From assembly GCA_028285305.1 (NCBI GenBank), contig JANQPV010000057.1:1-62254 (forward strand): 62,254 bases of DNA, written 5' to 3'. Position 1 is the stretch's first letter. The number at the start of each line of letters is the position of its first letter. The stretch comes from Alphaproteobacteria bacterium (GTDB taxonomy: Bacteria; Pseudomonadota; Alphaproteobacteria; SMXP01). Positions 1 to 62,254 of this stretch are shown piece by piece. The notes beneath the pieces were generated by a model that saw only the letters and a list, made by a program, of their open reading frames with translations, searched no databases and was not told the origin of the DNA. A program made the translations under genes and the position numbers.

Positions 1-1
1 A

Positions 2-38
2 GAGCCGTTTTGGTTTTGACGGAAACACAAAACGGCTC
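2..38. terminator. Perfect 11-bp stem-loop, possible terminator
   Basis: GAGCCGTTTTG at 2-12 is the exact reverse complement of CAAAACGGCTC at 28-38, with a 15-nt loop. On the plus strand the stem is followed by a loosely T-rich stretch (TTCCTTGTTTT, 43-53), so it could end a gene lying to the left of the window. The remaining bases up to the ABC transporter at about 285-306 hold no convincing gene. The T-tract is imperfect, so termination is an inference. Confidence 0.4.
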
Positions 39-305
39 CAGATTCCTTGTTTTGCGCGTTTCCTGACGGTGAACCGGATTCCACTTCACCTGGAAACGCC
101 CTAACGAGCCAAACTGCTCCGGGCACGAGGTCCGATCGGGGGCGGCGTTGTCGGCGCCCGTACGAAATTCGCCGGGTTGTCGTCCCATGCTTCCCCCGCC
201 GGACGCCTAGTGTGGCCCCCTGTTGCATTCAGGCGACAAGAGCGGTACGTCTGACGCACACCTGACTGAACAAAAGGCTTATCTATCCTTTCCGTTGAAA
301 ACCTT

Positions 306-1043
306 GTGAAGCGGTACAACGGTCGCTCTGTGGTCGACAACGTTTCGTTCACAGTCGCGCCGGGTGAAATCACAGTCCTTATTGGTGAATCGGGGTGCGG
401 AAAGACGACGACCCTTAAGATGATCAATCGCTTGATCCCGCTCGATGCCGGGACGGTGATGCTGTCGGGCCGCAACGTGATGGAGGGTGACGTTGTCGAG
501 TTGCGGCGTTCGGTAGGGTTTGTGTTTCAGAATTACGCCCTGTTTCCTCATATGACGGTCGCCGAAAACATTGCGGTGACCCCGCGCCTCTTGGGTTGGG
601 AGGCCGACCGGATCGCGAAACGAACGGCAGAGTTGCTAGAACTCGTCGGTCTGGCAATGTCCGAATATGGGGAGCGCGCACCTGCGGAATTGTCGGGCGG
701 GCAACGTCAACGTGTTGGCGTAGCACGCGCGCTTGCTGCCGAACCCTCGCTCATCTTGATGGACGAACCGTTCGGTGCCCTTGATCCCCTCACGCGGGAT
801 CGTCTTCAAACAGAATTCCTGGATATCCAAAAGCAGCTTGGTTTTGCGGTGCTTTTGGTCACCCATGACATGTCCGAGGCCCTGGCCATTGCCGATCAAA
901 TCATAGTCCTAGATCAGGGAAGGATTGTCCAAAAAGGCTCTCCGTCTCATTTACTTGCCCACCCGGATTCCGACCATGTGAAAAAGCTGATGTCGACGCC
1001 GTTGCGCCAGGCAAGCCGAATTGAAGCGCTCATGCAATCATGA
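306..1043 (+). CDS. ABC transporter ATP-binding protein, osmoprotectant/ergothioneine importer type
   Basis: This is the cytoplasmic ATPase of an ABC importer. It has Walker A GESGCGKTT (about residues 27-35), Q-loop FQNYALFPH, signature LSGGQRQRVGVARAL, Walker B LILMDEPFGALDP and the H-loop VTHDMSEA. The order and wording match the glycine betaine/choline/carnitine (OpuCA/ProV-like) class. The C-terminal CBS region of long ProV proteins is absent. The partner permease-binding protein fusion starts 30 bp downstream, so the two form an operon. The first usable codon is GTG 306, but the frame is open back to 270 and encodes the family-typical SVENL just before it, with no ATG, GTG or TTG. The true start is therefore uncertain; a rare initiator such as ATC 285 behind AAAAGG (272-277) is possible. 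The substrate cannot be read from the ATPase. Confidence 0.9.
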   Translation: MKRYNGRSVVDNVSFTVAPGEITVLIGESGCGKTTTLKMINRLIPLDAGTVMLSGRNVMEGDVVELRRSVGFVFQNYALFPHMTVAENIAVTPRLLGWEADRIAKRTAELLELVGLAMSEYGERAPAELSGGQRQRVGVARALAAEPSLILMDEPFGALDPLTRDRLQTEFLDIQKQLGFAVLLVTHDMSEALAIADQIIVLDQGRIVQKGSPSHLLAHPDSDHVKKLMSTPLRQASRIEALMQS

Positions 1044-1073
1044 TCAGCGTCGAGAAACTTTCCGAGACCGACC

Positions 1074-2690
1074 ATGGGCCCTGAACTAAGCGCCAATCTT
1101 GCCGCGCGCTGGGCGGAGCTGCCGGCCTATCTGTCCGGTCACGTCAGTCTCGTTGCCGTTGCCCTCGTTATCGGCATTGCCGTCAGCATACCAATCGGTA
1201 TTGTTTCCGCGCGCCATCCGCGTCTGAAGGGCCCACTGCTGTCCTTTATCAGTGTCATTCAAACCGTGCCCAGCATTGCTTTGCTGGCCTTGATGGTTCC
1301 CATATTGGGCGGCACGATTGGCTTCATGCCGGCGCTTATCGCGCTCACGCTCTATTCCATGCTGCCCATCGTGCGCAATACCATCACCGGACTTGACGGC
1401 ATCGACCCGGCACTGACGGAAGCGGCCAAGAGTGTGGGTATGACACCGCGTCAACAGTTGGTGCAAGTCGACTTGCCGATTGCTGCACCGGTCATTCTTG
1501 CCGGAATCCGTACGGCGGCCGTATGGGTTGTGGGCACGGCAACCCTGTCGACGCCAGTGGGAGCGGAGAGTTTAGGCAACTACATATTCGCAGGTCTTCA
1601 AACCCGCAACTGGACATCCGTCGTGTTCGGCTGCGTCTTCGCCGCCCTCATCGCGATCTTCCTCGATCAGATGATCCGAATTGCAGAGAACGCTTTCACT
1701 GACCGCCGTCCGCACACGGCCTACGGTGTGGGCGCTCTGCTCCTCGGCGTCTTTCTCGCAGGGATCTCCGTCAGCGTTTGGGAGCGATCCCCCCGGACGG
1801 CCGTTGCAGGGCTTGGTTCTCTATCGCCCACCATTGCAGTCGAGGAGCAGCAACCGCTAACCGGAAAACGGATCAGAGTGGGTGCGAAATCGTTCACGGA
1901 GCAATACATCCTGACCAACCTCATCGAGCGCCACTTGGAGGCACGGGGGGCCGACGTCAAAACTCTGGAAAACTTGGGCTCAACCATCCTATTTGATGCT
2001 CTCGCATCAGAGGAAATCGATCTCTACGTGGACTATACTGGCACCATTTGGGCGACAATTATGAAACGCACGGACGTCGCCGACCGCCTCACAACCTATA
2101 TTGAGGTCTCCAAATATCTGATGGACACCCATGGCATAGCGGTCATAGGTCGCTTGGGCTTTGAGAACGCCTACGGATTCGCCATGCGAAGGGACCAGGC
2201 GCAGAGATTGCAGATCAGGACCATTCCCGATATCAATTCGGCCGAGCAACCATTGCGCATTGGCGCCGACCCTGAATTCTTTGTACGGAAAGAGTGGACG
2301 GACGTTAGAGCAGCCTACGGTTTGCCGAATGTGAAAACGAGGTCTATGGACTCAACGCTTATGTATGAGGCGGTTCGCACAGGGCAAGTCGACATCATCA
2401 CCGCCTATACGTCCGATGGCCGCATCGCCGCCTACGACTTACAGATTCTGGAGGATCCCGAAAAGGTACTTCCGCCCTACGACGCCATTCTGTTGATGTC
2501 GCCCAAAGCCTATGCGGTTCCAGGCCTTGCTGATGCGCTTTTGCCTCTCGTCAACGCCATCACGCCCGATCTCATGCGCGAAGCCAATAAGATCGTCGAC
2601 CTCGATCGTCAAGGAACAGAGGAGGCGGGCGCCTTCCTTTGGCGCCATATCAACCGCGCCGCTCCGGTAGCTCCAGAAACGACAGAATAA
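1074..2690 (+). CDS. Fused ABC permease and substrate-binding protein, OpuC/EgtU type
   Basis: One polypeptide carries both the membrane channel and the solute receptor of the importer. Residues about 20-215 are a multi-span permease with the EAA-type loop (DPALTEAAKSVGMTPRQQ). A further hydrophobic segment lies near 220-240, followed by an OpuAC/ProX-like binding domain from about 265 to 530 (GKRIRVGAKSFTEQ, NLGSTILFDAL, EIDLYVDYTGT). Tethering the receptor to the permease is known in OpuA-type betaine systems and in the EgtU ergothioneine transporter. Choline, betaine, carnitine and ergothioneine are all possible cargo. It probably sits in the inner membrane with the binding domain in the periplasm. 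Its 3' end overlaps the convergent mobB gene by 41 bp. Fusion and family are clear; the substrate is not. Confidence 0.88.
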   Translation: MGPELSANLAARWAELPAYLSGHVSLVAVALVIGIAVSIPIGIVSARHPRLKGPLLSFISVIQTVPSIALLALMVPILGGTIGFMPALIALTLYSMLPIVRNTITGLDGIDPALTEAAKSVGMTPRQQLVQVDLPIAAPVILAGIRTAAVWVVGTATLSTPVGAESLGNYIFAGLQTRNWTSVVFGCVFAALIAIFLDQMIRIAENAFTDRRPHTAYGVGALLLGVFLAGISVSVWERSPRTAVAGLGSLSPTIAVEEQQPLTGKRIRVGAKSFTEQYILTNLIERHLEARGADVKTLENLGSTILFDALASEEIDLYVDYTGTIWATIMKRTDVADRLTTYIEVSKYLMDTHGIAVIGRLGFENAYGFAMRRDQAQRLQIRTIPDINSAEQPLRIGADPEFFVRKEWTDVRAAYGLPNVKTRSMDSTLMYEAVRTGQVDIITAYTSDGRIAAYDLQILEDPEKVLPPYDAILLMSPKAYAVPGLADALLPLVNAITPDLMREANKIVDLDRQGTEEAGAFLWRHINRAAPVAPETTE

Positions 2691-3159
2691 ACGATACGAT
2701 CTCTTCCGGCTCATTGAGAGGGAGAAGCGGGCGGTCTGTATTCACGTCGCTCGCATCGGTCGCAACGGCACAGATGTCTGGGTCGCCTGGCGCAATAAGG
2801 TCCGCCTCCTGACCTTGCCGGTAAACTTCGATTTTCGGATGGGCATGATTCTTAAAACCCTCTACCAGAATGATGTCAACGGGCGACAAGCGCTTTAGAT
2901 GCTCATCAAGGCCTGGCTCTTCTTCATCGCGCAATTCGTGCATCAGGGCCCAGCGCGCCCCGGATGTAACCAGCACTTCGCTCGCACCGGCGGTGCGATG
3001 CTTGTGGCTGTCTTTACCTTCCCGGTCGATATCGAACGCATGATGGGCGTGCTTCACGGTCGAAACCGTGAACCCGCGCGCCACCAGCAAAGTGACGAGT
3101 TTTACCACCAATGTCGTCTTGCCCGCATTCTTCCAGCCAATCACGCCCATCAACTTCAT
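2650..3159 (-). CDS. mobB: Molybdopterin-guanine dinucleotide biosynthesis adaptor protein MobB
   Basis: MobB is a small P-loop GTPase-like protein that assists MobA in attaching GMP to molybdopterin for DMSO-reductase-family enzymes. The N-terminus MKLMGVIGWKNAGKTTL contains the P-loop (G-x4-GKT). The conserved TVKHAHHAFDIDREGKDSHKHRTAGA block, SGARWALMHEL and VDIILVEGFK follow in family order. The length of 169 residues is normal. It lies 33 bp downstream of argS on the same strand and may be co-transcribed with lysS-argS. Its end overlaps the convergent permease-binding protein gene by 41 bp. No mobA is visible in this window. Confidence 0.93.
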   Translation of the reverse strand: MKLMGVIGWKNAGKTTLVVKLVTLLVARGFTVSTVKHAHHAFDIDREGKDSHKHRTAGASEVLVTSGARWALMHELRDEEEPGLDEHLKRLSPVDIILVEGFKNHAHPKIEVYRQGQEADLIAPGDPDICAVATDASDVNTDRPLLPLNEPEEIVSFILSFLELPERRG

Positions 3160-3192
3160 TGTCTTTGCTCCTGCACGTCCGTCCGCTGCCGA

Positions 3193-4956
3193 TTACATAC
3201 GAGCCGGGATCTCAATGCCAAGCAGATCCAGCACAAGGGTGATATGCGCCAGGCACAGCGCAGCTAAAGCAAGACGCGCCTCGCCGTTTGGGTGAAGGGC
3301 GTCACCATCGAGGACAGGATGCTTTTGATAGATGGTGTTGAACTTCTGCGCCATTTCAAAGACATACTTACACAGAACATGAGGGGCATACTGGCGGCTC
3401 GCTTCGTCAACAGCAAGATTGAGAGTCGTAGCATGCACCATCAAGGCTCGCTCCTCATCTGTGAGTGGGTTCAAGTCGTTCGGGTTAGGTCGAAAGGCGT
3501 TCGCCTTCTCAAGTAGCGACTTAATGCGAACCGCCGTATACTGAAGATAGGGGCCGGTTTTACCTTCGAAGCTCACAAATTTTTTCAGATCAAATATGTA
3601 GTTTTGACTTCGGTCGTGCTGCAGATCAGCAAATTTCAGGGCACCCACACCCACCATTTCTGCAATCTCTTCCCGATGGGCCGGATCGTCTGATGCGTCG
3701 AAGCGCTCCGACAAGCGTTCGTGTGCCTCCTGGTTCAAAAGATCGATCATGTCGCGCAGTTTCATCACACCGCCGGCACGGGTCTTAAAGGGTTTGCCGT
3801 CCGTTCCGTTGACTGTTCCAAAGCCCACATGAACCAGCTCTTTCTCAGCCGCGATCCCCCAACGACGAGCTGCGTCAAACACTTGCTTAAAGTGCAAGCC
3901 CTGGCGCTGATCAACCACATAAAGCACCCGGTCCGCGTTCATCTCGGTCAGCCGCTCTCGCAAGGTCGCAAGGTCCGTTGTTCCGTAAAGAAAACTGCCA
4001 TCGCTTTTTTGGATGACAAGCGGAGATGTGAGCTCTTTGTTCTTGGTCTCATCGAAGCGCACGATCACTGCACCGTCTGAGACTTCAGCGACCCCCGCAT
4101 CCTTCATTCCGGTCACAAGACCGGCCAATTCCTCCTGATACCGACTTTCTCCATACCACAGATCGAATGTCACGCCCAAGCTGCCAAAATCTCTCTTCAT
4201 TTCCGCAATGGAAAGATCCACAAAATGCTGCCACAAAGCCCTGTAGCCGGGCCTCCCGGACTGCAGTTCCGCGGTCGCCTGAATGGCGGCCGCATCAACG
4301 GTCTCATCCTCACCGCAGGCTGCCGCGATGCGCGGGTACACCTCTTCTAAATCGCTGATGGTGACCGGCGCTTTACTTGGATAATCGTGTGTCTGATTTG
4401 CGTCGAAGTAAGGCAGGTCAGGGGATCGCTGCTCCAATCCATAGATGAGCATTCCCATTTGCTTGCCCCAATCGCCCATATGGATGTCGCCGACGACCTC
4501 ATGCCCCTGAAATCGCAAGAGTCGCTTCAAACATTCGCCGATAACCGCCGAACGCAAGTGGCCCACATGCATGGGTTTGGCGATATTGGGTCCTCCGAAA
4601 TCAAGCACAATTGTCTCTGGCTTCGCTGCCTTCTCTAAACCGAGCCGTTCGTCTTTCAGACACTCCGCCAAGTGCCCGGTCAAGAACGCATCGCTCAGGC
4701 GAAAGTTTAGGAACCCAGGCCCGCCAATGCTGACTTCGGCGATATCTTGAGCACCGTTCAGATGAGCCGCCACTTCTTCGGCAATGTCACGCGGTTTGCG
4801 CTGTGCCGATTTGGCAAGACGAAGCGCATCGTTACACTGATAATCTGACGGTTGCTGGGCATCGGACACCGATACGGCACCGCTCGCGCCTTCATAGCCC
4901 AACGCCGCAAACGCCTCGCTGCACATCTCCGACAGAATTTCTCTAACGGACGCCAT
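3193..4956 (-). CDS. argS: Arginyl-tRNA synthetase
   Basis: This class I aminoacyl-tRNA synthetase charges tRNA-Arg in the cytoplasm. The N-terminal Add-1 domain (residues 1-100) is followed by FGGPNIAKPMHVGHLRS (about 120-135), where HVGH is the usual ArgRS variant of the HIGH signature. The KMSKS-equivalent region reads GKPFKTRAGG. The C-terminal DALR anticodon-binding domain begins near SRSQNYIFDLKKFVSFEG and ends LLGIEIPARM. The length of 587 residues is typical. It sits 92 bp downstream of lysS and 33 bp upstream of mobB, all on the minus strand. Nothing in the sequence suggests loss of function. Confidence 0.97.
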   Translation of the reverse strand: MASVREILSEMCSEAFAALGYEGASGAVSVSDAQQPSDYQCNDALRLAKSAQRKPRDIAEEVAAHLNGAQDIAEVSIGGPGFLNFRLSDAFLTGHLAECLKDERLGLEKAAKPETIVLDFGGPNIAKPMHVGHLRSAVIGECLKRLLRFQGHEVVGDIHMGDWGKQMGMLIYGLEQRSPDLPYFDANQTHDYPSKAPVTISDLEEVYPRIAAACGEDETVDAAAIQATAELQSGRPGYRALWQHFVDLSIAEMKRDFGSLGVTFDLWYGESRYQEELAGLVTGMKDAGVAEVSDGAVIVRFDETKNKELTSPLVIQKSDGSFLYGTTDLATLRERLTEMNADRVLYVVDQRQGLHFKQVFDAARRWGIAAEKELVHVGFGTVNGTDGKPFKTRAGGVMKLRDMIDLLNQEAHERLSERFDASDDPAHREEIAEMVGVGALKFADLQHDRSQNYIFDLKKFVSFEGKTGPYLQYTAVRIKSLLEKANAFRPNPNDLNPLTDEERALMVHATTLNLAVDEASRQYAPHVLCKYVFEMAQKFNTIYQKHPVLDGDALHPNGEARLALAALCLAHITLVLDLLGIEIPARM

Positions 4957-5048
4957 AAGTCCCTTTCGTCTTACTCTCGCGCCTCAGATATCACTTTTTG
5001 CGGCTGCGAGGAAAGGGGCAGCAGCGGGACGAGCTATCCTCGTGGGAC

Positions 5049-6614
5049 CTAGCTTTTCGGCCGCACCGGCCGCATCGTCGGAAAGGCGATAACTTCCCGG
5101 ATCGATTGCACTTCGGTCACCAGCATGGCCAGACGATCGATTCCCACACCGAGCCCGCCGGAAGGAGGAAGACCGAGCTTAAGAGCTTCAATGTAGTTGT
5201 AATCGACCTCTTTTAGTCCTTCTACAGAGTTTTTCGTCTGTTCGACTTGGTCGGCGAAGATTTGTTCCTGCAGGTGAGGGTCGTTTTGTTCCGAAAACGC
5301 GTTGGCGATCTCCATGCCGTTGCAAATCGTTTCGAAGCGGTCTGCAACTCGGGGATCGCTTTCCGACTGTTTTGCAAGAGGGGATATCTCGGCGGGAAAG
5401 TCCATGACATGCGTCGGCTGAACAATCCCTTTCTCGATCTCTTCCTCGTAGACGTAGGCGACGAGATCCCCCCAGCTCATGTTGGCAAGATCTGCACTCT
5501 CATATCGGTTCTGCGCGAGGTTACGGAGTTCGCTCGCATCCATATCCAAGACGTTGCGCCCCAAAAGGTCGCTTACTGATCCGGTCATGCTGAGTTTGCG
5601 AAAGGGCCGGGTAAAGGTGATATCCTCTCCATTGCCTTTGACAACCAAGTCCTCTGCACCAAGAGCAGAGCACACGATGCCTTCAACCAACTCCATCATG
5701 TCGCTGACGTCTGCATAGGCCTGATAGGCCTCAAGCATCGTAAACTCGGGGTTGTGCCGCGTTGAGATCCCTTCGTTGCGGAAACTGCGGTTCATCTCAA
5801 ATATTTTGTCGCTTAGGCCGCCCACTAACAGTCTCTTGAGATAAAGTTCCGGGGCGATGCGAAGGTAGAGGTCAAGGTCGAGCGTATTGTGATGCGTGAT
5901 AAACGGCCGCGCCACCGCGCCGCCATAGATAGGCTGGAGAATCGGGGTCTCCACCTCCATGAAACCCTGGTCCGCCATAAACGAACGAATCTTGGACACC
6001 ATGGCAAAACGGGTCCGCAAGATGTTGCGGCTGTCAGCATTTGCGATCAGGTCCGCTTCCCGTTTCCTGTACCGGTTCTCGATGTCGGTCAACCCGTGGT
6101 ATTTCTCCGGCGGTGCGATGACGGCTTTTGATAACAGGCTTAGGCTATTACCATTTACCGTCAGCTCGCCCCGCTTTGTGCGTCTCACGATGCCGGTCAC
6201 GCCGATACAGTCGCCGATATCCAGGTTGCTTAAGAGAAAAGTGACATGTTCTTCCACTTTCTTGATGTTGTGGAAAACTTGCACCTTGTCCGTTCCATCA
6301 TTGATGTCGATGAACATGCCACTGTTCCGGATCGATGAGATCCGTCCGACGACCGACACGGTGCGCTCCGTAACCTCGTCTGAGGGCAAGTCCTTCATCT
6401 CGTCTTGGAGCAATTTGAGCGAAGTGTCTCGTTGACACGAATTGGGATAAGGCGGGATGCCGGCATCGCGCAGCGCCGCCAATTTGGCTTGCCGACTGTC
6501 CTCCGGCGTATTCTCTTCGTCTTCGCGCGTGGGGCTCACATTCCTGTCCACTTGTTCCGGTGATGGCCGAAAGGCATAACGCAACTTTTCGCATCGTTCA
6601 ATGAAGCTTGCCAT
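5049..6614 (-). CDS. lysS: Lysyl-tRNA synthetase, class II
   Basis: This is a class II lysyl-tRNA synthetase. The N-terminal OB-fold anticodon domain lies around residues 80-180 (VVGRISSIRNSGMFIDINDG). The class II core includes motif 2, IFEMNRSFRNEGISTRHNPEF, and motif 3, PPSGGLGVGIDRLAML. The 521-residue length is slightly above bacterial LysS because of a 30-40-residue N-terminal extension rich in charged residues; a start further inside the frame is possible. Upstream, 6615-7201 holds no convincing gene. It is the first gene of a probable lysS-argS-mobB unit. Confidence 0.96.
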   Translation of the reverse strand: MASFIERCEKLRYAFRPSPEQVDRNVSPTREDEENTPEDSRQAKLAALRDAGIPPYPNSCQRDTSLKLLQDEMKDLPSDEVTERTVSVVGRISSIRNSGMFIDINDGTDKVQVFHNIKKVEEHVTFLLSNLDIGDCIGVTGIVRRTKRGELTVNGNSLSLLSKAVIAPPEKYHGLTDIENRYRKREADLIANADSRNILRTRFAMVSKIRSFMADQGFMEVETPILQPIYGGAVARPFITHHNTLDLDLYLRIAPELYLKRLLVGGLSDKIFEMNRSFRNEGISTRHNPEFTMLEAYQAYADVSDMMELVEGIVCSALGAEDLVVKGNGEDITFTRPFRKLSMTGSVSDLLGRNVLDMDASELRNLAQNRYESADLANMSWGDLVAYVYEEEIEKGIVQPTHVMDFPAEISPLAKQSESDPRVADRFETICNGMEIANAFSEQNDPHLQEQIFADQVEQTKNSVEGLKEVDYNYIEALKLGLPPSGGLGVGIDRLAMLVTEVQSIREVIAFPTMRPVRPKS

Positions 6615-7201
6615 CCCTTGAACGCGGCCAATTTCCCATGGGTCACCGGCAAACCCGAATGAATAATTTCCTGATTTAATTGACGAGAAGAGCGATAAGA
6701 AAGACAGGTGAGTCCAAGCACGCTCTGCCTAGCCACTATTGACGGGGTCATGATTGGCCGAAACGGCGCGTGGCGCTCTTGTTCCAACGCGAAGCAATCT
6801 GCCCGCTACTCATTACAGCTGGATCCAAGCGAGCTGGAAATTGGCTAGAACCATCTGGACTAAAGTGCGGGATGACTCTCGCCTTGTTGTGCTCAACTCA
6901 GTCGATTGGACCCCGATCCATGTTCATGCTTTCACATCGCTGAATGAACGTCCACCGCGCCTTAATGCGCGTTGGTCCATCTTCTCGGGTTACGGATGGC
7001 AGCATCGGTGATAAGTGGGAGAAGCTTGCAGAATCGCACCTCCAATGGCTTCCCCTGTTGCAAGAAGTCCCAATGGGAAAAATATCAATTCGATTCCTAT
7101 TGCAAATTTGAATAGCAATTTCAAATCTGTACAGGGAGTATAACCTGCCCTAGATTGGACGTCAGGATCAGACCAAAAGTTCTTCGGTTCGCCCTCTCTG
7201 C
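6615..7201. other. Intergenic stretch, no gene recognised
   Basis: This separates the minus-strand lysS from the end of the minus-strand Baeyer-Villiger monooxygenase. Short open frames exist on both strands, but none has a ribosome-binding site plus recognisable protein sequence. It probably carries the lysS promoter near its left end. At 7106-7126 there is an ATTTGAA / TTCAAAT inverted repeat with a 7-nt spacer in an AT-rich patch. No T-tract follows, so its role is unclear. Confidence 0.5.
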
Positions 7202-8842
7202 TTACTCCGAAAAAGCAATCCCTTCATAGCCGTTTGATGCACACTCATCACATTTTTGGCGATAGAGCGGTGCACCGCCAGCATACGCATAGAATGTGTG
7301 CGGTTTGTCCTTCAAATTCGGGTTATGTCCCGTAAACCAGGAGGCGGTTTTCGACATCAGTGTGAGATCAGCAACCTCATAAACATGCTCCGTCCACTCT
7401 CTTTCGGCTTCCGGTTTCGTTTCGGATCGACGAAAACGATGTTCCTTCATAAAGCTGAGCAGGTCGGTAACCCAATCCACATTTTGTTCGATGCATCTTG
7501 GGATGTTACAGAACGTGGCTGCATTGTGTGGCCCGACAAGCATAAACATGTTGGGAAACCCTGCCACTTGTAGACCAAGATAAGTTTGCGGGCCATTCTG
7601 CCATTTCCTTGCGAGAGTCTGGCCACCGATTCCCCGAATGTCGATCTTATTAAACGCACCAGTTATCGCATCAAATCCGGTGGCAAGCACCAAAATGTCC
7701 AATGGGTATTCTATGCCGCCAACCCGCAAACCAGCCTCAGTCAGACGTTCTATGGGGTTTGCTTTGACGTCGACCAACTCAACATTGTCTTGATTGAAGA
7801 CTTCGTAGTAGCCGGTTTCCAAGGGCACCCGGCGCGATCCGAACCCATGGGAAGTCGGGATCAACATTTCAGCGACCTCGGGGTCATGGACTCTTTCGCG
7901 AATCTTTTTGACCATGAAGTTCGTGATAAGCCGGTTTGCCTCCGGATCAACAAGAACGTCGTTGTAGTTCCCCAGCCAAATGCCGAAGCCAGGTTCGTTA
8001 TAGAGTTTTTCCCAAAACGCTTCACGCTCCCGTTGAGAAACATCCAATGCCGAGCAATCGATCCGATCATGAAGAAACGAACCATAGGAGTCTCGGCACT
8101 TTTTGAATATGTCATCATAATGAGTTTTGACATAGTGCTGATCTTCCGGCGTCATGGGCCGATTGCCGAGCGGTGCCGCAAAGTTTGCGGTTCTTTGGAA
8201 TACAACAAGATGTGCGGCGGTTTTTGCAACTTCTTGAATGACTTGAATACCCGTAGCGCCGGTTCCAAGGACACCTACTTTCTTCCCACTGAAGGATACG
8301 GCTTCGTGAGGCCATCGTGCGCTGTGGTGCACCTCACCGCGAAACACTTCAATACCTTCGAGTTCCGGCTCAGCGGGCACAGACAAAGGACCGACAGCCG
8401 TTATGAGGAACTGCGCAGATGCGCTTTTTCCATTGTCCAATTGTACGCGCCACTGACATGCTTCTTCGACCCAATTGACTATGGTCACGCGGCTGTTGAA
8501 CTGAATGTCTCGCCTTAGGTCAAATTTGTCGGCGACGTATTGCAAATAGCGAAGAGTTTCTTCCTGTGCGGAGAAATGTTCCGACCACTCCCATTCCTCG
8601 AGGACCTGTTTGGAGAAAGAATATCCATAACTATAGCTTTCGGAATCGAACCGCGCACCTGGATACCGATTCCAGTACCAAGTGCCTCCAACATCACCGC
8701 CTGCCTCAAACACGATTGCCTTTAGTCCAATCTCCCGCGCCTTGTGAAGCTGATACATGCCGGAAATGCCGGCTCCAATAATGACGACATCATAGGTTGG
8801 GATCTGAGATTCGCTTTTTCCTGGTTCCGACGTGTTTGTCAT
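7202..8842 (-). CDS. Flavin-containing Baeyer-Villiger monooxygenase
   Basis: This is a class B flavoprotein monooxygenase that uses FAD and NADPH to insert oxygen next to a ketone, giving an ester or lactone. The FAD Rossmann motif is GAGISG (residues 23-28). The type I BVMO fingerprint FxGxxxHxxxWP is present as FRGEVHHSARWPH (167-179). The second, NADPH-binding Rossmann motif is VGVLGTGATG (189-198). The 546-residue length fits cyclohexanone/phenylacetone/cyclododecanone-type enzymes. It is the last gene of a minus-strand block that also encodes a SnoaL-like protein, an SDR and an alpha/beta hydrolase. This suggests alcohol to ketone (SDR), ketone to ester (this enzyme), then hydrolysis. 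The substrate is unknown. Confidence 0.92.
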   Translation of the reverse strand: MTNTSEPGKSESQIPTYDVVIIGAGISGMYQLHKAREIGLKAIVFEAGGDVGGTWYWNRYPGARFDSESYSYGYSFSKQVLEEWEWSEHFSAQEETLRYLQYVADKFDLRRDIQFNSRVTIVNWVEEACQWRVQLDNGKSASAQFLITAVGPLSVPAEPELEGIEVFRGEVHHSARWPHEAVSFSGKKVGVLGTGATGIQVIQEVAKTAAHLVVFQRTANFAAPLGNRPMTPEDQHYVKTHYDDIFKKCRDSYGSFLHDRIDCSALDVSQREREAFWEKLYNEPGFGIWLGNYNDVLVDPEANRLITNFMVKKIRERVHDPEVAEMLIPTSHGFGSRRVPLETGYYEVFNQDNVELVDVKANPIERLTEAGLRVGGIEYPLDILVLATGFDAITGAFNKIDIRGIGGQTLARKWQNGPQTYLGLQVAGFPNMFMLVGPHNAATFCNIPRCIEQNVDWVTDLLSFMKEHRFRRSETKPEAEREWTEHVYEVADLTLMSKTASWFTGHNPNLKDKPHTFYAYAGGAPLYRQKCDECASNGYEGIAFSE

Positions 8843-8851
8843 AGGGCAGTA

Positions 8852-9310
8852 TCATTTCCAATCTGAGGGTGAACCAAGATACAAAAAAGTGCATATGCGG
8901 TGCGCGAACTTCCATTGACCGGCGTCACGGCAATAGGTGTCGTTGTAATATCCTGAACCGAACAGCACTCGGCCCGTCGACTTGAGGTGAACTTCTAACG
9001 TACACGTACCCTCGGCTCCGTGGTCATTCAATCTGATGATGTGATTGTGAACGCAGGGAATCGCGTCCCCTGGCTTGATCGATTTGTAAAACTGTTCAAT
9101 TTCCTTTCGACCTCGCAATTCCGTGGGCAAGCTACTGACACCTTCAGTGTGTTTGGTTTCAAATATAGCATCGTCTGTAAAAAGGGATGCGACCAAAGCA
9201 CCATCGCCGACCGCAATGCCGTGCGCATATCGCGCCGTCAGTTCTCTAATCAACTCACGATCAAGAACTTCTCCCATCATCTGGTCCATTTTCGTTTGGC
9301 CTTTTGTCAT
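8852..9310 (-). CDS. SnoaL-like (NTF2-fold) protein
   Basis: This 152-residue protein has the cone-shaped NTF2 fold typical of SnoaL_4-type proteins. The N-terminal helix DRELIRELTARYAHGIAVGD, the LFTDDAIFE strand and the C-terminal GQWKFAHR hallmark are all present. Members include polyketide cyclases, scytalone-dehydratase-like enzymes, ring-hydroxylating dioxygenase beta subunits and steroid isomerase-like proteins, so an isomerase or dehydratase role is plausible. It lies 9 bp upstream of the BVMO gene on the same strand and is very likely co-transcribed. ATG 9310 is used; a second ATG 18 bp inside would also serve. The fold is well supported, the reaction is not. Confidence 0.8.
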   Translation of the reverse strand: MTKGQTKMDQMMGEVLDRELIRELTARYAHGIAVGDGALVASLFTDDAIFETKHTEGVSSLPTELRGRKEIEQFYKSIKPGDAIPCVHNHIIRLNDHGAEGTCTLEVHLKSTGRVLFGSGYYNDTYCRDAGQWKFAHRICTFLYLGSPSDWK

Positions 9311-9402
9311 TTTATTTTCGGGTTCTCATATGGAGGCTTGATCAAGGAAAGTTCCCGAACGATTCTGAAGGCATCGCAGCGCTCGCGGGTCGGAAGGTTT
9401 CA

Positions 9403-9915
9403 CTACTGTGATTTAAATTCGATCGCGTCCTCGATCTTTCTCAGTGTATCAGCGAGGACTTCCTCATTGAGACCTGGCACCAAATGATCGCCTTTCGCTT
9501 TCGAGAGCATCGCGGGGAGTCGTGTACGGATGCTTGTTAGTGTCCACTCAAGCATGTCGCCGCACGCTGCCTGATCGAAGGGGACCCAGTGGTTTACCGG
9601 CATCTCGCCGGGGGCCGTCCGATGGATATAGTGATAGTGCGGATCATCTTCGAAACAATCGAACCGCAGATATTCATGGTTATCGTCTGTGCCCAAGACG
9701 TGCAGACTTACACCACCATCGGAAATCGGAGTATCCCCAACGATCGCTTCCAGCTTTTTGAGATCTTCCTCACTATTCGCATAGGCTGCTTGGAGCGATG
9801 CGTTATCGATCGACCTGACCTCCAACCCAATTCGCACAACACCGGCCTCAAAGAAGAGCGTTTCCTTTGCATTTATGGGTTCCGGTAAAATGGTATAGAC
9901 TATGCCTAGTGCCAT
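9403..9915 (-). CDS. Conserved hypothetical protein in catabolic operon
   Basis: I do not recognise this family with certainty. The longest frame begins at TTG 9954, but ATG 9915 is preceded by AGGAAA at a workable distance, giving about 170 residues, and is preferred. The protein is soluble with no signal peptide. It opens with a beta-rich region, has an acidic middle, a striking DPHYHYIH cluster near residue 115, and a helical C-terminus. The His/Tyr cluster could bind metal or substrate, which is conjecture. It lies between the SnoaL-like gene (92 bp downstream) and the SDR gene (133 bp upstream), all on the minus strand, so it is likely an accessory or enzyme of the same pathway. Confidence 0.65.
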   Translation of the reverse strand: MALGIVYTILPEPINAKETLFFEAGVVRIGLEVRSIDNASLQAAYANSEEDLKKLEAIVGDTPISDGGVSLHVLGTDDNHEYLRFDCFEDDPHYHYIHRTAPGEMPVNHWVPFDQAACGDMLEWTLTSIRTRLPAMLSKAKGDHLVPGLNEEVLADTLRKIEDAIEFKSQ

Positions 9916-10047
9916 AAGAATTTTGCTTTCCTGGTCTAATGGGTCTGTGCACAAATTAACAACGAGATTGCCTTTCGGGAGAATGATAGAGTGCCATGTG
10001 GACGGCGCACGTCCCGGTGATAACGAACCGCGTTGGTTGTTCCTTCA

Positions 10048-10860
10048 TCAGTGCGCCAAGGCGCCGCCGCAAACCGCAAGCGGATGCCCGGTGACGTAGG
10101 AAGAGGCGTCTGAACATAGCCAAGCAACCGCTTCGCCTACTTCCTCAGCTCTTCCGAGTCGGCCCAGAGGCTCGATTTTGAGCGCAAGGTCTTTGATCCC
10201 AGGTATTTTTTTTGCTTCACGGTCAACCATGGCGGTATCAATGACACCAGGACAAACGCAATTCACTCGAATGCTCATTGCTGCATACTCAAGCGCCGCG
10301 GTTCTGGATAATCCGACGACGCCATGTTTGCTTGCGACATAATCTGCAAAGTTTGGAAACCCGACGAGGCCCGCAGCGGATGCGGCATTGACGATCGAGC
10401 CTTGATCCTGCGTGAGCATCTGTTTGATCTGATACTTCATGCAAAGCCAAATACTGGTCATGTTTACCGCGATTGTGTGATTGAACTCTTCGAGAGAAAG
10501 CTCAATGGTCGGTCTTATGGCGCCTTCGATTCCGGCATTGTTATAAGCGCAATCAAGGCGCCCCCATCGATCAACGATTTGGGATACAAGATTTTCGACA
10601 TCTTCTTCACGCGTTACATCTGCAGAATGGAAAAAGGCGTCTCCCCCCATCGCGATTATTTGTTCGGCTGTTTCAGTTCCTTCTTCAACCGAGACATCGG
10701 AAATCGCAACTCTTGCGCCCTCGCGCGCCAGGATAAGTGACGTTGCGCGCCCTATGCCCCCAGCGCCACCCGTTACCATCGCTACTTTATCTTCTAATAA
10801 TCTGGACATTTTACCGGCCATATTGTTGTCTAAGGTGAAAACTGCGGTGCGCTCGGGCAT
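10048..10860 (-). CDS. SDR family NAD(P)-dependent oxidoreductase
   Basis: This is a classical short-chain dehydrogenase/reductase. It has the cofactor motif TGGAGGIG (about residues 30-37), NNAG in the fourth strand, the catalytic Ser in VNAASAAG, the YVASK (YxxxK) pair, and the C-terminal SSYVTGHPLAVCGG segment. It probably interconverts an alcohol and a ketone; DVSVEE after strand 2 suggests NAD(H). ATG 10860 directly follows the stop of the upstream hydrolase gene, so translation may be coupled. Internal ATGs at 10821 and 10809 give a more usual N-terminus (MSRLLEDKVAMVTG), and none has a strong ribosome-binding site. Its place between hydrolase and BVMO genes fits supply of the BVMO ketone. 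Confidence 0.9.
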   Translation of the reverse strand: MPERTAVFTLDNNMAGKMSRLLEDKVAMVTGGAGGIGRATSLILAREGARVAISDVSVEEGTETAEQIIAMGGDAFFHSADVTREEDVENLVSQIVDRWGRLDCAYNNAGIEGAIRPTIELSLEEFNHTIAVNMTSIWLCMKYQIKQMLTQDQGSIVNAASAAGLVGFPNFADYVASKHGVVGLSRTAALEYAAMSIRVNCVCPGVIDTAMVDREAKKIPGIKDLALKIEPLGRLGRAEEVGEAVAWLCSDASSYVTGHPLAVCGGALAH

Positions 10861-11721
10861 TCAAAGGTGTTCTGAATACCAACGTAGTGCGGCATCTGAC
10901 GCCTCTGATATACACTCGGTATAAAGATCATAATGACCGCCTTGAATGCGAACGAGTTCCTTTGGGTCCCCTGCCTTTTGAAACGCTTCAATCTGCCACT
11001 CGACAGGGTTCATCGTATCTTCAGTCGCGACGATCATCATCAAAGGCGTCGGTGCCACTCGAGCAATGAAGGAATCGGGCTGATAAGTCCGGACCAGATC
11101 AAGACTTCTGATGGTGAGTTCGTTGGGATAGATTTTCGTATGATCTACGCGTTGTATCCAAAGATCTGTCTGATCTCCTGCCGTTTTGACCGGTTGGACA
11201 ATCGGCAATTTACCCTTGGCGCGCCCGTCACGGTCTTGTAACAGCGCGGCCATGAAGGCTTCCCGGTTCGGTTCAGACACCCACAAATCAAAATTGCGGC
11301 GCCCGCAAGTGAATGGAACCTGGGACACCGCGCACGAGACGCGCCGATCCAGGGCTGTGACTGTGAGGACATGACCTCCCGAGTAACTGGTGCCCCAAAT
11401 ACCGACTCGGTCCTTGTCGACGAATGCGAAACTTTGCGCAAACGTGATGGCATCGCGCATATCGGCCACCTGTTGCCAGGGGTCGCTTTCATGGCGTGGC
11501 CAGCCGCCGCTTCGGCCCCAATTCCTATGATCAAACGCGAAGCAAGCAAAGCCTTCCTTGACGAATCGTTTGGCGTATTCCAAGAGGCCGAGGTCAATGA
11601 GGCCGCTCAGGCCATGGGTCATGACGATGATCGGAAGGTTCCGCTTCGACTTGGGCTTGGCGACCCACCCCGAAAGGGCGGTTCCATCTCCGGCCCGAAA
11701 TGCAATGTCTTCAATTACCAT
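10861..11721 (-). CDS. Alpha/beta hydrolase, S15/dienelactone-hydrolase-like
   Basis: This 286-residue serine hydrolase has an oxyanion region MTHGLSG (about 35-40) and a nucleophile elbow GTSYSGG (110-116, Ser112 in a GxSYxG context as in S15/cocaine-esterase-like enzymes). The acid region is VATEDTMNP and the catalytic His lies in IQGGHYDLY. Esters, lactones or enol-lactones are likely substrates; in this operon the ester made by the BVMO is the natural candidate. It is the first gene of the minus-strand block and is divergent from the AraC regulator that starts near 12163. No signal peptide is visible, so it is probably cytoplasmic. Confidence 0.88.
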   Translation of the reverse strand: MVIEDIAFRAGDGTALSGWVAKPKSKRNLPIIVMTHGLSGLIDLGLLEYAKRFVKEGFACFAFDHRNWGRSGGWPRHESDPWQQVADMRDAITFAQSFAFVDKDRVGIWGTSYSGGHVLTVTALDRRVSCAVSQVPFTCGRRNFDLWVSEPNREAFMAALLQDRDGRAKGKLPIVQPVKTAGDQTDLWIQRVDHTKIYPNELTIRSLDLVRTYQPDSFIARVAPTPLMMIVATEDTMNPVEWQIEAFQKAGDPKELVRIQGGHYDLYTECISEASDAALRWYSEHL

Positions 11722-12162
11722 GTTTTTGCATCTGTGGAGTGTTCATCAGCGAATGACCGACAAGGCCAATGCACATTACGCAGTTCCGCATACAAACCTT
11801 CTTAGATATCGGAGCCGACTTTCTGCAATTGCCCGGAAGGGACGAGCGGAGCGCTAGCTTTATCCGTTCTTTCAGGGCTTGCACGCCTTTACCCAACCTA
11901 TGTTGCTGGTCCCGTTTCTTGTCAGCCATCAATCTTCAACCGCTCATCCTTGGCAGCGCACTTAGAACGCCGCGCCGGAGCTTGCTCGCGGCAAAGTAGG
12001 TGGAATCTCAAGGATGGCACATGGCCAAAAGTGCCGAATCGCATGTCATTTTGTGCAAAAGGGATCGGCATCGAGACACAGGGAAGTAGGGCTCGATTTC
12101 ATTGTCCCACTTTGGCTTCTGTGGCATGTTTATATGCTGAGGAAAACAAAGGAAAATTCACC
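11722..12162. other. Divergent intergenic region, hydrolase operon and AraC gene
   Basis: This stretch should hold the promoter of the minus-strand hydrolase-SDR-BVMO block and that of the plus-strand AraC-type regulator. The frame of the regulator is open upstream to 11950, but that part encodes a low-complexity, Arg-rich sequence unlike the family, so it is treated as non-coding. I see no convincing inverted repeat that could be named as the operator. Confidence 0.4.
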
Positions 12163-13176
12163 TTGGACCACATGCCCACGGATTATGCGGTGATCATGCT
12201 GCGCAAGGCGGCAAGCCGTGGGATCGACCTTCTTGAAGGATCGGATCTTGTTCTTGCCGAACTAGAAGCTGCCGAATTCATGGCCATACAGGATTACGAC
12301 CCCATTTTGGAGCGGTTTAGCGGTCTGCATACAGATCCTGATTGGGGCTTTCGTCTGGGACAACTGTTTGGAATGGCCAATCATGGTCCGCTTGGTTATG
12401 GGGCCATGTCCGCATCCACTATTTCCGAAGGCTTGGCGTTTTTGTGCCGATACATGCCGACGCGAACCTCTTACGCAGAGAGTAACTTCGATAATCAAAA
12501 TGGAGCGCTGTGTATTCAGTTCCAATTGAAAGATATAGCAATGAATCGGCTAAATGTTCATTGCGAAACCTTTAGCTATATCTTTCAATCTTACATCATG
12601 TCTGCGGGCGCGCCCGCCACCTCAATCAATTGGCATTTTCCTTACGCTGCTCCCGCGCATCGGAGGAGTTACAAAGACTGGCTTCAAGGGTCGATTTCGT
12701 TCGGCGCGAATTACTTTTGCTTGTCTGTTCCAGCCGCAATTGGATGCATGAATTCCGCCTTCAACAACGAAGCAGGTTTCAGTTCCGCAAAGGCGCAGTG
12801 TGAATCGATCCTAATGAATTTTGCGTCGGACTCGCTTGCGAGCAAGGCCGGCAACATTCTGAGAAACAGCATCGTCCAGCGCAGTAACGAAAGTGTTCCC
12901 ATGACTGAGATTCCTTCGGAGGCGCAGGTAGCAAAATCACTCGGCGTGTCAAGGCGCAACTTGATTTTCCATCTAAAACAAAATGGACAGTCCTTTAAGT
13001 CGATCAAGGACGAGATCATTAAGAGGCAATTGAAACGCTTGCTACAAGAGGATTTCCGTTTGGATCAAATTGCTGAGCGTTTGGGCTACTCTGAACCGGC
13101 TAACTTAACCCGCGCGTGCAAGCGCTTGTTCCATGTTTCGCCCGCAGAGCTAAGAGAACAGCTTAGCAACAACTGA
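12163..13176 (+). CDS. AraC family transcriptional regulator, arabinose-binding-like N-terminus
   Basis: The N-terminal domain (LEAAEFMAIQDYDPILERFS, DPDWGFRLGQLFGMANHGPLGYGAMSA) matches the PF12625-type ligand domain found in OruR/ArgR-like and catabolic AraC regulators. The C-terminal 100 residues form the double helix-turn-helix (PSEAQVAKSLGVSRRNLIFHLKQ, RLDQIAERLGYSEPANLTRACKRLFHVSPAELR). TTG 12163 lies 9 nt after AAAGGA (12148-12153) and is the preferred start; ATG 12172 is an alternative. It is divergent from the hydrolase-SDR-BVMO operon, the usual arrangement for an AraC activator of neighbouring catabolic genes. The effector is unknown. Confidence 0.88.
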   Translation: MDHMPTDYAVIMLRKAASRGIDLLEGSDLVLAELEAAEFMAIQDYDPILERFSGLHTDPDWGFRLGQLFGMANHGPLGYGAMSASTISEGLAFLCRYMPTRTSYAESNFDNQNGALCIQFQLKDIAMNRLNVHCETFSYIFQSYIMSAGAPATSINWHFPYAAPAHRRSYKDWLQGSISFGANYFCLSVPAAIGCMNSAFNNEAGFSSAKAQCESILMNFASDSLASKAGNILRNSIVQRSNESVPMTEIPSEAQVAKSLGVSRRNLIFHLKQNGQSFKSIKDEIIKRQLKRLLQEDFRLDQIAERLGYSEPANLTRACKRLFHVSPAELREQLSNN

Positions 13177-13378
13177 ATGACAAATAGGACGACAAATCAG
13201 CGCACGGCAGAGAGCGGATGCCTTTAAGCTAAGCCGTTGTCTCTCTTTGTTCTGGCCGTCCGGGCCCACTTTATTCTCGGTTACTTCTAAGAGAAATAAG
13301 GGCAGCACCCGCCTCGCGAGTCGTTTAAGATGTGCCGCGCGATGAATCAGAGTACGAACTTGGCAACGGGGGAAGAAG

Positions 13379-14386
13379 GTGAGCTTTCGGGTCATAGAAG
13401 TCTCATATCCTCACAACTATGAGAACAGGATCGCGACGACCATCGAATCCAAAGCCGATGCCATATGGACGTCCGCGAACGGCGCGGATGGGATGAGCAA
13501 AGCACAAATCGTTGTGTCGACGGCAGACAGTCAAACGGTATTGGATGCATTGGAGTCTTTGCTCGGAGGGGGCGACAACTGGCATATGGTCGTTTTTCCT
13601 GTCGAAGCGGTTGTCACACCCGAAGGGGAGAAGGAAGACGCCGAGGAGGATGAGAAGAGCAAGAAGACGGCGTTGCGCGAAGAGATCTATCAGGAAATCT
13701 CGCATTCTTGCCAATTGTCACCTGACTTTATCACGCTGACGATCTTGTCGTCATTGGTCGCTGCAATTGGTCTTAATACGGATAATATTGCCATTGTCAT
13801 CGGCGCGATGGTGATCGCCCCGTTTTTGGGGCCTCTGTTGGCGTTCTCGTTCGCGGCGGCACTTGGGGACGCGGGCCTCATGATTAAGTCCGCCAAGACG
13901 GCGCTCACCGGCCTATCAATCGGTTTCGCCGCGGCGTTCGGCTTCTCATGGCTGACAGGGGTGAACTTGGACAGTGCTGAGCTGATGGGGCGCGCCGTCG
14001 TGGAGCTCGACAGCGTCACGCTGGCTTTGGCGGCGGGAGCCGCGGCGGCGCTCTCCGTTGCCTCGGGTCTTTCCAGTGCTCTTGTTGGGGTTATGGTGGC
14101 GGTTGCCTTGCTTCCTCCCTCTGTCGCCATTGCGCTTTTCCTGAGCGCCGGTGAACTTGAGCTTGCGGGAGGCGCGGCGCTTTTGCTGACTGTGAATGTG
14201 GTATGCGTCAATTTTGCAAGTCAGGTGGTATTTGTGCTGAAGGGGATCCGGCCGCGAACGTGGCTGCAAAGGAAATCGGCCAAGCGATCACGAGGGGTGA
14301 ATTTTTTTGTATGGGGAGTACTACTTCTCGCGCTTCTCGTGCTTATCGTTTTGGGAACCCAACACGTAGGCGAATTGCCTCAATGA
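13379..14386 (+). CDS. DUF389 (TIGR00341-like) membrane protein
   Basis: This inner-membrane protein is of unknown function. The N-terminal 100 residues are soluble (FRVIEVSYPHNYENRI) and end in an acidic-basic linker. The DUF389 hydrophobic core follows, starting SPDFITLTILSSLVAAIGLNTDNIAIVIGAMVIAPFLGPLL and running through several more membrane segments to about residue 330. The pattern IGAMVIAPFLGPLLAFS is the family hallmark. GTG 13379 is the start, with GGGGGAAGAAG immediately upstream. The downstream neighbour is a degraded CoA-transferase fragment, and no operon partner is evident. Transport or stress roles have been suggested for the family but cannot be shown here. Confidence 0.85.
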   Translation: MSFRVIEVSYPHNYENRIATTIESKADAIWTSANGADGMSKAQIVVSTADSQTVLDALESLLGGGDNWHMVVFPVEAVVTPEGEKEDAEEDEKSKKTALREEIYQEISHSCQLSPDFITLTILSSLVAAIGLNTDNIAIVIGAMVIAPFLGPLLAFSFAAALGDAGLMIKSAKTALTGLSIGFAAAFGFSWLTGVNLDSAELMGRAVVELDSVTLALAAGAAAALSVASGLSSALVGVMVAVALLPPSVAIALFLSAGELELAGGAALLLTVNVVCVNFASQVVFVLKGIRPRTWLQRKSAKRSRGVNFFVWGVLLLALLVLIVLGTQHVGELPQ

Positions 14387-14390
14387 ATGG

Positions 14391-14525
14391 ATGAACCAGA
14401 GCATCCTTTTGTGGGAGATCGTGCGCGAGCGGATGGCCATCTGCGATCAGCATTCGATTGCTTGCAATCCGCTACTTGATCTCGACAGGCGTCCAGACAT
14501 TCTATTCGAACGCATGTCGATTTGA
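14391..14525 (+). pseudogene. Remnant of a CaiB/BaiF CoA-transferase gene
   Basis: A 44-codon open stretch contains MAICDQHSIACNPLLDLD, which aligns with MTICAKHSIACNPVLGLE in the intact CoA-transferase at 52456-53637. Over 60 bp (14427-14486 against 53362-53421) I count 46 identical bases. This is the region near the C-terminus of that family. The rest of the gene is missing: the left side runs straight into the DUF389 gene stop and the right side diverges and ends at TGA. It is a small relic of a paralogous gene and is very unlikely to be functional. A chance match is unlikely because the reading frame and 13 of 20 residues agree. Confidence 0.7.
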
Positions 14526-14621
14526 ACTTAGGCATCATATACATGATGTTTGCTGTGATCCGAAGGCTTTCTCTTTTCCTTCTCTCTCGGCGAGTTAGAT
14601 TGTCGTTGTAGGGAGGATCAC

Positions 14622-16238
14622 ATGGCAGACAAGCATGATTTCATTGTGATTGGCGCCGGCTCGGCGGGAAGCGTCGTCGCCGACAGACTGACCGAAAGCG
14701 GAAAGCATTCGGTCCTGCTGTTGGAAGCCGGCGGCAAGGACAACAATCCATGGATCCACATTCCGGCCGGCCTGTCGAAGATATTGCCGAACCGCTCTGT
14801 CAATTGGCACACGGTGACCGAGCCTTGCCCCGGACTCAACGGTCGACGTATGCCAATTCATCGCGGACGCGTTCTCGGCGGCTCGAGTTCAATCAACGGA
14901 ATGATCTACACGCGCGGCCAACCCGAAGACTATAATCAGTGGGCCGATGAAGGGAACGACGGCTGGTCGTGGGAAGACGTCCTTCCCTACTTCACAAAAG
15001 AGGAAGACTATCACGGCGGCCGCAACAGCGCCCATGGGGCAGGCGGAACTCTCAAGGTTTCCCAGATTGAACCAAGCAGTTCGGTCACCTACCAGTTTCT
15101 CGACGCAGCAGTGAACGCCGGCATCCCCATTAACGAGGATGTGAACAGCGGAGACCAAGAGGGCGTCTACCATTCCCACGCAACCGTCGAAAACGGCCGG
15201 CGCTGTTCAGCGGCGCGGGCTTTTCTAAGGCGGGCGCAGTCGCGCACGAATTTGGAGATCCGGACCGGCGCCTTGGTCAGCGGATTGACATTCAGTGGCA
15301 AACGGGCGGTCGGCGTATCGTACACGCTTCCCGACGGCTCTTCACATCTTTCTGAATGCAATCGCGAGATCATCGTCAGTGCAGGAGCTTTTGGCTCACC
15401 CCAAATCCTTCAACTCTCCGGCATCGGAGATCCTCAAGAGCTTTTCCGTGTCGGCATCGAACCCTTTCACGAACTTGAAGGCGTTGGACGCAATTTGCAG
15501 GACCATCTCTTTGCCCACCTCAAAGCGCGCCTGCATCCACAATTCAAGACCCTGAACCAGACGCTGACCTCAACTCCCCGTCTTGCTATTGAAGTGTTCC
15601 GCTGGCTCCTTTTCCGCAAAGGCGCCATGTGCGTTTCCTCTTCAGAGATCAACGGGTTCTTTCGGTCTCAACCGGGACTGAACCGTCCTGATCTTCAATT
15701 GGCGTTTCGCCCTTACTCTTTTTCCGTGACGGAAAGCGGTGCTCCTGAGATCGATCCGTATCCTGCCTTCACGGCATCGGCCATCCAACTGAGGCCAGAA
15801 AGTACCGGTACTGTACAATTGAGAAGCAGCGACCCGTGCGAACAGCCTTTGATCCATCCAAACTACTTGGACGTTGAAGAAGACATCCACTCACTTTTAA
15901 GGGGTTTGCGGCGGGTCCGGGATGTTCTCCAGCAAAGTCCGCTGAAAGAAATGGTCGATACGGAAGTTGACCCTGGCATTCATTTGCAGTCAGAGGAAGA
16001 GCTTGTTGAGTACATCCGGAACACTGCAACCACCGTCTATCATCCTGCGGGAACGTGTAAGATGGGGGCGGGACCCGAAGCCGTCGTCGACAAGAACCTC
16101 AACGTGCACGGCCTTGAAGGTCTGCGCGTGATCGATGCCTCGATCATGCCGAACATTACGTCAGGCAACACCAATGCACCGTCGATTATGATTGGCGAAA
16201 AAGGCGCCGACCTGATCAAGAAAGATTTGGCGGCTTGA
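14622..16238 (+). CDS. GMC family FAD-dependent alcohol dehydrogenase
   Basis: This is a glucose-methanol-choline oxidoreductase of choline-dehydrogenase type. The FAD motif is GAGSAG near the N-terminus (DFIVIGAGSAGSVVADRL), with LLLEAGG closing strand 2. The GMC signature 1 is present as GRVLGGSSSINGMIYTRG, and signature 2 (GAFGSPQILQLSGIG) is also present. The C-terminal active-site block HPAGTCKMG and the final NTNAPSIMIGEKGADLI helix complete the fold. The length of 538 is normal. AGGGAGGATCAC precedes ATG 14622. Such enzymes oxidise primary alcohols to aldehydes, for example PEG, isoprenoid or alkyl alcohols. Specific choline oxidation is not supported, because betB and betI are absent nearby. 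Confidence 0.93.
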   Translation: MADKHDFIVIGAGSAGSVVADRLTESGKHSVLLLEAGGKDNNPWIHIPAGLSKILPNRSVNWHTVTEPCPGLNGRRMPIHRGRVLGGSSSINGMIYTRGQPEDYNQWADEGNDGWSWEDVLPYFTKEEDYHGGRNSAHGAGGTLKVSQIEPSSSVTYQFLDAAVNAGIPINEDVNSGDQEGVYHSHATVENGRRCSAARAFLRRAQSRTNLEIRTGALVSGLTFSGKRAVGVSYTLPDGSSHLSECNREIIVSAGAFGSPQILQLSGIGDPQELFRVGIEPFHELEGVGRNLQDHLFAHLKARLHPQFKTLNQTLTSTPRLAIEVFRWLLFRKGAMCVSSSEINGFFRSQPGLNRPDLQLAFRPYSFSVTESGAPEIDPYPAFTASAIQLRPESTGTVQLRSSDPCEQPLIHPNYLDVEEDIHSLLRGLRRVRDVLQQSPLKEMVDTEVDPGIHLQSEEELVEYIRNTATTVYHPAGTCKMGAGPEAVVDKNLNVHGLEGLRVIDASIMPNITSGNTNAPSIMIGEKGADLIKKDLAA

Positions 16239-16723
16239 AAAGTCGAAGAGTCGGAACTCAAGCCAAAGCGAGCTGAAGGGTGTTAGAGAAGCGATGGACG
16301 TGCGCCCCAAGCAAAGGAACCTGCTCGTACCCCGCAAGTACAAGCGGAAGCTATCAGACGATCGGCTGGGTTGCAGCAATTGTCTCTTTGCTTGCCATAC
16401 GGGTCGTCTTCCAAGTTGCCCGGCACACGGATCGCAAGTTGCTAAGCCTTTGGCCGTGCGAGTCGCGGCGGGAAGGGAAACAATTCCGGACCGATGACTT
16501 CGTCAATCAGTTCAATTGGGACTTGAGCGAAGCCAAAGGCTGGAATCTTTCGAAAAGTTCCGGCAATGAAAGACTTCGAACGGTCCAAGAAGGACAACGA
16601 GGCGACCTCAGCATTTTGTCTCCCTTCCGAGTTGAAATGAGCCGCCCATCTCTCAATCGGCCCGAGCGGCGAGAAAGCGGCCTAAAGAATAAGCCATCCG
16701 TGGGCGTTCGTTCGCTATTCGCC
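16239..16723. other. Intergenic stretch, no gene recognised
   Basis: This lies between the convergent GMC oxidoreductase and SDR genes. Open frames of up to 150 codons exist but are Arg-rich and read like shadows. Fragments of minus-strand reading look vaguely protein-like in two frames, which could mean a decayed gene, but I cannot name a family. No terminator hairpin with a T-tract was found. Confidence 0.4.
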
Positions 16724-17542
16724 TCAGGTAGGTAACTCCACCTGTCCCATCTGCAAAGCCGCGCCGAAGCCACCGTCAGCGATCAGATTGACGCCGTTGA
16801 TATAACTGGCAAGATCAGACCCCAGAAAAAGAAGCGCGCGCGCTTGATCCTCGGCCGTCGCCACACGCCCGGCTCCCGCCTCAATCGCCCAATCGATAAG
16901 CTGGTCGGTCATGGTTTCCCGAAACGCGGGGAGCAGCGGCGTGTCCACCGGCGACGGGCACACACTGTTGATCCGCAATCCATGCTCGGTCGCCGTTTTG
17001 GCCATGCGCATCGTGTAAACCTGCAGACACTCTTTGGAAAAAGAATACCCATCTGCCACAACGTCCGCATGGTCAGCGACCCACGATACCCCTTCGTCCC
17101 AGCTGTCTATATCGAGAAACGCATTGATCTGTTCGAGATGCCCGGGCCAGCCATTTCCGGCCACCGACGCCGTGTTGACAATGGCCCCACCTGCGTTCAT
17201 CTCGGGCAACAAGGCTTCTGTCAGTCGCTTCAGACCAAGCGCATTGACGCGCATGACCGTATCGGCAGGGAGCGTGGCAGCCACACCGGCATTGTTGATC
17301 AGCAAATCTACGGGCGGTGCGCCATCAGCTTTTATTTTTGCGATTGCCTCATCAATTGACACAGGATGCCCCATATCGGTTTCAATAAACTCCTCCACGC
17401 TGGCTTCGGGTTCGTTGATGTCTAGAACGACGATTTGGTCCGCCCCCGATTGACGGAGCAAGTCGACCAGCGCAGCGCCAATTCCCGAGTAGGCTCCGGT
17501 GATGACAATTCGTTTTCCTGCGAAATCAATCAATGGCTGCAT
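16724..17542 (-). CDS. SDR family oxidoreductase, coniferyl-alcohol/3-alpha-hydroxysteroid dehydrogenase-like
   Basis: This is a short-chain dehydrogenase with cofactor motif TGAYSGIG (residues about 15-22), LLINNAGVA, a catalytic Ser in VNTASVAG and YSFSKE as the YxxxK site. A long insertion between Ser and Tyr (GWPGHLEQINAFLDIDSWDEG) and the short N-terminal half are typical of the 3-alpha-hydroxysteroid/carbonyl reductase and coniferyl-alcohol dehydrogenase subgroup. It lies 45 bp downstream of the GST gene and probably forms a minus-strand unit with it and the LLM oxidoreductase. The subgroup assignment is from memory of the insertion pattern and is moderate; SDR membership is certain. 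Confidence 0.88.
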   Translation of the reverse strand: MQPLIDFAGKRIVITGAYSGIGAALVDLLRQSGADQIVVLDINEPEASVEEFIETDMGHPVSIDEAIAKIKADGAPPVDLLINNAGVAATLPADTVMRVNALGLKRLTEALLPEMNAGGAIVNTASVAGNGWPGHLEQINAFLDIDSWDEGVSWVADHADVVADGYSFSKECLQVYTMRMAKTATEHGLRINSVCPSPVDTPLLPAFRETMTDQLIDWAIEAGAGRVATAEDQARALLFLGSDLASYINGVNLIADGGFGAALQMGQVELPT

Positions 17543-17587
17543 AGCAATTCATGCTCCTAAAACTGTCTGATCCAAGTTTGCTTAAAC

Positions 17588-18220
17588 TCACCACCTCAAA
17601 ACGGACTGCGGCGCAGGACGTTCACGATACGACGCATCCCATTGCCTAAGCATGGGACGCTCGCCAAAGATTTCGGCTTCCACATAGCGAATGAACTGTA
17701 GCGCAGACTGCAAAGTCAGATCCGCAATCGAAACGTCGGACCCAAAAAGGAATGGACCTTTGTCAGCCAAACCATTTTCCAGGTAGTCGAGAGGCATTTG
17801 CATCTCACCGAGCAGGCGCTCCGCCAGCTTTTCGTCTTTCGGATATCCCAAGGGAGAGTTGACCGCATGGCCATAGCGACCCATCGGGATTGCGAGCTGC
17901 AGCTCAACAATACGCTCCAGATTCAGCGCTTTGGCTCTTTCCTCTGCATTAGTTCCGAGCAAACATCCGTCAGGGAATTTATCTTCAAGATAATGAATGA
18001 TCGGCAAAGACTCGGTCAGGTAGCTGCCGTCTTCCAACTCCAGAACCGGCACCTTTCCAAAGGGATTTCGGGCCAAATGTTCCGGTTCCTTGTGGCGGCC
18101 CTTGACCGTGTTGACCACAACTTGCTCGATATTCATCTCCGTGCCGAGATGTTCCCGCTCGGCGATGTAAAGCATAACCTTGGTGGGGTTGGGGGCGAGG
18201 GGGACCATATAGAGTTTCAT
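17588..18220 (-). CDS. Glutathione S-transferase family protein
   Basis: The N-terminal thioredoxin-fold domain reads MKLYMVPLAPNPTKVMLYIAE and ends with the glutathione-binding block NPFGKVPVLELEDGSYLTESLPIIHYLEDKF, including the cis-Pro and the ES pair. The helical C-terminal domain carries SIADLTLQSAL, a GST folding motif. The length of 210 is normal. The start codon overlaps the stop of the LLM oxidoreductase gene by 4 bp, so the two are translationally coupled. In catabolic clusters GSTs open epoxides, dehalogenate or isomerise; which applies here is unknown. The Ser/Cys/Tyr activating residue cannot be assigned with confidence. Confidence 0.93.
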   Translation of the reverse strand: MKLYMVPLAPNPTKVMLYIAEREHLGTEMNIEQVVVNTVKGRHKEPEHLARNPFGKVPVLELEDGSYLTESLPIIHYLEDKFPDGCLLGTNAEERAKALNLERIVELQLAIPMGRYGHAVNSPLGYPKDEKLAERLLGEMQMPLDYLENGLADKGPFLFGSDVSIADLTLQSALQFIRYVEAEIFGERPMLRQWDASYRERPAPQSVLRW

Positions 18221-19254
18221 GAGATTTCCTTCACGAGATCGGCAATGTTCTCAAGCAATTCAAAGCGAGGTTTTCCAAGCTCGGCCGCGTCCAGTCCAAG
18301 CTTGAGCGTTGTGATACCGACGTCACGATAGGCCTTGAGGCGCTCCTTGACCATCTCCCGCGTGCCGAGCGCTTGAAACTCGGTCACCATGGCGTCCGGC
18401 ACCCGCTTGGCCGCTTCATCGCGCTTGCCCTCAATCCAAAGCGCTTGGATGGCCCGTGCATCATCTTCGTAGCCCGCCCGTTTGAAGGCATCATTATAGA
18501 AGTTGGTGGACTCGGACCCCATGCCGCCCATGTTGAAGGCGACGCCCTTCTTGCGGCGGTCGATCATCTCTTCGACATTGTCGCCTATCTCTACACGAAC
18601 GGAAACACAGAGATCCATGTCCCTGAGGTTTCGGCCTGCTTCTTCCGCGCCCGATCGGATGAAATCGAGATGTGCCTCCGGATGATAAGGTGAAAAAGAA
18701 GTACCGAGCCAGCCGTTCGCAGCTTTGCCCGTGTAGCGGAGCGAATTGGGACCGAGAGTCGCCAGATAGATCGGCACATCGGTAGGCTCGTGGGCGATCT
18801 TAAGCGCTTTTCCCTCACTGTTGGGGAGCGGCAGCTGATGCACCTTGCCATCGTATTTCACTTTTTCGCCGGCAAAGATCATGCGGCAGATCTCCACCGT
18901 TTCACGCAAACGCGATAAGGGAGCCTTGTAAGGTACGCCGTGCAACCCTTCCACCACTTGAGGCCCACTGGCTCCCAGGCCGAGAACGAACCGGCCATTT
19001 GTAAGATCATGCAGCGTGAGCGCCGTCATGGCCGCCATTGCGGGCGTCCGGGCCGTCATCTGCATGATACCGGTGCCGAGCTTAATGGTTTTGGTCTTAT
19101 CAGCGAGGTACGCAAGAGGCGTTGCCGCATCGCTCCACCAGGCTTCCGCTGAGAAAGCGATGGAGACCCCCACGTTCTCAGCATGCTGAACCCATTCGGT
19201 CATCAGTTGAAGATTGTCCTGCCTGACAGCAGCGATTTCTACAGCGAGCTTCAT
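18217..19254 (-). CDS. LLM class flavin/F420-dependent oxidoreductase
   Basis: This is a luciferase-like TIM-barrel oxidoreductase of 345 residues. Hallmarks are YLADKTKTIKLGTGIMQMTARTPAMAAMTALTLHDLTNGRFVLGLGASGPQ near the N-terminus, VPIYLATLGPNSLRYTGKAANGWLG in the centre, and GITTLKLGLD close to the end. The ASGPQVVEGLHG segment is common in members annotated as F420-dependent, but FMN use cannot be excluded. It is the first gene of a minus-strand LLM-GST-SDR unit. A second, distant paralogue is encoded at 43380-44390. Such enzymes often oxidise or epoxidise alicyclic compounds in degradation clusters. Confidence 0.9.
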   Translation of the reverse strand: MKLAVEIAAVRQDNLQLMTEWVQHAENVGVSIAFSAEAWWSDAATPLAYLADKTKTIKLGTGIMQMTARTPAMAAMTALTLHDLTNGRFVLGLGASGPQVVEGLHGVPYKAPLSRLRETVEICRMIFAGEKVKYDGKVHQLPLPNSEGKALKIAHEPTDVPIYLATLGPNSLRYTGKAANGWLGTSFSPYHPEAHLDFIRSGAEEAGRNLRDMDLCVSVRVEIGDNVEEMIDRRKKGVAFNMGGMGSESTNFYNDAFKRAGYEDDARAIQALWIEGKRDEAAKRVPDAMVTEFQALGTREMVKERLKAYRDVGITTLKLGLDAAELGKPRFELLENIADLVKEIS

Positions 19255-19525
19255 ATCCCAACTTTCGTTCTCAGAGAATGTTTGATTTCGAGTCGCCCCA
19301 ATGAACCTGTTTTAGCCTGAGCTTATACAATTTACTCGCACAGAAAACAGGAATAGGCGGGAATTCTATCAAGCCGCGTCGAGGCTAACTTCAATAAAGG
19401 GCGACAAGTTTCCGATCAAGTTTCGGATTGCACCATGGCATCCCTAATGCAGCACATGGCGGGCAACACAAGCGCATGGTAGGAGATGAAGTCGCCTTTT
19501 TCACTTACAATGAAATCAGAAGCTC

Positions 19526-20323
19526 ATGTCTTACCTGCTCATCGATAAAATTGATCACCGTATGGAGATCACTCTCAACCGCCCCGAGATCCGCAATGCA
19601 ATGGATGAATCCATGCAGGTAGATCTGGTGGACGCCCTGACCGAAGCCTCGAAAGACCTAGAGGTCCGCTCTGTGATCATCACGGGCGCTGGCGATGCCT
19701 TTTGTTCGGGGGCGGACACACGGCGTATTACATCCGGAAAAGATGTCTTTGAAGGAACGTCCGCGCCGCTGACCCGCCATCGCTACGCCCACGGCGTTCA
19801 AGTCATGTCGCGCGCCTTTTATGACTGCGAAGTGCCGTTGATTGCCGCCGTCAATGGACCCGCCCTTGGACTTGGCTTTGACCTGACTACCCAGTGCGAC
19901 ATGCGTATCGCCGCTGAGAATGCCATCTTTTCCGAAGCGTTCATCACGTTTGGCCTCATCCCGGGCGACGGCGGGTTTTGGTACCTGCCGCGGATCGTTG
20001 GTTATTCGCGCGCCGTAGAGTTGACCATCACTGGCCGTCGCATCGATGCGAAAACGGCGGAACGCTGGGGTCTTGTTTCGGAGGTCGTTCCGCCAGGCGA
20101 AGCGCTGAACGCCGCACGGCGTCTGGCGGACGAGATCGCGGCTCGACCCCCGCAAACCGTGAGAATGTCAAAACGCCTCGTCAGGGACGCGAGTGAAACC
20201 TCTCTCCACGAAGCATTGAACATGGGAGCGATGGCGCAGGCCGTGCTCACCGGCTCAGATGACCAAAAGGAAGCCGCCGCCGCGATGAAGGAAAAGAGGG
20301 ACGCGGACTTCAGCGGGCGTTGA
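19526..20323 (+). CDS. Enoyl-CoA hydratase/isomerase (crotonase) family protein
   Basis: This is a crotonase-fold enzyme. The N-terminal strands read LLIDKIDHRMEITLNRPEIRNAMDESM. The oxyanion-hole region SVIITGAGDAFCSGADTR is followed by the second oxyanion block AVNGPALGLGFDLTTQCDMRIAAENAIFSEAFITFGLIPGDGGFWYLPR. In standard hydratases the two catalytic Glu occupy the positions held here by Gly/Asp (LGFDLT) and by the Glu/Ala segment, so it may be an isomerase or another crotonase activity. The ending EKRDADFSGR is normal. It is divergent from the LLM-GST-SDR unit across 271 bp. The ribosome-binding site is weak. Confidence 0.88.
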   Translation: MSYLLIDKIDHRMEITLNRPEIRNAMDESMQVDLVDALTEASKDLEVRSVIITGAGDAFCSGADTRRITSGKDVFEGTSAPLTRHRYAHGVQVMSRAFYDCEVPLIAAVNGPALGLGFDLTTQCDMRIAAENAIFSEAFITFGLIPGDGGFWYLPRIVGYSRAVELTITGRRIDAKTAERWGLVSEVVPPGEALNAARRLADEIAARPPQTVRMSKRLVRDASETSLHEALNMGAMAQAVLTGSDDQKEAAAAMKEKRDADFSGR

Positions 20324-20530
20324 TGCTTTCAGTATTGGCGCATTTCTTGCCAATATCGTTACGTCAATGTGCGGAGCCAAAACCGATACAGCTTAACTTT
20401 GCATCTGGTTAAGGCCTTTTTTGCTCGGGCTAATGTGCTGTGACCAAAAAAGCAGGCATGAGATGGATGACAACCTCGACTATGCTAGACTGGGCCTCCA
20501 ACAACATCATTAGCGATGCCGGTCAGCATT

Positions 20531-21379
20531 ATGAGCCAGAAAATCAGTGTTTGTCTTTCTTTTGACTTCGATGCCATTTCCATCTGGGTGGGACCGAAGA
20601 AGACGCGGTCGCCCAACTTAATCTCCAGGGGCGAGTTCGGTGCAAAGGTCGGCGCAGAGCGCATGCTACGGTTGCTGAACGATGAGGGCATCCCCAGCAC
20701 ATGGTTCATACCCGGCCACACCATCGATACGTTCCCTGATATTTGCGGTGAGATAGCCGCGTCAGGACATGAGGTCGGCTATCACGGCTATTGCCACGAA
20801 GGCCCAACCACCAAGCGACCGTTCGACGAAGAGCAGGGCATCCTGCTACGTTCCATAGAGTGTATTGAGAAGATTGCTGGCAAACCTCCGGTCGGACATC
20901 GATTGCCCGGGGGCAACCTCGGAGAGCGTTGGACCAAACTGCTGATCGAGAATGGTATCAAGTACGACAGCTCCATGGCGCCCCACGACTTTGCGCCGGT
21001 CTATCATCGGCTAGGAGATGTCCCGCGCACAGATGCAGCATTTGAGTTTGGTGACGAAGTTGACCTTGTGATCTTACCGTTCGATTGGAACATGGATGAT
21101 GCCCCCTATTTCAGCTACGAGCCCGGGTCGGGCCGGCCAGGTCTTCGTTCGCCTGCTGAAGTTCTTCAGATATGGAAAGATGAGTTTGACTATCTCTACC
21201 AGCGGATCGGGGAAGGCGTCTATGTCCTGACCATGCACCCCCAAACAACAGGCAAAGGGTCGCGTATGCTGATGCTTGAGCGATTGATCGCCTACATCAA
21301 AGAACATGAAGGCGTCGAATTCAAAACCATGGCAAGTGTTGCCGATGAGTTTCGTGTCGCCAATCCATTGCCGCTATAG
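20531..21379 (+). CDS. Polysaccharide deacetylase-fold hydrolase (PuuE/imidase-like)
   Basis: This is a NodB-fold (CE4-like) metal-dependent hydrolase. Seen are SFDFDA (metal-site Asp region), GIPSTWFIPGHTIDTFPD, EVGYHGYCHEGP with the two metal-ligand His, and VGHRLPGGNLGERWTKLL. The C-terminal YVLTMHPQTTGKGSRMLMLERLI segment is characteristic of the subgroup annotated as allantoinase-like or cyclic-imidase PuuE. These cytoplasmic members act on ureides or cyclic imides rather than polysaccharides. ATG 20531 gives the family-like N-terminus MSQKISVCLSFDFD; ATG 20516 adds five residues, and neither has a strong ribosome-binding site. It stands alone on the plus strand, 355 bp before the defence-like module. 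Confidence 0.85.
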   Translation: MSQKISVCLSFDFDAISIWVGPKKTRSPNLISRGEFGAKVGAERMLRLLNDEGIPSTWFIPGHTIDTFPDICGEIAASGHEVGYHGYCHEGPTTKRPFDEEQGILLRSIECIEKIAGKPPVGHRLPGGNLGERWTKLLIENGIKYDSSMAPHDFAPVYHRLGDVPRTDAAFEFGDEVDLVILPFDWNMDDAPYFSYEPGSGRPGLRSPAEVLQIWKDEFDYLYQRIGEGVYVLTMHPQTTGKGSRMLMLERLIAYIKEHEGVEFKTMASVADEFRVANPLPL

Positions 21380-21734
21380 AGAGATCGGGACATCCCATTG
21401 CCGCATCTAACGCGTCGCAGATATCAAGAACTGCACCTGTGGGGCAGCAGCGGTGTACGGACTTAACGCTCCGAATTGAAGCGCCAAATCATATCGGTTC
21501 AACTTTTGCGCTGATAACAGCCCCAACGATGTTGATCTGTCTCGAAGTTGGAACTCCTGATCCATCGTGGTCAGCAATATGGTCGGAATCGAGAGATGCA
21601 CTGGCAATTGAATCGTGGTTGAATGTCTCCCGCCAGCATAGCTCGCAAGACCTTCGGCATTGGAAACACCCTTTCGCCGCGACATCCGTGCGTTGTGGCG
21701 GTGGCTGCTTGCGTGAGGACTGGAGGAGGACGAA
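21380..21734. other. Left flank of the defence-like module, no gene recognised
   Basis: No recognisable protein, integrase or tRNA gene is visible between the deacetylase-fold gene and the helicase gene. A plus-strand frame (21439-21738) and a minus-strand frame (21407-21844) are open but look like neither a known family nor each other. GGAGGAGGACGAAGTG at the right end gives a strong ribosome-binding site for the helicase. Confidence 0.4.
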
Positions 21735-24700
21735 GTGAGACTGGAAGAAATAACGTCAGGGCAGACTATTGATGGCCTTGCTTTCTCTGGTCCAGCCGTG
21801 GTCAAAGGTGTTGAATGGCTAGGAGAAGACCGAATTGAAGTCACGTTTCGGACCGACCGCGGCCTGGATGAACGTGTGCTCGATCGTTCGGACGAAGCTC
21901 AACTGAGAATCAGCGCTGCGACCAAGCCATTCACATTTGACGGCGATGCAGCCGACTTTCGACTCGCGGCAGAGGCTCGTCGGATTAGCTTGGCGCACTT
22001 GTTCGATCCCTACCTCGCCCTAACCAGCTCGACAATCGAACCCCTTCCGCACCAGATTACAGCGGTCTACGGCTCCATGATGAAACGCCAGCCCCTGCGT
22101 TTCCTACTTGCGGATGATCCTGGCGCGGGCAAGACGATTATGGCCGGGCTCTTCATCAAGGAATTAATGCTACGCGGAGACCTAAAACGATGCTTGATCG
22201 TCGCGCCGGGCTCGCTTGTCGACCAATGGCAAGATGAATTGGAAGAAAAGTTCTCCCTGTCGCTTCGAATTATCACTCGTGACTTGATCCAGTCGAGTTA
22301 TTCTGGGAATCCGTTCGCCGACTATGATCGGGTGATAATTCGATTAGATATGGCAGCCCGGTCGGAGGATTTTAGAAGTCTGATCGAAGCAAGCCCGGAC
22401 TTCGACCTTGCGATCTGCGATGAAGCTCACCGCATGTCCGCAACTTACACCGGCGGTGAGGTCAAATACACGAAACGTTTCCATCTCGGAAAAATGTTGG
22501 CGGCAAAAGCACGACACTTCCTGCTCATGACCGCAACACCTCACAATGGGAAGGACGAAGACTTTCAGCTCTTTCTTTCGCTTCTTGACGCGGACATGTT
22601 CGAGGGTGCTCACCGGGAGGGGGTCAGGGCAGCGAATCCCGGTGATTTGATGCTAAGGAGAGTAAAGGAAGAGCTCTATTGGTTTGACGGGAAGCCGCTC
22701 TTTCCGGAGCGGCGCGCCTACACTGCAAACTATGCGTTGTCCCCTTTGGAGGCGGATCTGTACGCTTCGGTAACCGACTATGTTCGTGAGGAGATGAACC
22801 GCGTTGAGCGGTTCGCCACCGACGAGAAGAAGAAGACGAGCGTCGGCTTTGCACTCCAGTCTCTTCAAAGAAGGCTTGCCTCGACGCCCCGCGCTATCTG
22901 GCGATCTTTGAAGCGCCGCAAGGATCGATTACAAAAGCGTCTAGAAGAAGAAGAGCTGCGTGCTCGCGGTCTGGAGGTTTTGGCGAGAAGAGATCCTGAC
23001 TTCGTAACGCCAGATCAGGATGACCTTGACGAGATTCCAGAAGAGGAACTCGAATCTTTGGAAGACGAAGCCATTGATTCCGCGACTCTTGCCGCAACAA
23101 TCGATGAGCTGAAGCGGGAAATTGAGACGCTTGCCTCACTGGAGTCGAAGGCGCTTAGCCTTTGCCAATCGGGTCAAGACACCAAATGGCAGGAACTCGC
23201 GTCCATACTAAATAAACCTCCGGTTTACGATCCCGCTGCAGGGCGCCAGAAAAAGATTCTCATTTTCACCGAACCCAAGGACAGCCTAGATTACCTGGAA
23301 GAAAAGATTAAGACGCACCTTGGAGATGATGAGGCCGTCCAAGTCATTCATGGTGGAGTGCCTCGACAGCAACGCCGAGCAATTGTCGCGGCCTTCAACG
23401 ATGACCCCAACGTCCGTGTGCTGCTGGCGAATGATGCCGCAGGTGAGGGCGTGAATCTTCAGCGTGGCGCGCACCTAATGGTCAACTACGATTTGCCCTG
23501 GAACCCCAATAAGCTAGAACAGCGTTTTGGTCGCATTCATAGGATCGGGCAAACAGAAGTCTGTCACCTTTGGAGTCTCGTTGCCGCGGAAACGCGCGAA
23601 GGTGCGGTCTATCATCGCCTTCTTGAGAAGCTTGAAGCGGCTCGGCTGCAATTGGGTGGGAAAGTCTTTGACGTTCTGGGCGAAGCTTTTGAAGGCAAGA
23701 AGCTTAGGGATCTGTTGTTCGAAGCTGTTCAATATGGTGAGCGCGAAGACGTACGACGTCGGCTCTTTGAGAGTGTTGAAGGGGCCGTAGATACAGATCA
23801 CATCCGCTCTTTAACGGATCGTGCTCGTCTTTCTCAAGAAACTCTGACAGCGGATAAAGTCGAGGCTCTCCGTCACGAGATCGAACGTGCCAAAGCGACC
23901 CGTCTCCAGCCACACTATATTCAGGCGTTCTTCATGGAGGCGTTCCGCCGGGCCGGTGGCGTGATCGAGCCGCGGGAAGAAGGGCGCTATGAGATTCTCC
24001 GAGTTCCCGCTCCTGTGCGACTAAGAGACCATACGATTGGTGGTGGTGATCCAGTGCTTGAGCGCTATGAACGGGTCACATTCGAAAAGGAACATGTTCG
24101 AGGTGGACTAGGAGAGAAGTCGGCGAGCCTTCTCGCGCCGGGACATTCGCTACTTAGCTCTCTCATTGACATGGTTCGCGAAAGCCATGACGCGTGTTTG
24201 AAACAGGGAACGATTCTCGTCTCTGAAGATGACGACCTAGTCGAGCCGAAACTGCTTGTCATAATCGAGCACGACATTCGAGATGAAGTTCCGACGCCCG
24301 GCGGCGGTCCCAGGACGATCTCAGAAGAAATGCACTTTGTCTTAATTGACGGGCAGGGGAATGTGACGGATGGCGGGTCCGCTCCGTACCTCGACTTTCG
24401 CCCGCCGAAAGATGACGAAGGAGAAATGGCCAAATCGATCGCAGCAGCGAAATGGCTGGAGGGCGACCTGTTGGTGAAGGTCCGACAATTTGCGGCCGAC
24501 AGTCTCGCAGCAAAGCACTTGGAAAGGGTCAAAAGTCGTCGTCTTGTTCATATCGAAAAGGTGGAACAACAAGTAAAACTACGTCTACGGAAGGATATTG
24601 CTTATTGGAGTACTCGCGCATCCCAATACGATCTTGAGATCAAATCCGGCAAAGACAAGGTGTTGGCAAAGCGCCAGGCGGAGGAACGCGCGCGTCGGTC

Positions 24701-25262
24701 TTCCGACAGGTTGGAGGAGCGGCTAAGCGCTTTAAAACGTGAGCGCGCGATTTCCTCCGCATCTCCTCAAATCTGTGGCGGTGCACTCGTCGTTCCCTTG
24801 TCCATGCTTCGGCCGTCATCATCACAACGGTCGCCCGGCACGTATGCTGCGGAAACGCAAGCGTCAGAGCTGCTTGGCATGGAAACGGTGATGGCCGCTG
24901 AGCGGTCTGCAGGGCGAACTCCAGTAGACGTATCTGGCGAAAACAAGGGCTGGGATATCGAAAGCGTAACAGCGCTAGGCGATATTCTGTTTCTGGAGGT
25001 AAAGTCTAAGGTGCGCGATATCCGAGATGTGATCGTCACCAAAAACGAGATCCTAGCGGCCAAAAACGCGGGGCCACAATATCATCTGGTGGTAGTTCTG
25101 CACGAAAATGGCTTTGCCGACCCCCCGGTCTATGTCAGCAATCCTGGCCCGCATTTTGGCGATCCTGGAGACTTTCAAGCCACGTCTCATGCTTATCCGC
25201 TTTCAAATTTGCTAGCCCAAGGCTCACTCCAACCGACGATAGAAGCTTCACCGCCCACATGA
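21735..25262 (+). CDS. SNF2-type helicase with C-terminal DUF3883-like domain
   Basis: This large ATP-dependent nucleic-acid translocase has 1175 residues. Walker A is DDPGAGKT (127-134), the DEAH box is at 229-232 and motif III is MTATPHNG. The second RecA lobe includes KKILIFTEPKDSLDYLEE, LLANDAAGEGVNLQ and the arginine-finger motif QRFGRIHRIGQT. A long charged coiled-coil insertion lies between the lobes (about 385-480). Near the C-terminus, DVSGENKGWDIESV...ILFLEVKSK resembles DUF3883, a PD-(D/E)xK-like fold that might cut or bind DNA. GTG 21735 follows GGAGGAGGACGAA. The stop overlaps the start of the methyltransferase gene by 4 bp, so the module is one operon. The domain mix is like DrmD-type DISARM helicases, but the other DISARM genes are absent. 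Confidence 0.9.
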   Translation: MRLEEITSGQTIDGLAFSGPAVVKGVEWLGEDRIEVTFRTDRGLDERVLDRSDEAQLRISAATKPFTFDGDAADFRLAAEARRISLAHLFDPYLALTSSTIEPLPHQITAVYGSMMKRQPLRFLLADDPGAGKTIMAGLFIKELMLRGDLKRCLIVAPGSLVDQWQDELEEKFSLSLRIITRDLIQSSYSGNPFADYDRVIIRLDMAARSEDFRSLIEASPDFDLAICDEAHRMSATYTGGEVKYTKRFHLGKMLAAKARHFLLMTATPHNGKDEDFQLFLSLLDADMFEGAHREGVRAANPGDLMLRRVKEELYWFDGKPLFPERRAYTANYALSPLEADLYASVTDYVREEMNRVERFATDEKKKTSVGFALQSLQRRLASTPRAIWRSLKRRKDRLQKRLEEEELRARGLEVLARRDPDFVTPDQDDLDEIPEEELESLEDEAIDSATLAATIDELKREIETLASLESKALSLCQSGQDTKWQELASILNKPPVYDPAAGRQKKILIFTEPKDSLDYLEEKIKTHLGDDEAVQVIHGGVPRQQRRAIVAAFNDDPNVRVLLANDAAGEGVNLQRGAHLMVNYDLPWNPNKLEQRFGRIHRIGQTEVCHLWSLVAAETREGAVYHRLLEKLEAARLQLGGKVFDVLGEAFEGKKLRDLLFEAVQYGEREDVRRRLFESVEGAVDTDHIRSLTDRARLSQETLTADKVEALRHEIERAKATRLQPHYIQAFFMEAFRRAGGVIEPREEGRYEILRVPAPVRLRDHTIGGGDPVLERYERVTFEKEHVRGGLGEKSASLLAPGHSLLSSLIDMVRESHDACLKQGTILVSEDDDLVEPKLLVIIEHDIRDEVPTPGGGPRTISEEMHFVLIDGQGNVTDGGSAPYLDFRPPKDDEGEMAKSIAAAKWLEGDLLVKVRQFAADSLAAKHLERVKSRRLVHIEKVEQQVKLRLRKDIAYWSTRASQYDLEIKSGKDKVLAKRQAEERARRSSDRLEERLSALKRERAISSASPQICGGALVVPLSMLRPSSSQRSPGTYAAETQASELLGMETVMAAERSAGRTPVDVSGENKGWDIESVTALGDILFLEVKSKVRDIRDVIVTKNEILAAKNAGPQYHLVVVLHENGFADPPVYVSNPGPHFGDPGDFQATSHAYPLSNLLAQGSLQPTIEASPPT

Positions 25263-28159
25263 ACGAAAAAGTCCGCAAAAAGCTCATCGAACATTCCCTT
25301 CCGCTTGAGGCGATCAACGCTGCCTCGTCTCGGGAAAAATCCGTAAGGCATGGTCACCCTTCCACGCTACATCTTTGGTGGGCACGCCGCCCCCTTGCCG
25401 CTTGTCGAGCAGTTTTGTTCGCACAACTCGTTGATGACCCGTCTTCCTGGCCTGGAGAGTTTCCGACAAGAGCGGACCAGGATCACGAACGGCGGCGGCT
25501 TCACAAAGTGATGGAAAACATGGTGGAATGGCCAAAGTCCAACCGGCAAGATCAAAACCGCTTCAAGAGGGCGATCGAAACTGCTCGGAGCGAGATTGCT
25601 CGGTCGATCGCTCGGGAGAATGGACATACTGGACTTGATCTGAGCGATGCGAATGCTGTCCTCGATTATTTGCAGACCGAAGGCCCGCCAGTCTACGACC
25701 CGTTTTGCGGGGGCGGGTCCATACCTTTAGAGGCCCAACGCTTGGGGCTCAGAGCTTATGGGTCCGATCTCAATCCGGTAGCTGTTTTGATCACCAAGGC
25801 GTTGGTCGAGTTTCCGCCAAAGTTCACGGGATTACCCCCCATCCATCCCGATGCGGAGTATGTAGAAGAACGAAGCTGGGAAGGAGCTCAGGGGCTTGCG
25901 GAAGATGTTCGACGCTACGGGCAATGGATGCGCGATGAGGCGGAAAAACGCATTGGTCAACTCTATCCCAAGGCGAAACTTTCTGATGGTTCCGAGGCGA
26001 CTGTTATCGCGTGGTTGTGGGCTAGAACGGTCGCTTCGCCCGATCCGGCACACAAGGGGGCCCACGTACCATTGGCTTCGTCCTTTGTGCTTTCGTCAAA
26101 AAAAGGAAAAGAAGCGATCGTTGTTCCCACGCGAGATCCGGAGGCACAGGATGGTTGGCGCTTCGATGTAAAAGCAGGGGATGTCAGCTCAGAGGAAATT
26201 GGGAAGGCTAGATTGGGCACCAAGTCGTCACGAGGTTCAAATTTTGTTTGTCTGTTGAGCGGAGCGCCTATTGAATCGGCTTATGTCAAAACCGAAGGCA
26301 GAGCGGGCCGCCTGGACGCTCGGCTTATGGCTGTTGTTGCTCAAGGTGACCGCTCTCGAATTTACCTTGCACCGTCTGACGAACAAGAAAAATCGGCGGT
26401 TGTCTCAATTCCAGATGTGGCTGAGATTCAGCACAGTCTACCGAATGATCCGAGAAATTTTTGGACCGTGGACTATGGATTAGATCGCTTCGACAGGCTA
26501 TTTTCCGCCCGCCAACTAACCGCGATTACGACGTTTTCCAATCTTGTAAGTGAAGCACGTGAGAGCGTGCTGAAAGACGCAAAAAGAAGCGAAGCCCTCC
26601 AGATACGGAACGATGATCGGCCGTTAGCCAAAGGAGGCTCAGGCGTATTGGCTTACGCGGACGCGGTAGCGACGTATTTAGGGATGAACGTCAGTAGATT
26701 GGCGAATAGACAAGCGACACTGACGTTCTGGGATCCAGGCGGCCAAAATGTCCAACAGGTGTTTGCTCGTCAAGCTCTTCCCATGGTTTGGGACTTTTGC
26801 GAAGCTAACCCATTCAGCGATAGTAGCGGCAACTTCTTGGGCCAAGCGAAGTATCTGACTGCGGCTTTGGAGAACGCTCCCGCCCTTTCTTCCGGATACA
26901 TTCAACTAGGCGATGCAGCTCAAACTCAGTATAAAGACGAAACACTCATTTGTACGGACCCTCCATACTACGACAACATAGGATATGCGGATCTTTCGGA
27001 TTTTTTCTACGTTTGGCTGAGGCGAAGTCTGAGGTCTTTACAGCCCGACCTATTCAGGCGTCTGTTAACGCCAAAGAATGATGAATTGGTTGCAACGCCC
27101 TACAGGCATAGCGGCAGGGAAAACGCAGATTTGATGTTCATGAATGGAATGCGTCGAGCACTGACTCACGTTGCCCTCGCGGAAAACGATCATCCATTTG
27201 TTCTCTTCTACGCATACAAACAGTCGGAAAAGAAGGAGGCAAACCTGTTCTCCCCTGGGTGGGTCAGCTTTCTCGAAGCCATCATTGCTTCCAATTTTCA
27301 GGTTGATGGCACTTGGCCGATGGATACCGAATTGGCCGGGAATCTCAAGAAACGAGTAAATGCGCTTGCATCTTCGGTTGTGTTGGTGTGCCGAAGGCGT
27401 GATCCCCTTGCGGTATCGACAACGCGCCGCGATTTCCTTCGTGAATTGCGAGTTGAAATGGCGTCGGCACTTGCTGGGCAAGCCGTGTCAATTCCGCTTC
27501 CCGACCGTCGGCAAGCTGCGATCGGACCGGGTATGGGAGTTTTCTCCAAATACAAGAGCGTGCGGGAAGCGGACGACAGTGAGATGACGGTCGCAACGGC
27601 GCTCGCGCTCATCAACCAAGAAATCGACAAGCTGCTTGCGGATGGCACAGAGGCGTTGGATACGGAAAGTCGATTCGCTCTCGAATGGTATGAGCAGTTT
27701 GGGTTTGCGCAACAAAAGAGTGGAGCGGGGCGGGCGATCGCAATGCTGAATGGGTTTAATCTGTCAGAGGCAAGAATGAATCGGTCCGGCCTGTTTCTTT
27801 CCAAGGGCGGTGATGCAAAATTGTTGGCTCGCAGCGAAATGCCTACCGACTGGCGGCCGTCCACGGATGATACTTTTACCGCTTGGGAAATGGCACAACA
27901 TCTTGCCCGCGTTTTGCGAGCCGAAGATGGCGGTACTGATGCGGCGGCGCGTCTGCTCGCCGAAAAACGCGATTCCGGCCCTGATGTTCTTCTTATCGCA
28001 GAGCGCCTTTTCGATATGGAAACGAATAGAGGAAATGCGGGTGAAGCGCTTGTTTGGAACGAATTGCAGCAAGCTTGGTCAGAAATCCTAACTGCGGCCG
28101 ACCGATTCGAGGGAGCGGCTCAAGGAGAAAAGTTCGAACAAGCCGAACTGAGAATCTAA
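25259..28159 (+). CDS. DUF1156 domain-containing DNA methyltransferase
   Basis: This is a 966-residue putative DNA N-methyltransferase. The N-terminal DUF1156 block is clear (LIEHSLPLEAINAASSREKSVRHGHPSTLHLWWARRPLAACRAVLFAQLVDDP). The SAM-binding motif I reads PVYDPFCGGGSIPLEAQRLG, and the catalytic DPPY motif IV is ICTDPPYYDNIGYADLSDFFYVWLRR, so the order is motif I then IV. This architecture matches the COG1743 adenine-methylase group found in candidate phage-defence loci. It overlaps the helicase gene by 4 bp and ends 3 bp before the DUF499 gene. Its likely role is to mark host DNA or to sense unmodified DNA together with the other two proteins. The target sequence cannot be inferred. Confidence 0.9.
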   Translation: MNEKVRKKLIEHSLPLEAINAASSREKSVRHGHPSTLHLWWARRPLAACRAVLFAQLVDDPSSWPGEFPTRADQDHERRRLHKVMENMVEWPKSNRQDQNRFKRAIETARSEIARSIARENGHTGLDLSDANAVLDYLQTEGPPVYDPFCGGGSIPLEAQRLGLRAYGSDLNPVAVLITKALVEFPPKFTGLPPIHPDAEYVEERSWEGAQGLAEDVRRYGQWMRDEAEKRIGQLYPKAKLSDGSEATVIAWLWARTVASPDPAHKGAHVPLASSFVLSSKKGKEAIVVPTRDPEAQDGWRFDVKAGDVSSEEIGKARLGTKSSRGSNFVCLLSGAPIESAYVKTEGRAGRLDARLMAVVAQGDRSRIYLAPSDEQEKSAVVSIPDVAEIQHSLPNDPRNFWTVDYGLDRFDRLFSARQLTAITTFSNLVSEARESVLKDAKRSEALQIRNDDRPLAKGGSGVLAYADAVATYLGMNVSRLANRQATLTFWDPGGQNVQQVFARQALPMVWDFCEANPFSDSSGNFLGQAKYLTAALENAPALSSGYIQLGDAAQTQYKDETLICTDPPYYDNIGYADLSDFFYVWLRRSLRSLQPDLFRRLLTPKNDELVATPYRHSGRENADLMFMNGMRRALTHVALAENDHPFVLFYAYKQSEKKEANLFSPGWVSFLEAIIASNFQVDGTWPMDTELAGNLKKRVNALASSVVLVCRRRDPLAVSTTRRDFLRELRVEMASALAGQAVSIPLPDRRQAAIGPGMGVFSKYKSVREADDSEMTVATALALINQEIDKLLADGTEALDTESRFALEWYEQFGFAQQKSGAGRAIAMLNGFNLSEARMNRSGLFLSKGGDAKLLARSEMPTDWRPSTDDTFTAWEMAQHLARVLRAEDGGTDAAARLLAEKRDSGPDVLLIAERLFDMETNRGNAGEALVWNELQQAWSEILTAADRFEGAAQGEKFEQAELRI

Positions 28160-28162
28160 GTC

Positions 28163-31100
28163 ATGCCTGATGTGAGCAATAGGCGGCGTATCGAGGTCCT
28201 CTTAGAGGCTGTTGAAAAGGCTCTGCAGCCTTACGTTAGCGCAAAGATGGAAGACGGTTTTGGCAAAAATTGGCGCGACTATGGCCGCGTCCCCAAAGCT
28301 CTTACACCGAAGGCGGAAATAGATGCATATGCTTGTTTGTTCATTATCGTGAACAATTGGCATGACACCTTCAAACAACACTTGAAGCCTTCCGCCCGCG
28401 ATGCGGCCTCTGCAGCGCTCGCAGGCCGAAACGCATTCTCTCACTCAGTGGCTGAACTCGACGACCAAACGACGCTGAGAGCGCTCTCTGGCGGAGCGGA
28501 GCTATTGGAGCTTGTCGGTGAAAAAGCGCAAGCCAAAACCGTCCGCGCTCAATTCGATCAGCTTCAGCAAGAGATGGTTCTCTCCAAACTAAGAGCCCAG
28601 GGAAAGCTTCCCTCCGAACCAAACAAAGGAGAAGGAAGGACGGGCGTATCCAACGAGGGACCTAAGTCTGTTTCCAAGTCGGGCGATCAAGCTGAGCAGG
28701 CAAGCCTTCTTGGTGGGGGAGATGTTGAAGGTCTCAAACCTTGGCGCATCGTCATGCCGCCAAGAGAGGATGTACTGACGGGCCGTTTGAATAAAGACAG
28801 TTTCGCCGCGAATCTTGCGGTCGCGGATAGGGGGTATCGTGACCAAAATTCCGACAGCACTTATGCTGACCCTATTGCGTTCTTTGAGAGTACCCATCCG
28901 ACCCATGGCCTAAAGCTTGTTCTGGAACAAGCGGGAAAACGGTTTGTCGGCGGCGATGCACCAGCGGTCATCGGACTGCAGACGAATTTTGGGGGCGGTA
29001 AAACGCATACATTACTTTCTCTTCTCCACATGGCCAATCTTCGTGATTTGGCCAAAAGTCAAGTCCTAAGCGGCGTGCAGGAAACTATTGGGACCGGAAC
29101 TCTGCCCGAGGTCCGCACCGTCGTCTTTAGCGGGGTAGATAAAGGACCAGATCATCCTCTCGAAATCGTTGAAGGAAAGAGCATTCGCACATTGTGGGGT
29201 TATGTCGCTTGGCACCTCGCGGGGCGTGAGGGTTTGGAGTTGATTAGAACGTCAGAAGAGGCTGGAACAAGCCCTGGTGCTGAGGCCATACAAAAGATCT
29301 TGGAGCTGAGCGGTAGACCTTCGCTGATCCTTCTCGACGAGCTGGTAGCATTCGTTCGGCAGCTGAACGGTGAGCGCTTCGAAGCTCACCTATCCTTTAT
29401 CCAGGCGCTGACCGAAGCGGCGTCGCAAGTGCCCAATGCACTGGTAGTGGGCTCCCTGCCCGAAAGTGACGTCGAGGCGGGGCAGGAACAAGGAAAAGAA
29501 GCTCTGCGCCGCTTAGAAAAAGTCTTTGGTCGTACGCAGTCCGCTTGGGAGCCCGCGCAAGGAACAGAAACTTATGCGGTGGTCCGTCGGCGGCTGTTTC
29601 AAGACTTAGATGAAACAGGTGAAAAGGAAAGGAAGCGGACAGTTGATCAGTTTCGCAAAATGTACCGGGATAACAAAGGGGATTTCCCGGCATATACGGG
29701 AGAGCGTGATTACTTGGATAAGATGACCGAGGCGTACCCCGTTCACCCGATGCTGTTCGATGTTCTTGCCGGTGAATGGGGACCTCTGGATAAGTTTCAG
29801 CGAACCCGAGGCGTACTTTCGTTGATTGCGAAGGCGGTCTTCGCCGATTTTCGCTATGGCACAAACGATCCGATCTTACTGCCCGGCTCCCTAAAGATAA
29901 ACGACCCCTCCGTAAAGGGAGCTTTGATCGAACCATTGGAAGGCCCTGCGTGGAGCGCGATCGCGGACAATGAAATTGACGGGGATACCTCGGTTACTGT
30001 CATCATGGAGAGTGTGCGGAAGAGGTATCGCGACGTTGCTGCAGCACGTCGGGCAGCCCGGTCGGTGTTTTTGGCCACAGCGCCGAGAGATGGCACGAAA
30101 GGCGGTATTACCGGCTCTGAGCTTAGGCTTGCCTGTGCTCGTCCGGGCGAACAACTTTCAATTTTTGTTGATGCTTTGAGGGAGTTGGAAGACCGCTCCG
30201 CTCACCTTTATGAAGCCGAAGGTCAATACTGGTACGGACCTAAGCCCACACTTGGAAAATTGGCACAACAGCGTGAGGCAGATATTGACCCAGACCGGGT
30301 GGACCAGGTGATTGAAGACATGTTGCGTCAGGAAGTTAGACCGAAGGGTGGATGGAGCCGTGTGCATGCGGTCCCAGACCACGCCTATGAAGTCGCGGAT
30401 GAGAGGTCCTGTGCTCTCGTTATTCTGGGTCCGAAGTTTCCGTATGACGATAGTGGAAGTTCGCCTGCACATGCAGAGTTGCGAGACGGCCTCAATCGAC
30501 GCGCCGGGGGCCAACGGCGGTATCGCAATGCTTTGGTTTATGCTTTAGCCGACCAAAAGGCCATCGAGGAAACGAGACGACTGGTGCGGAGGGCGATCGC
30601 ATGGCAAGAAGTTGCGACCGATGAATTATTGGACTTGACGGCGAGTCAGCTCAAAGACGCACAGACTCGTTCCGAGAGGAGCGAGAAGGTAGCCCGCGAA
30701 CAGCTTCGCAAGGCTTGGGTACATTTGATGGTGCCGGGTCCTGATCCCCATAACAGTGCCGAGGTGACCCTCGAACACACAACCAGGCGACAGGCTGGTG
30801 GAAAAACGATCTCCGAACATGCCTGGGAGCTGGTTTTAAACGGGGGCATCGTCGTAGATAAACTAGGTCCAACGACTTTAGGGAACAAGATCAAAACACT
30901 CTGGCCCAAAGATTCGGACTCGCTGCCCGTTGACATGGTTAGGGATTGGTACTTCGAGTATCTGCATATGGAGCGCGTACGAGACGAACAAGTTGTGGCC
31001 GACGCGCTTTCCGATGCAGCAGCAGACTTAAACGCCCCTCCTTTTGCTATTGCTGAGTCGGGCGGCGAGGACGGGTACGGACAAATCTTCTTGTCCAAAA

Positions 31101-31489
31101 CTCAGCGTGTGGCTTTCGGCTCAGGAATGACTCTCTTGACACCAGCGGTCGCAAAAGAAGAGTTGGTGCGTCGGGGTGATGCGCAGCCTACGGGAGGCGG
31201 ACTTGAAGGCGGGGCAAGTGTTCCGCCTGGTGATGAGGGAGGACCACGGGAATCTCAAACTCCCTTGCGATTCACCGGCGTGATTTCACTCGACCCAATC
31301 AAGGGTGCAATGAAGGTAAACCAGGTCTTTGGCGATGTCATTGCAGAGCTCGACAGGGTTCCGAACGCGGAGATTACGATTACCGTTGAGATTCAGGCGA
31401 AAGCCCCGGACGGATATCCTGATGACGTTATCGATGTTGTTACGGACAATGCCGGTGTTCTGGGTTTCGACGTGAAGAAGTTCGAATGA
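28163..31489 (+). CDS. DUF499 ATPase with N-terminal Swt1-like HEPN domain
   Basis: This 1108-residue protein has two clear parts. Residues 1-130 are helical and match the Swt1-type HEPN domain. They contain RNAFSH (Arg89 to His94), the Rx4H signature of RNA-cleaving HEPN proteins. From about 195 onwards is a DUF499 ATPase with Walker A TNFGGGKTHT (GGGKTH at 277-282), Walker B PSLILLDELVAFV and a sensor-like VVGSLPESD. The final 120 residues include an acidic linker and a short beta-rich tail. It is the third gene of the operon. Family members are annotated as antiphage-associated in DUF1156/DUF499 loci. HEPN ribonuclease activity would make it an abortive-infection-type effector; that is an inference. 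Confidence 0.9.
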   Translation: MPDVSNRRRIEVLLEAVEKALQPYVSAKMEDGFGKNWRDYGRVPKALTPKAEIDAYACLFIIVNNWHDTFKQHLKPSARDAASAALAGRNAFSHSVAELDDQTTLRALSGGAELLELVGEKAQAKTVRAQFDQLQQEMVLSKLRAQGKLPSEPNKGEGRTGVSNEGPKSVSKSGDQAEQASLLGGGDVEGLKPWRIVMPPREDVLTGRLNKDSFAANLAVADRGYRDQNSDSTYADPIAFFESTHPTHGLKLVLEQAGKRFVGGDAPAVIGLQTNFGGGKTHTLLSLLHMANLRDLAKSQVLSGVQETIGTGTLPEVRTVVFSGVDKGPDHPLEIVEGKSIRTLWGYVAWHLAGREGLELIRTSEEAGTSPGAEAIQKILELSGRPSLILLDELVAFVRQLNGERFEAHLSFIQALTEAASQVPNALVVGSLPESDVEAGQEQGKEALRRLEKVFGRTQSAWEPAQGTETYAVVRRRLFQDLDETGEKERKRTVDQFRKMYRDNKGDFPAYTGERDYLDKMTEAYPVHPMLFDVLAGEWGPLDKFQRTRGVLSLIAKAVFADFRYGTNDPILLPGSLKINDPSVKGALIEPLEGPAWSAIADNEIDGDTSVTVIMESVRKRYRDVAAARRAARSVFLATAPRDGTKGGITGSELRLACARPGEQLSIFVDALRELEDRSAHLYEAEGQYWYGPKPTLGKLAQQREADIDPDRVDQVIEDMLRQEVRPKGGWSRVHAVPDHAYEVADERSCALVILGPKFPYDDSGSSPAHAELRDGLNRRAGGQRRYRNALVYALADQKAIEETRRLVRRAIAWQEVATDELLDLTASQLKDAQTRSERSEKVAREQLRKAWVHLMVPGPDPHNSAEVTLEHTTRRQAGGKTISEHAWELVLNGGIVVDKLGPTTLGNKIKTLWPKDSDSLPVDMVRDWYFEYLHMERVRDEQVVADALSDAAADLNAPPFAIAESGGEDGYGQIFLSKTQRVAFGSGMTLLTPAVAKEELVRRGDAQPTGGGLEGGASVPPGDEGGPRESQTPLRFTGVISLDPIKGAMKVNQVFGDVIAELDRVPNAEITITVEIQAKAPDGYPDDVIDVVTDNAGVLGFDVKKFE

Positions 31490-31495
31490 TTGATC

Positions 31496-31559
31496 CTGGC
31501 CAAAACGCCGCCGGCTGCAAATCGCGCAATCTCTTTGGAGAAGATGTTGCTGTGCCAGC
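31496..31559 (-). pseudogene. 64-bp remnant of an acyl-CoA dehydrogenase gene
   Basis: Read on the minus strand this encodes WHSNIFSKEIARFAAGGVLA. The intact acyl-CoA dehydrogenase at 59003-60175 has WHSNIVSEEMARFAAGGIVA in the same place (59880-59943). I count 58 of 64 identical bases, and the match stops abruptly at both ends. The left end lies 6 bp after the stop codon of the DUF499 gene. It looks like a relic of a paralogous gene left beside the defence-like module. It is too short to encode anything. Confidence 0.75.
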
Positions 31560-31563
31560 TTGG

Positions 31564-32081
31564 AAGTTTTGGTCATGGTTCCCTCCGGGCGTGATCTGCA
31601 CAGACACCAATCCGTTCTGTCATCTCGGAACCCCCGCTTGATTGATCAGCCGGAGGATCGGCGTGCAGTGCGTGCCTACGCTCCGCTAGCAATGCTTCCG
31701 TTGCAATGAAGGTCTTGCTCTTTCTTTGGAAAAAGCGTTCGATCGCACAGCGAACGTGCCTCCGGAGACGTTGTATTCCGAGTCCTATGGCAGTTCCCAG
31801 ATAGCGCGACAAAGGACACTCACACCGAAGATGTTCGGCGTCCCTTTCAGGGCAGAGTTAGATCATTCAGCCCTCGCCGGAAGGACGCCGCCTAGCTTCC
31901 TAATCAGCTTCGCTTACGTGCTCAAAAAGGAGTTGCTGTTTCTGTCTATCACCGGGACGAGCCAACACATCAGAGCAAATACGCAGCGGTACATTTGTTC
32001 AGGAGGCCCGTCCGCCTAATGACTAAAAAAAATGGATCCTGGCGCGATACGACGACGCTTGCGCCGGACTCTGCCGCTTTG
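31564..32081. other. Unassigned stretch between defence module and TonB receptor
   Basis: The bases between the dehydrogenase remnant and the TonB receptor promoter hold no recognisable intact gene. A minus-strand frame at 31573-31812 encodes an Arg-rich 79-residue sequence and a plus-strand frame at 31726-32019 encodes 97 residues. Neither matches a family I know, and both may be debris from rearrangement at the module boundary. No terminator for the DUF499 gene is apparent. Confidence 0.4.
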
Positions 32082-32142
32082 TTGACAAAAAGGCCACACT
32101 CTGGAATTATGCGTAATAAGGGTATAGAAAATTACGCATAAT
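32082..32142 (+). promoter_or_regulatory. Promoter with paired 23-bp-spaced operator boxes (site A)
   Basis: ATTATGCGTAAT (32106-32117) and its exact inverse ATTACGCATAAT (32131-32142) flank a 13-nt spacer. Their 8-bp cores begin at 32109 and 32132, 23 bp apart. A sigma70-like -35 TTGACA (32082-32087) and -10 AATTAT (32105-32110) with a 17-bp spacer place the first box on the -10, as expected for a repressor. The same box pair occurs at 35080, 37265 and 41550. The TonB receptor starts at 32247 behind AAGCGGGGAGG. Confidence 0.75.
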
Positions 32143-32246
32143 GGATATACTCTGTGAGCCGCGCTGCACGGTAGCTGGAGAGTCATGCCTGCCGGCGGGT
32201 CAAACAATCAGAAATTGGGCGGAAACCTAGGAAGCGGGGAGGCAAT

Positions 32247-34391
32247 ATGAAGAAGACAAAGTACCTTTTGATGGGAGGAACGGTGCTGTCATTGGGAATG
32301 GTAGCGCCATCCAGTGTGTTTGCTCAGATCGATGAGATTGTGGTTACCGCTACCAAAAGGGAGACAGCGATCCAATCGACAGCCATTGCCATGAACGCGT
32401 TCCAAGGCGAAGAACTCGCGTTTAAAGCGCTGAATAACGTACAGGATCTGCAGTTTCAGGTGCCCAGCCTGATCTACGGCGAGGTCCTCGGAAACCCGCA
32501 AATCTCGATCAGGGGAGTGGGGCTTCCGCTCACAACAGGCGACGCCGAACAGGGTGTGGCGTCGCATATTGACGGCGTGTATCTGTCGCGTCCGACACTG
32601 TCGAATGTCGCTCTCGGTGACCTTGAAAGAGTGGAGGTCTTGCGCGGCCCGCAAGGCACGCTCTACGGACGGAGTTCAACAGGAGGCACAATCAACTACA
32701 TTTCTAAGAAGCCTACGGAAGATCTCACAGCCGGTGCCTCAGTGGGTGTGGGCAGCTATGGAACGTTTAAAGGAAACGGCTTCGTCTCAGGCCCTGTGAT
32801 TGAGGATCAACTACTCTTTCGGATCTACGGGACGGCGAAGGCAGATAACGGCTATACGGATAATCTGTTCGACGGGGCCGATGACCTGAATGAACGTGAC
32901 GAGTTTGGTGGCCGCGTCGCGGTTCGAGCGATGCCTACGGACGGCCTCACAATCGATGTGCAAGGACTCTACTATGAGGACGAGGGCAGCTATGCAAACG
33001 CCGAGGCGACCCGAACGATAATCGACAACGGTCCCGGCATCACTCCGCAACCAGGACAATTCGATCCTGCACCTTTTTCGGAGATACACGATTTTCAAGA
33101 CACCGCTGACAGATCCACGTTTGGAGTTACGGCCACGGCAGAATGGATCGTGAACGACATCACATTGCGGTCGATAACCGGCTACTACGATCATGTGCGC
33201 AACCTAAACCATGATTTCGACCACGCAGCTGGAACAGGATTTGACGGATTAAGCGTAGCCCGGCGCGATAGATCGGATACGATAACGCAGGAGATCAATC
33301 TCTCAGGTGGCTCGTTTTCGGATCGAATCGATTGGATCCTCGGTGGTTTCTACCTGCATGACGAAAGCAGAGCGAAGAGTTTTGCCGATCCTGTAGGAGG
33401 GGCGTTCTTTGACTATGCGCGCACCCAAACGATTAACTCTTACGCTTTGTTCGGTGACGTCACCTTGTCTATTACCGACAGCCTCAGGCTTGTAGGCGGC
33501 GCGAGAGCTTCATGGGAAGATCAAGAAGGGCGAAGCTTTGCAACGGCTGGTGGCTTTACCAACCCGGCATGCGTCGGAGGGGGCGTTTATGAGGAGGAGT
33601 TTAATCAAGTCACTCCGAAAGGCGGCATTGAAATAGACGCAACAGACAATGTGCTTTTATACGGACAATACCAAAAAGGCCACAAGCCTGGTGGATTAAA
33701 TGTCAATAACTGTCTGAACACGTACGATGAAGAAATCATCGATGCGTTTGAAGGGGGCATCAAGGCGCAGCTGTTCGGCGACAGGCTGACGGTCAATGCA
33801 GCGGGTTTCCACTATGATTACGAAAATTTGCAGACCTTCATTGTCTCAAATTTCGCCGCGATCGTCGAGAATGCGCCGAAGGCAAAAATAACGGGAGCGG
33901 AGATCGAACTCACAGCGAACCTGAATGATATGTTCTCGGTTGACGGGGGTGCAACTTGGCTGGATGGTGAGTATGATGAGTTTTCAAGCGAGGATCAGTT
34001 CCTATTCGGCCCTGGTGCGCCGACGGAAGATTTAAGCGGGAACAAACTCACTCGAGCTCCCGAATGGTCTGCGGTTATGGGCGTGAACCTCGAAGTGCCA
34101 ACCCCCATCGACTTCTTCGGGAATGTTCAATTGAGAGGTGAAGTTGTCTATTCTTCGTCCTATTTCCTAAGGCGCTTCAACCGCGAGTTTGATCGTCAAG
34201 CCGCCTATGCGCTCGGCAATATTTACGCCTCGATAGGTCTCGGAGAGAAGTCTCAGCTTCGCGCTTTCGTAAAGAATGTAACGGAGACTGAATACGTCAT
34301 CACGCTTTTCGATAATACGTCCAATGGTCAGATAAACTCTCAGTTTGGCCGCCCCAGAGAATGGGGTCTTGAAATCTCCACCGGGTTCTGA
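32247..34391 (+). CDS. TonB-dependent outer-membrane receptor
   Basis: This is a 714-residue outer-membrane receptor. A signal peptide (MKKTKYLLMGGTVLSLG...SVFAQ) precedes the TonB box region DEIVVTATKRE. The plug domain includes IRGVGLP, DGVYLSRP and LERVEVLRGPQGTLYGRSSTGGTINYISKKP. A beta-barrel rich in alternating aromatic strands follows and ends in a C-terminal Phe (WGLEISTGF), the usual signal for barrel assembly. It belongs to the large group of receptors found with catabolic genes in alphaproteobacteria and probably imports the hydrophobic substrate of the P450 cluster rather than iron. It stands alone, with its own operator (site A) and terminator. Confidence 0.95.
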   Translation: MKKTKYLLMGGTVLSLGMVAPSSVFAQIDEIVVTATKRETAIQSTAIAMNAFQGEELAFKALNNVQDLQFQVPSLIYGEVLGNPQISIRGVGLPLTTGDAEQGVASHIDGVYLSRPTLSNVALGDLERVEVLRGPQGTLYGRSSTGGTINYISKKPTEDLTAGASVGVGSYGTFKGNGFVSGPVIEDQLLFRIYGTAKADNGYTDNLFDGADDLNERDEFGGRVAVRAMPTDGLTIDVQGLYYEDEGSYANAEATRTIIDNGPGITPQPGQFDPAPFSEIHDFQDTADRSTFGVTATAEWIVNDITLRSITGYYDHVRNLNHDFDHAAGTGFDGLSVARRDRSDTITQEINLSGGSFSDRIDWILGGFYLHDESRAKSFADPVGGAFFDYARTQTINSYALFGDVTLSITDSLRLVGGARASWEDQEGRSFATAGGFTNPACVGGGVYEEEFNQVTPKGGIEIDATDNVLLYGQYQKGHKPGGLNVNNCLNTYDEEIIDAFEGGIKAQLFGDRLTVNAAGFHYDYENLQTFIVSNFAAIVENAPKAKITGAEIELTANLNDMFSVDGGATWLDGEYDEFSSEDQFLFGPGAPTEDLSGNKLTRAPEWSAVMGVNLEVPTPIDFFGNVQLRGEVVYSSSYFLRRFNREFDRQAAYALGNIYASIGLGEKSQLRAFVKNVTETEYVITLFDNTSNGQINSQFGRPREWGLEISTGF

Positions 34392-34476
34392 GGCGCGGAG
34401 CTCCGACTTAACGCAACACCCTTCCTTATCTCATTCTTGTCCGCGCCCCGGGCAATCCGAGAAAGGACGACCTTAA

Positions 34477-34505
34477 GACAGGTACGCGAGTGCCTGTCCT
34501 TTTTT
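34477..34505 (+). terminator. Rho-independent terminator of the TonB receptor gene
   Basis: GACAGGTAC (34477-34485) pairs with GTGCCTGTC (34490-34498) with one G-U, a GCGA tetraloop and a following CTTTTTT tract. It lies 86 bp after the receptor stop codon. Confidence 0.85.
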
Positions 34506-34627
34506 GGTCGGCTGCGCGGCGCCGTCAACAGCAGGCGGCGGAATTGGGCGCTCTGTTGGCGCGGCAAAACATGACTGAAGAGAGGGACTTCGGGATTGTC
34601 AGTCGGACGTGACCGTCGTGTAGACAG

Positions 34628-35038
34628 TTAATCTTGAAGCTGACGTTGGAAACCGACGACATCATACAACGTCATGCCCTCGACGACCTGACCATTTTCC
34701 CACCGAAACATCGTCATTCCGACAAAGGTAACTTCTTTTCCGTTGGGATTCAGATCGTTGAACGGTTCGCCCGTAAACGTGCCATACCAAACCCAACGGC
34801 AGGCCGATTTGTCCCCGTCCGTTAAGATCCATAAGGGTTCCGTTCGTTGGTCTGGAAACGATCGTGCGAACGTCTTCGCGCCCTCCGCATAGGCCTCTGC
34901 ACTAATCATCGAGTCAATCATGGGTTGGGGCAGGAGGGGGTCATTGTGCCTATAGTTTTCGTGCACAAGACCTTTTTCAACTGCCCCCGGAAGATCTTTG
35001 ACAATCTCCATGACTTTTGACCTCAAATTGTCTGACAT
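34628..35038 (-). CDS. SnoaL-like polyketide cyclase/ester cyclase family protein
   Basis: This NTF2-fold protein of about 136 residues carries the ester-cyclase/SnoaL pattern: YRHNDPLLPQP, an FARSFPDQR strand, GTFTGEPFNDLNPNGKEVTFVGMTMFRWENGQVVEGMTLYD. Members are small cyclases, isomerases or epoxide hydrolase-like enzymes. ATG 35038 lies 7 nt after GGAG and is preferred over ATG 35059. It is divergent from a second SnoaL-like gene at 35152, and the shared intergenic region contains regulatory site B. It probably acts in the same pathway as the P450s, for instance on an epoxide or unsaturated ketone. The exact reaction cannot be read. Confidence 0.8.
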   Translation of the reverse strand: MSDNLRSKVMEIVKDLPGAVEKGLVHENYRHNDPLLPQPMIDSMISAEAYAEGAKTFARSFPDQRTEPLWILTDGDKSACRWVWYGTFTGEPFNDLNPNGKEVTFVGMTMFRWENGQVVEGMTLYDVVGFQRQLQD

Positions 35039-35077
35039 TCGTATTCTCCGAACTTCCATTATTGCTTCGGATTACTA

Positions 35078-35111
35078 TATTGCGTAAAATTAATCAAATT
35101 TTTTGCGCAAG
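35078..35111. promoter_or_regulatory. Paired 23-bp-spaced operator boxes in divergent promoter (site B)
   Basis: TTGCGTAA at 35080-35087 and TTGCGCAA at 35103-35110 begin exactly 23 bp apart. They sit between the minus-strand SnoaL-like gene (start 35038) and the plus-strand SnoaL-like gene (start 35152), so one pair could control both. A TATAGT -10-like element for the minus strand (forward ACTATA, 35074-35079) abuts the first box. The boxes match those at sites A, C and D. Confidence 0.7.
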
Positions 35112-35151
35112 TAACGATTTTTTGCCGAGTCTGGTGCGATAACGAACAAAG

Positions 35152-35655
35152 GTGATCAAATTGGGCAACTTGCATGAAAAGTGGGAAATCCAGGAGCTCT
35201 TAAACCAGTACATGTACGCGGTGGACCGACCGGACTTGAAGACGCTGCGAAGGATCTTTGACAAAAAAGGGACGTTAAGATCCTCAGATCAGGTCTTCAC
35301 CGCAGATGATTTTGTCGACGTGGTCAGACGTATGAAACGAACAGTGAAGGTCTCAATGCACCATCTCTCAAACACAGTTATTGCCGTTCACGGAGATACT
35401 GCGGAGGCAAAATCATACTATTACGCGATCCACCGCGTCCCCGGCGGAGTGGACTCACTTCCATTCGGACGGTTTGATCAAGATACGGACGTCATCATGG
35501 CAGGACGATATGAAGATCGCTTGAGAAAGACGGATGATGGTTGGAAACTAGTTGAGCGTCACAGTTTTATCGAGTGGGAAAATTGGTCACCCGCCCGAGA
35601 AAAGTCAACCCTTTCGGATCTGTCCCGGTCTGAGCCGGGAGTCGACGCCCCTTAG
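35152..35655 (+). CDS. SnoaL_4-like NTF2-fold protein
   Basis: This 167-residue protein has the SnoaL_4 layout: helical start LHEKWEIQELLNQYMYAVDRPDLKTL, then RRIFDKKGTLRS, MHHLSNTVIAVHGDTAEAKSYYYAIH and the closing DDGWKLVERHSFIEW. The Tyr/Asp near residues 20-25 occupies the active-site position of scytalone-dehydratase/ketosteroid-isomerase-like members. GTG 35152 is listed as start, but TTG 35161 sits well behind the Shine-Dalgarno-like AAAGGTGATC and is equally likely. It begins a plus-strand series SnoaL, SDR, secreted protein, P450, P450, ferredoxin. A dehydratase or isomerase role is an inference. Confidence 0.8.
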   Translation: MIKLGNLHEKWEIQELLNQYMYAVDRPDLKTLRRIFDKKGTLRSSDQVFTADDFVDVVRRMKRTVKVSMHHLSNTVIAVHGDTAEAKSYYYAIHRVPGGVDSLPFGRFDQDTDVIMAGRYEDRLRKTDDGWKLVERHSFIEWENWSPAREKSTLSDLSRSEPGVDAP

Positions 35656-35740
35656 AATCCAGCTCGCTATCCAATCTGCCAAATGGGTGCAGGTGAGCTT
35701 CAAAAACATTGGTAAGGTAACAAGACTGGAATCGTAAGAC

Positions 35741-36538
35741 ATGGCGAATCGGCTGGACGCAAAAGTTGCTGTTGTGACGGGCACTGGATCCTATCCGGGG
35801 ATTGGTCACGCCATCGCCATTGCTTGTGCCTCCGAAGGAGCGACGGTCCTTTGCACTGATCTCGACGAAATGGGGGCTCAAGCGTGTGCGGAGGAAATCA
35901 AACGAGAGGGCGGTAAGGCCCATTTTCTCAGGCATGATGTCTCATCGCCGTCTAGCTGGGGTGAAGTGCTGGAATACACCAAAGTTGAACTTGGCCCGCT
36001 AGATGTCCTCGTCAATAATGCCGGCATAGCCGTGCTGAAATCTTTGGACGATCTAACTCTGGATGACTTCCGCCGTCAGTTGGACGTAAACCTGGTTGGA
36101 CCGTTTATCGGTATGCGGTCAGCGATTCCGTATATGCGCGGGACTGGCGGCGGGTCGATCGTGAACATTGTTTCCATTGCCGGCTCGATTGGGTCTCCTA
36201 TGGGCATCGCTTATGGCGCGAGTAAGGGCGGTTTGTGGGCAATGAGCAAAGCTGTGGCCGTTGAGTGCGCCCCTGATAACATCCGATGCAATACGGTCCA
36301 TCCCGGCACCATTTGGACCAATATGCTAGCGGTTTCGACTGGCGCCACCGCCCCGACAGAAGTGCCCTTCGCCAGTTCGGTTCCACTGAAAAGGGTAGGC
36401 GACGCTTCTGATGTTGCGAACGCGGTCATTTATCTGTCATCTGATGAGTCATGTTACGTGACCGGAGCCGAGATTTATGTGGATGGTGGAATAACAAGTC
36501 AAGTTGGCCTCAGTCGTCCTATTGAGACGGCAGGATGA
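35741..36538 (+). CDS. SDR family NAD(P)-dependent oxidoreductase
   Basis: This is a classical SDR with VVTGTGSYPGIGHAIA as the glycine-rich loop (an insertion makes it TGxxxxPGIG, a minor variant), LCTDLDE suggesting NAD(H), VLVNNAGIA, VNIVSIAGS with the catalytic Ser, and YGASKGG as YxxxK. The ending SCYVTGAEIYVDGGITSQ is standard. It probably oxidises an alcohol made by a P450. It lies 85 bp after the SnoaL-like gene, and its stop overlaps the next gene by 4 bp. Confidence 0.92.
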   Translation: MANRLDAKVAVVTGTGSYPGIGHAIAIACASEGATVLCTDLDEMGAQACAEEIKREGGKAHFLRHDVSSPSSWGEVLEYTKVELGPLDVLVNNAGIAVLKSLDDLTLDDFRRQLDVNLVGPFIGMRSAIPYMRGTGGGSIVNIVSIAGSIGSPMGIAYGASKGGLWAMSKAVAVECAPDNIRCNTVHPGTIWTNMLAVSTGATAPTEVPFASSVPLKRVGDASDVANAVIYLSSDESCYVTGAEIYVDGGITSQVGLSRPIETAG

Positions 36539-37206
36539 GGAGTTTATCCATGACGTCAAGAGCCAACTCAAAGAGCAAGTCTTTGTGTCAAATGGTTTGT
36601 AGTGCCTTCACCATACTGATCACTTTCCAATTATCCGGGTCAATCGCTCAGCCTCAAAGTAGAACTGCTGAGCTCTCTGTCTATTGGAATTCACCCGAAG
36701 ATCATCTCTCTGTAACACATGGGGGCCAGATCCCTCTGGAACTCTATCCACCTGGCATGCGGTCGCTGGAGGGCACCCCTGCACAGTCGACCTTTTTGCT
36801 CACGGTGACTCTGCGTGACGAAGCCAATGAGATCATCGGAATTGCGGCTGAGCTAGAGGACTTTTCGACGCCTCTTGAGGAGAACAAGCCATTCGAAGTT
36901 TGGTGGTTGCTTCTGCTGCCGGGACGCGGAGCTCTCTACATTCATCAGTTTGAACACTTTCCGCAGGCTCTTGAAGACGTGTTTGCCGAAGCGGCGGAGT
37001 CTGGAGAAGCTTGGGAAGGTTCCTTCGCCGCCACAACAACACTTGGCTCTGCGGTCGGCGGCAAGGGGCGCGTGGTGGGCGGAACAGGGGAGTTTGAAGG
37101 CGCCCATGGCACTGTCACGGAGTCGATGATTGTTTCAAGCGTTTCGGCCGACGGAGACATAAAGTCTCGTTCCCGCCTGGAACTTGAGTTGACGTTTAAG
37201 CCCTAG
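36535..37206 (+). CDS. Secreted allene-oxide-cyclase/dirigent-barrel-like protein
   Basis: This 223-residue protein has an N-terminal basic stretch and hydrophobic core (SLCQMVCSAFTILITFQLSGSIAQ) consistent with a Sec signal peptide cleaved near residue 39. The mature part is beta-rich. Its C-terminal half contains GGKGRVVGGTGEFEGAHGTVTE, which resembles the repeated glycine pattern of allene oxide cyclase/dirigent barrels, folds that guide reactive intermediates or bind hydrophobic ligands. The start overlaps the SDR stop (ATGA), so it is co-translated with a catabolic enzyme; a start at ATG 36550 is also possible. A periplasmic binding or cyclisation role for the pathway substrate is speculative. 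The family call is moderate. Confidence 0.6.
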   Translation: MRSLSMTSRANSKSKSLCQMVCSAFTILITFQLSGSIAQPQSRTAELSVYWNSPEDHLSVTHGGQIPLELYPPGMRSLEGTPAQSTFLLTVTLRDEANEIIGIAAELEDFSTPLEENKPFEVWWLLLLPGRGALYIHQFEHFPQALEDVFAEAAESGEAWEGSFAATTTLGSAVGGKGRVVGGTGEFEGAHGTVTESMIVSSVSADGDIKSRSRLELELTFKP

Positions 37207-37261
37207 CCTCAATTGCTTGCCTCACACAAATCGTTCATTGACGGTTGAAAAATCCGCTTTA

Positions 37262-37298
37262 TTTTTGCGTAAAAAAGGGCTACTAATGTGCGCAAAAT
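37262..37298 (+). promoter_or_regulatory. Paired 23-bp-spaced operator boxes upstream of the P450s (site C)
   Basis: TTGCGTAA at 37265-37272 and GTGCGCAA at 37288-37295 begin 23 bp apart, matching sites A, B and D. They lie 26-56 bp before the first P450 start codon (37321). This implies a separate promoter for the P450-P450-ferredoxin genes, although the upstream SDR operon reads in the same direction. A TTGACG at 37238-37243 could be the -35 element. Confidence 0.7.
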
Positions 37299-37320
37299 AG
37301 CATAAGAGTCGGAGCAATAA

Positions 37321-38586
37321 ATGTTGCACGTTGACACATCGGAATTGGACGTTGTCTTAAACGCGACGCACCAGGCCGATGTCTTTGGATTTCATGATGA
37401 AGATCTCGACCATGAGATCCTCAAAGATCCGTTCAGTTATATTGAAGATTATCAGCACAAATTGGGGAACGTGTTTCTGACAGATAACGGGCGTCTTGGG
37501 AGCATAGACATTGCACGGATGTTCCTGTTGGACAGGGCAAAACCCATTTATGTCGCCTTGAGCTATGACTCCGTCCAACACGTCTTAAGGAATGCAGACG
37601 TGTTCCATCAAGGATATGATACATCGTATTTGCATCTTATGGGGCCCGTGCCCTCGGCCATAAATCCTCCCGAGCATACGGCGAAGCGCTCGTTGATCAA
37701 TCGGGCATTCGGCAAAATGGCTGTGGAGGCGATTACCGCGGAGTTGATTGAGCCGCTGGCGGTACATCTCTCAGATCGCATTAGGAAGCAAGGCCGTGCT
37801 GATCTGGTGACGAACTATACGGCTGTGCTGCCCTTTGTCGTCATCGCGAAACTGATGGATTTACCCATGCACTTGTTTGGGCAATTCGCAGAGCAGGTGC
37901 GAGATTTGATGGCAATGGGCTACAAGCCCGAGGCGGGCGTTCAGGCGGCCCAAGATATGGGCAAGCTCTTTTCAGACATGTATGATGCGCGTGTAGCAGA
38001 TCCTCAAGAAGACTTGATCAGTCATCTGACCCAAGCGGAAATAGAGGGTGAACGGCTGTCTAAAGATGATGTCGTCGCCTTCTGTCGATTGCTGACGCCA
38101 GCTGGGATGGAAACAACCAGTCGAACGCTGGCCAATCTTCTCGTCGCCTTGTTGACCGATCGTAGGCAGATGGATCTGCTGAGGAATGATATGACCCTCG
38201 TCCCCAACGCCGTCGAAGAAATCCTCAGGTGGGAAGGACCGGCGTTGATCATGCCAAAGATAACAACCTCTGCCACGCGTCTCGAAGACGTCGACATTCC
38301 AAAAGACGCCTATGTTTGCGTATCCCACGGCTTTGCCAACCGGGATGCGAAGCGCTGGGACAAGCCACACGACTTTGATATCACGCGCGAAAGAAAATCC
38401 AATCTCGCATTCGCGGTGGGGCCTCACACATGTGTGGGCAACCAGCTCGCAAAGAAAGAAATGGAAGTGGGACTGCAAGTCCTCTTAGAGACCATTCCGA
38501 ACCTAAAACTCGATCCATCAAAGGAAGCGCCTGAAATACTTGGTGTCATGATGAGATCGCCAGCGCACGTTTACATCACGCACTAA
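37321..38586 (+). CDS. Cytochrome P450
   Basis: This is a soluble bacterial class I P450 of 421 residues. The haem loop is FAVGPHTCVGNQLA with Cys371 as thiolate ligand. The I-helix oxygen-activation motif is AGMETTSR (Glu-Thr pair), and the K-helix ExxR is EEILRWEG. AINPPEHTAKRSLINRAF is the usual PPEHT block. It takes electrons from a ferredoxin, most simply the 3Fe-4S ferredoxin encoded at 39946. A second P450 follows 22 bp later. It probably hydroxylates the hydrophobic substrate taken up by the TonB receptor; similar proteins act on terpenoids and steroids. Control by site C is likely. Confidence 0.96.
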   Translation: MLHVDTSELDVVLNATHQADVFGFHDEDLDHEILKDPFSYIEDYQHKLGNVFLTDNGRLGSIDIARMFLLDRAKPIYVALSYDSVQHVLRNADVFHQGYDTSYLHLMGPVPSAINPPEHTAKRSLINRAFGKMAVEAITAELIEPLAVHLSDRIRKQGRADLVTNYTAVLPFVVIAKLMDLPMHLFGQFAEQVRDLMAMGYKPEAGVQAAQDMGKLFSDMYDARVADPQEDLISHLTQAEIEGERLSKDDVVAFCRLLTPAGMETTSRTLANLLVALLTDRRQMDLLRNDMTLVPNAVEEILRWEGPALIMPKITTSATRLEDVDIPKDAYVCVSHGFANRDAKRWDKPHDFDITRERKSNLAFAVGPHTCVGNQLAKKEMEVGLQVLLETIPNLKLDPSKEAPEILGVMMRSPAHVYITH

Positions 38587-38608
38587 CTATCAATACAGGG
38601 AAACAATT

Positions 38609-39919
38609 GTGATGACGCAGTCTCTAGGGTTCCAAGCCGTAGCGGCGAGGCAAGAAAGATCTGCTCCTCCAATCGAGGCTGCCGACGATCTTCACTCTTT
38701 GGAGTCCACCTCCGCCTGGTTCGATCGCTTCTATCAAACCGAAATGGGCGATGCCCTTGAACGCTTCAAACGTCTGCGCGCCCAAGGCCCAGTCGCGCAT
38801 GGCTGGGGAATGGATTTCGGCGAGTTCGTTTTCCCAGACCTGTGGAATTGGCACGATCGCCCGTCCGCCATGACGCTTACCTATGATGGAGCCTGCCGGG
38901 TTCTTCAAAATCCAGATATATTTTCTCATAGTCTGTATGCCGCGGAATTGGGAGACCAGAATCCACTGTTTCTGGATGGCGAACCGCATCAGCAATTTCG
39001 CCGTATGGTTCTGCAGGCTTTTAATCCAAAGGCCGTTCGCAATTGGCAAGACCTCGCCGAAAAAATTGCCCACGAGCTGATCGACCGGTTCGTTGAAGTG
39101 GGCAAAGCCGATCTCATATCGCAATACAGCAGGCTACTCCCCGGAATGGTGTTTAGCCGGTTTATGGGCGTGCCTGAAAAGGACGCCGGTATGCTTTCTG
39201 CTCTAGCGGTTCGTCAGATGCATGTTTTCGACGAGCAAGGCATGCAAGCCGTCCATGAGCTAGAACCCTATTTCGCCGAAATGATCAGAGAGCGAAGGAG
39301 TCTCTCGCTTGGCGAATTGGAAGAACGCGACGACTTGGTCAGTCTTTTGTGTCGTGTCGAATGTGACGGTCGGCGCTTCAATGACGTTGAAGTAAACACG
39401 GTTTCGCATGTTCTTATCATCGGCGGCGTGGACACCGTGTTTAAGGCGGCAGCTGCTCCGTTATACTTCCTGTTGACCGAGCCGGGCGTCCTGTCGGACA
39501 TCCGAAATAACAGAGACCTCCTTCCTGCGTTGGGAGATGAGGCCTTGCGGCTGGCCTCTCCAAACGTGTGCGGCGCCGCGCGGCGGGCGCTCGTCGACAC
39601 GGAAATAGAGGGCGTCAAAATTGAAGAAGGCGCCGCTGTGCTGGTGAATATTCCGATGGCCAACAGAGACTCTTCCCGGTGGAATCACCCGTACCAATTC
39701 GATCTGCATCGGCCGAACAGGTCGAGCTTGGCTTTCGGAACGGGGCCGCACGTCTGTCTTGGGATGCACTTGGGAAGGATTGTCGTTCAGGCCGGCTTGA
39801 ACGCCTTGTTGGATCGAACGACCGATCTTCGGTTAGACCCGAATGCGGAAGCGCCAAAATTAGTCGGTTTGGGAACATTGTATAGCCCTCAACTCAATGT
39901 AAGTTTTGAGCAGGCATAG
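38609..39919 (+). CDS. Cytochrome P450
   Basis: This is a second soluble P450 of 436 residues. The haem loop is FGTGPHVCLGMHLG (Cys383), the K-helix pair is DEALRLAS, and the I-helix reads IIGGVDTVFKA, keeping the acid-Thr pair as Asp-Thr. The conserved block DGEPHQQFRRMVLQAFN replaces PPEHT with GEPHQQ. GTG 38609 and ATG 38612 are both possible starts behind AGGGAAAC. It shares limited similarity with the preceding P450, so the two probably hydroxylate different positions or successive intermediates. The ferredoxin gene follows after 26 bp. No ferredoxin reductase gene is seen in this window. Confidence 0.96.
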   Translation: MMTQSLGFQAVAARQERSAPPIEAADDLHSLESTSAWFDRFYQTEMGDALERFKRLRAQGPVAHGWGMDFGEFVFPDLWNWHDRPSAMTLTYDGACRVLQNPDIFSHSLYAAELGDQNPLFLDGEPHQQFRRMVLQAFNPKAVRNWQDLAEKIAHELIDRFVEVGKADLISQYSRLLPGMVFSRFMGVPEKDAGMLSALAVRQMHVFDEQGMQAVHELEPYFAEMIRERRSLSLGELEERDDLVSLLCRVECDGRRFNDVEVNTVSHVLIIGGVDTVFKAAAAPLYFLLTEPGVLSDIRNNRDLLPALGDEALRLASPNVCGAARRALVDTEIEGVKIEEGAAVLVNIPMANRDSSRWNHPYQFDLHRPNRSSLAFGTGPHVCLGMHLGRIVVQAGLNALLDRTTDLRLDPNAEAPKLVGLGTLYSPQLNVSFEQA

Positions 39920-39945
39920 CTCACAGGTACGCGGCGAGAAGGTAA

Positions 39946-40167
39946 ATGAGCGAAAAGAAAGACAAGAAGTTCAAAGTCATATTTGATCGGGAAAAATGCG
40001 TGGGCGCAGGCATATGTATTGACGTTGCCCCAAAGTCCTTTGATATCGGCACCGATCAGCTGACGGATCTTCTGGACCCACCAGGGGATACCTTGGAAGT
40101 TCTGAAAAAAGCCGAGGACGAATGTCCGATGCAGGCTATTAGCGTAGAAATCGACACAGCCGAATGA
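39946..40167 (+). CDS. 3Fe-4S ferredoxin (P450-associated)
   Basis: This 73-residue ferredoxin reads FDREKCVGAGICIDVAPKSFDI and AEDECPMQAISVE. The first loop is CxxAxxC, lacking the second Cys of a 4Fe-4S motif, and the last Cys lies in ECP. Three Cys therefore bind a 3Fe-4S cluster, as in ferredoxins that serve bacterial P450s. It directly follows the two P450 genes and must be their electron donor. Its own reductase is not encoded nearby and is presumably elsewhere in the genome. Confidence 0.93.
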   Translation: MSEKKDKKFKVIFDREKCVGAGICIDVAPKSFDIGTDQLTDLLDPPGDTLEVLKKAEDECPMQAISVEIDTAE

Positions 40168-40277
40168 TCGGTGTTCGTAGACGCACAACCCAACACTGAC
40201 CATGGAGCTCATGCGTCATCCCGCTACTTGAGATCTTGCGAAAACGATTGAATGGGACCCAATCGCGCATCCTTGTT

Positions 40278-41504
40278 TCAAAAATCTGCCTTCAGAACAT
40301 TGGACGCCGTCTTCTCGACATGACGACTCTGGCGATCTTTTTCATCTTCGATATGAATGTTTCCAACATTCGAAGGCAGCTGAGAGATGCGAGTAGCCCC
40401 GCAAAGCTTCATCGCTATCTCGAACTCCTTGCGCAGAATATCGATAGTCCGTGCGACACCTGCTTGTCCAGCAGCGGCTAGACCGTAAAGGAAGGGGCGC
40501 CCTGCCATGGTTGCCGTTGCACCCAGGCCTATCGCCTTTGCAATCGAATTTCCTCTGCGTATTCCGCCACATTGAATGACTTCGGTATGCTTATCGACTG
40601 TTGCGACGATGTCCTCGAGCACGGAAATCGATGCAGGGGTGCCGTCAAGGTTCGTTCCACCATGGTTGCACACAATGATGCACGATGCGCCTGCATCTAT
40701 TGCCCGCTGTGCATCATCTGGACGGAGAATGCCTTTTATCGCGAGCGGCCCATCCCATCGCTTTGCAATCTCCGAAACATGGTCCCATGTCAGATCTTTT
40801 CTGATAATCCTGTCGAAGAAATCCGGACCAATTTCACCGCCGCGGTCTGCTATCCTCTTTGCAACGTCTGGAAGCCGGTTTTGAAACACGCCTCTCTGGG
40901 TCCATAGCCAAACGGGCTTTCGCAGAATCTCAAAGATTGTACCGAGAGGGGGGATACCAACCGCTGCATTCAGCCCCCATCGATCAACCCGCTCCAACCC
41001 TGCGTTGACGGGCGAATCTACGGTAATACAAAGGGCGTCGTAGTTCGCCGCCTTGGCCCGTTCGATCATCTCGGTGGTCGTGTATTCATCCGTGAGCGCA
41101 TAAAGCTGGAACATTTTTGAACCAGAACACACGTCCGCCAACTGCTCGATGCTTGTCATGGCGAACGTTGAAAGGGAATACATGATGCCTGCCTCCGAGG
41201 CGGCTTTGGCGGGTGCGATCTCGGCATCGGGATGAACCATTCCTTGAGCTCCGGTGGGAGCAAGGATAAAGGGAAAGTCGAGCTCCGCTCCGAGCACTTT
41301 GGTTTTCGTGGTGATTTGGCTGACGTCGCGTGCGTAGTGGGGGAACAACTCGATCTGTTCAAAAGCGGCCTCATTCTTCCGCAGCGTCACTTCATTGCCG
41401 CTGCCGCCGTCAATCAAATCGAAGAAGGGGAGAGGAACGCGGCGTTTGGCCAGCCGCCTCACATCTCCGATGCTCACGCACCGTTCGAGTGGCGTATCGG
41501 TCAT
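40278..41504 (-). CDS. FMN-dependent alpha-hydroxy-acid dehydrogenase/oxidase
   Basis: This TIM-barrel flavoenzyme belongs to the lactate/glycolate/mandelate oxidase family, with about 408 residues. It shows VPLPFFDLIDGGSGNEVTLRKNEAAFEQI, FILAPTGAQGMVHPDAE, LYALTD, the substrate-side DLTWDHVSEIAKRWDGPLAIKGIL and the active-site block IIVCNHGGTNLDGTPA. The usual SNHGGRQLD is CNHGGTNLD here, so the canonical Arg after GG that binds the carboxylate is a Thr, which may alter substrate choice. ATG 41504 lies behind GGAGGGAGGACGTAGA and is preferred over ATG 41522. It is convergent with the ferredoxin gene and has site D upstream. It is likely to oxidise a 2-hydroxy acid of the pathway. Confidence 0.88.
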   Translation of the reverse strand: MTDTPLERCVSIGDVRRLAKRRVPLPFFDLIDGGSGNEVTLRKNEAAFEQIELFPHYARDVSQITTKTKVLGAELDFPFILAPTGAQGMVHPDAEIAPAKAASEAGIMYSLSTFAMTSIEQLADVCSGSKMFQLYALTDEYTTTEMIERAKAANYDALCITVDSPVNAGLERVDRWGLNAAVGIPPLGTIFEILRKPVWLWTQRGVFQNRLPDVAKRIADRGGEIGPDFFDRIIRKDLTWDHVSEIAKRWDGPLAIKGILRPDDAQRAIDAGASCIIVCNHGGTNLDGTPASISVLEDIVATVDKHTEVIQCGGIRRGNSIAKAIGLGATATMAGRPFLYGLAAAGQAGVARTIDILRKEFEIAMKLCGATRISQLPSNVGNIHIEDEKDRQSRHVEKTASNVLKADF

Positions 41505-41538
41505 TCTACGTCCTCCCTCCATGCTGATTTGGAGCCCC

Positions 41539-41580
41539 CTTATCGAATTTTACGCAACGAAGGTCAACAATTTTACGCAA
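41539..41580 (-). promoter_or_regulatory. Promoter with paired 23-bp-spaced operator boxes (site D)
   Basis: TTACGCAA occurs at 41550-41557 and again at 41573-41580, exactly 23 bp apart. On the minus strand a -35 TTGACC (forward GGTCAA, 41562-41567) and -10 GATAAG (forward CTTATC, 41539-41544) have a 17-bp spacer. One box therefore lies between the hexamers and one just upstream of the -35. This promoter serves the FMN-dependent dehydrogenase that starts at 41504. Confidence 0.75.
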
Positions 41581-41665
41581 AATGCCTATAAATGACCGAT
41601 ATCACCGCCAGTTTGGGCTATCTTGAATGAAGCGGGCAAATGCCGGACGCGAGAAATGCAGCCGT

Positions 41666-42133
41666 CTAAACCATCCAATGATAGTCGAAACGGAAAGCCT
41701 CCACGTTTTCTAGGACTCGATAATCAAGTAAACCATCTAAGGGGGCCACCTTGGTTTCCAGAAACTTATCCAACGCGTCCCGCGATTTGGTTATTGCAAC
41801 ACCGTATACATTGTAGCGCGACGCCATAACACTCGAGAATACGACCTCTCTGAAAGCTGCGAGCTCGTCGGCGAACTCCACAGCGTATTTCGGTGTGACA
41901 TGGAATTGCAGATGAGCGAAGCAGTCCAATCCAAACGCAGACGGATTTTTTAGGACAACGATTTCGAACTCATGATGTTCATGGAGCTTTTTCAGGCGTG
42001 CACGAATGGTCCCTTCCGCGACGTCTAATAATCTTCCAATGTCGCGATTGCTGCGTCTTCCGTCTGCCTGCAACAATCGAATAATGGCGCGATCCAAGTC
42101 GTCAAGTTTGCTCACGAGATGTTCAGCGCCCAT
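41666..42133 (-). CDS. Lrp/AsnC family transcriptional regulator
   Basis: This 155-residue regulator has an N-terminal helix-turn-helix (LDDLDRAIIRLLQADGRRSNRDIGRLLDVAEGTIRARLKKLHEH) and a C-terminal RAM ligand/oligomerisation domain (FAHLQFHVTPKYAVEFADELAAFREVVFSSVMASRYNVYGVAITKSRDALDKFLETKV). ATG 42133 overlaps the preceding regulator gene by 22 bp; GTG 42115 overlaps only the stop codon (GTGA) and is an alternative. It lies next to the FMN-dehydrogenase gene and site D. With its twin it is the best local candidate to bind the 23-bp-spaced boxes at sites A-D. Confidence 0.93.
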   Translation of the reverse strand: MGAEHLVSKLDDLDRAIIRLLQADGRRSNRDIGRLLDVAEGTIRARLKKLHEHHEFEIVVLKNPSAFGLDCFAHLQFHVTPKYAVEFADELAAFREVVFSSVMASRYNVYGVAITKSRDALDKFLETKVAPLDGLLDYRVLENVEAFRFDYHWMV

Positions 42134-42594
42134 TCCGGTTTGTAGGGGCGGGGGTCAATGCCGACGAAAAACTCGATGCTTTCAATGCCTTCTATGGAAA
42201 AGAGCTTGGATTCGGCAATCTCCTTCAGGTGTTCTTGATCCCGCGCCACAACAGATGCGAACAAATCGTAATAGGCGTCAACGATTGACACGCCCCGGGA
42301 TTCCTCGATCTTGGCGATTGCCTTGGCGACCCGAGGAATCGAGTTTCCCTTCTTAACCGTCACGCCAATCATAACGCTGAAATTAAAGCCTCCAGATTCC
42401 AACGCAAGAATTCCGACAACTTGTGCGATACCCTTTTCAGACAGTCTTCTAATTCTCGAAGCCACCGTCACCTCTGTGATACCCAGCGCCGAAGCGAGAG
42501 CGCGATTGGTGGTTCTGCCGTCCTTTTCGAGCAAGCGGATAAGCTTCTGATCGATTTCGTCTATTTGCGGTGGCCCAGAATTACGTGAAACCAA
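42112..42594 (-). CDS. Lrp/AsnC family transcriptional regulator
   Basis: This 160-residue regulator has the helix-turn-helix DEIDQKLIRLLEKDGRTTNRALASALGITEVTVASRIRRLSEKG and a RAM domain with MIGVTVKKGNSIPRVAKAIAKIEESRGVSIVDAYYDLFASVVARDQEHLKEI. It is the upstream member of an overlapping pair with the regulator at 41666. The two proteins differ clearly in sequence, so they may form a hetero-oligomer or sense different ligands. Related regulators often respond to pathway acids or CoA esters. Upstream lies an IS3-family remnant. Confidence 0.93.
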   Translation of the reverse strand: MVSRNSGPPQIDEIDQKLIRLLEKDGRTTNRALASALGITEVTVASRIRRLSEKGIAQVVGILALESGGFNFSVMIGVTVKKGNSIPRVAKAIAKIEESRGVSIVDAYYDLFASVVARDQEHLKEIAESKLFSIEGIESIEFFVGIDPRPYKPEWALNIS

Positions 42595-42727
42595 TGATGA
42601 AACCCCTGGCGCAGATCGTTCCCTACTCGATACAAGTTTAAGGGAATCGCGGTGTCAAACAACCCCTCGACGCAGAGGCTTCGTCCGTTGCTGGGGATGG
42701 CCTGCCGTCCAATAAAGTCAAATCACC

Positions 42728-42964
42728 GACTTCTCTTGGGGGAACGGCGGCAAAGGAAAATCGAGGGATGAGTTGCTCAACGGCGAAGCCTTTTGCTCTC
42801 TAACGGAGGTCCAAGCCCTGATTGAAAGATGGCGCACCCCCTAAATACGATCCGCCCGCATAGCTCCTTGGGGTATAGGCCGCCGTCCGCTCAGACCAAA
42901 GAAGCCTTCAAGAACAAGCCTCAAGGGTTACATAAAAACTGGCTGCGTAATCGGGGGCATGTCA
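42728..42964 (+). mobile_element. Degraded IS3-family (IS407-group-like) transposase end
   Basis: The frame from 42764 encodes RDELLNGEAFCSLTEVQALIERW, then a one-base loss at about 42840 causes a stop. The next frame continues with LNTIRPHSSLGYRPPSAQT (42841 onwards). Together these form the well-known C-terminal signature of IS3-family orfB transposases. GGGGGCATGTCA at 42953-42964 read in reverse is TGACATGCCCCC, close to the terminal repeats of IS407-type elements. The element is truncated on the left and frameshifted, so it is inactive. Confidence 0.82.
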
Positions 42965-43379
42965 CTACAATCGCGACGCTTTCAAGAGTCTTGAGTGGAT
43001 AAAGCGTCGTGTATTCGTCGTCGATCAACAGCTGCAGATATCATTAGAGTACGTTCATCGGATTCAAACCGGCCGTTGAAGGTTCTCGCAAATCAGTAGC
43101 AGGGGTCGCAGGCCCCTTCCCAAGGCTGCGTGATTACACGCACACCTCGCGCTGAGCGAGGCGGCGCTTTCAGAGATGGCAAGTGGTGAGATCTCAATGT
43201 GTTCCCGGCCTAATCAAGGATCGTGCTCTACGGCAGAAAACAAGACCATTCACCACGGCGGCTTCAATATCGTGATTGTATCGCGACCAATTTCAAAATG
43301 ATCGCTCTAATACGCATGTCTTTGATCACGGATTACAAATGAGCCCAAACCGTGAGGAAATTGGTCGTTCCTGGATTTG
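42965..43379. other. Intergenic stretch, no gene recognised
   Basis: Between the IS remnant and the end of the minus-strand LLM oxidoreductase I find no gene with recognisable sequence. The plus-strand frame beginning at 43276 runs into the LLM gene antisense and is a shadow. The stretch may be further debris from the insertion that left the IS end. Confidence 0.4.
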
Positions 43380-44390
43380 TCAGATTGATGATCGACCGCT
43401 CAAGTGGCTCTGTAAGAGAGGCACGAGCGTCCGGGCACGGAACGGCAAGCGGATTGTGGTGGCGAATTCCCTATATCGGGACAGGATTTCTTGTACGACA
43501 TGTTCGCCGCTGCCGCGAACGCAAAACAGATCTAAGACATCATCATTCATGAGGTCGCCCATTTTGCCCCACTCGTTGATGCGGCTCAGTTCATTGAGTT
43601 CTTTGTGCAGATCGCCTAAACCGTGAATCTCCAGAACGCCGCGGTAGGCGGGTGTCGATCCATAAAGCGCCATCCGGCGACGAAGATGCAAAGTCTGCTC
43701 TTGTATTTCCGCCGAACCATCTTCGATGATCACGTTGGGCGATATCACGCGATGAAATTCAGAACGTGCCCCTTCTGTTCCCGCATCCAAGGCCGGTGTG
43801 ATCACCTCTCTCAAGTACTTGTCGTTCATGAAAGGATGACAAATAAAGCCGTCTGCCGTGTTCGCGGCCATGCGGAGCATATCGGGTCCAACAGCTGCGA
43901 GAAGGATGGCGGGGCGTTGCTTGATTTTTGGCTCTCTTCGAAAGGCCGTCGCGTTGAACGTCAGTTGGTAGTGTTCACCGATAAAGTTAAGCGGCTTTTC
44001 GTCGTACCAATGATCCCAAATCGCACGGATCGATTGGACCAGCTCACGCATTTGGCCGACTGGTTTGGTCCAGGGCATGGAGAACCTGCGGGTGATATGG
44101 GGTTTTATCTGGGATCCCAGGCCCAAAGCAAACCGGCCGTTGGAGAGATCTTGCAGATCGACCGCCTGCTGAGCAATGGTCATCGGGCTCCGCGCAAGAC
44201 CGATGACGATGCCGGTTGAAACGCGTATGCGCGTTGTGTCGGAAAGCGCCAAGGCGGATTGAATAAACGGATCGTGCGCGGTTTCCGCAACCCACATTCC
44301 TGCAGCGCCAATCTTCTCAAGGTCTACCGCATTCTGACGAATGTCTTCTAACGAACCGTCATAAGTAACGTCTATATGCTTCAGTCGCAT
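43380..44390 (-). CDS. LLM class flavin-dependent oxidoreductase
   Basis: This luciferase-like oxidoreductase has about 336 residues from ATG 44390. The longer frame to 44543 encodes an Arg-rich, family-unlike extension inside the CoA-transferase gene and is rejected. GGAAGACGTGAG precedes ATG 44390, which starts 1 bp after the CoA-transferase stop. Signature stretches are VDLQDLSNGRFALGLGSQIKPHITRRFSMPWTKPVGQMREL and RPAILLAAVGPDMLRMAANTADGFICHPF. Members of this subgroup are often annotated as F420-dependent TIGR03617-like oxidoreductases. It closes a minus-strand operon with acyl-CoA ligase, SDR, crotonase, MFS and CoA-transferase. Confidence 0.9.
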   Translation of the reverse strand: MRLKHIDVTYDGSLEDIRQNAVDLEKIGAAGMWVAETAHDPFIQSALALSDTTRIRVSTGIVIGLARSPMTIAQQAVDLQDLSNGRFALGLGSQIKPHITRRFSMPWTKPVGQMRELVQSIRAIWDHWYDEKPLNFIGEHYQLTFNATAFRREPKIKQRPAILLAAVGPDMLRMAANTADGFICHPFMNDKYLREVITPALDAGTEGARSEFHRVISPNVIIEDGSAEIQEQTLHLRRRMALYGSTPAYRGVLEIHGLGDLHKELNELSRINEWGKMGDLMNDDVLDLFCVRGSGEHVVQEILSRYREFATTIRLPFRARTLVPLLQSHLSGRSSI

Positions 44391-44391
44391 C

Positions 44392-45582
44392 TCACGTCTT
44401 CCTTCGAATGCCGAATTCCGCGAGCACATCCTGGTTGTGTTCGCCGAGTTTCGGCGGCCGCTGATACAAGCTTGTGGGCGAATTGAGAAACTTGATCGGA
44501 TTGCCGGGCACACATCCGGAAGGATTGTCACCTGGAATTTCAAAAGGCTCGATCATCTGGCGGGCTGCGACGTGGGGATCTTCATATATGTCCGCCATCG
44601 AATTAGCCGGTCCGCACGGCACCTTGCCGCCGATGAGACGCATGATCTCTTCTTTTGAATGGGTCGACGTCCACTCTGATATAACGCGCTCGGTAAAATC
44701 CTTGTTCTTGATCCTTTTGAGATTGCTCGACGTGCGCTTGTCCTCTGTAAAATCAGGCCGTCCCATGGCATGACAGAGTTCCGCCCAGTGGCGCTCCACC
44801 GGTGCGGCGATCGCGATACGACCATCGTTGGTGGGAAAGAGACCGAAGGGAACGGCCGGTCGGGCGCCCGGAGCTCGTTGTTGGCCCGTGAGGCTGTAGG
44901 ATGCGACGGCCGATTTCAGCAGAGACAAGACGCCATCATACATCGCCACGTCGACGAATTCACCCTGACCAACTCTCCGTGCACGATGAACAGCGGAAAC
45001 GAGCCCGAGTGCCATCAGCGTCCCCGGATAAATGTCGGCGACCGCGATGGGAAAGAGATCGCCGGACGCCTCGACCAAACCGCCGAAGCTCTGTCCGGCG
45101 ACATCCAAACAAGGCCAATCCGCATAGGGACTTTCACCTGTCCTCGGATCACCAAATCCCCGGACGGCGCCATAGACGATCTGCGGGTTTCGGGCGGCGA
45201 TCGTTTCGTAGCTCAGGCCCAGATTGTCCATCACGCCCGCTCGCATATTCTCGACCACGGCGTCCGCTTTTTCGCATAACTGCAAGAAGAGTTCTTTGTC
45301 TGAAGGGTCTTTTAGGTCGAGTTTGACACTGCGTTTATTGCGGTTCACTCCCGCGAACGACATGCCATAGTCGGCGCCCGCCTCCTGCTGGCGGCTGGCG
45401 TGACCATAATCGGGAGGGAAAGGCGGTACCGCTCGAAACGGATCTCCCGTCGGCGGCTCGATCTTGATGATGTCCGCCCCAAGATCGCCGAGAAGCACTG
45501 TTCCGAAGGGGCCAGCATAGAACATCGAGCAATCGATGATGGTGAGGTCTTCTAGGGGGCCTGTTCGATTGGTCTGCGTCAT
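44392..45582 (-). CDS. CaiB/BaiF family CoA-transferase
   Basis: This is a family III CoA-transferase of 396 residues. Hallmarks are the N-terminal LEDLTIIDCSMFYAGPFGTVLLGDLGADIIKIEPPTGDPFR, NRNKRSVKLDLKDP, NLGLSYETIAARNPQIVYGAVRGFG, the region GEFVDVAMYDGVLSLL holding the catalytic Asp, and the C-terminal VPCGPANSMADIYEDPH. It moves CoA between acyl-CoA donors and a carboxylic acid of the pathway without ATP. It is followed 1 bp later by the LLM oxidoreductase and preceded by an MFS permease, in an operon that also has an acyl-CoA ligase, so two CoA-activation routes coexist. A second member of the family is at 52456. Confidence 0.94.
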   Translation of the reverse strand: MTQTNRTGPLEDLTIIDCSMFYAGPFGTVLLGDLGADIIKIEPPTGDPFRAVPPFPPDYGHASRQQEAGADYGMSFAGVNRNKRSVKLDLKDPSDKELFLQLCEKADAVVENMRAGVMDNLGLSYETIAARNPQIVYGAVRGFGDPRTGESPYADWPCLDVAGQSFGGLVEASGDLFPIAVADIYPGTLMALGLVSAVHRARRVGQGEFVDVAMYDGVLSLLKSAVASYSLTGQQRAPGARPAVPFGLFPTNDGRIAIAAPVERHWAELCHAMGRPDFTEDKRTSSNLKRIKNKDFTERVISEWTSTHSKEEIMRLIGGKVPCGPANSMADIYEDPHVAARQMIEPFEIPGDNPSGCVPGNPIKFLNSPTSLYQRPPKLGEHNQDVLAEFGIRRKT

Positions 45583-45631
45583 TTATATACTTTCCGTTCG
45601 CCTCACACTTCGATGGGCTGATAGTCACGTG

Positions 45632-46933
45632 TTAGCTCGTCCCTAGGGACTGCCCTATGGTCTCAGAAGAGGCAGTAAAACCCCGCTCCGCGATGGGATC
45701 CATGGCTCGCCAATAGGCGATAGCGCCGAGTACGAAGGCGGAGAGGGAAATCATCAGAGCGACCGCCAGCGAGTCTTCCCCATACTGAGGTCTCGCCAAA
45801 TCACTGATGAAGCCGATCAGAACGGGTCCAAGACCGAGGCCGAGCATGTTGGCGAAAAACATGGCATAGGCGGCGGCTTGTGCCCGAAGTTCGGGTGCCA
45901 CCACTTCTTGAACAAGCGCCAAATGGGGTCCCCAATGAATCTTATATAGGAAAACGCCCAAGCCAAAGAATATGGAGGCGAGTACAACACTATTGGCAAG
46001 CATACCGAGGAGTAAGAGAGGCGTGGCGGCAAGCAGAGATATCATGGGAATGCGGGCGCGCCAGCGTAGATCCTTCGTTCCCAACTTATCTCCAATATAG
46101 CCTCCAACGATGAGTCCGGGGATACCGCCGCCGGAAATGATCAAGCCGATGATCAGGCCAACATCCGCTTGGCCTAGCTCGAACTTCCGCATAAAGAGGG
46201 CAGGGAGCCACCCGAAGAGCGAATACCCGACAAAGATCGCGAGGATGTGACCCGCAACAATCCGTGTTAGGACGCGGTTTTTGCCAAGTTCGCTCGCCGC
46301 TGCCAAAAAGCCGAGAGGCTCAGATTGGGCGCTTGAAGGTTTTGCGTCGAACATGCCTCTTTTGGGTTCCTTGACCGTCAGCCACATGAGGAGCGCAAGG
46401 AAGATGCCCGGAATCCCGAGTACAAGGAAGGCAGCGCGCCAGCCATAGTGCTGGGCGACATAACCACCGATGACAAGACCGAGAAAACCACCGATGGACG
46501 TCCCCATGGAATAGATTGATAGGGCCATCCCGCGCTGCGATTGGCCAAAATAGTCAGTGATCACAGAATGGGAGGGTGGGATCCCGCCGGCTTCCCCGAT
46601 GCCGACGCCGACACGAGCCAGAAATAATTGAACAAAGTTGCCTGCAGCGCCGCAAAGCGCGGTCATCGCGCTCCATACGGCGACCGCGATGGAAACGATC
46701 TTCACCCGATTGTGGCGATCGGCCAAGCGCGCGATAGGAATGCCAAGCGTTGCGTAAAAGAGTGCGAAGGCAAGCCCGGAAAGAATGCCCAGTTGAGCAT
46801 CGGAAAGACTAAACTCTGCACGCAAATCTTCGACCAAGATCGCAACGATCTGGCGGTCCATAATGCTGAACGTGTACGTTAGGGTAAGGATCGCCAGAAC
46901 GTAGTAGCGGTAGTACCCCTCGGCCTTCGGCAT
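45632..46933 (-). CDS. MFS transporter, spinster-like
   Basis: This 433-residue permease has about 12 predicted membrane spans in two halves. It begins YYRYYVLAILTLTYTFSIMDRQIVAILVEDLRAEFSLSDAQLGILSGLAFALFYATLGIPIARLADRHNRVKI, where LADRHNR is the MFS motif A between spans 2 and 3. The wording matches the spinster-like branch common in alphaproteobacterial catabolic clusters. It lies between the crotonase (upstream) and CoA-transferase (downstream) genes on the minus strand and probably carries the acid substrate or an intermediate across the inner membrane. The substrate is unknown. Confidence 0.92.
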   Translation of the reverse strand: MPKAEGYYRYYVLAILTLTYTFSIMDRQIVAILVEDLRAEFSLSDAQLGILSGLAFALFYATLGIPIARLADRHNRVKIVSIAVAVWSAMTALCGAAGNFVQLFLARVGVGIGEAGGIPPSHSVITDYFGQSQRGMALSIYSMGTSIGGFLGLVIGGYVAQHYGWRAAFLVLGIPGIFLALLMWLTVKEPKRGMFDAKPSSAQSEPLGFLAAASELGKNRVLTRIVAGHILAIFVGYSLFGWLPALFMRKFELGQADVGLIIGLIISGGGIPGLIVGGYIGDKLGTKDLRWRARIPMISLLAATPLLLLGMLANSVVLASIFFGLGVFLYKIHWGPHLALVQEVVAPELRAQAAAYAMFFANMLGLGLGPVLIGFISDLARPQYGEDSLAVALMISLSAFVLGAIAYWRAMDPIAERGFTASSETIGQSLGTS

Positions 46934-46981
46934 GATCTCCTCCCCAGGATGCTCTTTGGGCCTCGCCAGACTCGTTTCGCT

Positions 46982-47758
46982 TTAGCGCCCCTTCCACACG
47001 GGCTTGCGTTTCTCGGCAAAGGCCTTCAAGCCCTCGCGCCTGTCTTCCGCATCAAGCGCTTTTTGGGCGATGGGCATCTGTTTTTCCCATCCCTCGTCGT
47101 CGTCCCAGTTGGCGGATTGCCAAATGATCTCTTTACTTGCTGCCAACGCCGTCGGGCCGTTGACCAGCAGCGAGTTCGCCAGCTCAAGGGCGGCGTCAAG
47201 CGCCTGTCCAGGCTCTGCGATCCGATTGACGAAGCCATAGCGTTCCATGAACTCGGCGTCTTTGAAGGCGCCGCTCAGCGCAAACTCCATCGCGATGTGG
47301 TAAGGAATACGTTGGGGCAGGCGAAACAGCCCGCCGCCGATCGCGACCACGTTGTGGCGGACTTCGGGCAAACCGAATTTGGCATCACGGGCGGCGACAA
47401 TCAGATCGCACGCTAGGCACATTTCCATACCGCCGCCCACCGCATAGCCTTCGACCGCAGCGATCACCGGCTTGCGCGGAGGCCGCTTCATAATGCCGAA
47501 GCCACCGCGATGGGGGCGCTCGCGCCGTTCGCCGCGGGCGGCCGCCTTCAGATCGGCGCCGGCCGAGAAATTGCCCCCGGCGCCGGTAATAATGCCCACG
47601 AACAATTCGTCTTTGCCATCGAGGACATCTAAGGCGGCGGACATCGCATGGGAGGATTCGTCATCGAATGCATTTCTCGCTTCGGGCCGATTGATCGTTA
47701 CAATGAGAATAGGACCGCGCTCTTCGGTGAGAATGCGCTCGCTTGTTTCTGTGTTCAT
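46982..47758 (-). CDS. Enoyl-CoA hydratase
   Basis: This is a crotonase-family hydratase of 258 residues. It opens LIVTINRPEARNAFDDES, has the oxyanion-hole segment GIITGAGGNFSAGADLKA, and both catalytic Glu are in place: GGGMEMCLACDLIVAARDAKFGLPEVRH, with Glu in GMEM and in LPEVRH. The ending GLKAFAEKRKPVWKGR is typical. It probably hydrates a trans-2-enoyl-CoA in beta-oxidation of the pathway acid. It lies 9 bp downstream of the SDR gene and 48 bp upstream of the MFS gene on the same strand. Confidence 0.94.
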   Translation of the reverse strand: MNTETSERILTEERGPILIVTINRPEARNAFDDESSHAMSAALDVLDGKDELFVGIITGAGGNFSAGADLKAAARGERRERPHRGGFGIMKRPPRKPVIAAVEGYAVGGGMEMCLACDLIVAARDAKFGLPEVRHNVVAIGGGLFRLPQRIPYHIAMEFALSGAFKDAEFMERYGFVNRIAEPGQALDAALELANSLLVNGPTALAASKEIIWQSANWDDDEGWEKQMPIAQKALDAEDRREGLKAFAEKRKPVWKGR

Positions 47759-47767
47759 GGTGTTACC

Positions 47768-48559
47768 TCAAAGTGCCATCGTGAAGCCGCCGTTCACTGG
47801 ATAGGTCTGACCGGTAATCCAGCTGTTCGACTCGGACGCGAGGAACAATACCATGTTCGCCACGTCTGTCGGCTGGCCAGGACGCCGAATGATGTATTGC
47901 TGCATGACGCGTTTCATTTGCTCAGGATTTCCCGTCATCCGCTCTTCTGTTGCGGGTGTGACGGTTGCCGCAATCGCCACACAATTGGCGGTGATCTGAT
48001 ATCGGCCCAGTGTTCTTGCTACGGATCGCATAAATCCCGCGGCACCCGCTTTTGCACCGGCATACATGGCCATGCCCGCATCGCCCCAACGGCCCGCATC
48101 GGAAATAATGGTAATGATCCGGCCGCCATTCGCTTCGATCATTCCTGGAATAACCGCACTGGTGCAATTCAGCACGCCAAAGAAGTTGACGCCGATATAG
48201 CTTTGCCAAACGTCGGGACCGGTTTCCCAAAAGGGATTTCGCAGATCCGGGTCGGGATTCGCGCCGGCGTTGCCAGCATTGTTCACCAATACGCCCACCG
48301 GCCCTAGACTCTCGGCTGCTTTGGCGTGCGCCTCTTTCACCGCTTCATAGTTGGAAACGTCTGCCTGCACCGCAAACGCCTTCCCACCGGCTTCACGAAT
48401 TTCCTCCGCTACGCCTTCGGCGCGGTCGAGAACATAGTCGTTTACGGCAACGCCGCCCGCATTGTGCGAAGCCAAATGCAGCGCGATTTGTCGGCCCACG
48501 CCTTGTCCGGCACCGGTCACGAACGCAACGCGGCCGCCCAGGTCTAGGATATCGCTCAT
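47768..48559 (-). CDS. SDR family oxidoreductase
   Basis: This is a short-chain dehydrogenase with GRVAFVTGAGQGVGRQIALHL as cofactor loop, VLVNNAGNAG, IITIISDAGRWG with the catalytic Ser, and YAGAKAG as YxxxK. The end reads SNSWITGQTYPVNGGFTMAL. Its context points to a 3-hydroxyacyl-CoA dehydrogenase step between the hydratase and a thiolase or aldolase. The start overlaps the stop of the acyl-CoA ligase gene by 4 bp. Confidence 0.93.
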   Translation of the reverse strand: MSDILDLGGRVAFVTGAGQGVGRQIALHLASHNAGGVAVNDYVLDRAEGVAEEIREAGGKAFAVQADVSNYEAVKEAHAKAAESLGPVGVLVNNAGNAGANPDPDLRNPFWETGPDVWQSYIGVNFFGVLNCTSAVIPGMIEANGGRIITIISDAGRWGDAGMAMYAGAKAGAAGFMRSVARTLGRYQITANCVAIAATVTPATEERMTGNPEQMKRVMQQYIIRRPGQPTDVANMVLFLASESNSWITGQTYPVNGGFTMAL

Positions 48560-50121
48560 ACTTTTCTGTCCTTATCTTTCCAGTAGGGTTCACGAAGTTG
48601 CCGCTTTAGGATTTTGCCCATCGTGTTTCTGGGGAGTTCGTCTACAATTTCCACACTGCGTGGCTGCTTGTAGGAGGCGAGGTGCTGAGCGGCATGGGAG
48701 AGGATGGCCTCGGGTTTCACTTGATGACCGGGTTTGAGTTCCACGAACGCTTTGACTTCCTCGCCGAACTCCGGATTGGGCACGCCGATCACCGCTGCGT
48801 CTTGGACCCCCCCGTGAGTGGTGATCGCGGCTTCAATTTCCGCGGGGTACAGATTAACACCGCCTGAGATGATCATGTCTTTGGCGCGATCGGTGATGTA
48901 CAGATAGCCATCGTCATCGATCCGGCCGACGTCGCCAATGCGAAAGAAGCCGTCTGCATCGAGTGTGTCTTGGTCCAAAGGCCCTTGGTTCAAGTAACCG
49001 TTAATCGTGACCGGTGTTTTTACCCAGATCTCGCCAACCGTTCCGGGCTCTACCGGCTTTCCATTCTCGTCCCGGATGCTGAGTTCAACATTCTTGTGCG
49101 GGCGCCCGCAGGAGCCCGGCTTGAGCTCCTGGTCTTCCGGAGGCATGAAGGTGATCATTCCGGTTTCAGTTGAGCCGTAGCCTTCCGACAGCAATCCTTG
49201 CCCGAAATAGTCATTGATCCACGTTTTCAGCTCCGGTGTAACCGGCGCCGCTCCAACACCCAATTTCTGCAGCGAAGACACGTCGTATTGGGCGATCACA
49301 TCCTCCGGCAAACCGGCGATCCGTTTGTACATTGTCGGAACGCCTGTCCAGTCAGTCACTTTGTGGTGCTGGATCAGTTTGAGGACGGTTTCCGCATCGA
49401 AGCGGCGTAAAAGGATGATCCGATTGCCCAGACGCATTGCTCCCGACAGTGCGGATGGGCCCGCGGCGTGATGCATCGGCAAGGTTATGAGTGTGACTTC
49501 CCCCTTGCGCGATGCACGGCTTGATGCCACATCAAGGAGATATTCCGCAGCCTTCGGATCTGAGCGCGCGTGTTCCTGTGAACGCGAGACAACGCCTTTT
49601 GGTAAACCGGTCGTGCCCGAAGTGTATATTATGAGCGGGGCGTCGCCGTTGGAATAGCGCGCCGGCGCCGATTCATCTAAGAGGTCTTTGAAGGTGACGT
49701 AGCCTTCCGCAGGCGTATCTATCGTCACCGCAAGACGCAGAGGCAAATTCCCCAACGCCTCCTTCAGAGGTCTCGGGTCTGGATCATCACAAATGAGAAC
49801 TGTCGCGCCGGAGTTCTGAAGGACGTATTCCACTTCTGATGGAGTGAGGCGCCAATTAGTGCCGAGCAGGGAACATCCCAGTTTCGCGAGAGCGGAACTG
49901 ATGATGGCCCATTCGAGCCGGATTTGCGTTCGCACAACAACAATATCATCGGCTGACAAACCGTACTTTGAAAGCCCCTCCGCGAGACGGTCGGCCTCGT
50001 TGTTCCACTGGTCATACGTGAGTGAACGATCGCCTTCAACGATCGCTACCTGGTCGGGCTTCTCTCGCGCCCAAAACTCAATCGTGTTCGGAGCAATCCG
50101 TTCTGAGTCGCTGCTGCTCAT
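48556..50121 (-). CDS. Class I adenylate-forming acyl-CoA ligase
   Basis: This ANL-superfamily ligase activates a carboxylic acid with ATP and CoA. The P-loop is IIYTSGTTGLPKGVVS, the A5 motif is GYGSTETGM, A7 is FRIGDVGRIDDDGYLYITDRAKDMIISGG, and the A10 Lys lies in RNTMGKILKRQL. The length is about 521. ATG 50121, preceded by GGATAGGG, is preferred over TTG 50136. It is the first gene of the minus-strand operon, behind a strong sigma70-like promoter at 50176-50204. The acid may be the product of the P450/oxidase steps, but chain length cannot be read. Confidence 0.94.
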   Translation of the reverse strand: MSSSDSERIAPNTIEFWAREKPDQVAIVEGDRSLTYDQWNNEADRLAEGLSKYGLSADDIVVVRTQIRLEWAIISSALAKLGCSLLGTNWRLTPSEVEYVLQNSGATVLICDDPDPRPLKEALGNLPLRLAVTIDTPAEGYVTFKDLLDESAPARYSNGDAPLIIYTSGTTGLPKGVVSRSQEHARSDPKAAEYLLDVASSRASRKGEVTLITLPMHHAAGPSALSGAMRLGNRIILLRRFDAETVLKLIQHHKVTDWTGVPTMYKRIAGLPEDVIAQYDVSSLQKLGVGAAPVTPELKTWINDYFGQGLLSEGYGSTETGMITFMPPEDQELKPGSCGRPHKNVELSIRDENGKPVEPGTVGEIWVKTPVTINGYLNQGPLDQDTLDADGFFRIGDVGRIDDDGYLYITDRAKDMIISGGVNLYPAEIEAAITTHGGVQDAAVIGVPNPEFGEEVKAFVELKPGHQVKPEAILSHAAQHLASYKQPRSVEIVDELPRNTMGKILKRQLREPYWKDKDRKV

Positions 50122-50167
50122 CCCTATCCATCCCAAGTCTTTGTGCGGCGCAACATATATTTACTGG

Positions 50168-50204
50168 TTGACCATATAGTATATTAACAGCTAGACTAGT
50201 GCAA
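50168..50204. promoter_or_regulatory. Overlapping divergent sigma70-like promoters
   Basis: On the minus strand, TTGCAC (forward 50199-50204) and TACTAT (forward 50176-50181) are separated by 17 bp and point to the acyl-CoA ligase. On the plus strand, TTGACC (50168-50173) and TAGACT (50192-50197) are separated by 18 bp and point to the DUF35 gene. The two overlap, so a single protein bound here could control both operons. The TetR regulator at 51831 is the local candidate. Confidence 0.55.
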
Positions 50205-50283
50205 CTCTATTATTTGACCGAGCAGCGATCTTCTTCTGTTGATGACTGTGCGGATGAGAAGAGCAGGCCGGGAGGAAGCTACG

Positions 50284-50661
50284 ATGTCTGAGAAACGGGA
50301 ATTGTGGGTCGAGCAGAGTGGTGTGATATTCCTGCGCGGTGTGAAATGCGATCGGTGCGGCAGCGTGTTGTTCCCGCCTCAAGCCTATGGCTGTGAGGCG
50401 TGCGGTGCTGACGAGACACATCTGCGTGAGTTTCTGTTCCCATCGTCCGGCACCTTGAACAGTTTCACGACGGTACACGTTCACCCCAAATTGGAGACAC
50501 CATACAAAGTCGCTGAGGTGAAAACCGAAGCAAGACAACTGGTACGCGGTCGACTTGAACACGAGCACCCAAGTGTTGGTGAGGCAGTCATGGGCGCTGT
50601 TGAAGTGATTGACGGCACGCCGCAGTTCATATTCGTCGTCCCATCTGAAGTAGAGGCGTGA
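50284..50661 (+). CDS. DUF35/OB-fold zinc-ribbon protein, thiolase partner
   Basis: This 125-residue protein has a rubredoxin-like zinc ribbon with Cys22, Cys25, Cys37 and Cys40 (KCDRCGSVLFPPQAYGCEACGA), followed by an OB-fold (SGTLNSFTTVHVHP, GAVEVIDGTPQFIFVV). Such DUF35 proteins bind acyl-CoA and pair with thiolases or with thiolase-like aldolases. ATG 50284 follows CGGGAGGAAG and is preferred over the upstream frame start at 50239. It is the first gene of a plus-strand operon with the thiolase-like protein 3 bp downstream. The tight coupling supports a stable complex of the two products. Confidence 0.92.
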   Translation: MSEKRELWVEQSGVIFLRGVKCDRCGSVLFPPQAYGCEACGADETHLREFLFPSSGTLNSFTTVHVHPKLETPYKVAEVKTEARQLVRGRLEHEHPSVGEAVMGAVEVIDGTPQFIFVVPSEVEA

Positions 50662-50664
50662 GCC

Positions 50665-51819
50665 ATGGCCAAAAAGAACATCCTTAAGGATCGCTCCGTA
50701 TACGCAATAGGCATCGGTCTTCACCCCTATCAGCGGGCATCCGATGTGACCTACGTGACGCTAGGGCTAACGGCGGTGCGGGCGGCTCTGTCAGATGCGC
50801 AAATCAAGTGGACGGACGTAGAGACGGCCTTCGTCGGAAACGCGAGAATCGGCATGGCCGCAGGCTCAACCATGTTGCGCTATTTGGGACCTTCGGACGT
50901 TTCGGTCGCGCAGGTCGAAAACGCGTCGGCGTCAGGATCGACTGCGTTCCGCCAAGCTGTTCATGATGTTGCCTCGGGCGTTGCCGAAGTGAGCATCGCC
51001 ATCGGTGTGGACAAGCCGGTGGAAGGGGCAGGACGGGGAGGACCCATCAATGCAAAGGTGCGCTCGCTCGATGAGGGGCTCGTTGTTCCATTCAGCCATT
51101 TTGCCATGCTGGCGGAGCGATATATGGCCGATACGGGCGCGACGATCGAACAGATTGCAAAAGTAGCTGTGAAGAATCACGCAAATGGCGCGCGCAATCC
51201 ATTTGCCCAAAGGCAGAAAGCACGAACCCTGGAAGAAGTCCTGGCTCCGCCTCAAATCTCCGGCGCGCTTACCCGGCTGCAATGCACCCCCGTCGGCGAA
51301 GGAGCTGCCGCGACGATTGTTGCCTCTGAAGATGCCATAGAGCGGCTCGGCATTGATTGGCAGCGAGCTATACGAGTGACCGCATCCGCGTCCCGGTTGC
51401 AAGAATTTACACCCGATGAAAATGCCGACGCAGCACTCACGCGAAAAACCACACTTGAAGCGCTCGATGCAGCTGCGGTGGATCCCAGAGACCTTGATGT
51501 TATCGAGCTCCATGACGCGTTTTCTATCGAAGAGCTACTCTACGCAGAAGCCATAGGATTATGCGGAGAGGGCGAAGCAGCCGCCTGCGTGGAACGCGGC
51601 GATTTTGACATCGGCGGGCGCCATGCGATTAGCCCTTCCGGCGGACTTTTGGCCATGGGTCATCCGATCGGGCCAACCGGCGTGGGCCAAGTCTGCGAAA
51701 TCGTTCGCCAGTTGAGAAATGAAGCCGGCGATCGTCAGCATCCAGATGCCAAGATAGGACTAGCCCACATGGTGGGTGTCGGCGCCGTATGCGTCGTGCA
51801 TGTGCTTGAGCGTACGTAG
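50665..51819 (+). CDS. Thiolase-superfamily protein lacking the nucleophilic Cys; putative aldolase
   Basis: The 384-residue protein has the thiolase fold of the SCP-x/lipid-transfer branch: YAIGIGLHPYQR, VENASASGSTAFRQAVHDVASG, LQCTPVGEGAAA, ELHDAFSIEELLYAEAIGLC, AISPSGGLLAMGHPIGPTG and the closing GVGAVCVVHVLER. The canonical NACASGS nucleophile loop reads NASASGS, so the active-site Cys is Ser88 (codon TCG, 50926-50928). The HDAF and GHPIGPTG motifs are intact. Cys-less thiolase-like proteins paired with DUF35 partners, such as Ltp2 with the DUF35 domain of ChsH2, act as retro-aldolases on tertiary hydroxyacyl-CoA in steroid side-chain loss. A similar carbon-carbon cleavage is proposed here. 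Confidence 0.88.
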   Translation: MAKKNILKDRSVYAIGIGLHPYQRASDVTYVTLGLTAVRAALSDAQIKWTDVETAFVGNARIGMAAGSTMLRYLGPSDVSVAQVENASASGSTAFRQAVHDVASGVAEVSIAIGVDKPVEGAGRGGPINAKVRSLDEGLVVPFSHFAMLAERYMADTGATIEQIAKVAVKNHANGARNPFAQRQKARTLEEVLAPPQISGALTRLQCTPVGEGAAATIVASEDAIERLGIDWQRAIRVTASASRLQEFTPDENADAALTRKTTLEALDAAAVDPRDLDVIELHDAFSIEELLYAEAIGLCGEGEAAACVERGDFDIGGRHAISPSGGLLAMGHPIGPTGVGQVCEIVRQLRNEAGDRQHPDAKIGLAHMVGVGAVCVVHVLERT

Positions 51820-51830
51820 GGACAAAACGA

Positions 51831-52469
51831 ATGGATGCCAAGGTCGCGACTCGCCGTACTCAACATGAACGAAGAAAGGAATCGCGCCGAAAAGTGCTTG
51901 ATGCTGCGATGCGGCTCTTTGCGTCACGCGGATATTCAGGGACAACCATGGTGGAAATAGGCCGCGAAGCCGGTGTGAGCCATGGGTTGGTGACGTATCA
52001 TTTCGGCAGTAAGAAGCAATGTATAAAGGCTGTTCTCGAAGACATTCGCGCAAAGGTCGCCGACAGCTATGAAGGACTGTTTTCCAGCCAACGTGGTCTG
52101 ACCAGCCTCGACAGTGTCTGTGAGCGATACCTTCAAGGCCCTTCGGAAGCGCGCCCCGGCGCTAGAGCGATCTACGTCGCCATAATGGAGTCGATCAGTT
52201 CGGCACCCGATTTGAAAGACCTAACGAAAAAGAACGATGAGGCTTTCCGTGGTGCCATCGTGCGGGCACTGACGGAAGCAATCGAAGATGGCGAAATCAG
52301 TGCGAGTGTGGACGTAAAAACGCAAGCCGTACTGATCCTCGGTCTCCTACGCGGCGTTGTTCTGCAGCGCATGGTCAATTCCAACCTCATTGGTCTAAAC
52401 ACCATCATTCCCGCGGCGCTGGCGATGGTGAGGTCAAGTCTGAAGGAAGAGAACCGTGACCGGGAATGA
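51831..52469 (+). CDS. TetR/AcrR family transcriptional regulator
   Basis: This 212-residue repressor has an N-terminal helix-turn-helix: RRKVLDAAMRLFASRGYSGTTMVEIGREAGVSHGLVTYHFGSKKQCIKAVLEDI. The C-terminal helical ligand domain (about 60-205) is typical. It starts 11 bp after the thiolase-like gene and overlaps the CoA-transferase gene by 14 bp, so it is made together with the catabolic enzymes. It probably represses its own operon and the divergent ligase operon through the 50168-50204 region, with a CoA-ester or acid as inducer. Confidence 0.94.
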   Translation: MDAKVATRRTQHERRKESRRKVLDAAMRLFASRGYSGTTMVEIGREAGVSHGLVTYHFGSKKQCIKAVLEDIRAKVADSYEGLFSSQRGLTSLDSVCERYLQGPSEARPGARAIYVAIMESISSAPDLKDLTKKNDEAFRGAIVRALTEAIEDGEISASVDVKTQAVLILGLLRGVVLQRMVNSNLIGLNTIIPAALAMVRSSLKEENRDRE

Positions 52470-53637
52470 CGAAGGGCCGCAAGCTCTCAAGGGTATCCGG
52501 GTTATCGACTTGACCACGGTCCTTATGGGACCGCTTGCCTGCCGCATGCTGGCCGATCACGGCGCTGACGTTATTCAAGTGGTTCCGCCATCTGCTCCGG
52601 AAGCGGTACTCGGCGATGCGGGGGGCATTGGTGGCATCGCGCTCGATATCCATCGCAACAAGCGCAGCGTCAAGCTCGACTTGAAATCGGACGTGGGCAA
52701 ACGGGCCATGTGGGACCTAATCGAATCTGCGGATGTTTTCGTGACAAATCTCAGGGCAGCCGCCCTTTCGCGTCTCGGATTTTCCGCGGAACAAGTGCGC
52801 GCGCACCATCCGCACCTGATCTATTGCTTGGCCAACGGGTACGGCGAAGGCGGTCCCTATGCTGATCGCGCGGCCTATGATGACGCCATCCAAGCGTTGT
52901 CAGGTTTCGCTGGCCTCTCAAGCGCGATCGGTGGTGCACCCGCATACGCGCCTTCTGTCATTGTCGACAAAGTGTGCGCTCTTTTCGTCGTTCAGGCGGT
53001 GATGGCGTCATTGCTTCATCGTCAGGCGGCCAACCAAGGCCAGACCATCAGCGTGCCCATGTTTGAGACAATGGCGGCCTTCAATCTCATAGAACACTTT
53101 CGAGGCGCAGCTCTTGTGCCGCCACGAGGAAAGCTGGGATATTCGCGTCTCCTAAATCCTGAACGTCGACCTTACCGGAGCGCTGACGGCTGGATTGCGC
53201 TGCTGCCATACTCAGCCGCCAACTGGCAGGATTTTTTCGAGATTATCGGGTCATCCGAACTCAACGATGACCCCAGATTCGCCACTCACAATTCCCGGAT
53301 GGAAAATGCCGAAGCGCTCTATCGCATCGTGGCGGACGCAGCGCCGACCCGAACTACGCAAGAGTGGATGACGATCTGCGCCAAGCACTCGATCGCTTGC
53401 AACCCAGTACTCGGTCTCGAGGAAGTGATTGAAGATCCGCACCTGGAGGCGGTGAGACTTTTTTCGACAGTGACCCATCCGGTAGAAGGTCCATATAAAG
53501 CCGTCCGCGATCCTGTTTCTTACGACACCCTCACCACTGACATCAAACGGCATGCGCCCATCCCCGGTGAACATACCGTCGAGGTCATGCGCGAGCTTAC
53601 TTGGAGCGATGAACAGATAGAGACTCTGTCAGCATAG
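52456..53637 (+). CDS. CaiB/BaiF family CoA-transferase
   Basis: This is a family III CoA-transferase of 393 residues starting at GTG 52456. It has LKGIRVIDLTTVLMGPLACRMLADHGADVIQVVPP, IHRNKRSVKLDLKSDVGK, GFSAEQVRAHHPHLIYCLANGYGEGGPYADRAAYDDAIQALSG (with the Asp expected at the catalytic position) and the C-terminal ICAKHSIACNPVLGLEEVIEDPHLE. It overlaps the TetR gene by 14 bp. The remnant at 14391 derives from a relative of this gene. It probably transfers CoA to the acid substrate of the plus-strand operon. Confidence 0.94.
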   Translation: MTGNDEGPQALKGIRVIDLTTVLMGPLACRMLADHGADVIQVVPPSAPEAVLGDAGGIGGIALDIHRNKRSVKLDLKSDVGKRAMWDLIESADVFVTNLRAAALSRLGFSAEQVRAHHPHLIYCLANGYGEGGPYADRAAYDDAIQALSGFAGLSSAIGGAPAYAPSVIVDKVCALFVVQAVMASLLHRQAANQGQTISVPMFETMAAFNLIEHFRGAALVPPRGKLGYSRLLNPERRPYRSADGWIALLPYSAANWQDFFEIIGSSELNDDPRFATHNSRMENAEALYRIVADAAPTRTTQEWMTICAKHSIACNPVLGLEEVIEDPHLEAVRLFSTVTHPVEGPYKAVRDPVSYDTLTTDIKRHAPIPGEHTVEVMRELTWSDEQIETLSA

Positions 53638-53770
53638 ATTGTATTCCCATGCAACCGCCAACTATGGCTTTAGCATCATCCGTATACGAAACGGAGGGCT
53701 AACAGTTCTTTTCTTGCGAGAACGGGTGTGAACGCAACAGGGGGTGCAATGGGAGGATAAAAAGATCATT

Positions 53771-55066
53771 ATGCCAAATATATTCTATGGCTGGATTATA
53801 GTCGCAGCGGCTGTTTTAATCGGTTTCTTAACGACCGGGCTTTCTGGGTATGCGAACGGCATCCTGCTCCCCCAATTGGCGGACGCGCTGGCGGAAGGGA
53901 GCCGCGGGCAGATTTCAATTGGCTTTTCGATCTCGACCTTTCTGGCAGCGCTCATTTCCCCTTGGGTTGGTCGGCACGCCGACAATCATTCGCCGCGCCG
54001 CGTTCTTCTTCTCGGCGTTGGGCTGATTGCTCTGTCCTATGTGGGGATCGCGAGCGCCCAGTCGATTTGGCAATTCTATTTGGCAAAAGGGGTCTTGTTT
54101 GGGGCCGGCATCGCGATGGCAGGTCCGTTGGTGCGTAATTTGATCGTTGCACACTGGTTCGAAAGAATGCGGGGGCGGGCGCTCGGCTTTTCCGTGCTCG
54201 GTGCTTCGATTGCGGGGGTGGTGCTACCGCTCATTCTAAACGAAATGGTCAATGAGCTTGGATGGCGGACCACTGTCTATCTCTTCGGGTTCGCTGTTGC
54301 CGTGATGTTGTCGCCGACGGTTTATTTCATCCTGAAGGACCGGCCGGAGGAGATTGGTGAAGTGAGGGACGGGAACGCGCCGGAAAGCTCCGTCACCTCA
54401 ACCTCGCCAAGAAACGACGAAGACGAGCGAAAATGGTCCTGGGCGGACTTGTTGAAAAGTCGAGCCTTCTGGGCAACAGGGCTCGTGTTCGGTCCCATGT
54501 TTTGTGTTTACATTGTCATTATGGTTCACCTTTTCGGTCACGTCGTGGCGTCAGGCCTCAAGACCGAACAAGCAGCGTTGGTGCTCTCCGTCGTTGCCCT
54601 CTTCTCTCTTACCGGCAAGCCTATCATCGGCTTCATGGCCGATTTTGTCGGTGCACGAATAACGCTGTGGACATCATTGATATTGCAGGGCACGGCACTG
54701 TTTGTCTTCACGATATCGAGCGAGCTGTGGCATTTCACCTTTTCCGCGGCGATGTATGGCCTCGGCTATGCGGCACTGTCGCCGATGCGAACCTATGTAT
54801 TGGCAGCTAACATCGGTACAAAGTCATTGGGCACCGCAGTCGGTTTGTTGAAATGGTTGGAATTGCCCTTTGGCATTGCAGCCTCACCAATTGCCGGTTT
54901 CGTTTACGATGCGACCGGCAGCTATGACAGCGCGTTTCTCGTCTTCGCAGGCTTCATCGTGCTTGGTTGCATCGGTCCCTTCTTTATCAAAGATGATCGC
55001 GCTGCCAGACTGTGGGAGCGGCTCACATCGCTCACATCGCGCCTTAAGAGAGGTCTACAAGGGTAA
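53771..55066 (+). CDS. MFS transporter, OFA/monocarboxylate-like
   Basis: This permease of about 431 residues has 12 predicted membrane spans. It begins FYGWIIVAAAVLIGFLTTGLSGYANGILLPQLADAL, carries WVGRHADNHSPRRVLLLG as motif A, and repeats the pattern in the second half (KPIIGFMADFVGARITLWTSLIL). The GYANGILLPQL start and the RxxP spacing resemble oxalate:formate-antiporter/monocarboxylate-type carriers. ATG 53771 follows GGGAGGAT; the frame also opens at GTG 53744, nine codons earlier. It lies 133 bp after the CoA-transferase gene and probably moves a carboxylate of the pathway. Confidence 0.9.
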   Translation: MPNIFYGWIIVAAAVLIGFLTTGLSGYANGILLPQLADALAEGSRGQISIGFSISTFLAALISPWVGRHADNHSPRRVLLLGVGLIALSYVGIASAQSIWQFYLAKGVLFGAGIAMAGPLVRNLIVAHWFERMRGRALGFSVLGASIAGVVLPLILNEMVNELGWRTTVYLFGFAVAVMLSPTVYFILKDRPEEIGEVRDGNAPESSVTSTSPRNDEDERKWSWADLLKSRAFWATGLVFGPMFCVYIVIMVHLFGHVVASGLKTEQAALVLSVVALFSLTGKPIIGFMADFVGARITLWTSLILQGTALFVFTISSELWHFTFSAAMYGLGYAALSPMRTYVLAANIGTKSLGTAVGLLKWLELPFGIAASPIAGFVYDATGSYDSAFLVFAGFIVLGCIGPFFIKDDRAARLWERLTSLTSRLKRGLQG

Positions 55067-55181
55067 GCGCTTCGCGAAACTACTCAATCGGCCTTGGAGT
55101 AATTGCGTCCGTTCAAGATGGCATGTGCGATTTACGCAGATCACTTGAGACCGAAGTGTGCATCTTCTCTGCATGCACATT

Positions 55182-55224
55182 CACAAAAAGAAAGACCGGG
55201 GCGATGCCGCGATCGCCCCGGTCT
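55182..55224 (-). terminator. Rho-independent terminator of the second TonB receptor gene
   Basis: AGACCGGGGCGAT (55193-55205) and ATCGCCCCGGTCT (55212-55224) form a perfect 13-bp stem with a 6-nt loop. Read on the minus strand the stem is followed by TTCTTTTTGTG, a T-tract, so it ends the receptor gene whose stop lies at 55371. The rest of 55067-55370, between this and the convergent MFS gene, holds no gene. Confidence 0.88.
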
Positions 55225-55370
55225 ATCAGTCACCTCAGAAACTCTCCCAATCAGACTCCTGAGGAAGGGTGCGAGTTTCTAGCCCCAACAGGTCCCGTTT
55301 CATTCATCCAGTTTGGAATACCTGGCAAAGAATCGGGCCTTGTGATGGGTTTATATGATCAGCCATCAGC

Positions 55371-57800
55371 CTATCTGAAAAACTCCTGGGGCCTCATCGT
55401 GAATTGTACGAAGACTTGACGCGGTGCGTTCCGAATTCCCGCCAAGTGTTGAGCGGTTATGGCGTTGCCGCCTGCTGTATCGGCTGAACGGGAGTTATCG
55501 AAGGCGGACGTCAAAAAGGCCTCGTCCGTCAGGTTCCGGCCGATGACCTCGAACTGCCATCCCCCGTTTTCAGACCCAATCCCAAAGTTGGCGTTGAGAG
55601 TCGCGTAGGCCTTTTGGATACCCTGCGGATTGTTTTCGCCGTTTGCCTGATATTTGCTGCTAAAGCTGACCAAACCCGCGGCGCTGAACAAGAGGTTGTT
55701 CACCATGGGTCGTTCGAAGCTGAGCCCGGCTGAGCCGGACCATTTTGGAGCCCGGCGAAGGGGCGTGCCCGACCGGTCCTGAGCTTCGAAACCCGTACCT
55801 GCGACGAGGACATTCGGATTGTTGTCGTCCGCCCACGTTGTGGGATCGTTATCGATATCGATATTACATCCGGCAGCATCAAACCACAGTTGAAACTCGT
55901 TACACTCTTGAATGAACTCTTCAAATTCATTCTTGTTATAGGCGAGGTTGCCTGTAACGCTCAGACCCTCAAGCGGTGTCGCCCACAACAGATCCCCTTC
56001 GACCCCTCTAATCTTGGCCTCGGCAGCGTTGACGGTCTTTACGACGACGGCGCCTGTGCTGTCAGTGAAGAACGAGGATTGCTGAAGATCGGTATAGTCG
56101 TACCAAAAGCCAGTGACGTTCACACGCAGACTGTTGCCGAACCACTCCGATTTCATACCAACCTCGAAGCCCTCAACGAGCTCTTCGTTAAATGCGTCTT
56201 CGATGGGCGGTGCGCCAGGTACGGTACTTCCCGACCGCTCAAGGGTCGAGGCATTAAATCCGCCTGACTTAAAGCCTTCCTTATAGTTGGCAAAGAATGT
56301 GAGGTCTTCGGTGGCGTCCCACGATATTGTAACCTCGGGGGAAAAATTCGTGTACGACAGTTCGTCCACGGCGAAGATGTGAGGGCCCGCGGGTCTCGGT
56401 CCGAACGTCTCTAGGTTCTCACCGCTCGTGCCTCGGTCTTCTTCCGTGTAGCGACCACCCAACGAGACTTCTAAGCTATCCAAGACATCGACTTGGACTT
56501 GACCGAAGACCGACCATGACTCTCCGGTGACACTGGCAGTGGCGTCGGGCCGTAATCTAAAGGTTGGGGCAATCCATACATTTGCGCCGAACTCCGTCTC
56601 TCGATCGTCATAAAAGGCGCCGGCCATGAGACGAACGCGATCGTAATCGCCGCTGATTCGCAGTTCCTGAGAAATTGACTCGACAGTCGTATCCTGACCT
56701 AGCGCGAGACCGTGGCTTGTTGAGTCTTCTCTCGCCCCGACGTTTCCAAAGTTGAAGTTGTTTATGTCGATCCAGCCCGTCAGGCTATGTATCGACCAAT
56801 TGTCGGTGAACCGATAACTCGCATCCAGAGAGATTTGGGCGAGCTGGTACTTAAGCTCGGGTGCATCTCGACCAAAACGTGAATCGGTGGTGTCGAAAAA
56901 CGGGGCCGCCGAGTATCTGTCATCCAAGGTCCCATCGGAGAATGGATTTGACGTGGAGCCATTGAGGCTAATGATCTGTACTTGGTTATAATCATTGCCT
57001 TCACGATGGGCATAGATGCCCTTTAGGGACAGTGTCGCACGATCGTATTCACCGCGCAGCGTCCCAATGATCATCCCTTCGTCATAATCAGGACCGGTAT
57101 CATCGAACGGTTGTGTTTCCGTCGGATCGCCGTCGCCCCAGATATTCTCGAAATATCCATCTTGGGTCGCGCCCCTCACGCCTATGCGGGCGCCCCAGTT
57201 ATCAGTCAGTGGGCCGGAAAGAACACCGTGCCCGTAGATGCGGTCACCGTTAAACTCATGTCCGGCCTGGAATTCGGAGTAAAACTCATCGGTTGGATTC
57301 TTTGTGCGGAGGCTGACAATCCCGCCGGGGCTGTTCTTTCCGAAGAAGAGAGCCTGCGGTCCCTTCAGGACTTCCACCGCCTCAACTTCAAACAGTCCGA
57401 AACGGAAGATTTGCGAGTTGCTGTGTTGGATTCCGTCGATATTGGTGGAGATGGAATCGTCTCCCGTTGCATTGATGGCGTTCCCCTGAATTCCGCGGAG
57501 ATTGACGGACGGCTGGGTGGGGCCGTCCGCGTAGATGGTTAGACTTGAAACCAGATCGTTGAGATCGCTAAAGGAACTCGTAGCGTAGGCCTCGAGCGTT
57601 TCAGAGTTAAACGCCTGGACTGCGACCGGCACATCTTGAATACTCTCTTCTCTTTTCCGCGCAGTCACAACAATTTCATCCAACACGCGTGAAGAACTCG
57701 CTCCTACCGTTTGTGCGCCGACGGTCCCGGAGAAACCTACCAATGGTCCGGCAGCCACCGTTGCCATCAACGCGCCCTTCAATGCTTTCTTCAAGAACAT
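55371..57800 (-). CDS. TonB-dependent outer-membrane receptor
   Basis: This receptor has about 809 residues from ATG 57800, which follows GGGAGGGG by 5 nt; the longer open frame to 58010 runs through the operator region and is rejected. It has a signal peptide MFLKKALKGALMATVAAGPLVGFSGTVGAQ, the TonB box region DEIVVTARKREESIQDVP, the plug with NLRGIQGNAINATGDDSISTNIDGIQHSN and VEVLKGPQALFFGKNSPGGIVSLRTKNP, then a large barrel. The C-terminus reads APRQVFVQFTMRPQEFFR, where the last barrel strand ends a few residues early. It probably imports a hydrophobic substrate linked to the surrounding acyl-CoA genes. A phased operator lies upstream. Confidence 0.95.
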   Translation of the reverse strand: MFLKKALKGALMATVAAGPLVGFSGTVGAQTVGASSSRVLDEIVVTARKREESIQDVPVAVQAFNSETLEAYATSSFSDLNDLVSSLTIYADGPTQPSVNLRGIQGNAINATGDDSISTNIDGIQHSNSQIFRFGLFEVEAVEVLKGPQALFFGKNSPGGIVSLRTKNPTDEFYSEFQAGHEFNGDRIYGHGVLSGPLTDNWGARIGVRGATQDGYFENIWGDGDPTETQPFDDTGPDYDEGMIIGTLRGEYDRATLSLKGIYAHREGNDYNQVQIISLNGSTSNPFSDGTLDDRYSAAPFFDTTDSRFGRDAPELKYQLAQISLDASYRFTDNWSIHSLTGWIDINNFNFGNVGAREDSTSHGLALGQDTTVESISQELRISGDYDRVRLMAGAFYDDRETEFGANVWIAPTFRLRPDATASVTGESWSVFGQVQVDVLDSLEVSLGGRYTEEDRGTSGENLETFGPRPAGPHIFAVDELSYTNFSPEVTISWDATEDLTFFANYKEGFKSGGFNASTLERSGSTVPGAPPIEDAFNEELVEGFEVGMKSEWFGNSLRVNVTGFWYDYTDLQQSSFFTDSTGAVVVKTVNAAEAKIRGVEGDLLWATPLEGLSVTGNLAYNKNEFEEFIQECNEFQLWFDAAGCNIDIDNDPTTWADDNNPNVLVAGTGFEAQDRSGTPLRRAPKWSGSAGLSFERPMVNNLLFSAAGLVSFSSKYQANGENNPQGIQKAYATLNANFGIGSENGGWQFEVIGRNLTDEAFLTSAFDNSRSADTAGGNAITAQHLAGIRNAPRQVFVQFTMRPQEFFR

Positions 57801-57926
57801 GAAAACCCCTCCCAATTCTTCCGATATGTGAAACCCGCCAACAATCCCTTTTGGCGTTGGCCAATAGGCGAACCACTTGGCGCTTCTTAAGCTGATCCAG
57901 TGCGGTTCGCTTGCTTTCCGGGAAAA

Positions 57927-58007
57927 ATGTAAGAGATACAGAATGCCGAGGTCAATATAAGAATCTATTCGCTTCTTATAAGAAGCGATAAAAATCCTAT
58001 AAGAAGC
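57927..58007 (-). promoter_or_regulatory. Three 21-bp-phased repeats upstream of the TonB receptor promoter
   Basis: Read on the plus strand, TATAAGAATC (57956-57965), TATAAGAAGC (57977-57986) and TATAAGAAGC (57998-58007) recur at exactly 21 bp. The central copy is part of the perfect 20-bp palindrome TCGCTTCTTATAAGAAGCGA (57969-57988). On the minus strand a -35 TTGACC (forward 57950-57955) and a -10-like TTACAT (forward 57927-57932) with a 17-bp spacer lie just downstream of the repeats. This is the layout of an activator array. The transcript would have a leader of about 120 nt. The remaining bases from 58011 to 58188 show nothing further. Confidence 0.75.
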
Positions 58008-58188
58008 CAAATGGCTCCTATTTGCTTATCAGGTGTGGCGTAGATACAACGAAACCGTCAGGCGCGCTTTTTCTCCGAATGCTGCCAATTCGCTAAAACG
58101 CGTTGCTTACACATCTGTTTTCAACTGGAAAAAGAGCGAATGACGTTGTGAGGGGATCTACAAGAGGAACCCAGAGAGCCGGAACGGC

Positions 58189-58848
58189 TTAGCGGCTGCG
58201 CAGACCGCGTAGCGTTGTTTCAGCAGACGCGAGAAACAGCTCTCGAAGTTGATTTTGCGCTTTCTTCTGCTCACTGAGAGGTGCTTGATCGAGCCGCATG
58301 CCCCGCTGAGTCGACTGCATCTGAGACGCGCCCATCAACATGGCTGTAATTGACCAGATGGCTTCGTTGGTGGCGTCCCAATCTAAATCCAAACATACCG
58401 AAACATAGCCAATAATTCGCTTCATGTTTTCTCGATAGAACTGCCACCACTCCATCAATGCTTCGTCAGAGGCATTTTCGTTTGCAATGCCTTCGTATCG
58501 CCGCAGGATCCTCAAATACAGTGGATCCGCCAAGGCCGAATCGAGGAAGGCTTTTGCAAAAGCCCGGTCGGACATGCCTGATTTGGCTTTCCGCAACAGG
58601 CGCTCCGTCATCGCAGACATTTGCTGGGTATGCAGAGCCAGGAGCAAGTCTTCTTTGGTGCGAAAGTACTTGTATATCCCGCCCCGTGAAAAACCCGCTT
58701 TTTCCGCGACGCGATCAAGAGTGAATTTCTCGAAACGAACATCGTTCAATACTGCCGCGGCGCTGTCGATGATGTGACGGCTCCGTTCTTCCTTTTCGCC
58801 CGTGCGCGAGGCACGGACGTAGGACTTTCTGTCAGGCAGCGTGCGCAA
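58189..58848 (-). CDS. TetR/AcrR family transcriptional regulator
   Basis: This 219-residue regulator has the helix-turn-helix SRHIIDSAAAVLNDVRFEKFTLDRVAEKAGFSRGGIYKYFRTKEDLLLALHTQQ near the N-terminus, then a helical ligand domain. It is encoded just upstream of the TonB receptor, in the same direction, and divergent from nothing. It may act on the phased palindrome at 57956-58007, though a three-copy array next to a -35 would be unusual for a simple TetR repressor. The acyl-CoA dehydrogenase gene lies upstream on the same strand, 154 bp away. Confidence 0.92.
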   Translation of the reverse strand: MRTLPDRKSYVRASRTGEKEERSRHIIDSAAAVLNDVRFEKFTLDRVAEKAGFSRGGIYKYFRTKEDLLLALHTQQMSAMTERLLRKAKSGMSDRAFAKAFLDSALADPLYLRILRRYEGIANENASDEALMEWWQFYRENMKRIIGYVSVCLDLDWDATNEAIWSITAMLMGASQMQSTQRGMRLDQAPLSEQKKAQNQLRELFLASAETTLRGLRSR

Positions 58849-59002
58849 GTGTCCTCGCCCCTAGTTTCGTGAAGGGAACTCATTCCTATATTTCGGATGA
58901 AAGTGCAAGGTATCAGCTTGCTCAATCGCTCGGCGGAGCGTTTGCGGCGAGACAGTTTAGATCCAAGAGAGTCAACTCTGAACCAACTACAAGATCAAAT
59001 CA

Positions 59003-60175
59003 TCAGAACCCATACTGACGTGCCGCCAGATCTCGCATGATTTCCTCAGATCCGCCGCCGATGGCGTTGACGCGCACCTCCCGGTAGATGCGTTCGACTC
59101 TGTTGCCTCGAAAGTAACTCGCGCCGCCCAATATCTGGCTGGCTTCGCGTGCACAGAATTCCAGCGTTTCTGACGCTTGCACCTTCAACAGCGCGACATC
59201 GCCTGCGTCGACTTCGCGGTCAATATACTGTTTCGTGCAATAGTGCAGATAGGTCTGTGTGGCATTGATGCGCTGTTTCATTTGCGCGATTTTGTGCCGG
59301 ATGACTTGATGGTCGGCGAGACGCTGCCCGAACGTATGGCGCTCTCGGGCCCACTCCACGGCTTCCTCGAGACAAACACGGGACAATGCCTCCATGCTGG
59401 AGGCCAAGCCGAGCCGTTCGCTGTTGAAGTTGTTCATGATGACCCGAAAGCCTTTGTTTTCCTCGCCAATGAGATGGGTTTCGGGAACTCTGACGTCGTC
59501 GAAATAGATGGTCGCCGTGTCTGAGCACCACCATCCCTGTTTTTTGTCGAGCTGCGTGCGGCTCACGCCCTCCGTGTGCGCAGGTATAAGCAACATCGAT
59601 ATGCCGCCGGCACCCTCGCCGCCGGTGCGCACTGCGGTAGTAAACCAGTGCGCCCGCATCCCTCCGGAAATAAATGTCTTTGATCCGTTGACCACGTAAT
59701 GATCGCCGTCCTTTTCGGCGGTTGTGGCAAGGTTCGCAACATCGGATCCGCCGGAGGGTTCGGTTACGGCCAGGGAAATGTGTTTCTTGCCGGAAAGCAC
59801 AGCCGGTGCGACCTCCTCGCGGATCTCTTCACGCGCGAAGTTCACAACAGGAGGGAGGCCGACGCCGTGAATCAGGAGACTGGCCACAATGCCGCCGGCT
59901 GCAAACCGCGCCATCTCTTCGGAGACGATGTTGCTGTGCCAGCGGTCGATGCCTTCCGAGACGCCTCCATACTCCTCAGGATAATTGAGTTGGAGAAGCC
60001 CAATGTCTGCTGCTTTCTCGTAAAGCTCGTCTGGAAACGCCCCGGCCTCATCCCAGTCATTGATGAACGGCATGATCTCGGCATCGACGAAACGCCTCAG
60101 CTGGCGCCGCCATTCCTCATGTTCTGGCCGAAGCTCTGGGTTGGGCAACCGGGCAGAGTCAAAGGTGAGTGACAT
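59003..60175 (-). CDS. Acyl-CoA dehydrogenase
   Basis: This is a 390-residue FAD-dependent acyl-CoA dehydrogenase. It has the N-terminal LNYPEEYGGVSEG, the flavin-binding SLAVTEPSGGSDVANLATTAEKDGDHYVVNGSKTFISGGMRA, the central GFRVIMNNFNSERLGLASSMEALSRVCLEEAVEWARERHTFGQRLADHQVIRHKIAQM, and the C-terminal RIYREVRVNAIGGGSEEIMRDLAARQYGF. The GGGSEEIM ending is typical of branched-chain or terpenoid (citronellyl-CoA-like) dehydrogenases. It introduces the 2,3-double bond for beta-oxidation. It lies 36 bp downstream of an amidohydrolase gene. A 64-bp relic of a paralogue lies at 31496-31559. Confidence 0.95.
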   Translation of the reverse strand: MSLTFDSARLPNPELRPEHEEWRRQLRRFVDAEIMPFINDWDEAGAFPDELYEKAADIGLLQLNYPEEYGGVSEGIDRWHSNIVSEEMARFAAGGIVASLLIHGVGLPPVVNFAREEIREEVAPAVLSGKKHISLAVTEPSGGSDVANLATTAEKDGDHYVVNGSKTFISGGMRAHWFTTAVRTGGEGAGGISMLLIPAHTEGVSRTQLDKKQGWWCSDTATIYFDDVRVPETHLIGEENKGFRVIMNNFNSERLGLASSMEALSRVCLEEAVEWARERHTFGQRLADHQVIRHKIAQMKQRINATQTYLHYCTKQYIDREVDAGDVALLKVQASETLEFCAREASQILGGASYFRGNRVERIYREVRVNAIGGGSEEIMRDLAARQYGF

Positions 60176-60211
60176 GTATTTTTCCTTGTGCTTACTAAAG
60201 TCCCGCCGATC

Positions 60212-61972
60212 CTACCACTTCATTGGTGTCTGCTGAGGTCCTCGAATCAGCCGTCCTGGCATTGCTTCTGTCGGTTCAGCGCCTTCCATGACCACTTCTC
60301 CGGAAAGGACCTTGTAGTCAAAACCCTCGGCGCGCTGCAACAAGCGCCGTGCGCCCCCAGGCAAATCATAAGCCATTTCAGGCCGGCAGAGCTTCAGATT
60401 CTCAAAATTGATGATATTCAAATCCGCTTTGTAACCCGGCGTCAAAACGCCCCGATCGTGCAATCCGTAGAGCGAGGCTGTATCTCGGGTCATCCGCTTG
60501 ACAGCAAACTCAATCGAAACCTTGGGTCCGCGTGCTCGGTCGCGGGTCCAGTGCGTGAGCATAAAGGTCGGCAAGGACGCATCGCAAATCAGGCCACAAT
60601 GGGCGCCGCCGTCGCCGAGTGACAGCACTGTATCGTCACTGTGCATCATATCGTACGACCAATGAAGATCGCCGTCAGAATAATTCATAAATGCAACGAG
60701 GATGAGCTCTCGACCTTCGTCTCCCAGCATAAGATCGTAAAGAACGTGGTCTGCCGGCCGGCCTTCTCGCTCGGCAATTGCGGCAACGCTCTCCTCAGGA
60801 CTTGGCTCATAGTTTGGTGGGTCCCCCAGAGGGAAAGTCCGCGCTAATACTTCCGGTCTTTCCATCAGCGATGCGAATCCGTCAGGCTCAACAATGCGAT
60901 CTGGACCCAAAATGGTTTCCTTGATGGAAGGGTCTTTCATTTTCGCAACCCGCTCCGCAAGCGGAAGACCCTCGATGGCTACATAGGCAGGACGATTGCG
61001 GAACAAGTTTAGATCCGTCTGCAGGCCACCTAGACTGCCAAAGGGACGCGCGGCATATTGAGCGATCACATGAGCACCATCTGCCCGCTTTGATTTGCAG
61101 ATTTCAATGAGGTTACGCCATTGGGTGGGCCGGGAGTCAAACTGCAAAACGGCGAATGAGACAGGCCGTTGCATATCGGCGGAAAGTCGGTGCATCCACT
61201 CCATTTCCTGCAAAGCGTCGTCCGGCCCGTCACCCACGGCGTCTCCGGCAACGCCGGCGCCAGAGAGCTCGAAGACGCCGAGCCCTGTTTCTTTTAGAGC
61301 TCTTCCGATGCCGAACAGTTCATCCTCTTGCGCAAAAGTTCCCGGAACCGGTTCGCCGTCAACGGCCCGGTGGGCCATCGTTCGCGACGTGGAAAAACCG
61401 AGCGCACCCGATTCAAGTCCCTCACGGACGATTCTGTACATCCCTTCAATATCGTCCGCAGTCGCGGCTTCATTGCGGGCCCCTCGCTCGCCCATGACGT
61501 AGGCGCGAACGGCACCGTGGGGGACATGGGTCCCGATATCTATCGATTTGGGCAATTTTTCCAAAGCGTCCAGATATTGAGGAAAGGTCTCCCACTCCCA
61601 TCTTATGCCGGCGGTCAACGCCGATCCAGGAATATCCTCAACACCTTCCATAAGACCGATCAGCCAGTCATGTTGATCCGGCCGGGCAGGCGCAAATCCG
61701 ACACCACAATTGCCGAACACGGTCGTGGTCACACCGTGCCAGCCGGTGGGCAACAATTGAGGATCCCAGGTGGCTTGCGCGTCATAGTGTGTATGGATAT
61801 CAACAAAGCCCGGTGTCACAAGGCGGCCATCTGCATGGAGGGTCCGCTGCGCTTCCTCTTCGACTTTGCCGACATGGGTGATCTGTCCGCGTGTTACAGC
61901 AATATCGCCGTTGAAGCTTGGTTCCCCGGTCCCGTCGACAATCTTTGCGTCCTTTATGACCAGATCGTGCAT
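60212..61972 (-). CDS. Amidohydrolase family protein, N-acyl-D-amino-acid deacylase-like
   Basis: This 586-residue metal-dependent hydrolase starts MHDLVIKDAKIVDGTGEPSFNGDIAV and has the HxH metal site in PGFVDIHTHYDAQATWDPQLLPTGWHGVTTTVFGNCGVGFAP, the usual start of the D-aminoacylase/AmdA branch. The C-terminal beta-sandwich returns with GVLTPGYKADLNIINFENLKLCRPEMAYDLPGGARRLLQRAEGFDYKVLSGEVV. GDGGAHCGLICDAS holds the C-terminal metal Asp region. Members in catabolic clusters are often annotated as D-aminoacylases, but their true amide or lactam substrate is seldom known. It sits between a crotonase (upstream) and the acyl-CoA dehydrogenase (downstream) on one strand. Confidence 0.9.
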   Translation of the reverse strand: MHDLVIKDAKIVDGTGEPSFNGDIAVTRGQITHVGKVEEEAQRTLHADGRLVTPGFVDIHTHYDAQATWDPQLLPTGWHGVTTTVFGNCGVGFAPARPDQHDWLIGLMEGVEDIPGSALTAGIRWEWETFPQYLDALEKLPKSIDIGTHVPHGAVRAYVMGERGARNEAATADDIEGMYRIVREGLESGALGFSTSRTMAHRAVDGEPVPGTFAQEDELFGIGRALKETGLGVFELSGAGVAGDAVGDGPDDALQEMEWMHRLSADMQRPVSFAVLQFDSRPTQWRNLIEICKSKRADGAHVIAQYAARPFGSLGGLQTDLNLFRNRPAYVAIEGLPLAERVAKMKDPSIKETILGPDRIVEPDGFASLMERPEVLARTFPLGDPPNYEPSPEESVAAIAEREGRPADHVLYDLMLGDEGRELILVAFMNYSDGDLHWSYDMMHSDDTVLSLGDGGAHCGLICDASLPTFMLTHWTRDRARGPKVSIEFAVKRMTRDTASLYGLHDRGVLTPGYKADLNIINFENLKLCRPEMAYDLPGGARRLLQRAEGFDYKVLSGEVVMEGAEPTEAMPGRLIRGPQQTPMKW

Positions 61973-62049
61973 TACAATCTCCTCTTTGGCTCGTTGGGTG
62001 TCGTTACAAGTGTAGAAGCGGTGAGTGGTACATGAACCTCAGGTCTTCT

Positions 62050-62254
62050 TTACACATTGGAAAAGTCCGGCTCGCGTTTTTCCCGGAAGGCAGCGAGGGC
62101 TTCTTGGTTAGCCGGTCCGCCAACCAGTTCGGCAAGTCCGGCATTTTCGGCAGCAATTGACGAGCGAAGCTGCTCTCTTATGGGATCCATGATGAGCTTC
62201 TTGGTTGTGACGAGGGAAGACAACGGCAAGGCATCGAGTTTTCTTGCTTGTTTC
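62050..62254 (-). CDS. Enoyl-CoA hydratase family protein, C-terminal part (cut by window)
   Basis: Only the last 67 codons are in the window; the 5' end lies beyond 62254. The reading KLDALPLSSLVTTKKLIMDP, AAENAGLAELVGGPANQEALAAFREKREPDFSNV is the usual C-terminal helix set of crotonases, where the tail EALAAFREKREPDF is a hallmark. It ends 77 bp before the amidohydrolase start and is likely the upstream member of a minus-strand crotonase-amidohydrolase-acyl-CoA dehydrogenase operon. The catalytic residues are outside the window. Confidence 0.85.
   Translation of the reverse strand, partial: KQARKLDALPLSSLVTTKKLIMDPIREQLRSSIAAENAGLAELVGGPANQEALAAFREKREPDFSNV

Follow-up and report, generated by a model that had tools for sequence, protein, structure and literature searches.

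Serine in place of the nucleophilic cysteine in a clade of DUF35-partnered thiolase-like proteins

A DUF35 gene and a thiolase-fold gene with serine at the nucleophile position

The DNA analysed here is a stretch of 62,254 nucleotides from an alphaproteobacterium (the window). Its forward strand carries a pair of genes, the first of which (50284..50661) encodes a DUF35 protein of 125 amino acids with a zinc ribbon and an OB fold and without a fused hydratase domain. The stop codon of this gene (TGA, 50659-50661) is separated by 3 bp from the ATG (50665) of the second, which spans 50665..51819 on the same strand and encodes a thiolase-fold protein of 384 amino acids with Pfam matches to Thiolase_N, Thiolase_C and Thiolase_C_1. 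Thiolases are recognised by their nucleophilic Cys. In the translation of 50665-51819, its position is occupied by Ser88 (codon TCG, 50926..50928, forward strand), which stands within VENASASGSTA; in HMMER alignments, BbsB (QSACSAG) and SCP2-thiolase (NNNCSTG) both have their Cys at this place.

Two further motifs are encoded on the same strand, HDAF (His283 to Phe286; 51511..51522) and GHPIGPTG (residues 332-339; 51658..51681), with His283 opposite the catalytic Tyr294 of the aldolase Ltp2 and His333 opposite Ltp2 Tyr344. Between them lies Glu289 (51529..51531, forward strand), for which we can only infer a role. The correspondences given for Ser88, His283, Glu289 and His333 are derived from alignments. 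A first-pass annotation had reported the replacement of the Cys by Ser88, the retention of both motifs and a four-Cys DUF35 gene 3 bp upstream, and the translation, the alignments and the ends of the reading frames agree with it on these points, with one amendment. Pro337 (51673-51675, forward strand), in the second motif, is specific to the group of Ser-bearing proteins described below (the Ser clade) and differs from the GATG, GASG or GSTG of 56/56 Cys-type rows. Meanwhile, Cys thiolases of solved structure (BbsB, Pyrococcus 7yvy) can likewise have HDAF without the HDCF Cys, and the motif is thus no mark of lost thiolase function.

The DUF35 protein scored above the cut-off for the zinc ribbon family PF12172 (zf-ChsH2; 30.6 against 23.2 bits) and below that for the OB-fold family PF01796 (OB_ChsH2_C; 22.7 against 27.1 bits). 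Its ribbon has the form CDRC-x11-CEAC, the four Cys of which are conserved without exception among 30 orthologues. The AF2 model of this protein (pLDDT 93.8) had BbsA (7pxp_A) as its top Foldseek match (TMq 0.74, E 5.5e-7). In 53/61 loci of the clade, the DUF35 gene lies directly upstream on the same strand, an adjacency that suggests that the two proteins may form a complex.

Among solved structures, the best sequence matches of the 384-residue protein were 6hsj (3e-63) and 7pxp (2.1e-60), with Ltp2 (6ok1) at 1.6e-17. Its AF2 model (pLDDT 92.8, pTM 0.94) was closest in fold to SCP2-thiolase (6hrv, Z 56.8) and BbsB (7pxp, Z 56.4), with Z scores of 45.1 for Ltp2 and 44.4 for Sal. SCP2-thiolase type 1 (6hsj, 6hrv) is thus the best match by both sequence and fold and shares the GHP His and HD-x-F, but it has Cys88 and the HDCF Cys where the window protein has Ser88 and HDAF. 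The resemblance to BbsAB, the benzoylsuccinyl-CoA thiolase of Geobacter (7pxp), extends to separate DUF35 and thiolase subunits, HDAF without the HDCF Cys, GHP, the best fold match for the DUF35 protein and the second-best for the thiolase, as well as a context of CoA-transferase, enoyl-CoA hydratase and SDR genes that is seen in Cys-sister loci. BbsB differs in its nucleophilic Cys and GASG, and the window proteins fall far below the BbsAB equivalog cut-offs NF053628 and NF053627 (227.7 against 750 bits for BbsB, 27.1 against 250 bits for BbsA). In summary, the protein has the fold of thiolases together with the His of HDxF and of GHP (20/20 Ser rows) and has lost the nucleophilic Cys; with its DUF35 partner, it is not a plain thiolase, as had been proposed at first pass.

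Gene neighbourhood

The pair stands head to head with an operon on the reverse strand. This operon begins with an AMP-binding acyl-CoA synthetase (48556..50136; PF00501, 5.5e-77), followed by an SDR dehydrogenase that keeps Ser-Tyr-Lys (47768..48559; PF13561, 4.7e-49), an enoyl-CoA hydratase that keeps both catalytic Glu positions (46982..47758; PF00378, 3.9e-47), an MFS transporter (45632..46933; PF07690, 3.8e-54), a CoA-transferase of family III (CaiB1, 44392..45582; PF02515, 2.1e-100) and a luciferase-like flavin/F420 oxidoreductase (43380..44543; PF00296, 1.3e-58; TIGR03617, 337.3 bits against a cut-off of 278.15). Downstream of the pair, on the forward strand, are a TetR-family regulator (51831..52469; PF00440, 8e-17), a second family III CoA-transferase (CaiB2, 52456..53637; PF02515, 1.9e-98) and another MFS transporter (53744..55066; PF07690, 5.2e-41). 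The core order, hydratase-SDR-synthetase on one side and DUF35-Ser protein-TetR on the other, is repeated at three other loci (L033, L034 and L035), where the synthetase likewise adjoins the pair and the regulator holds the same position. Two tandem cytochrome P450 genes (37321-39919) lie not far from this module in the window, and a link to its substrate is possible.

Similar genes accompany the clade elsewhere. Within 6 kb of 55 Ser loci we counted an SDR at 38, an enoyl-CoA hydratase at 31, an acyl-CoA synthetase at 21, a CoA-transferase at 16 and a second thiolase at 2; hydratase and SDR are not found together at every locus. The same distance around 10 Cys-sister loci held a hydratase at 8, an SDR at 6 and a CoA-transferase at 6, while none of 8 Ltp2 loci had a hydratase and 7 had an ACAD gene (hydratase near Ser against Ltp2 loci, Fisher p 0.005). 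The two catalytic Glu positions are kept in 34/36 and 29/36 of the hydratases near clade members, and Ser-Tyr-Lys in 46/48 of the SDRs. Collectively, the context of the Ser loci resembles beta-oxidation of the BbsAB type more than the steroid side-chain operons of Ltp2. A neighbouring SDR is not decisive for a beta-keto substrate, since an operon is known in which a reductase (ChsE6) accompanies a Sal-type aldolase (Atf1) and its DUF35 protein (ChsH4) (PMC10398937). At four acidimicrobial loci (L046, L050, L053 and L069), the pair is directly preceded by an ALDH gene, an arrangement compatible with an aldehyde product.

Extent and conservation of the Ser clade

A scan of 84,980 species genomes with six search patterns, one of which was HDAFSIEE, returned 59 loci, most of them encoding proteins with 48-86% identity to the window protein. 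They span Alpha-, Beta- and Gammaproteobacteria, Actinomycetes, Acidimicrobiia, Dehalococcoidia, Acidobacteria, Myxococcota and other groups, and all close loci have N-A-S-A-S-G-S. Within the same class as the window, 385 genomes searched with a profile yielded four core-clade members, one of them that of the window's own genome, together with a second Ser subclade; plasmids contributed five more members. In the combined alignment, 69/69 Ser rows combine Ser88 with Pro337, while 56/56 Cys-type rows have Cys88 and either Ala337 or Ser337. Because two of the 69 rows are duplicates, of the window or of L033, with a different locus id, the number of distinct Ser homologues is about 67. The Ser88 codons are TCN in 66/68 cases and AGC in 2/68. 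Glu289 was present in 69/69 Ser rows and 0/56 Cys-type rows, a conservation that is partly ascertained because HDAFSIEE was among the search patterns; it is also present in about 10 members found without that pattern, by profile or tblastn.

Across phyla, and at overall identities of 36-86%, next to no variation is seen at Ser88, His283, Asp284, His333, Pro337 and Glu289. The presence of Ser88 in the clade is well above chance, and this conservation rules out a sequencing error or a quirk of a single genome. The first-pass annotation had also pointed out that another Cys might align with the nucleophile. We searched the combined alignment for a conserved Cys specific to the clade and found none: the best-conserved one, Cys207, is common to Cys thiolases as well (65/69 Ser rows, 50/56 Cys-type rows), and we rejected another Cys as the nucleophile on this ground. 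The window protein belongs to a widespread and apparently undescribed branch of thiolases. Searches of the literature in open-licence papers found no description of a serine-bearing thiolase clade, and annotation pipelines label its members "thiolase family protein".

The second Ser subclade (L130:1498-2664, L131 and L132) has HVENASATGSSA, HDAFPI and GHPGGPTG, and a DUF35 gene was not found in its short flanks. Other substitutions were seen among related proteins. On two haloarchaeal plasmids, thiolase-like proteins outside the Ser clade have lost the Cys separately, one with Ser88, Leu289 and Ala337 (Halorussus, L185:3031-4155) and one with Gly88 and Glu289 (Halococcus, L124:3992-5161); each adjoins an OB-fold gene. 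Two proteins of Dehalococcoidia/Chloroflexi (L088:2811-3974 and L089:1849-2946) have Thr at the nucleophile position (ESGTASAS and ECGTASAT) and GNP instead of GHP, with HDAFSI retained. Another protein (L140, reverse-strand ORF 1495-2784) has its Cys one residue early (NIENCSAAAS) and retains HDCF, which may reflect a shifted nucleophile or an effect of the alignment.

Comparison with DUF35-partnered retro-aldolases

Known enzymes with a thiolase fold, a DUF35 partner and no nucleophilic Cys include the steroid side-chain aldolase Ltp2-ChsH2 (6ok1), the bile-acid aldolase Sal-Shy (9myr) and IpfDE, which is encoded on pIBU218 and belongs to ibuprofen degradation; Sal-Shy and, as described, IpfDE perform retro-aldol C-C cleavage of CoA esters. 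The catalytic residues assigned to Ltp2 and Sal are the Tyr of YDHF in the former and of YDCY in the latter, together with a second acid, which is Tyr344 in Ltp2; in CtSal, Gln352 was assigned as the second catalytic residue, and the Y302F variant retained only trace activity (PMC12329534). The first-pass annotation had likened the window pair to Ltp2, from which kinship, Tyr residues of the aldolase type and a steroid or isoprenoid substrate would be expected. Alignment with an Ltp2 reference (L108, 2.9e-184 to 6ok1) places Tyr294 and Tyr344 opposite His283 and His333 of the window protein, and IpfD, with YDAF, has Tyr at both of these positions. In the tree set, the states at positions 88/283/333 were Gly/Tyr/Tyr in 9/9 aldolases (Ltp2, Sal-like and IpfD) and Ser/His/His in 20/20 Ser rows. 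The 25 thiolase comparison rows had His/His in 25/25 and Cys88 in 23/25. Hence, the Ser clade shares with the aldolases the absence of the Cys (Ser here, Gly there), and neither the Tyr of the YDxF/Y motif nor, by alignment, the second Tyr at the position of the GHP His.

Phylogeny gave a similar picture. In a maximum likelihood tree from which the diagnostic columns were removed, and which included the second Ser subclade and Cys sisters and left out two divergent Cys proteins (L003 and L008), the aldolases grouped together in a clade of their own (100/100), and the Ser clade was monophyletic (99/98) and nested inside Cys thiolases. An AU test disfavoured joining Ser clade and aldolases in one group (p 0.037, delta lnL 16.8). 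A first tree with another row set gave the same split from the aldolases, and in it the two divergent proteins (QDTE, GEP) fell among the Ser proteins, which leaves the precise rooting of the Ser clade insecure. We also searched the window's own genome for a member of the Ltp2 family and found none above the curated cut-off (best 126.9 against 469 bits), and a steroid or isoprenoid substrate finds no support in any of these results. Residues, tree and a context with hydratase rather than ACAD genes therefore set the window protein apart from Ltp2, and the Tyr residues and grouping of IpfD exclude membership of that type as well. A protein of the Ltp2 type (1.2e-141 to 6ok1) was found next to the ipf cluster of pIBU218 (L177:938-4556), along with an OB-fold protein, an enoyl-CoA hydratase and CaiB.

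Proposed function and alternatives

The best explanation of these data is that the Ser clade derives from Cys thiolases near the SCP2-type and BbsAB-type enzymes. We tentatively favour, at somewhat less than an even chance, a C-C lyase bound to DUF35 whose Ser88 would be activated by His333 and take over from the Cys in cleaving a beta-ketoacyl-CoA. The pair would then most likely be the cleavage step of a CoA-dependent module for acid degradation. An acid would be activated by the ligase or a CoA-transferase, and the enoyl-CoA hydratase and SDR would produce the beta-ketoacyl-CoA to be split by the Ser enzyme. His333 of GHP would activate Ser88 for attack on the beta-carbonyl, the oxyanion site at His283 of HDAF would hold the thioester enolate, and the acyl group on Ser would be transferred either to CoA or to water. 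Possible roles of Glu289 are to assist a His or to donate the proton given by the HDCF Cys in SCP2-thiolases. A covalent intermediate, a beta-keto group in the substrate, the nature of the acceptor, such a role of Glu289 and the complex with the DUF35 protein are what we infer from residues and context.

A precedent is DpsC, a protein of thiolase fold that self-acylates on a Ser nucleophile within the triad Ser118-His297-Asp302 (PMC12664062). The likeness to priming ketosynthases of this type lies in the natural Cys-to-Ser swap and in an acidic residue shortly after the catalytic His; by this comparison Glu289, six residues past His283, is a candidate acid, its correspondence to the acid of DpsC being presumptive. 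DpsC differs in being KASIII-like and in priming ACP in polyketide synthesis, whereas the Ser clade sits in CoA catabolism. Retro-Claisen cleavage with a Ser nucleophile is favoured because the His pair is kept, Ser is strict and DpsC offers this precedent. Counted against it are the two haloarchaeal proteins outside the clade, which combine Ser88 with neither Glu289 nor Pro337 (L185) and Gly88 with Glu289 (L124), as well as the retro-aldol chemistry of the Cys-less, DUF35-partnered Ltp2 and Sal (PMC12329534) and, as described, of IpfD.

That chemistry leads to the main alternative, which we consider somewhat less likely, a non-covalent retro-aldolase in which Ser88 and His333, with His283 or Glu289, would take the proton from the beta-hydroxyl of a beta-hydroxyacyl-CoA supplied by the hydratase. 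The products would be acetyl- or propionyl-CoA plus either a ketone or an aldehyde, and the enzyme would work like Ltp2, Sal or IpfD with independently evolved residues. The known aldolases are marked by the loss of Cys alongside a DUF35 partner, a hydratase gene often adjoins, ALDH is in the operon at four loci, and a relative with Gly88 and Glu289 (L124) would need no nucleophile. Nevertheless, the catalytic Tyr pair is replaced by His/His, and loss of one such Tyr left CtSal with only trace activity (PMC12329534); the tree and AU test separate the Ser clade from the aldolases, SDR genes are common, and Ser88 is strictly kept with no drift to Gly. It is unlikely that the enzyme is instead a Cys-independent decarboxylase or Claisen-type acyltransferase in which the His pair would merely stabilise an enolate, for instance decarboxylating an alpha-carboxyacyl-CoA or acylating a non-CoA acceptor like PhlABC. 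The neighbourhood is one of catabolic beta-oxidation, and CtSal itself lacks malonyl-CoA decarboxylation, although it does occur, very slowly, with the thiolase-like TbSLP, which also lacks the nucleophilic Cys (PMC12329534), and the acyltransferases PhlC and MucABC have the same fold and a DUF35 partner. A catalytically dead scaffold or regulatory subunit, surviving through a complex with DUF35 and another enzyme, would account for the loss of the key catalytic residue; the near-invariance of the six residues listed above and the lack of another thiolase in the cluster at 53/55 loci make this very improbable.

If Ser88 is the nucleophile, the clade might constitute a natural family of "serine thiolases", a possibility that we hold with some reserve, in which Ser-His(-Glu) would replace Cys and cleave beta-ketoacyl-CoA on a DUF35 scaffold, possibly by hydrolysis instead of thiolysis. 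Present in several phyla and on several plasmids, the clade would represent either a thiolase operating with serine or a fourth set of C-C lyases with a DUF35 partner, beside Ltp2, Sal and IpfD. For a badly annotated family, the three positions offer a sorting rule: Cys/His/His for thiolases, Gly/Tyr/Tyr for aldolases and Ser/His/His for the Ser clade.

Elsewhere in the window (21735-31489), three genes form an anti-phage defence module of the HMA type according to PADLOC models, with HmaA helicase at 1416, HmaB adenine methylase at 1032 and HmaC ATPase at 680 bits. The third protein of this module has a Swt1-like HEPN domain (Pfam) at its start.
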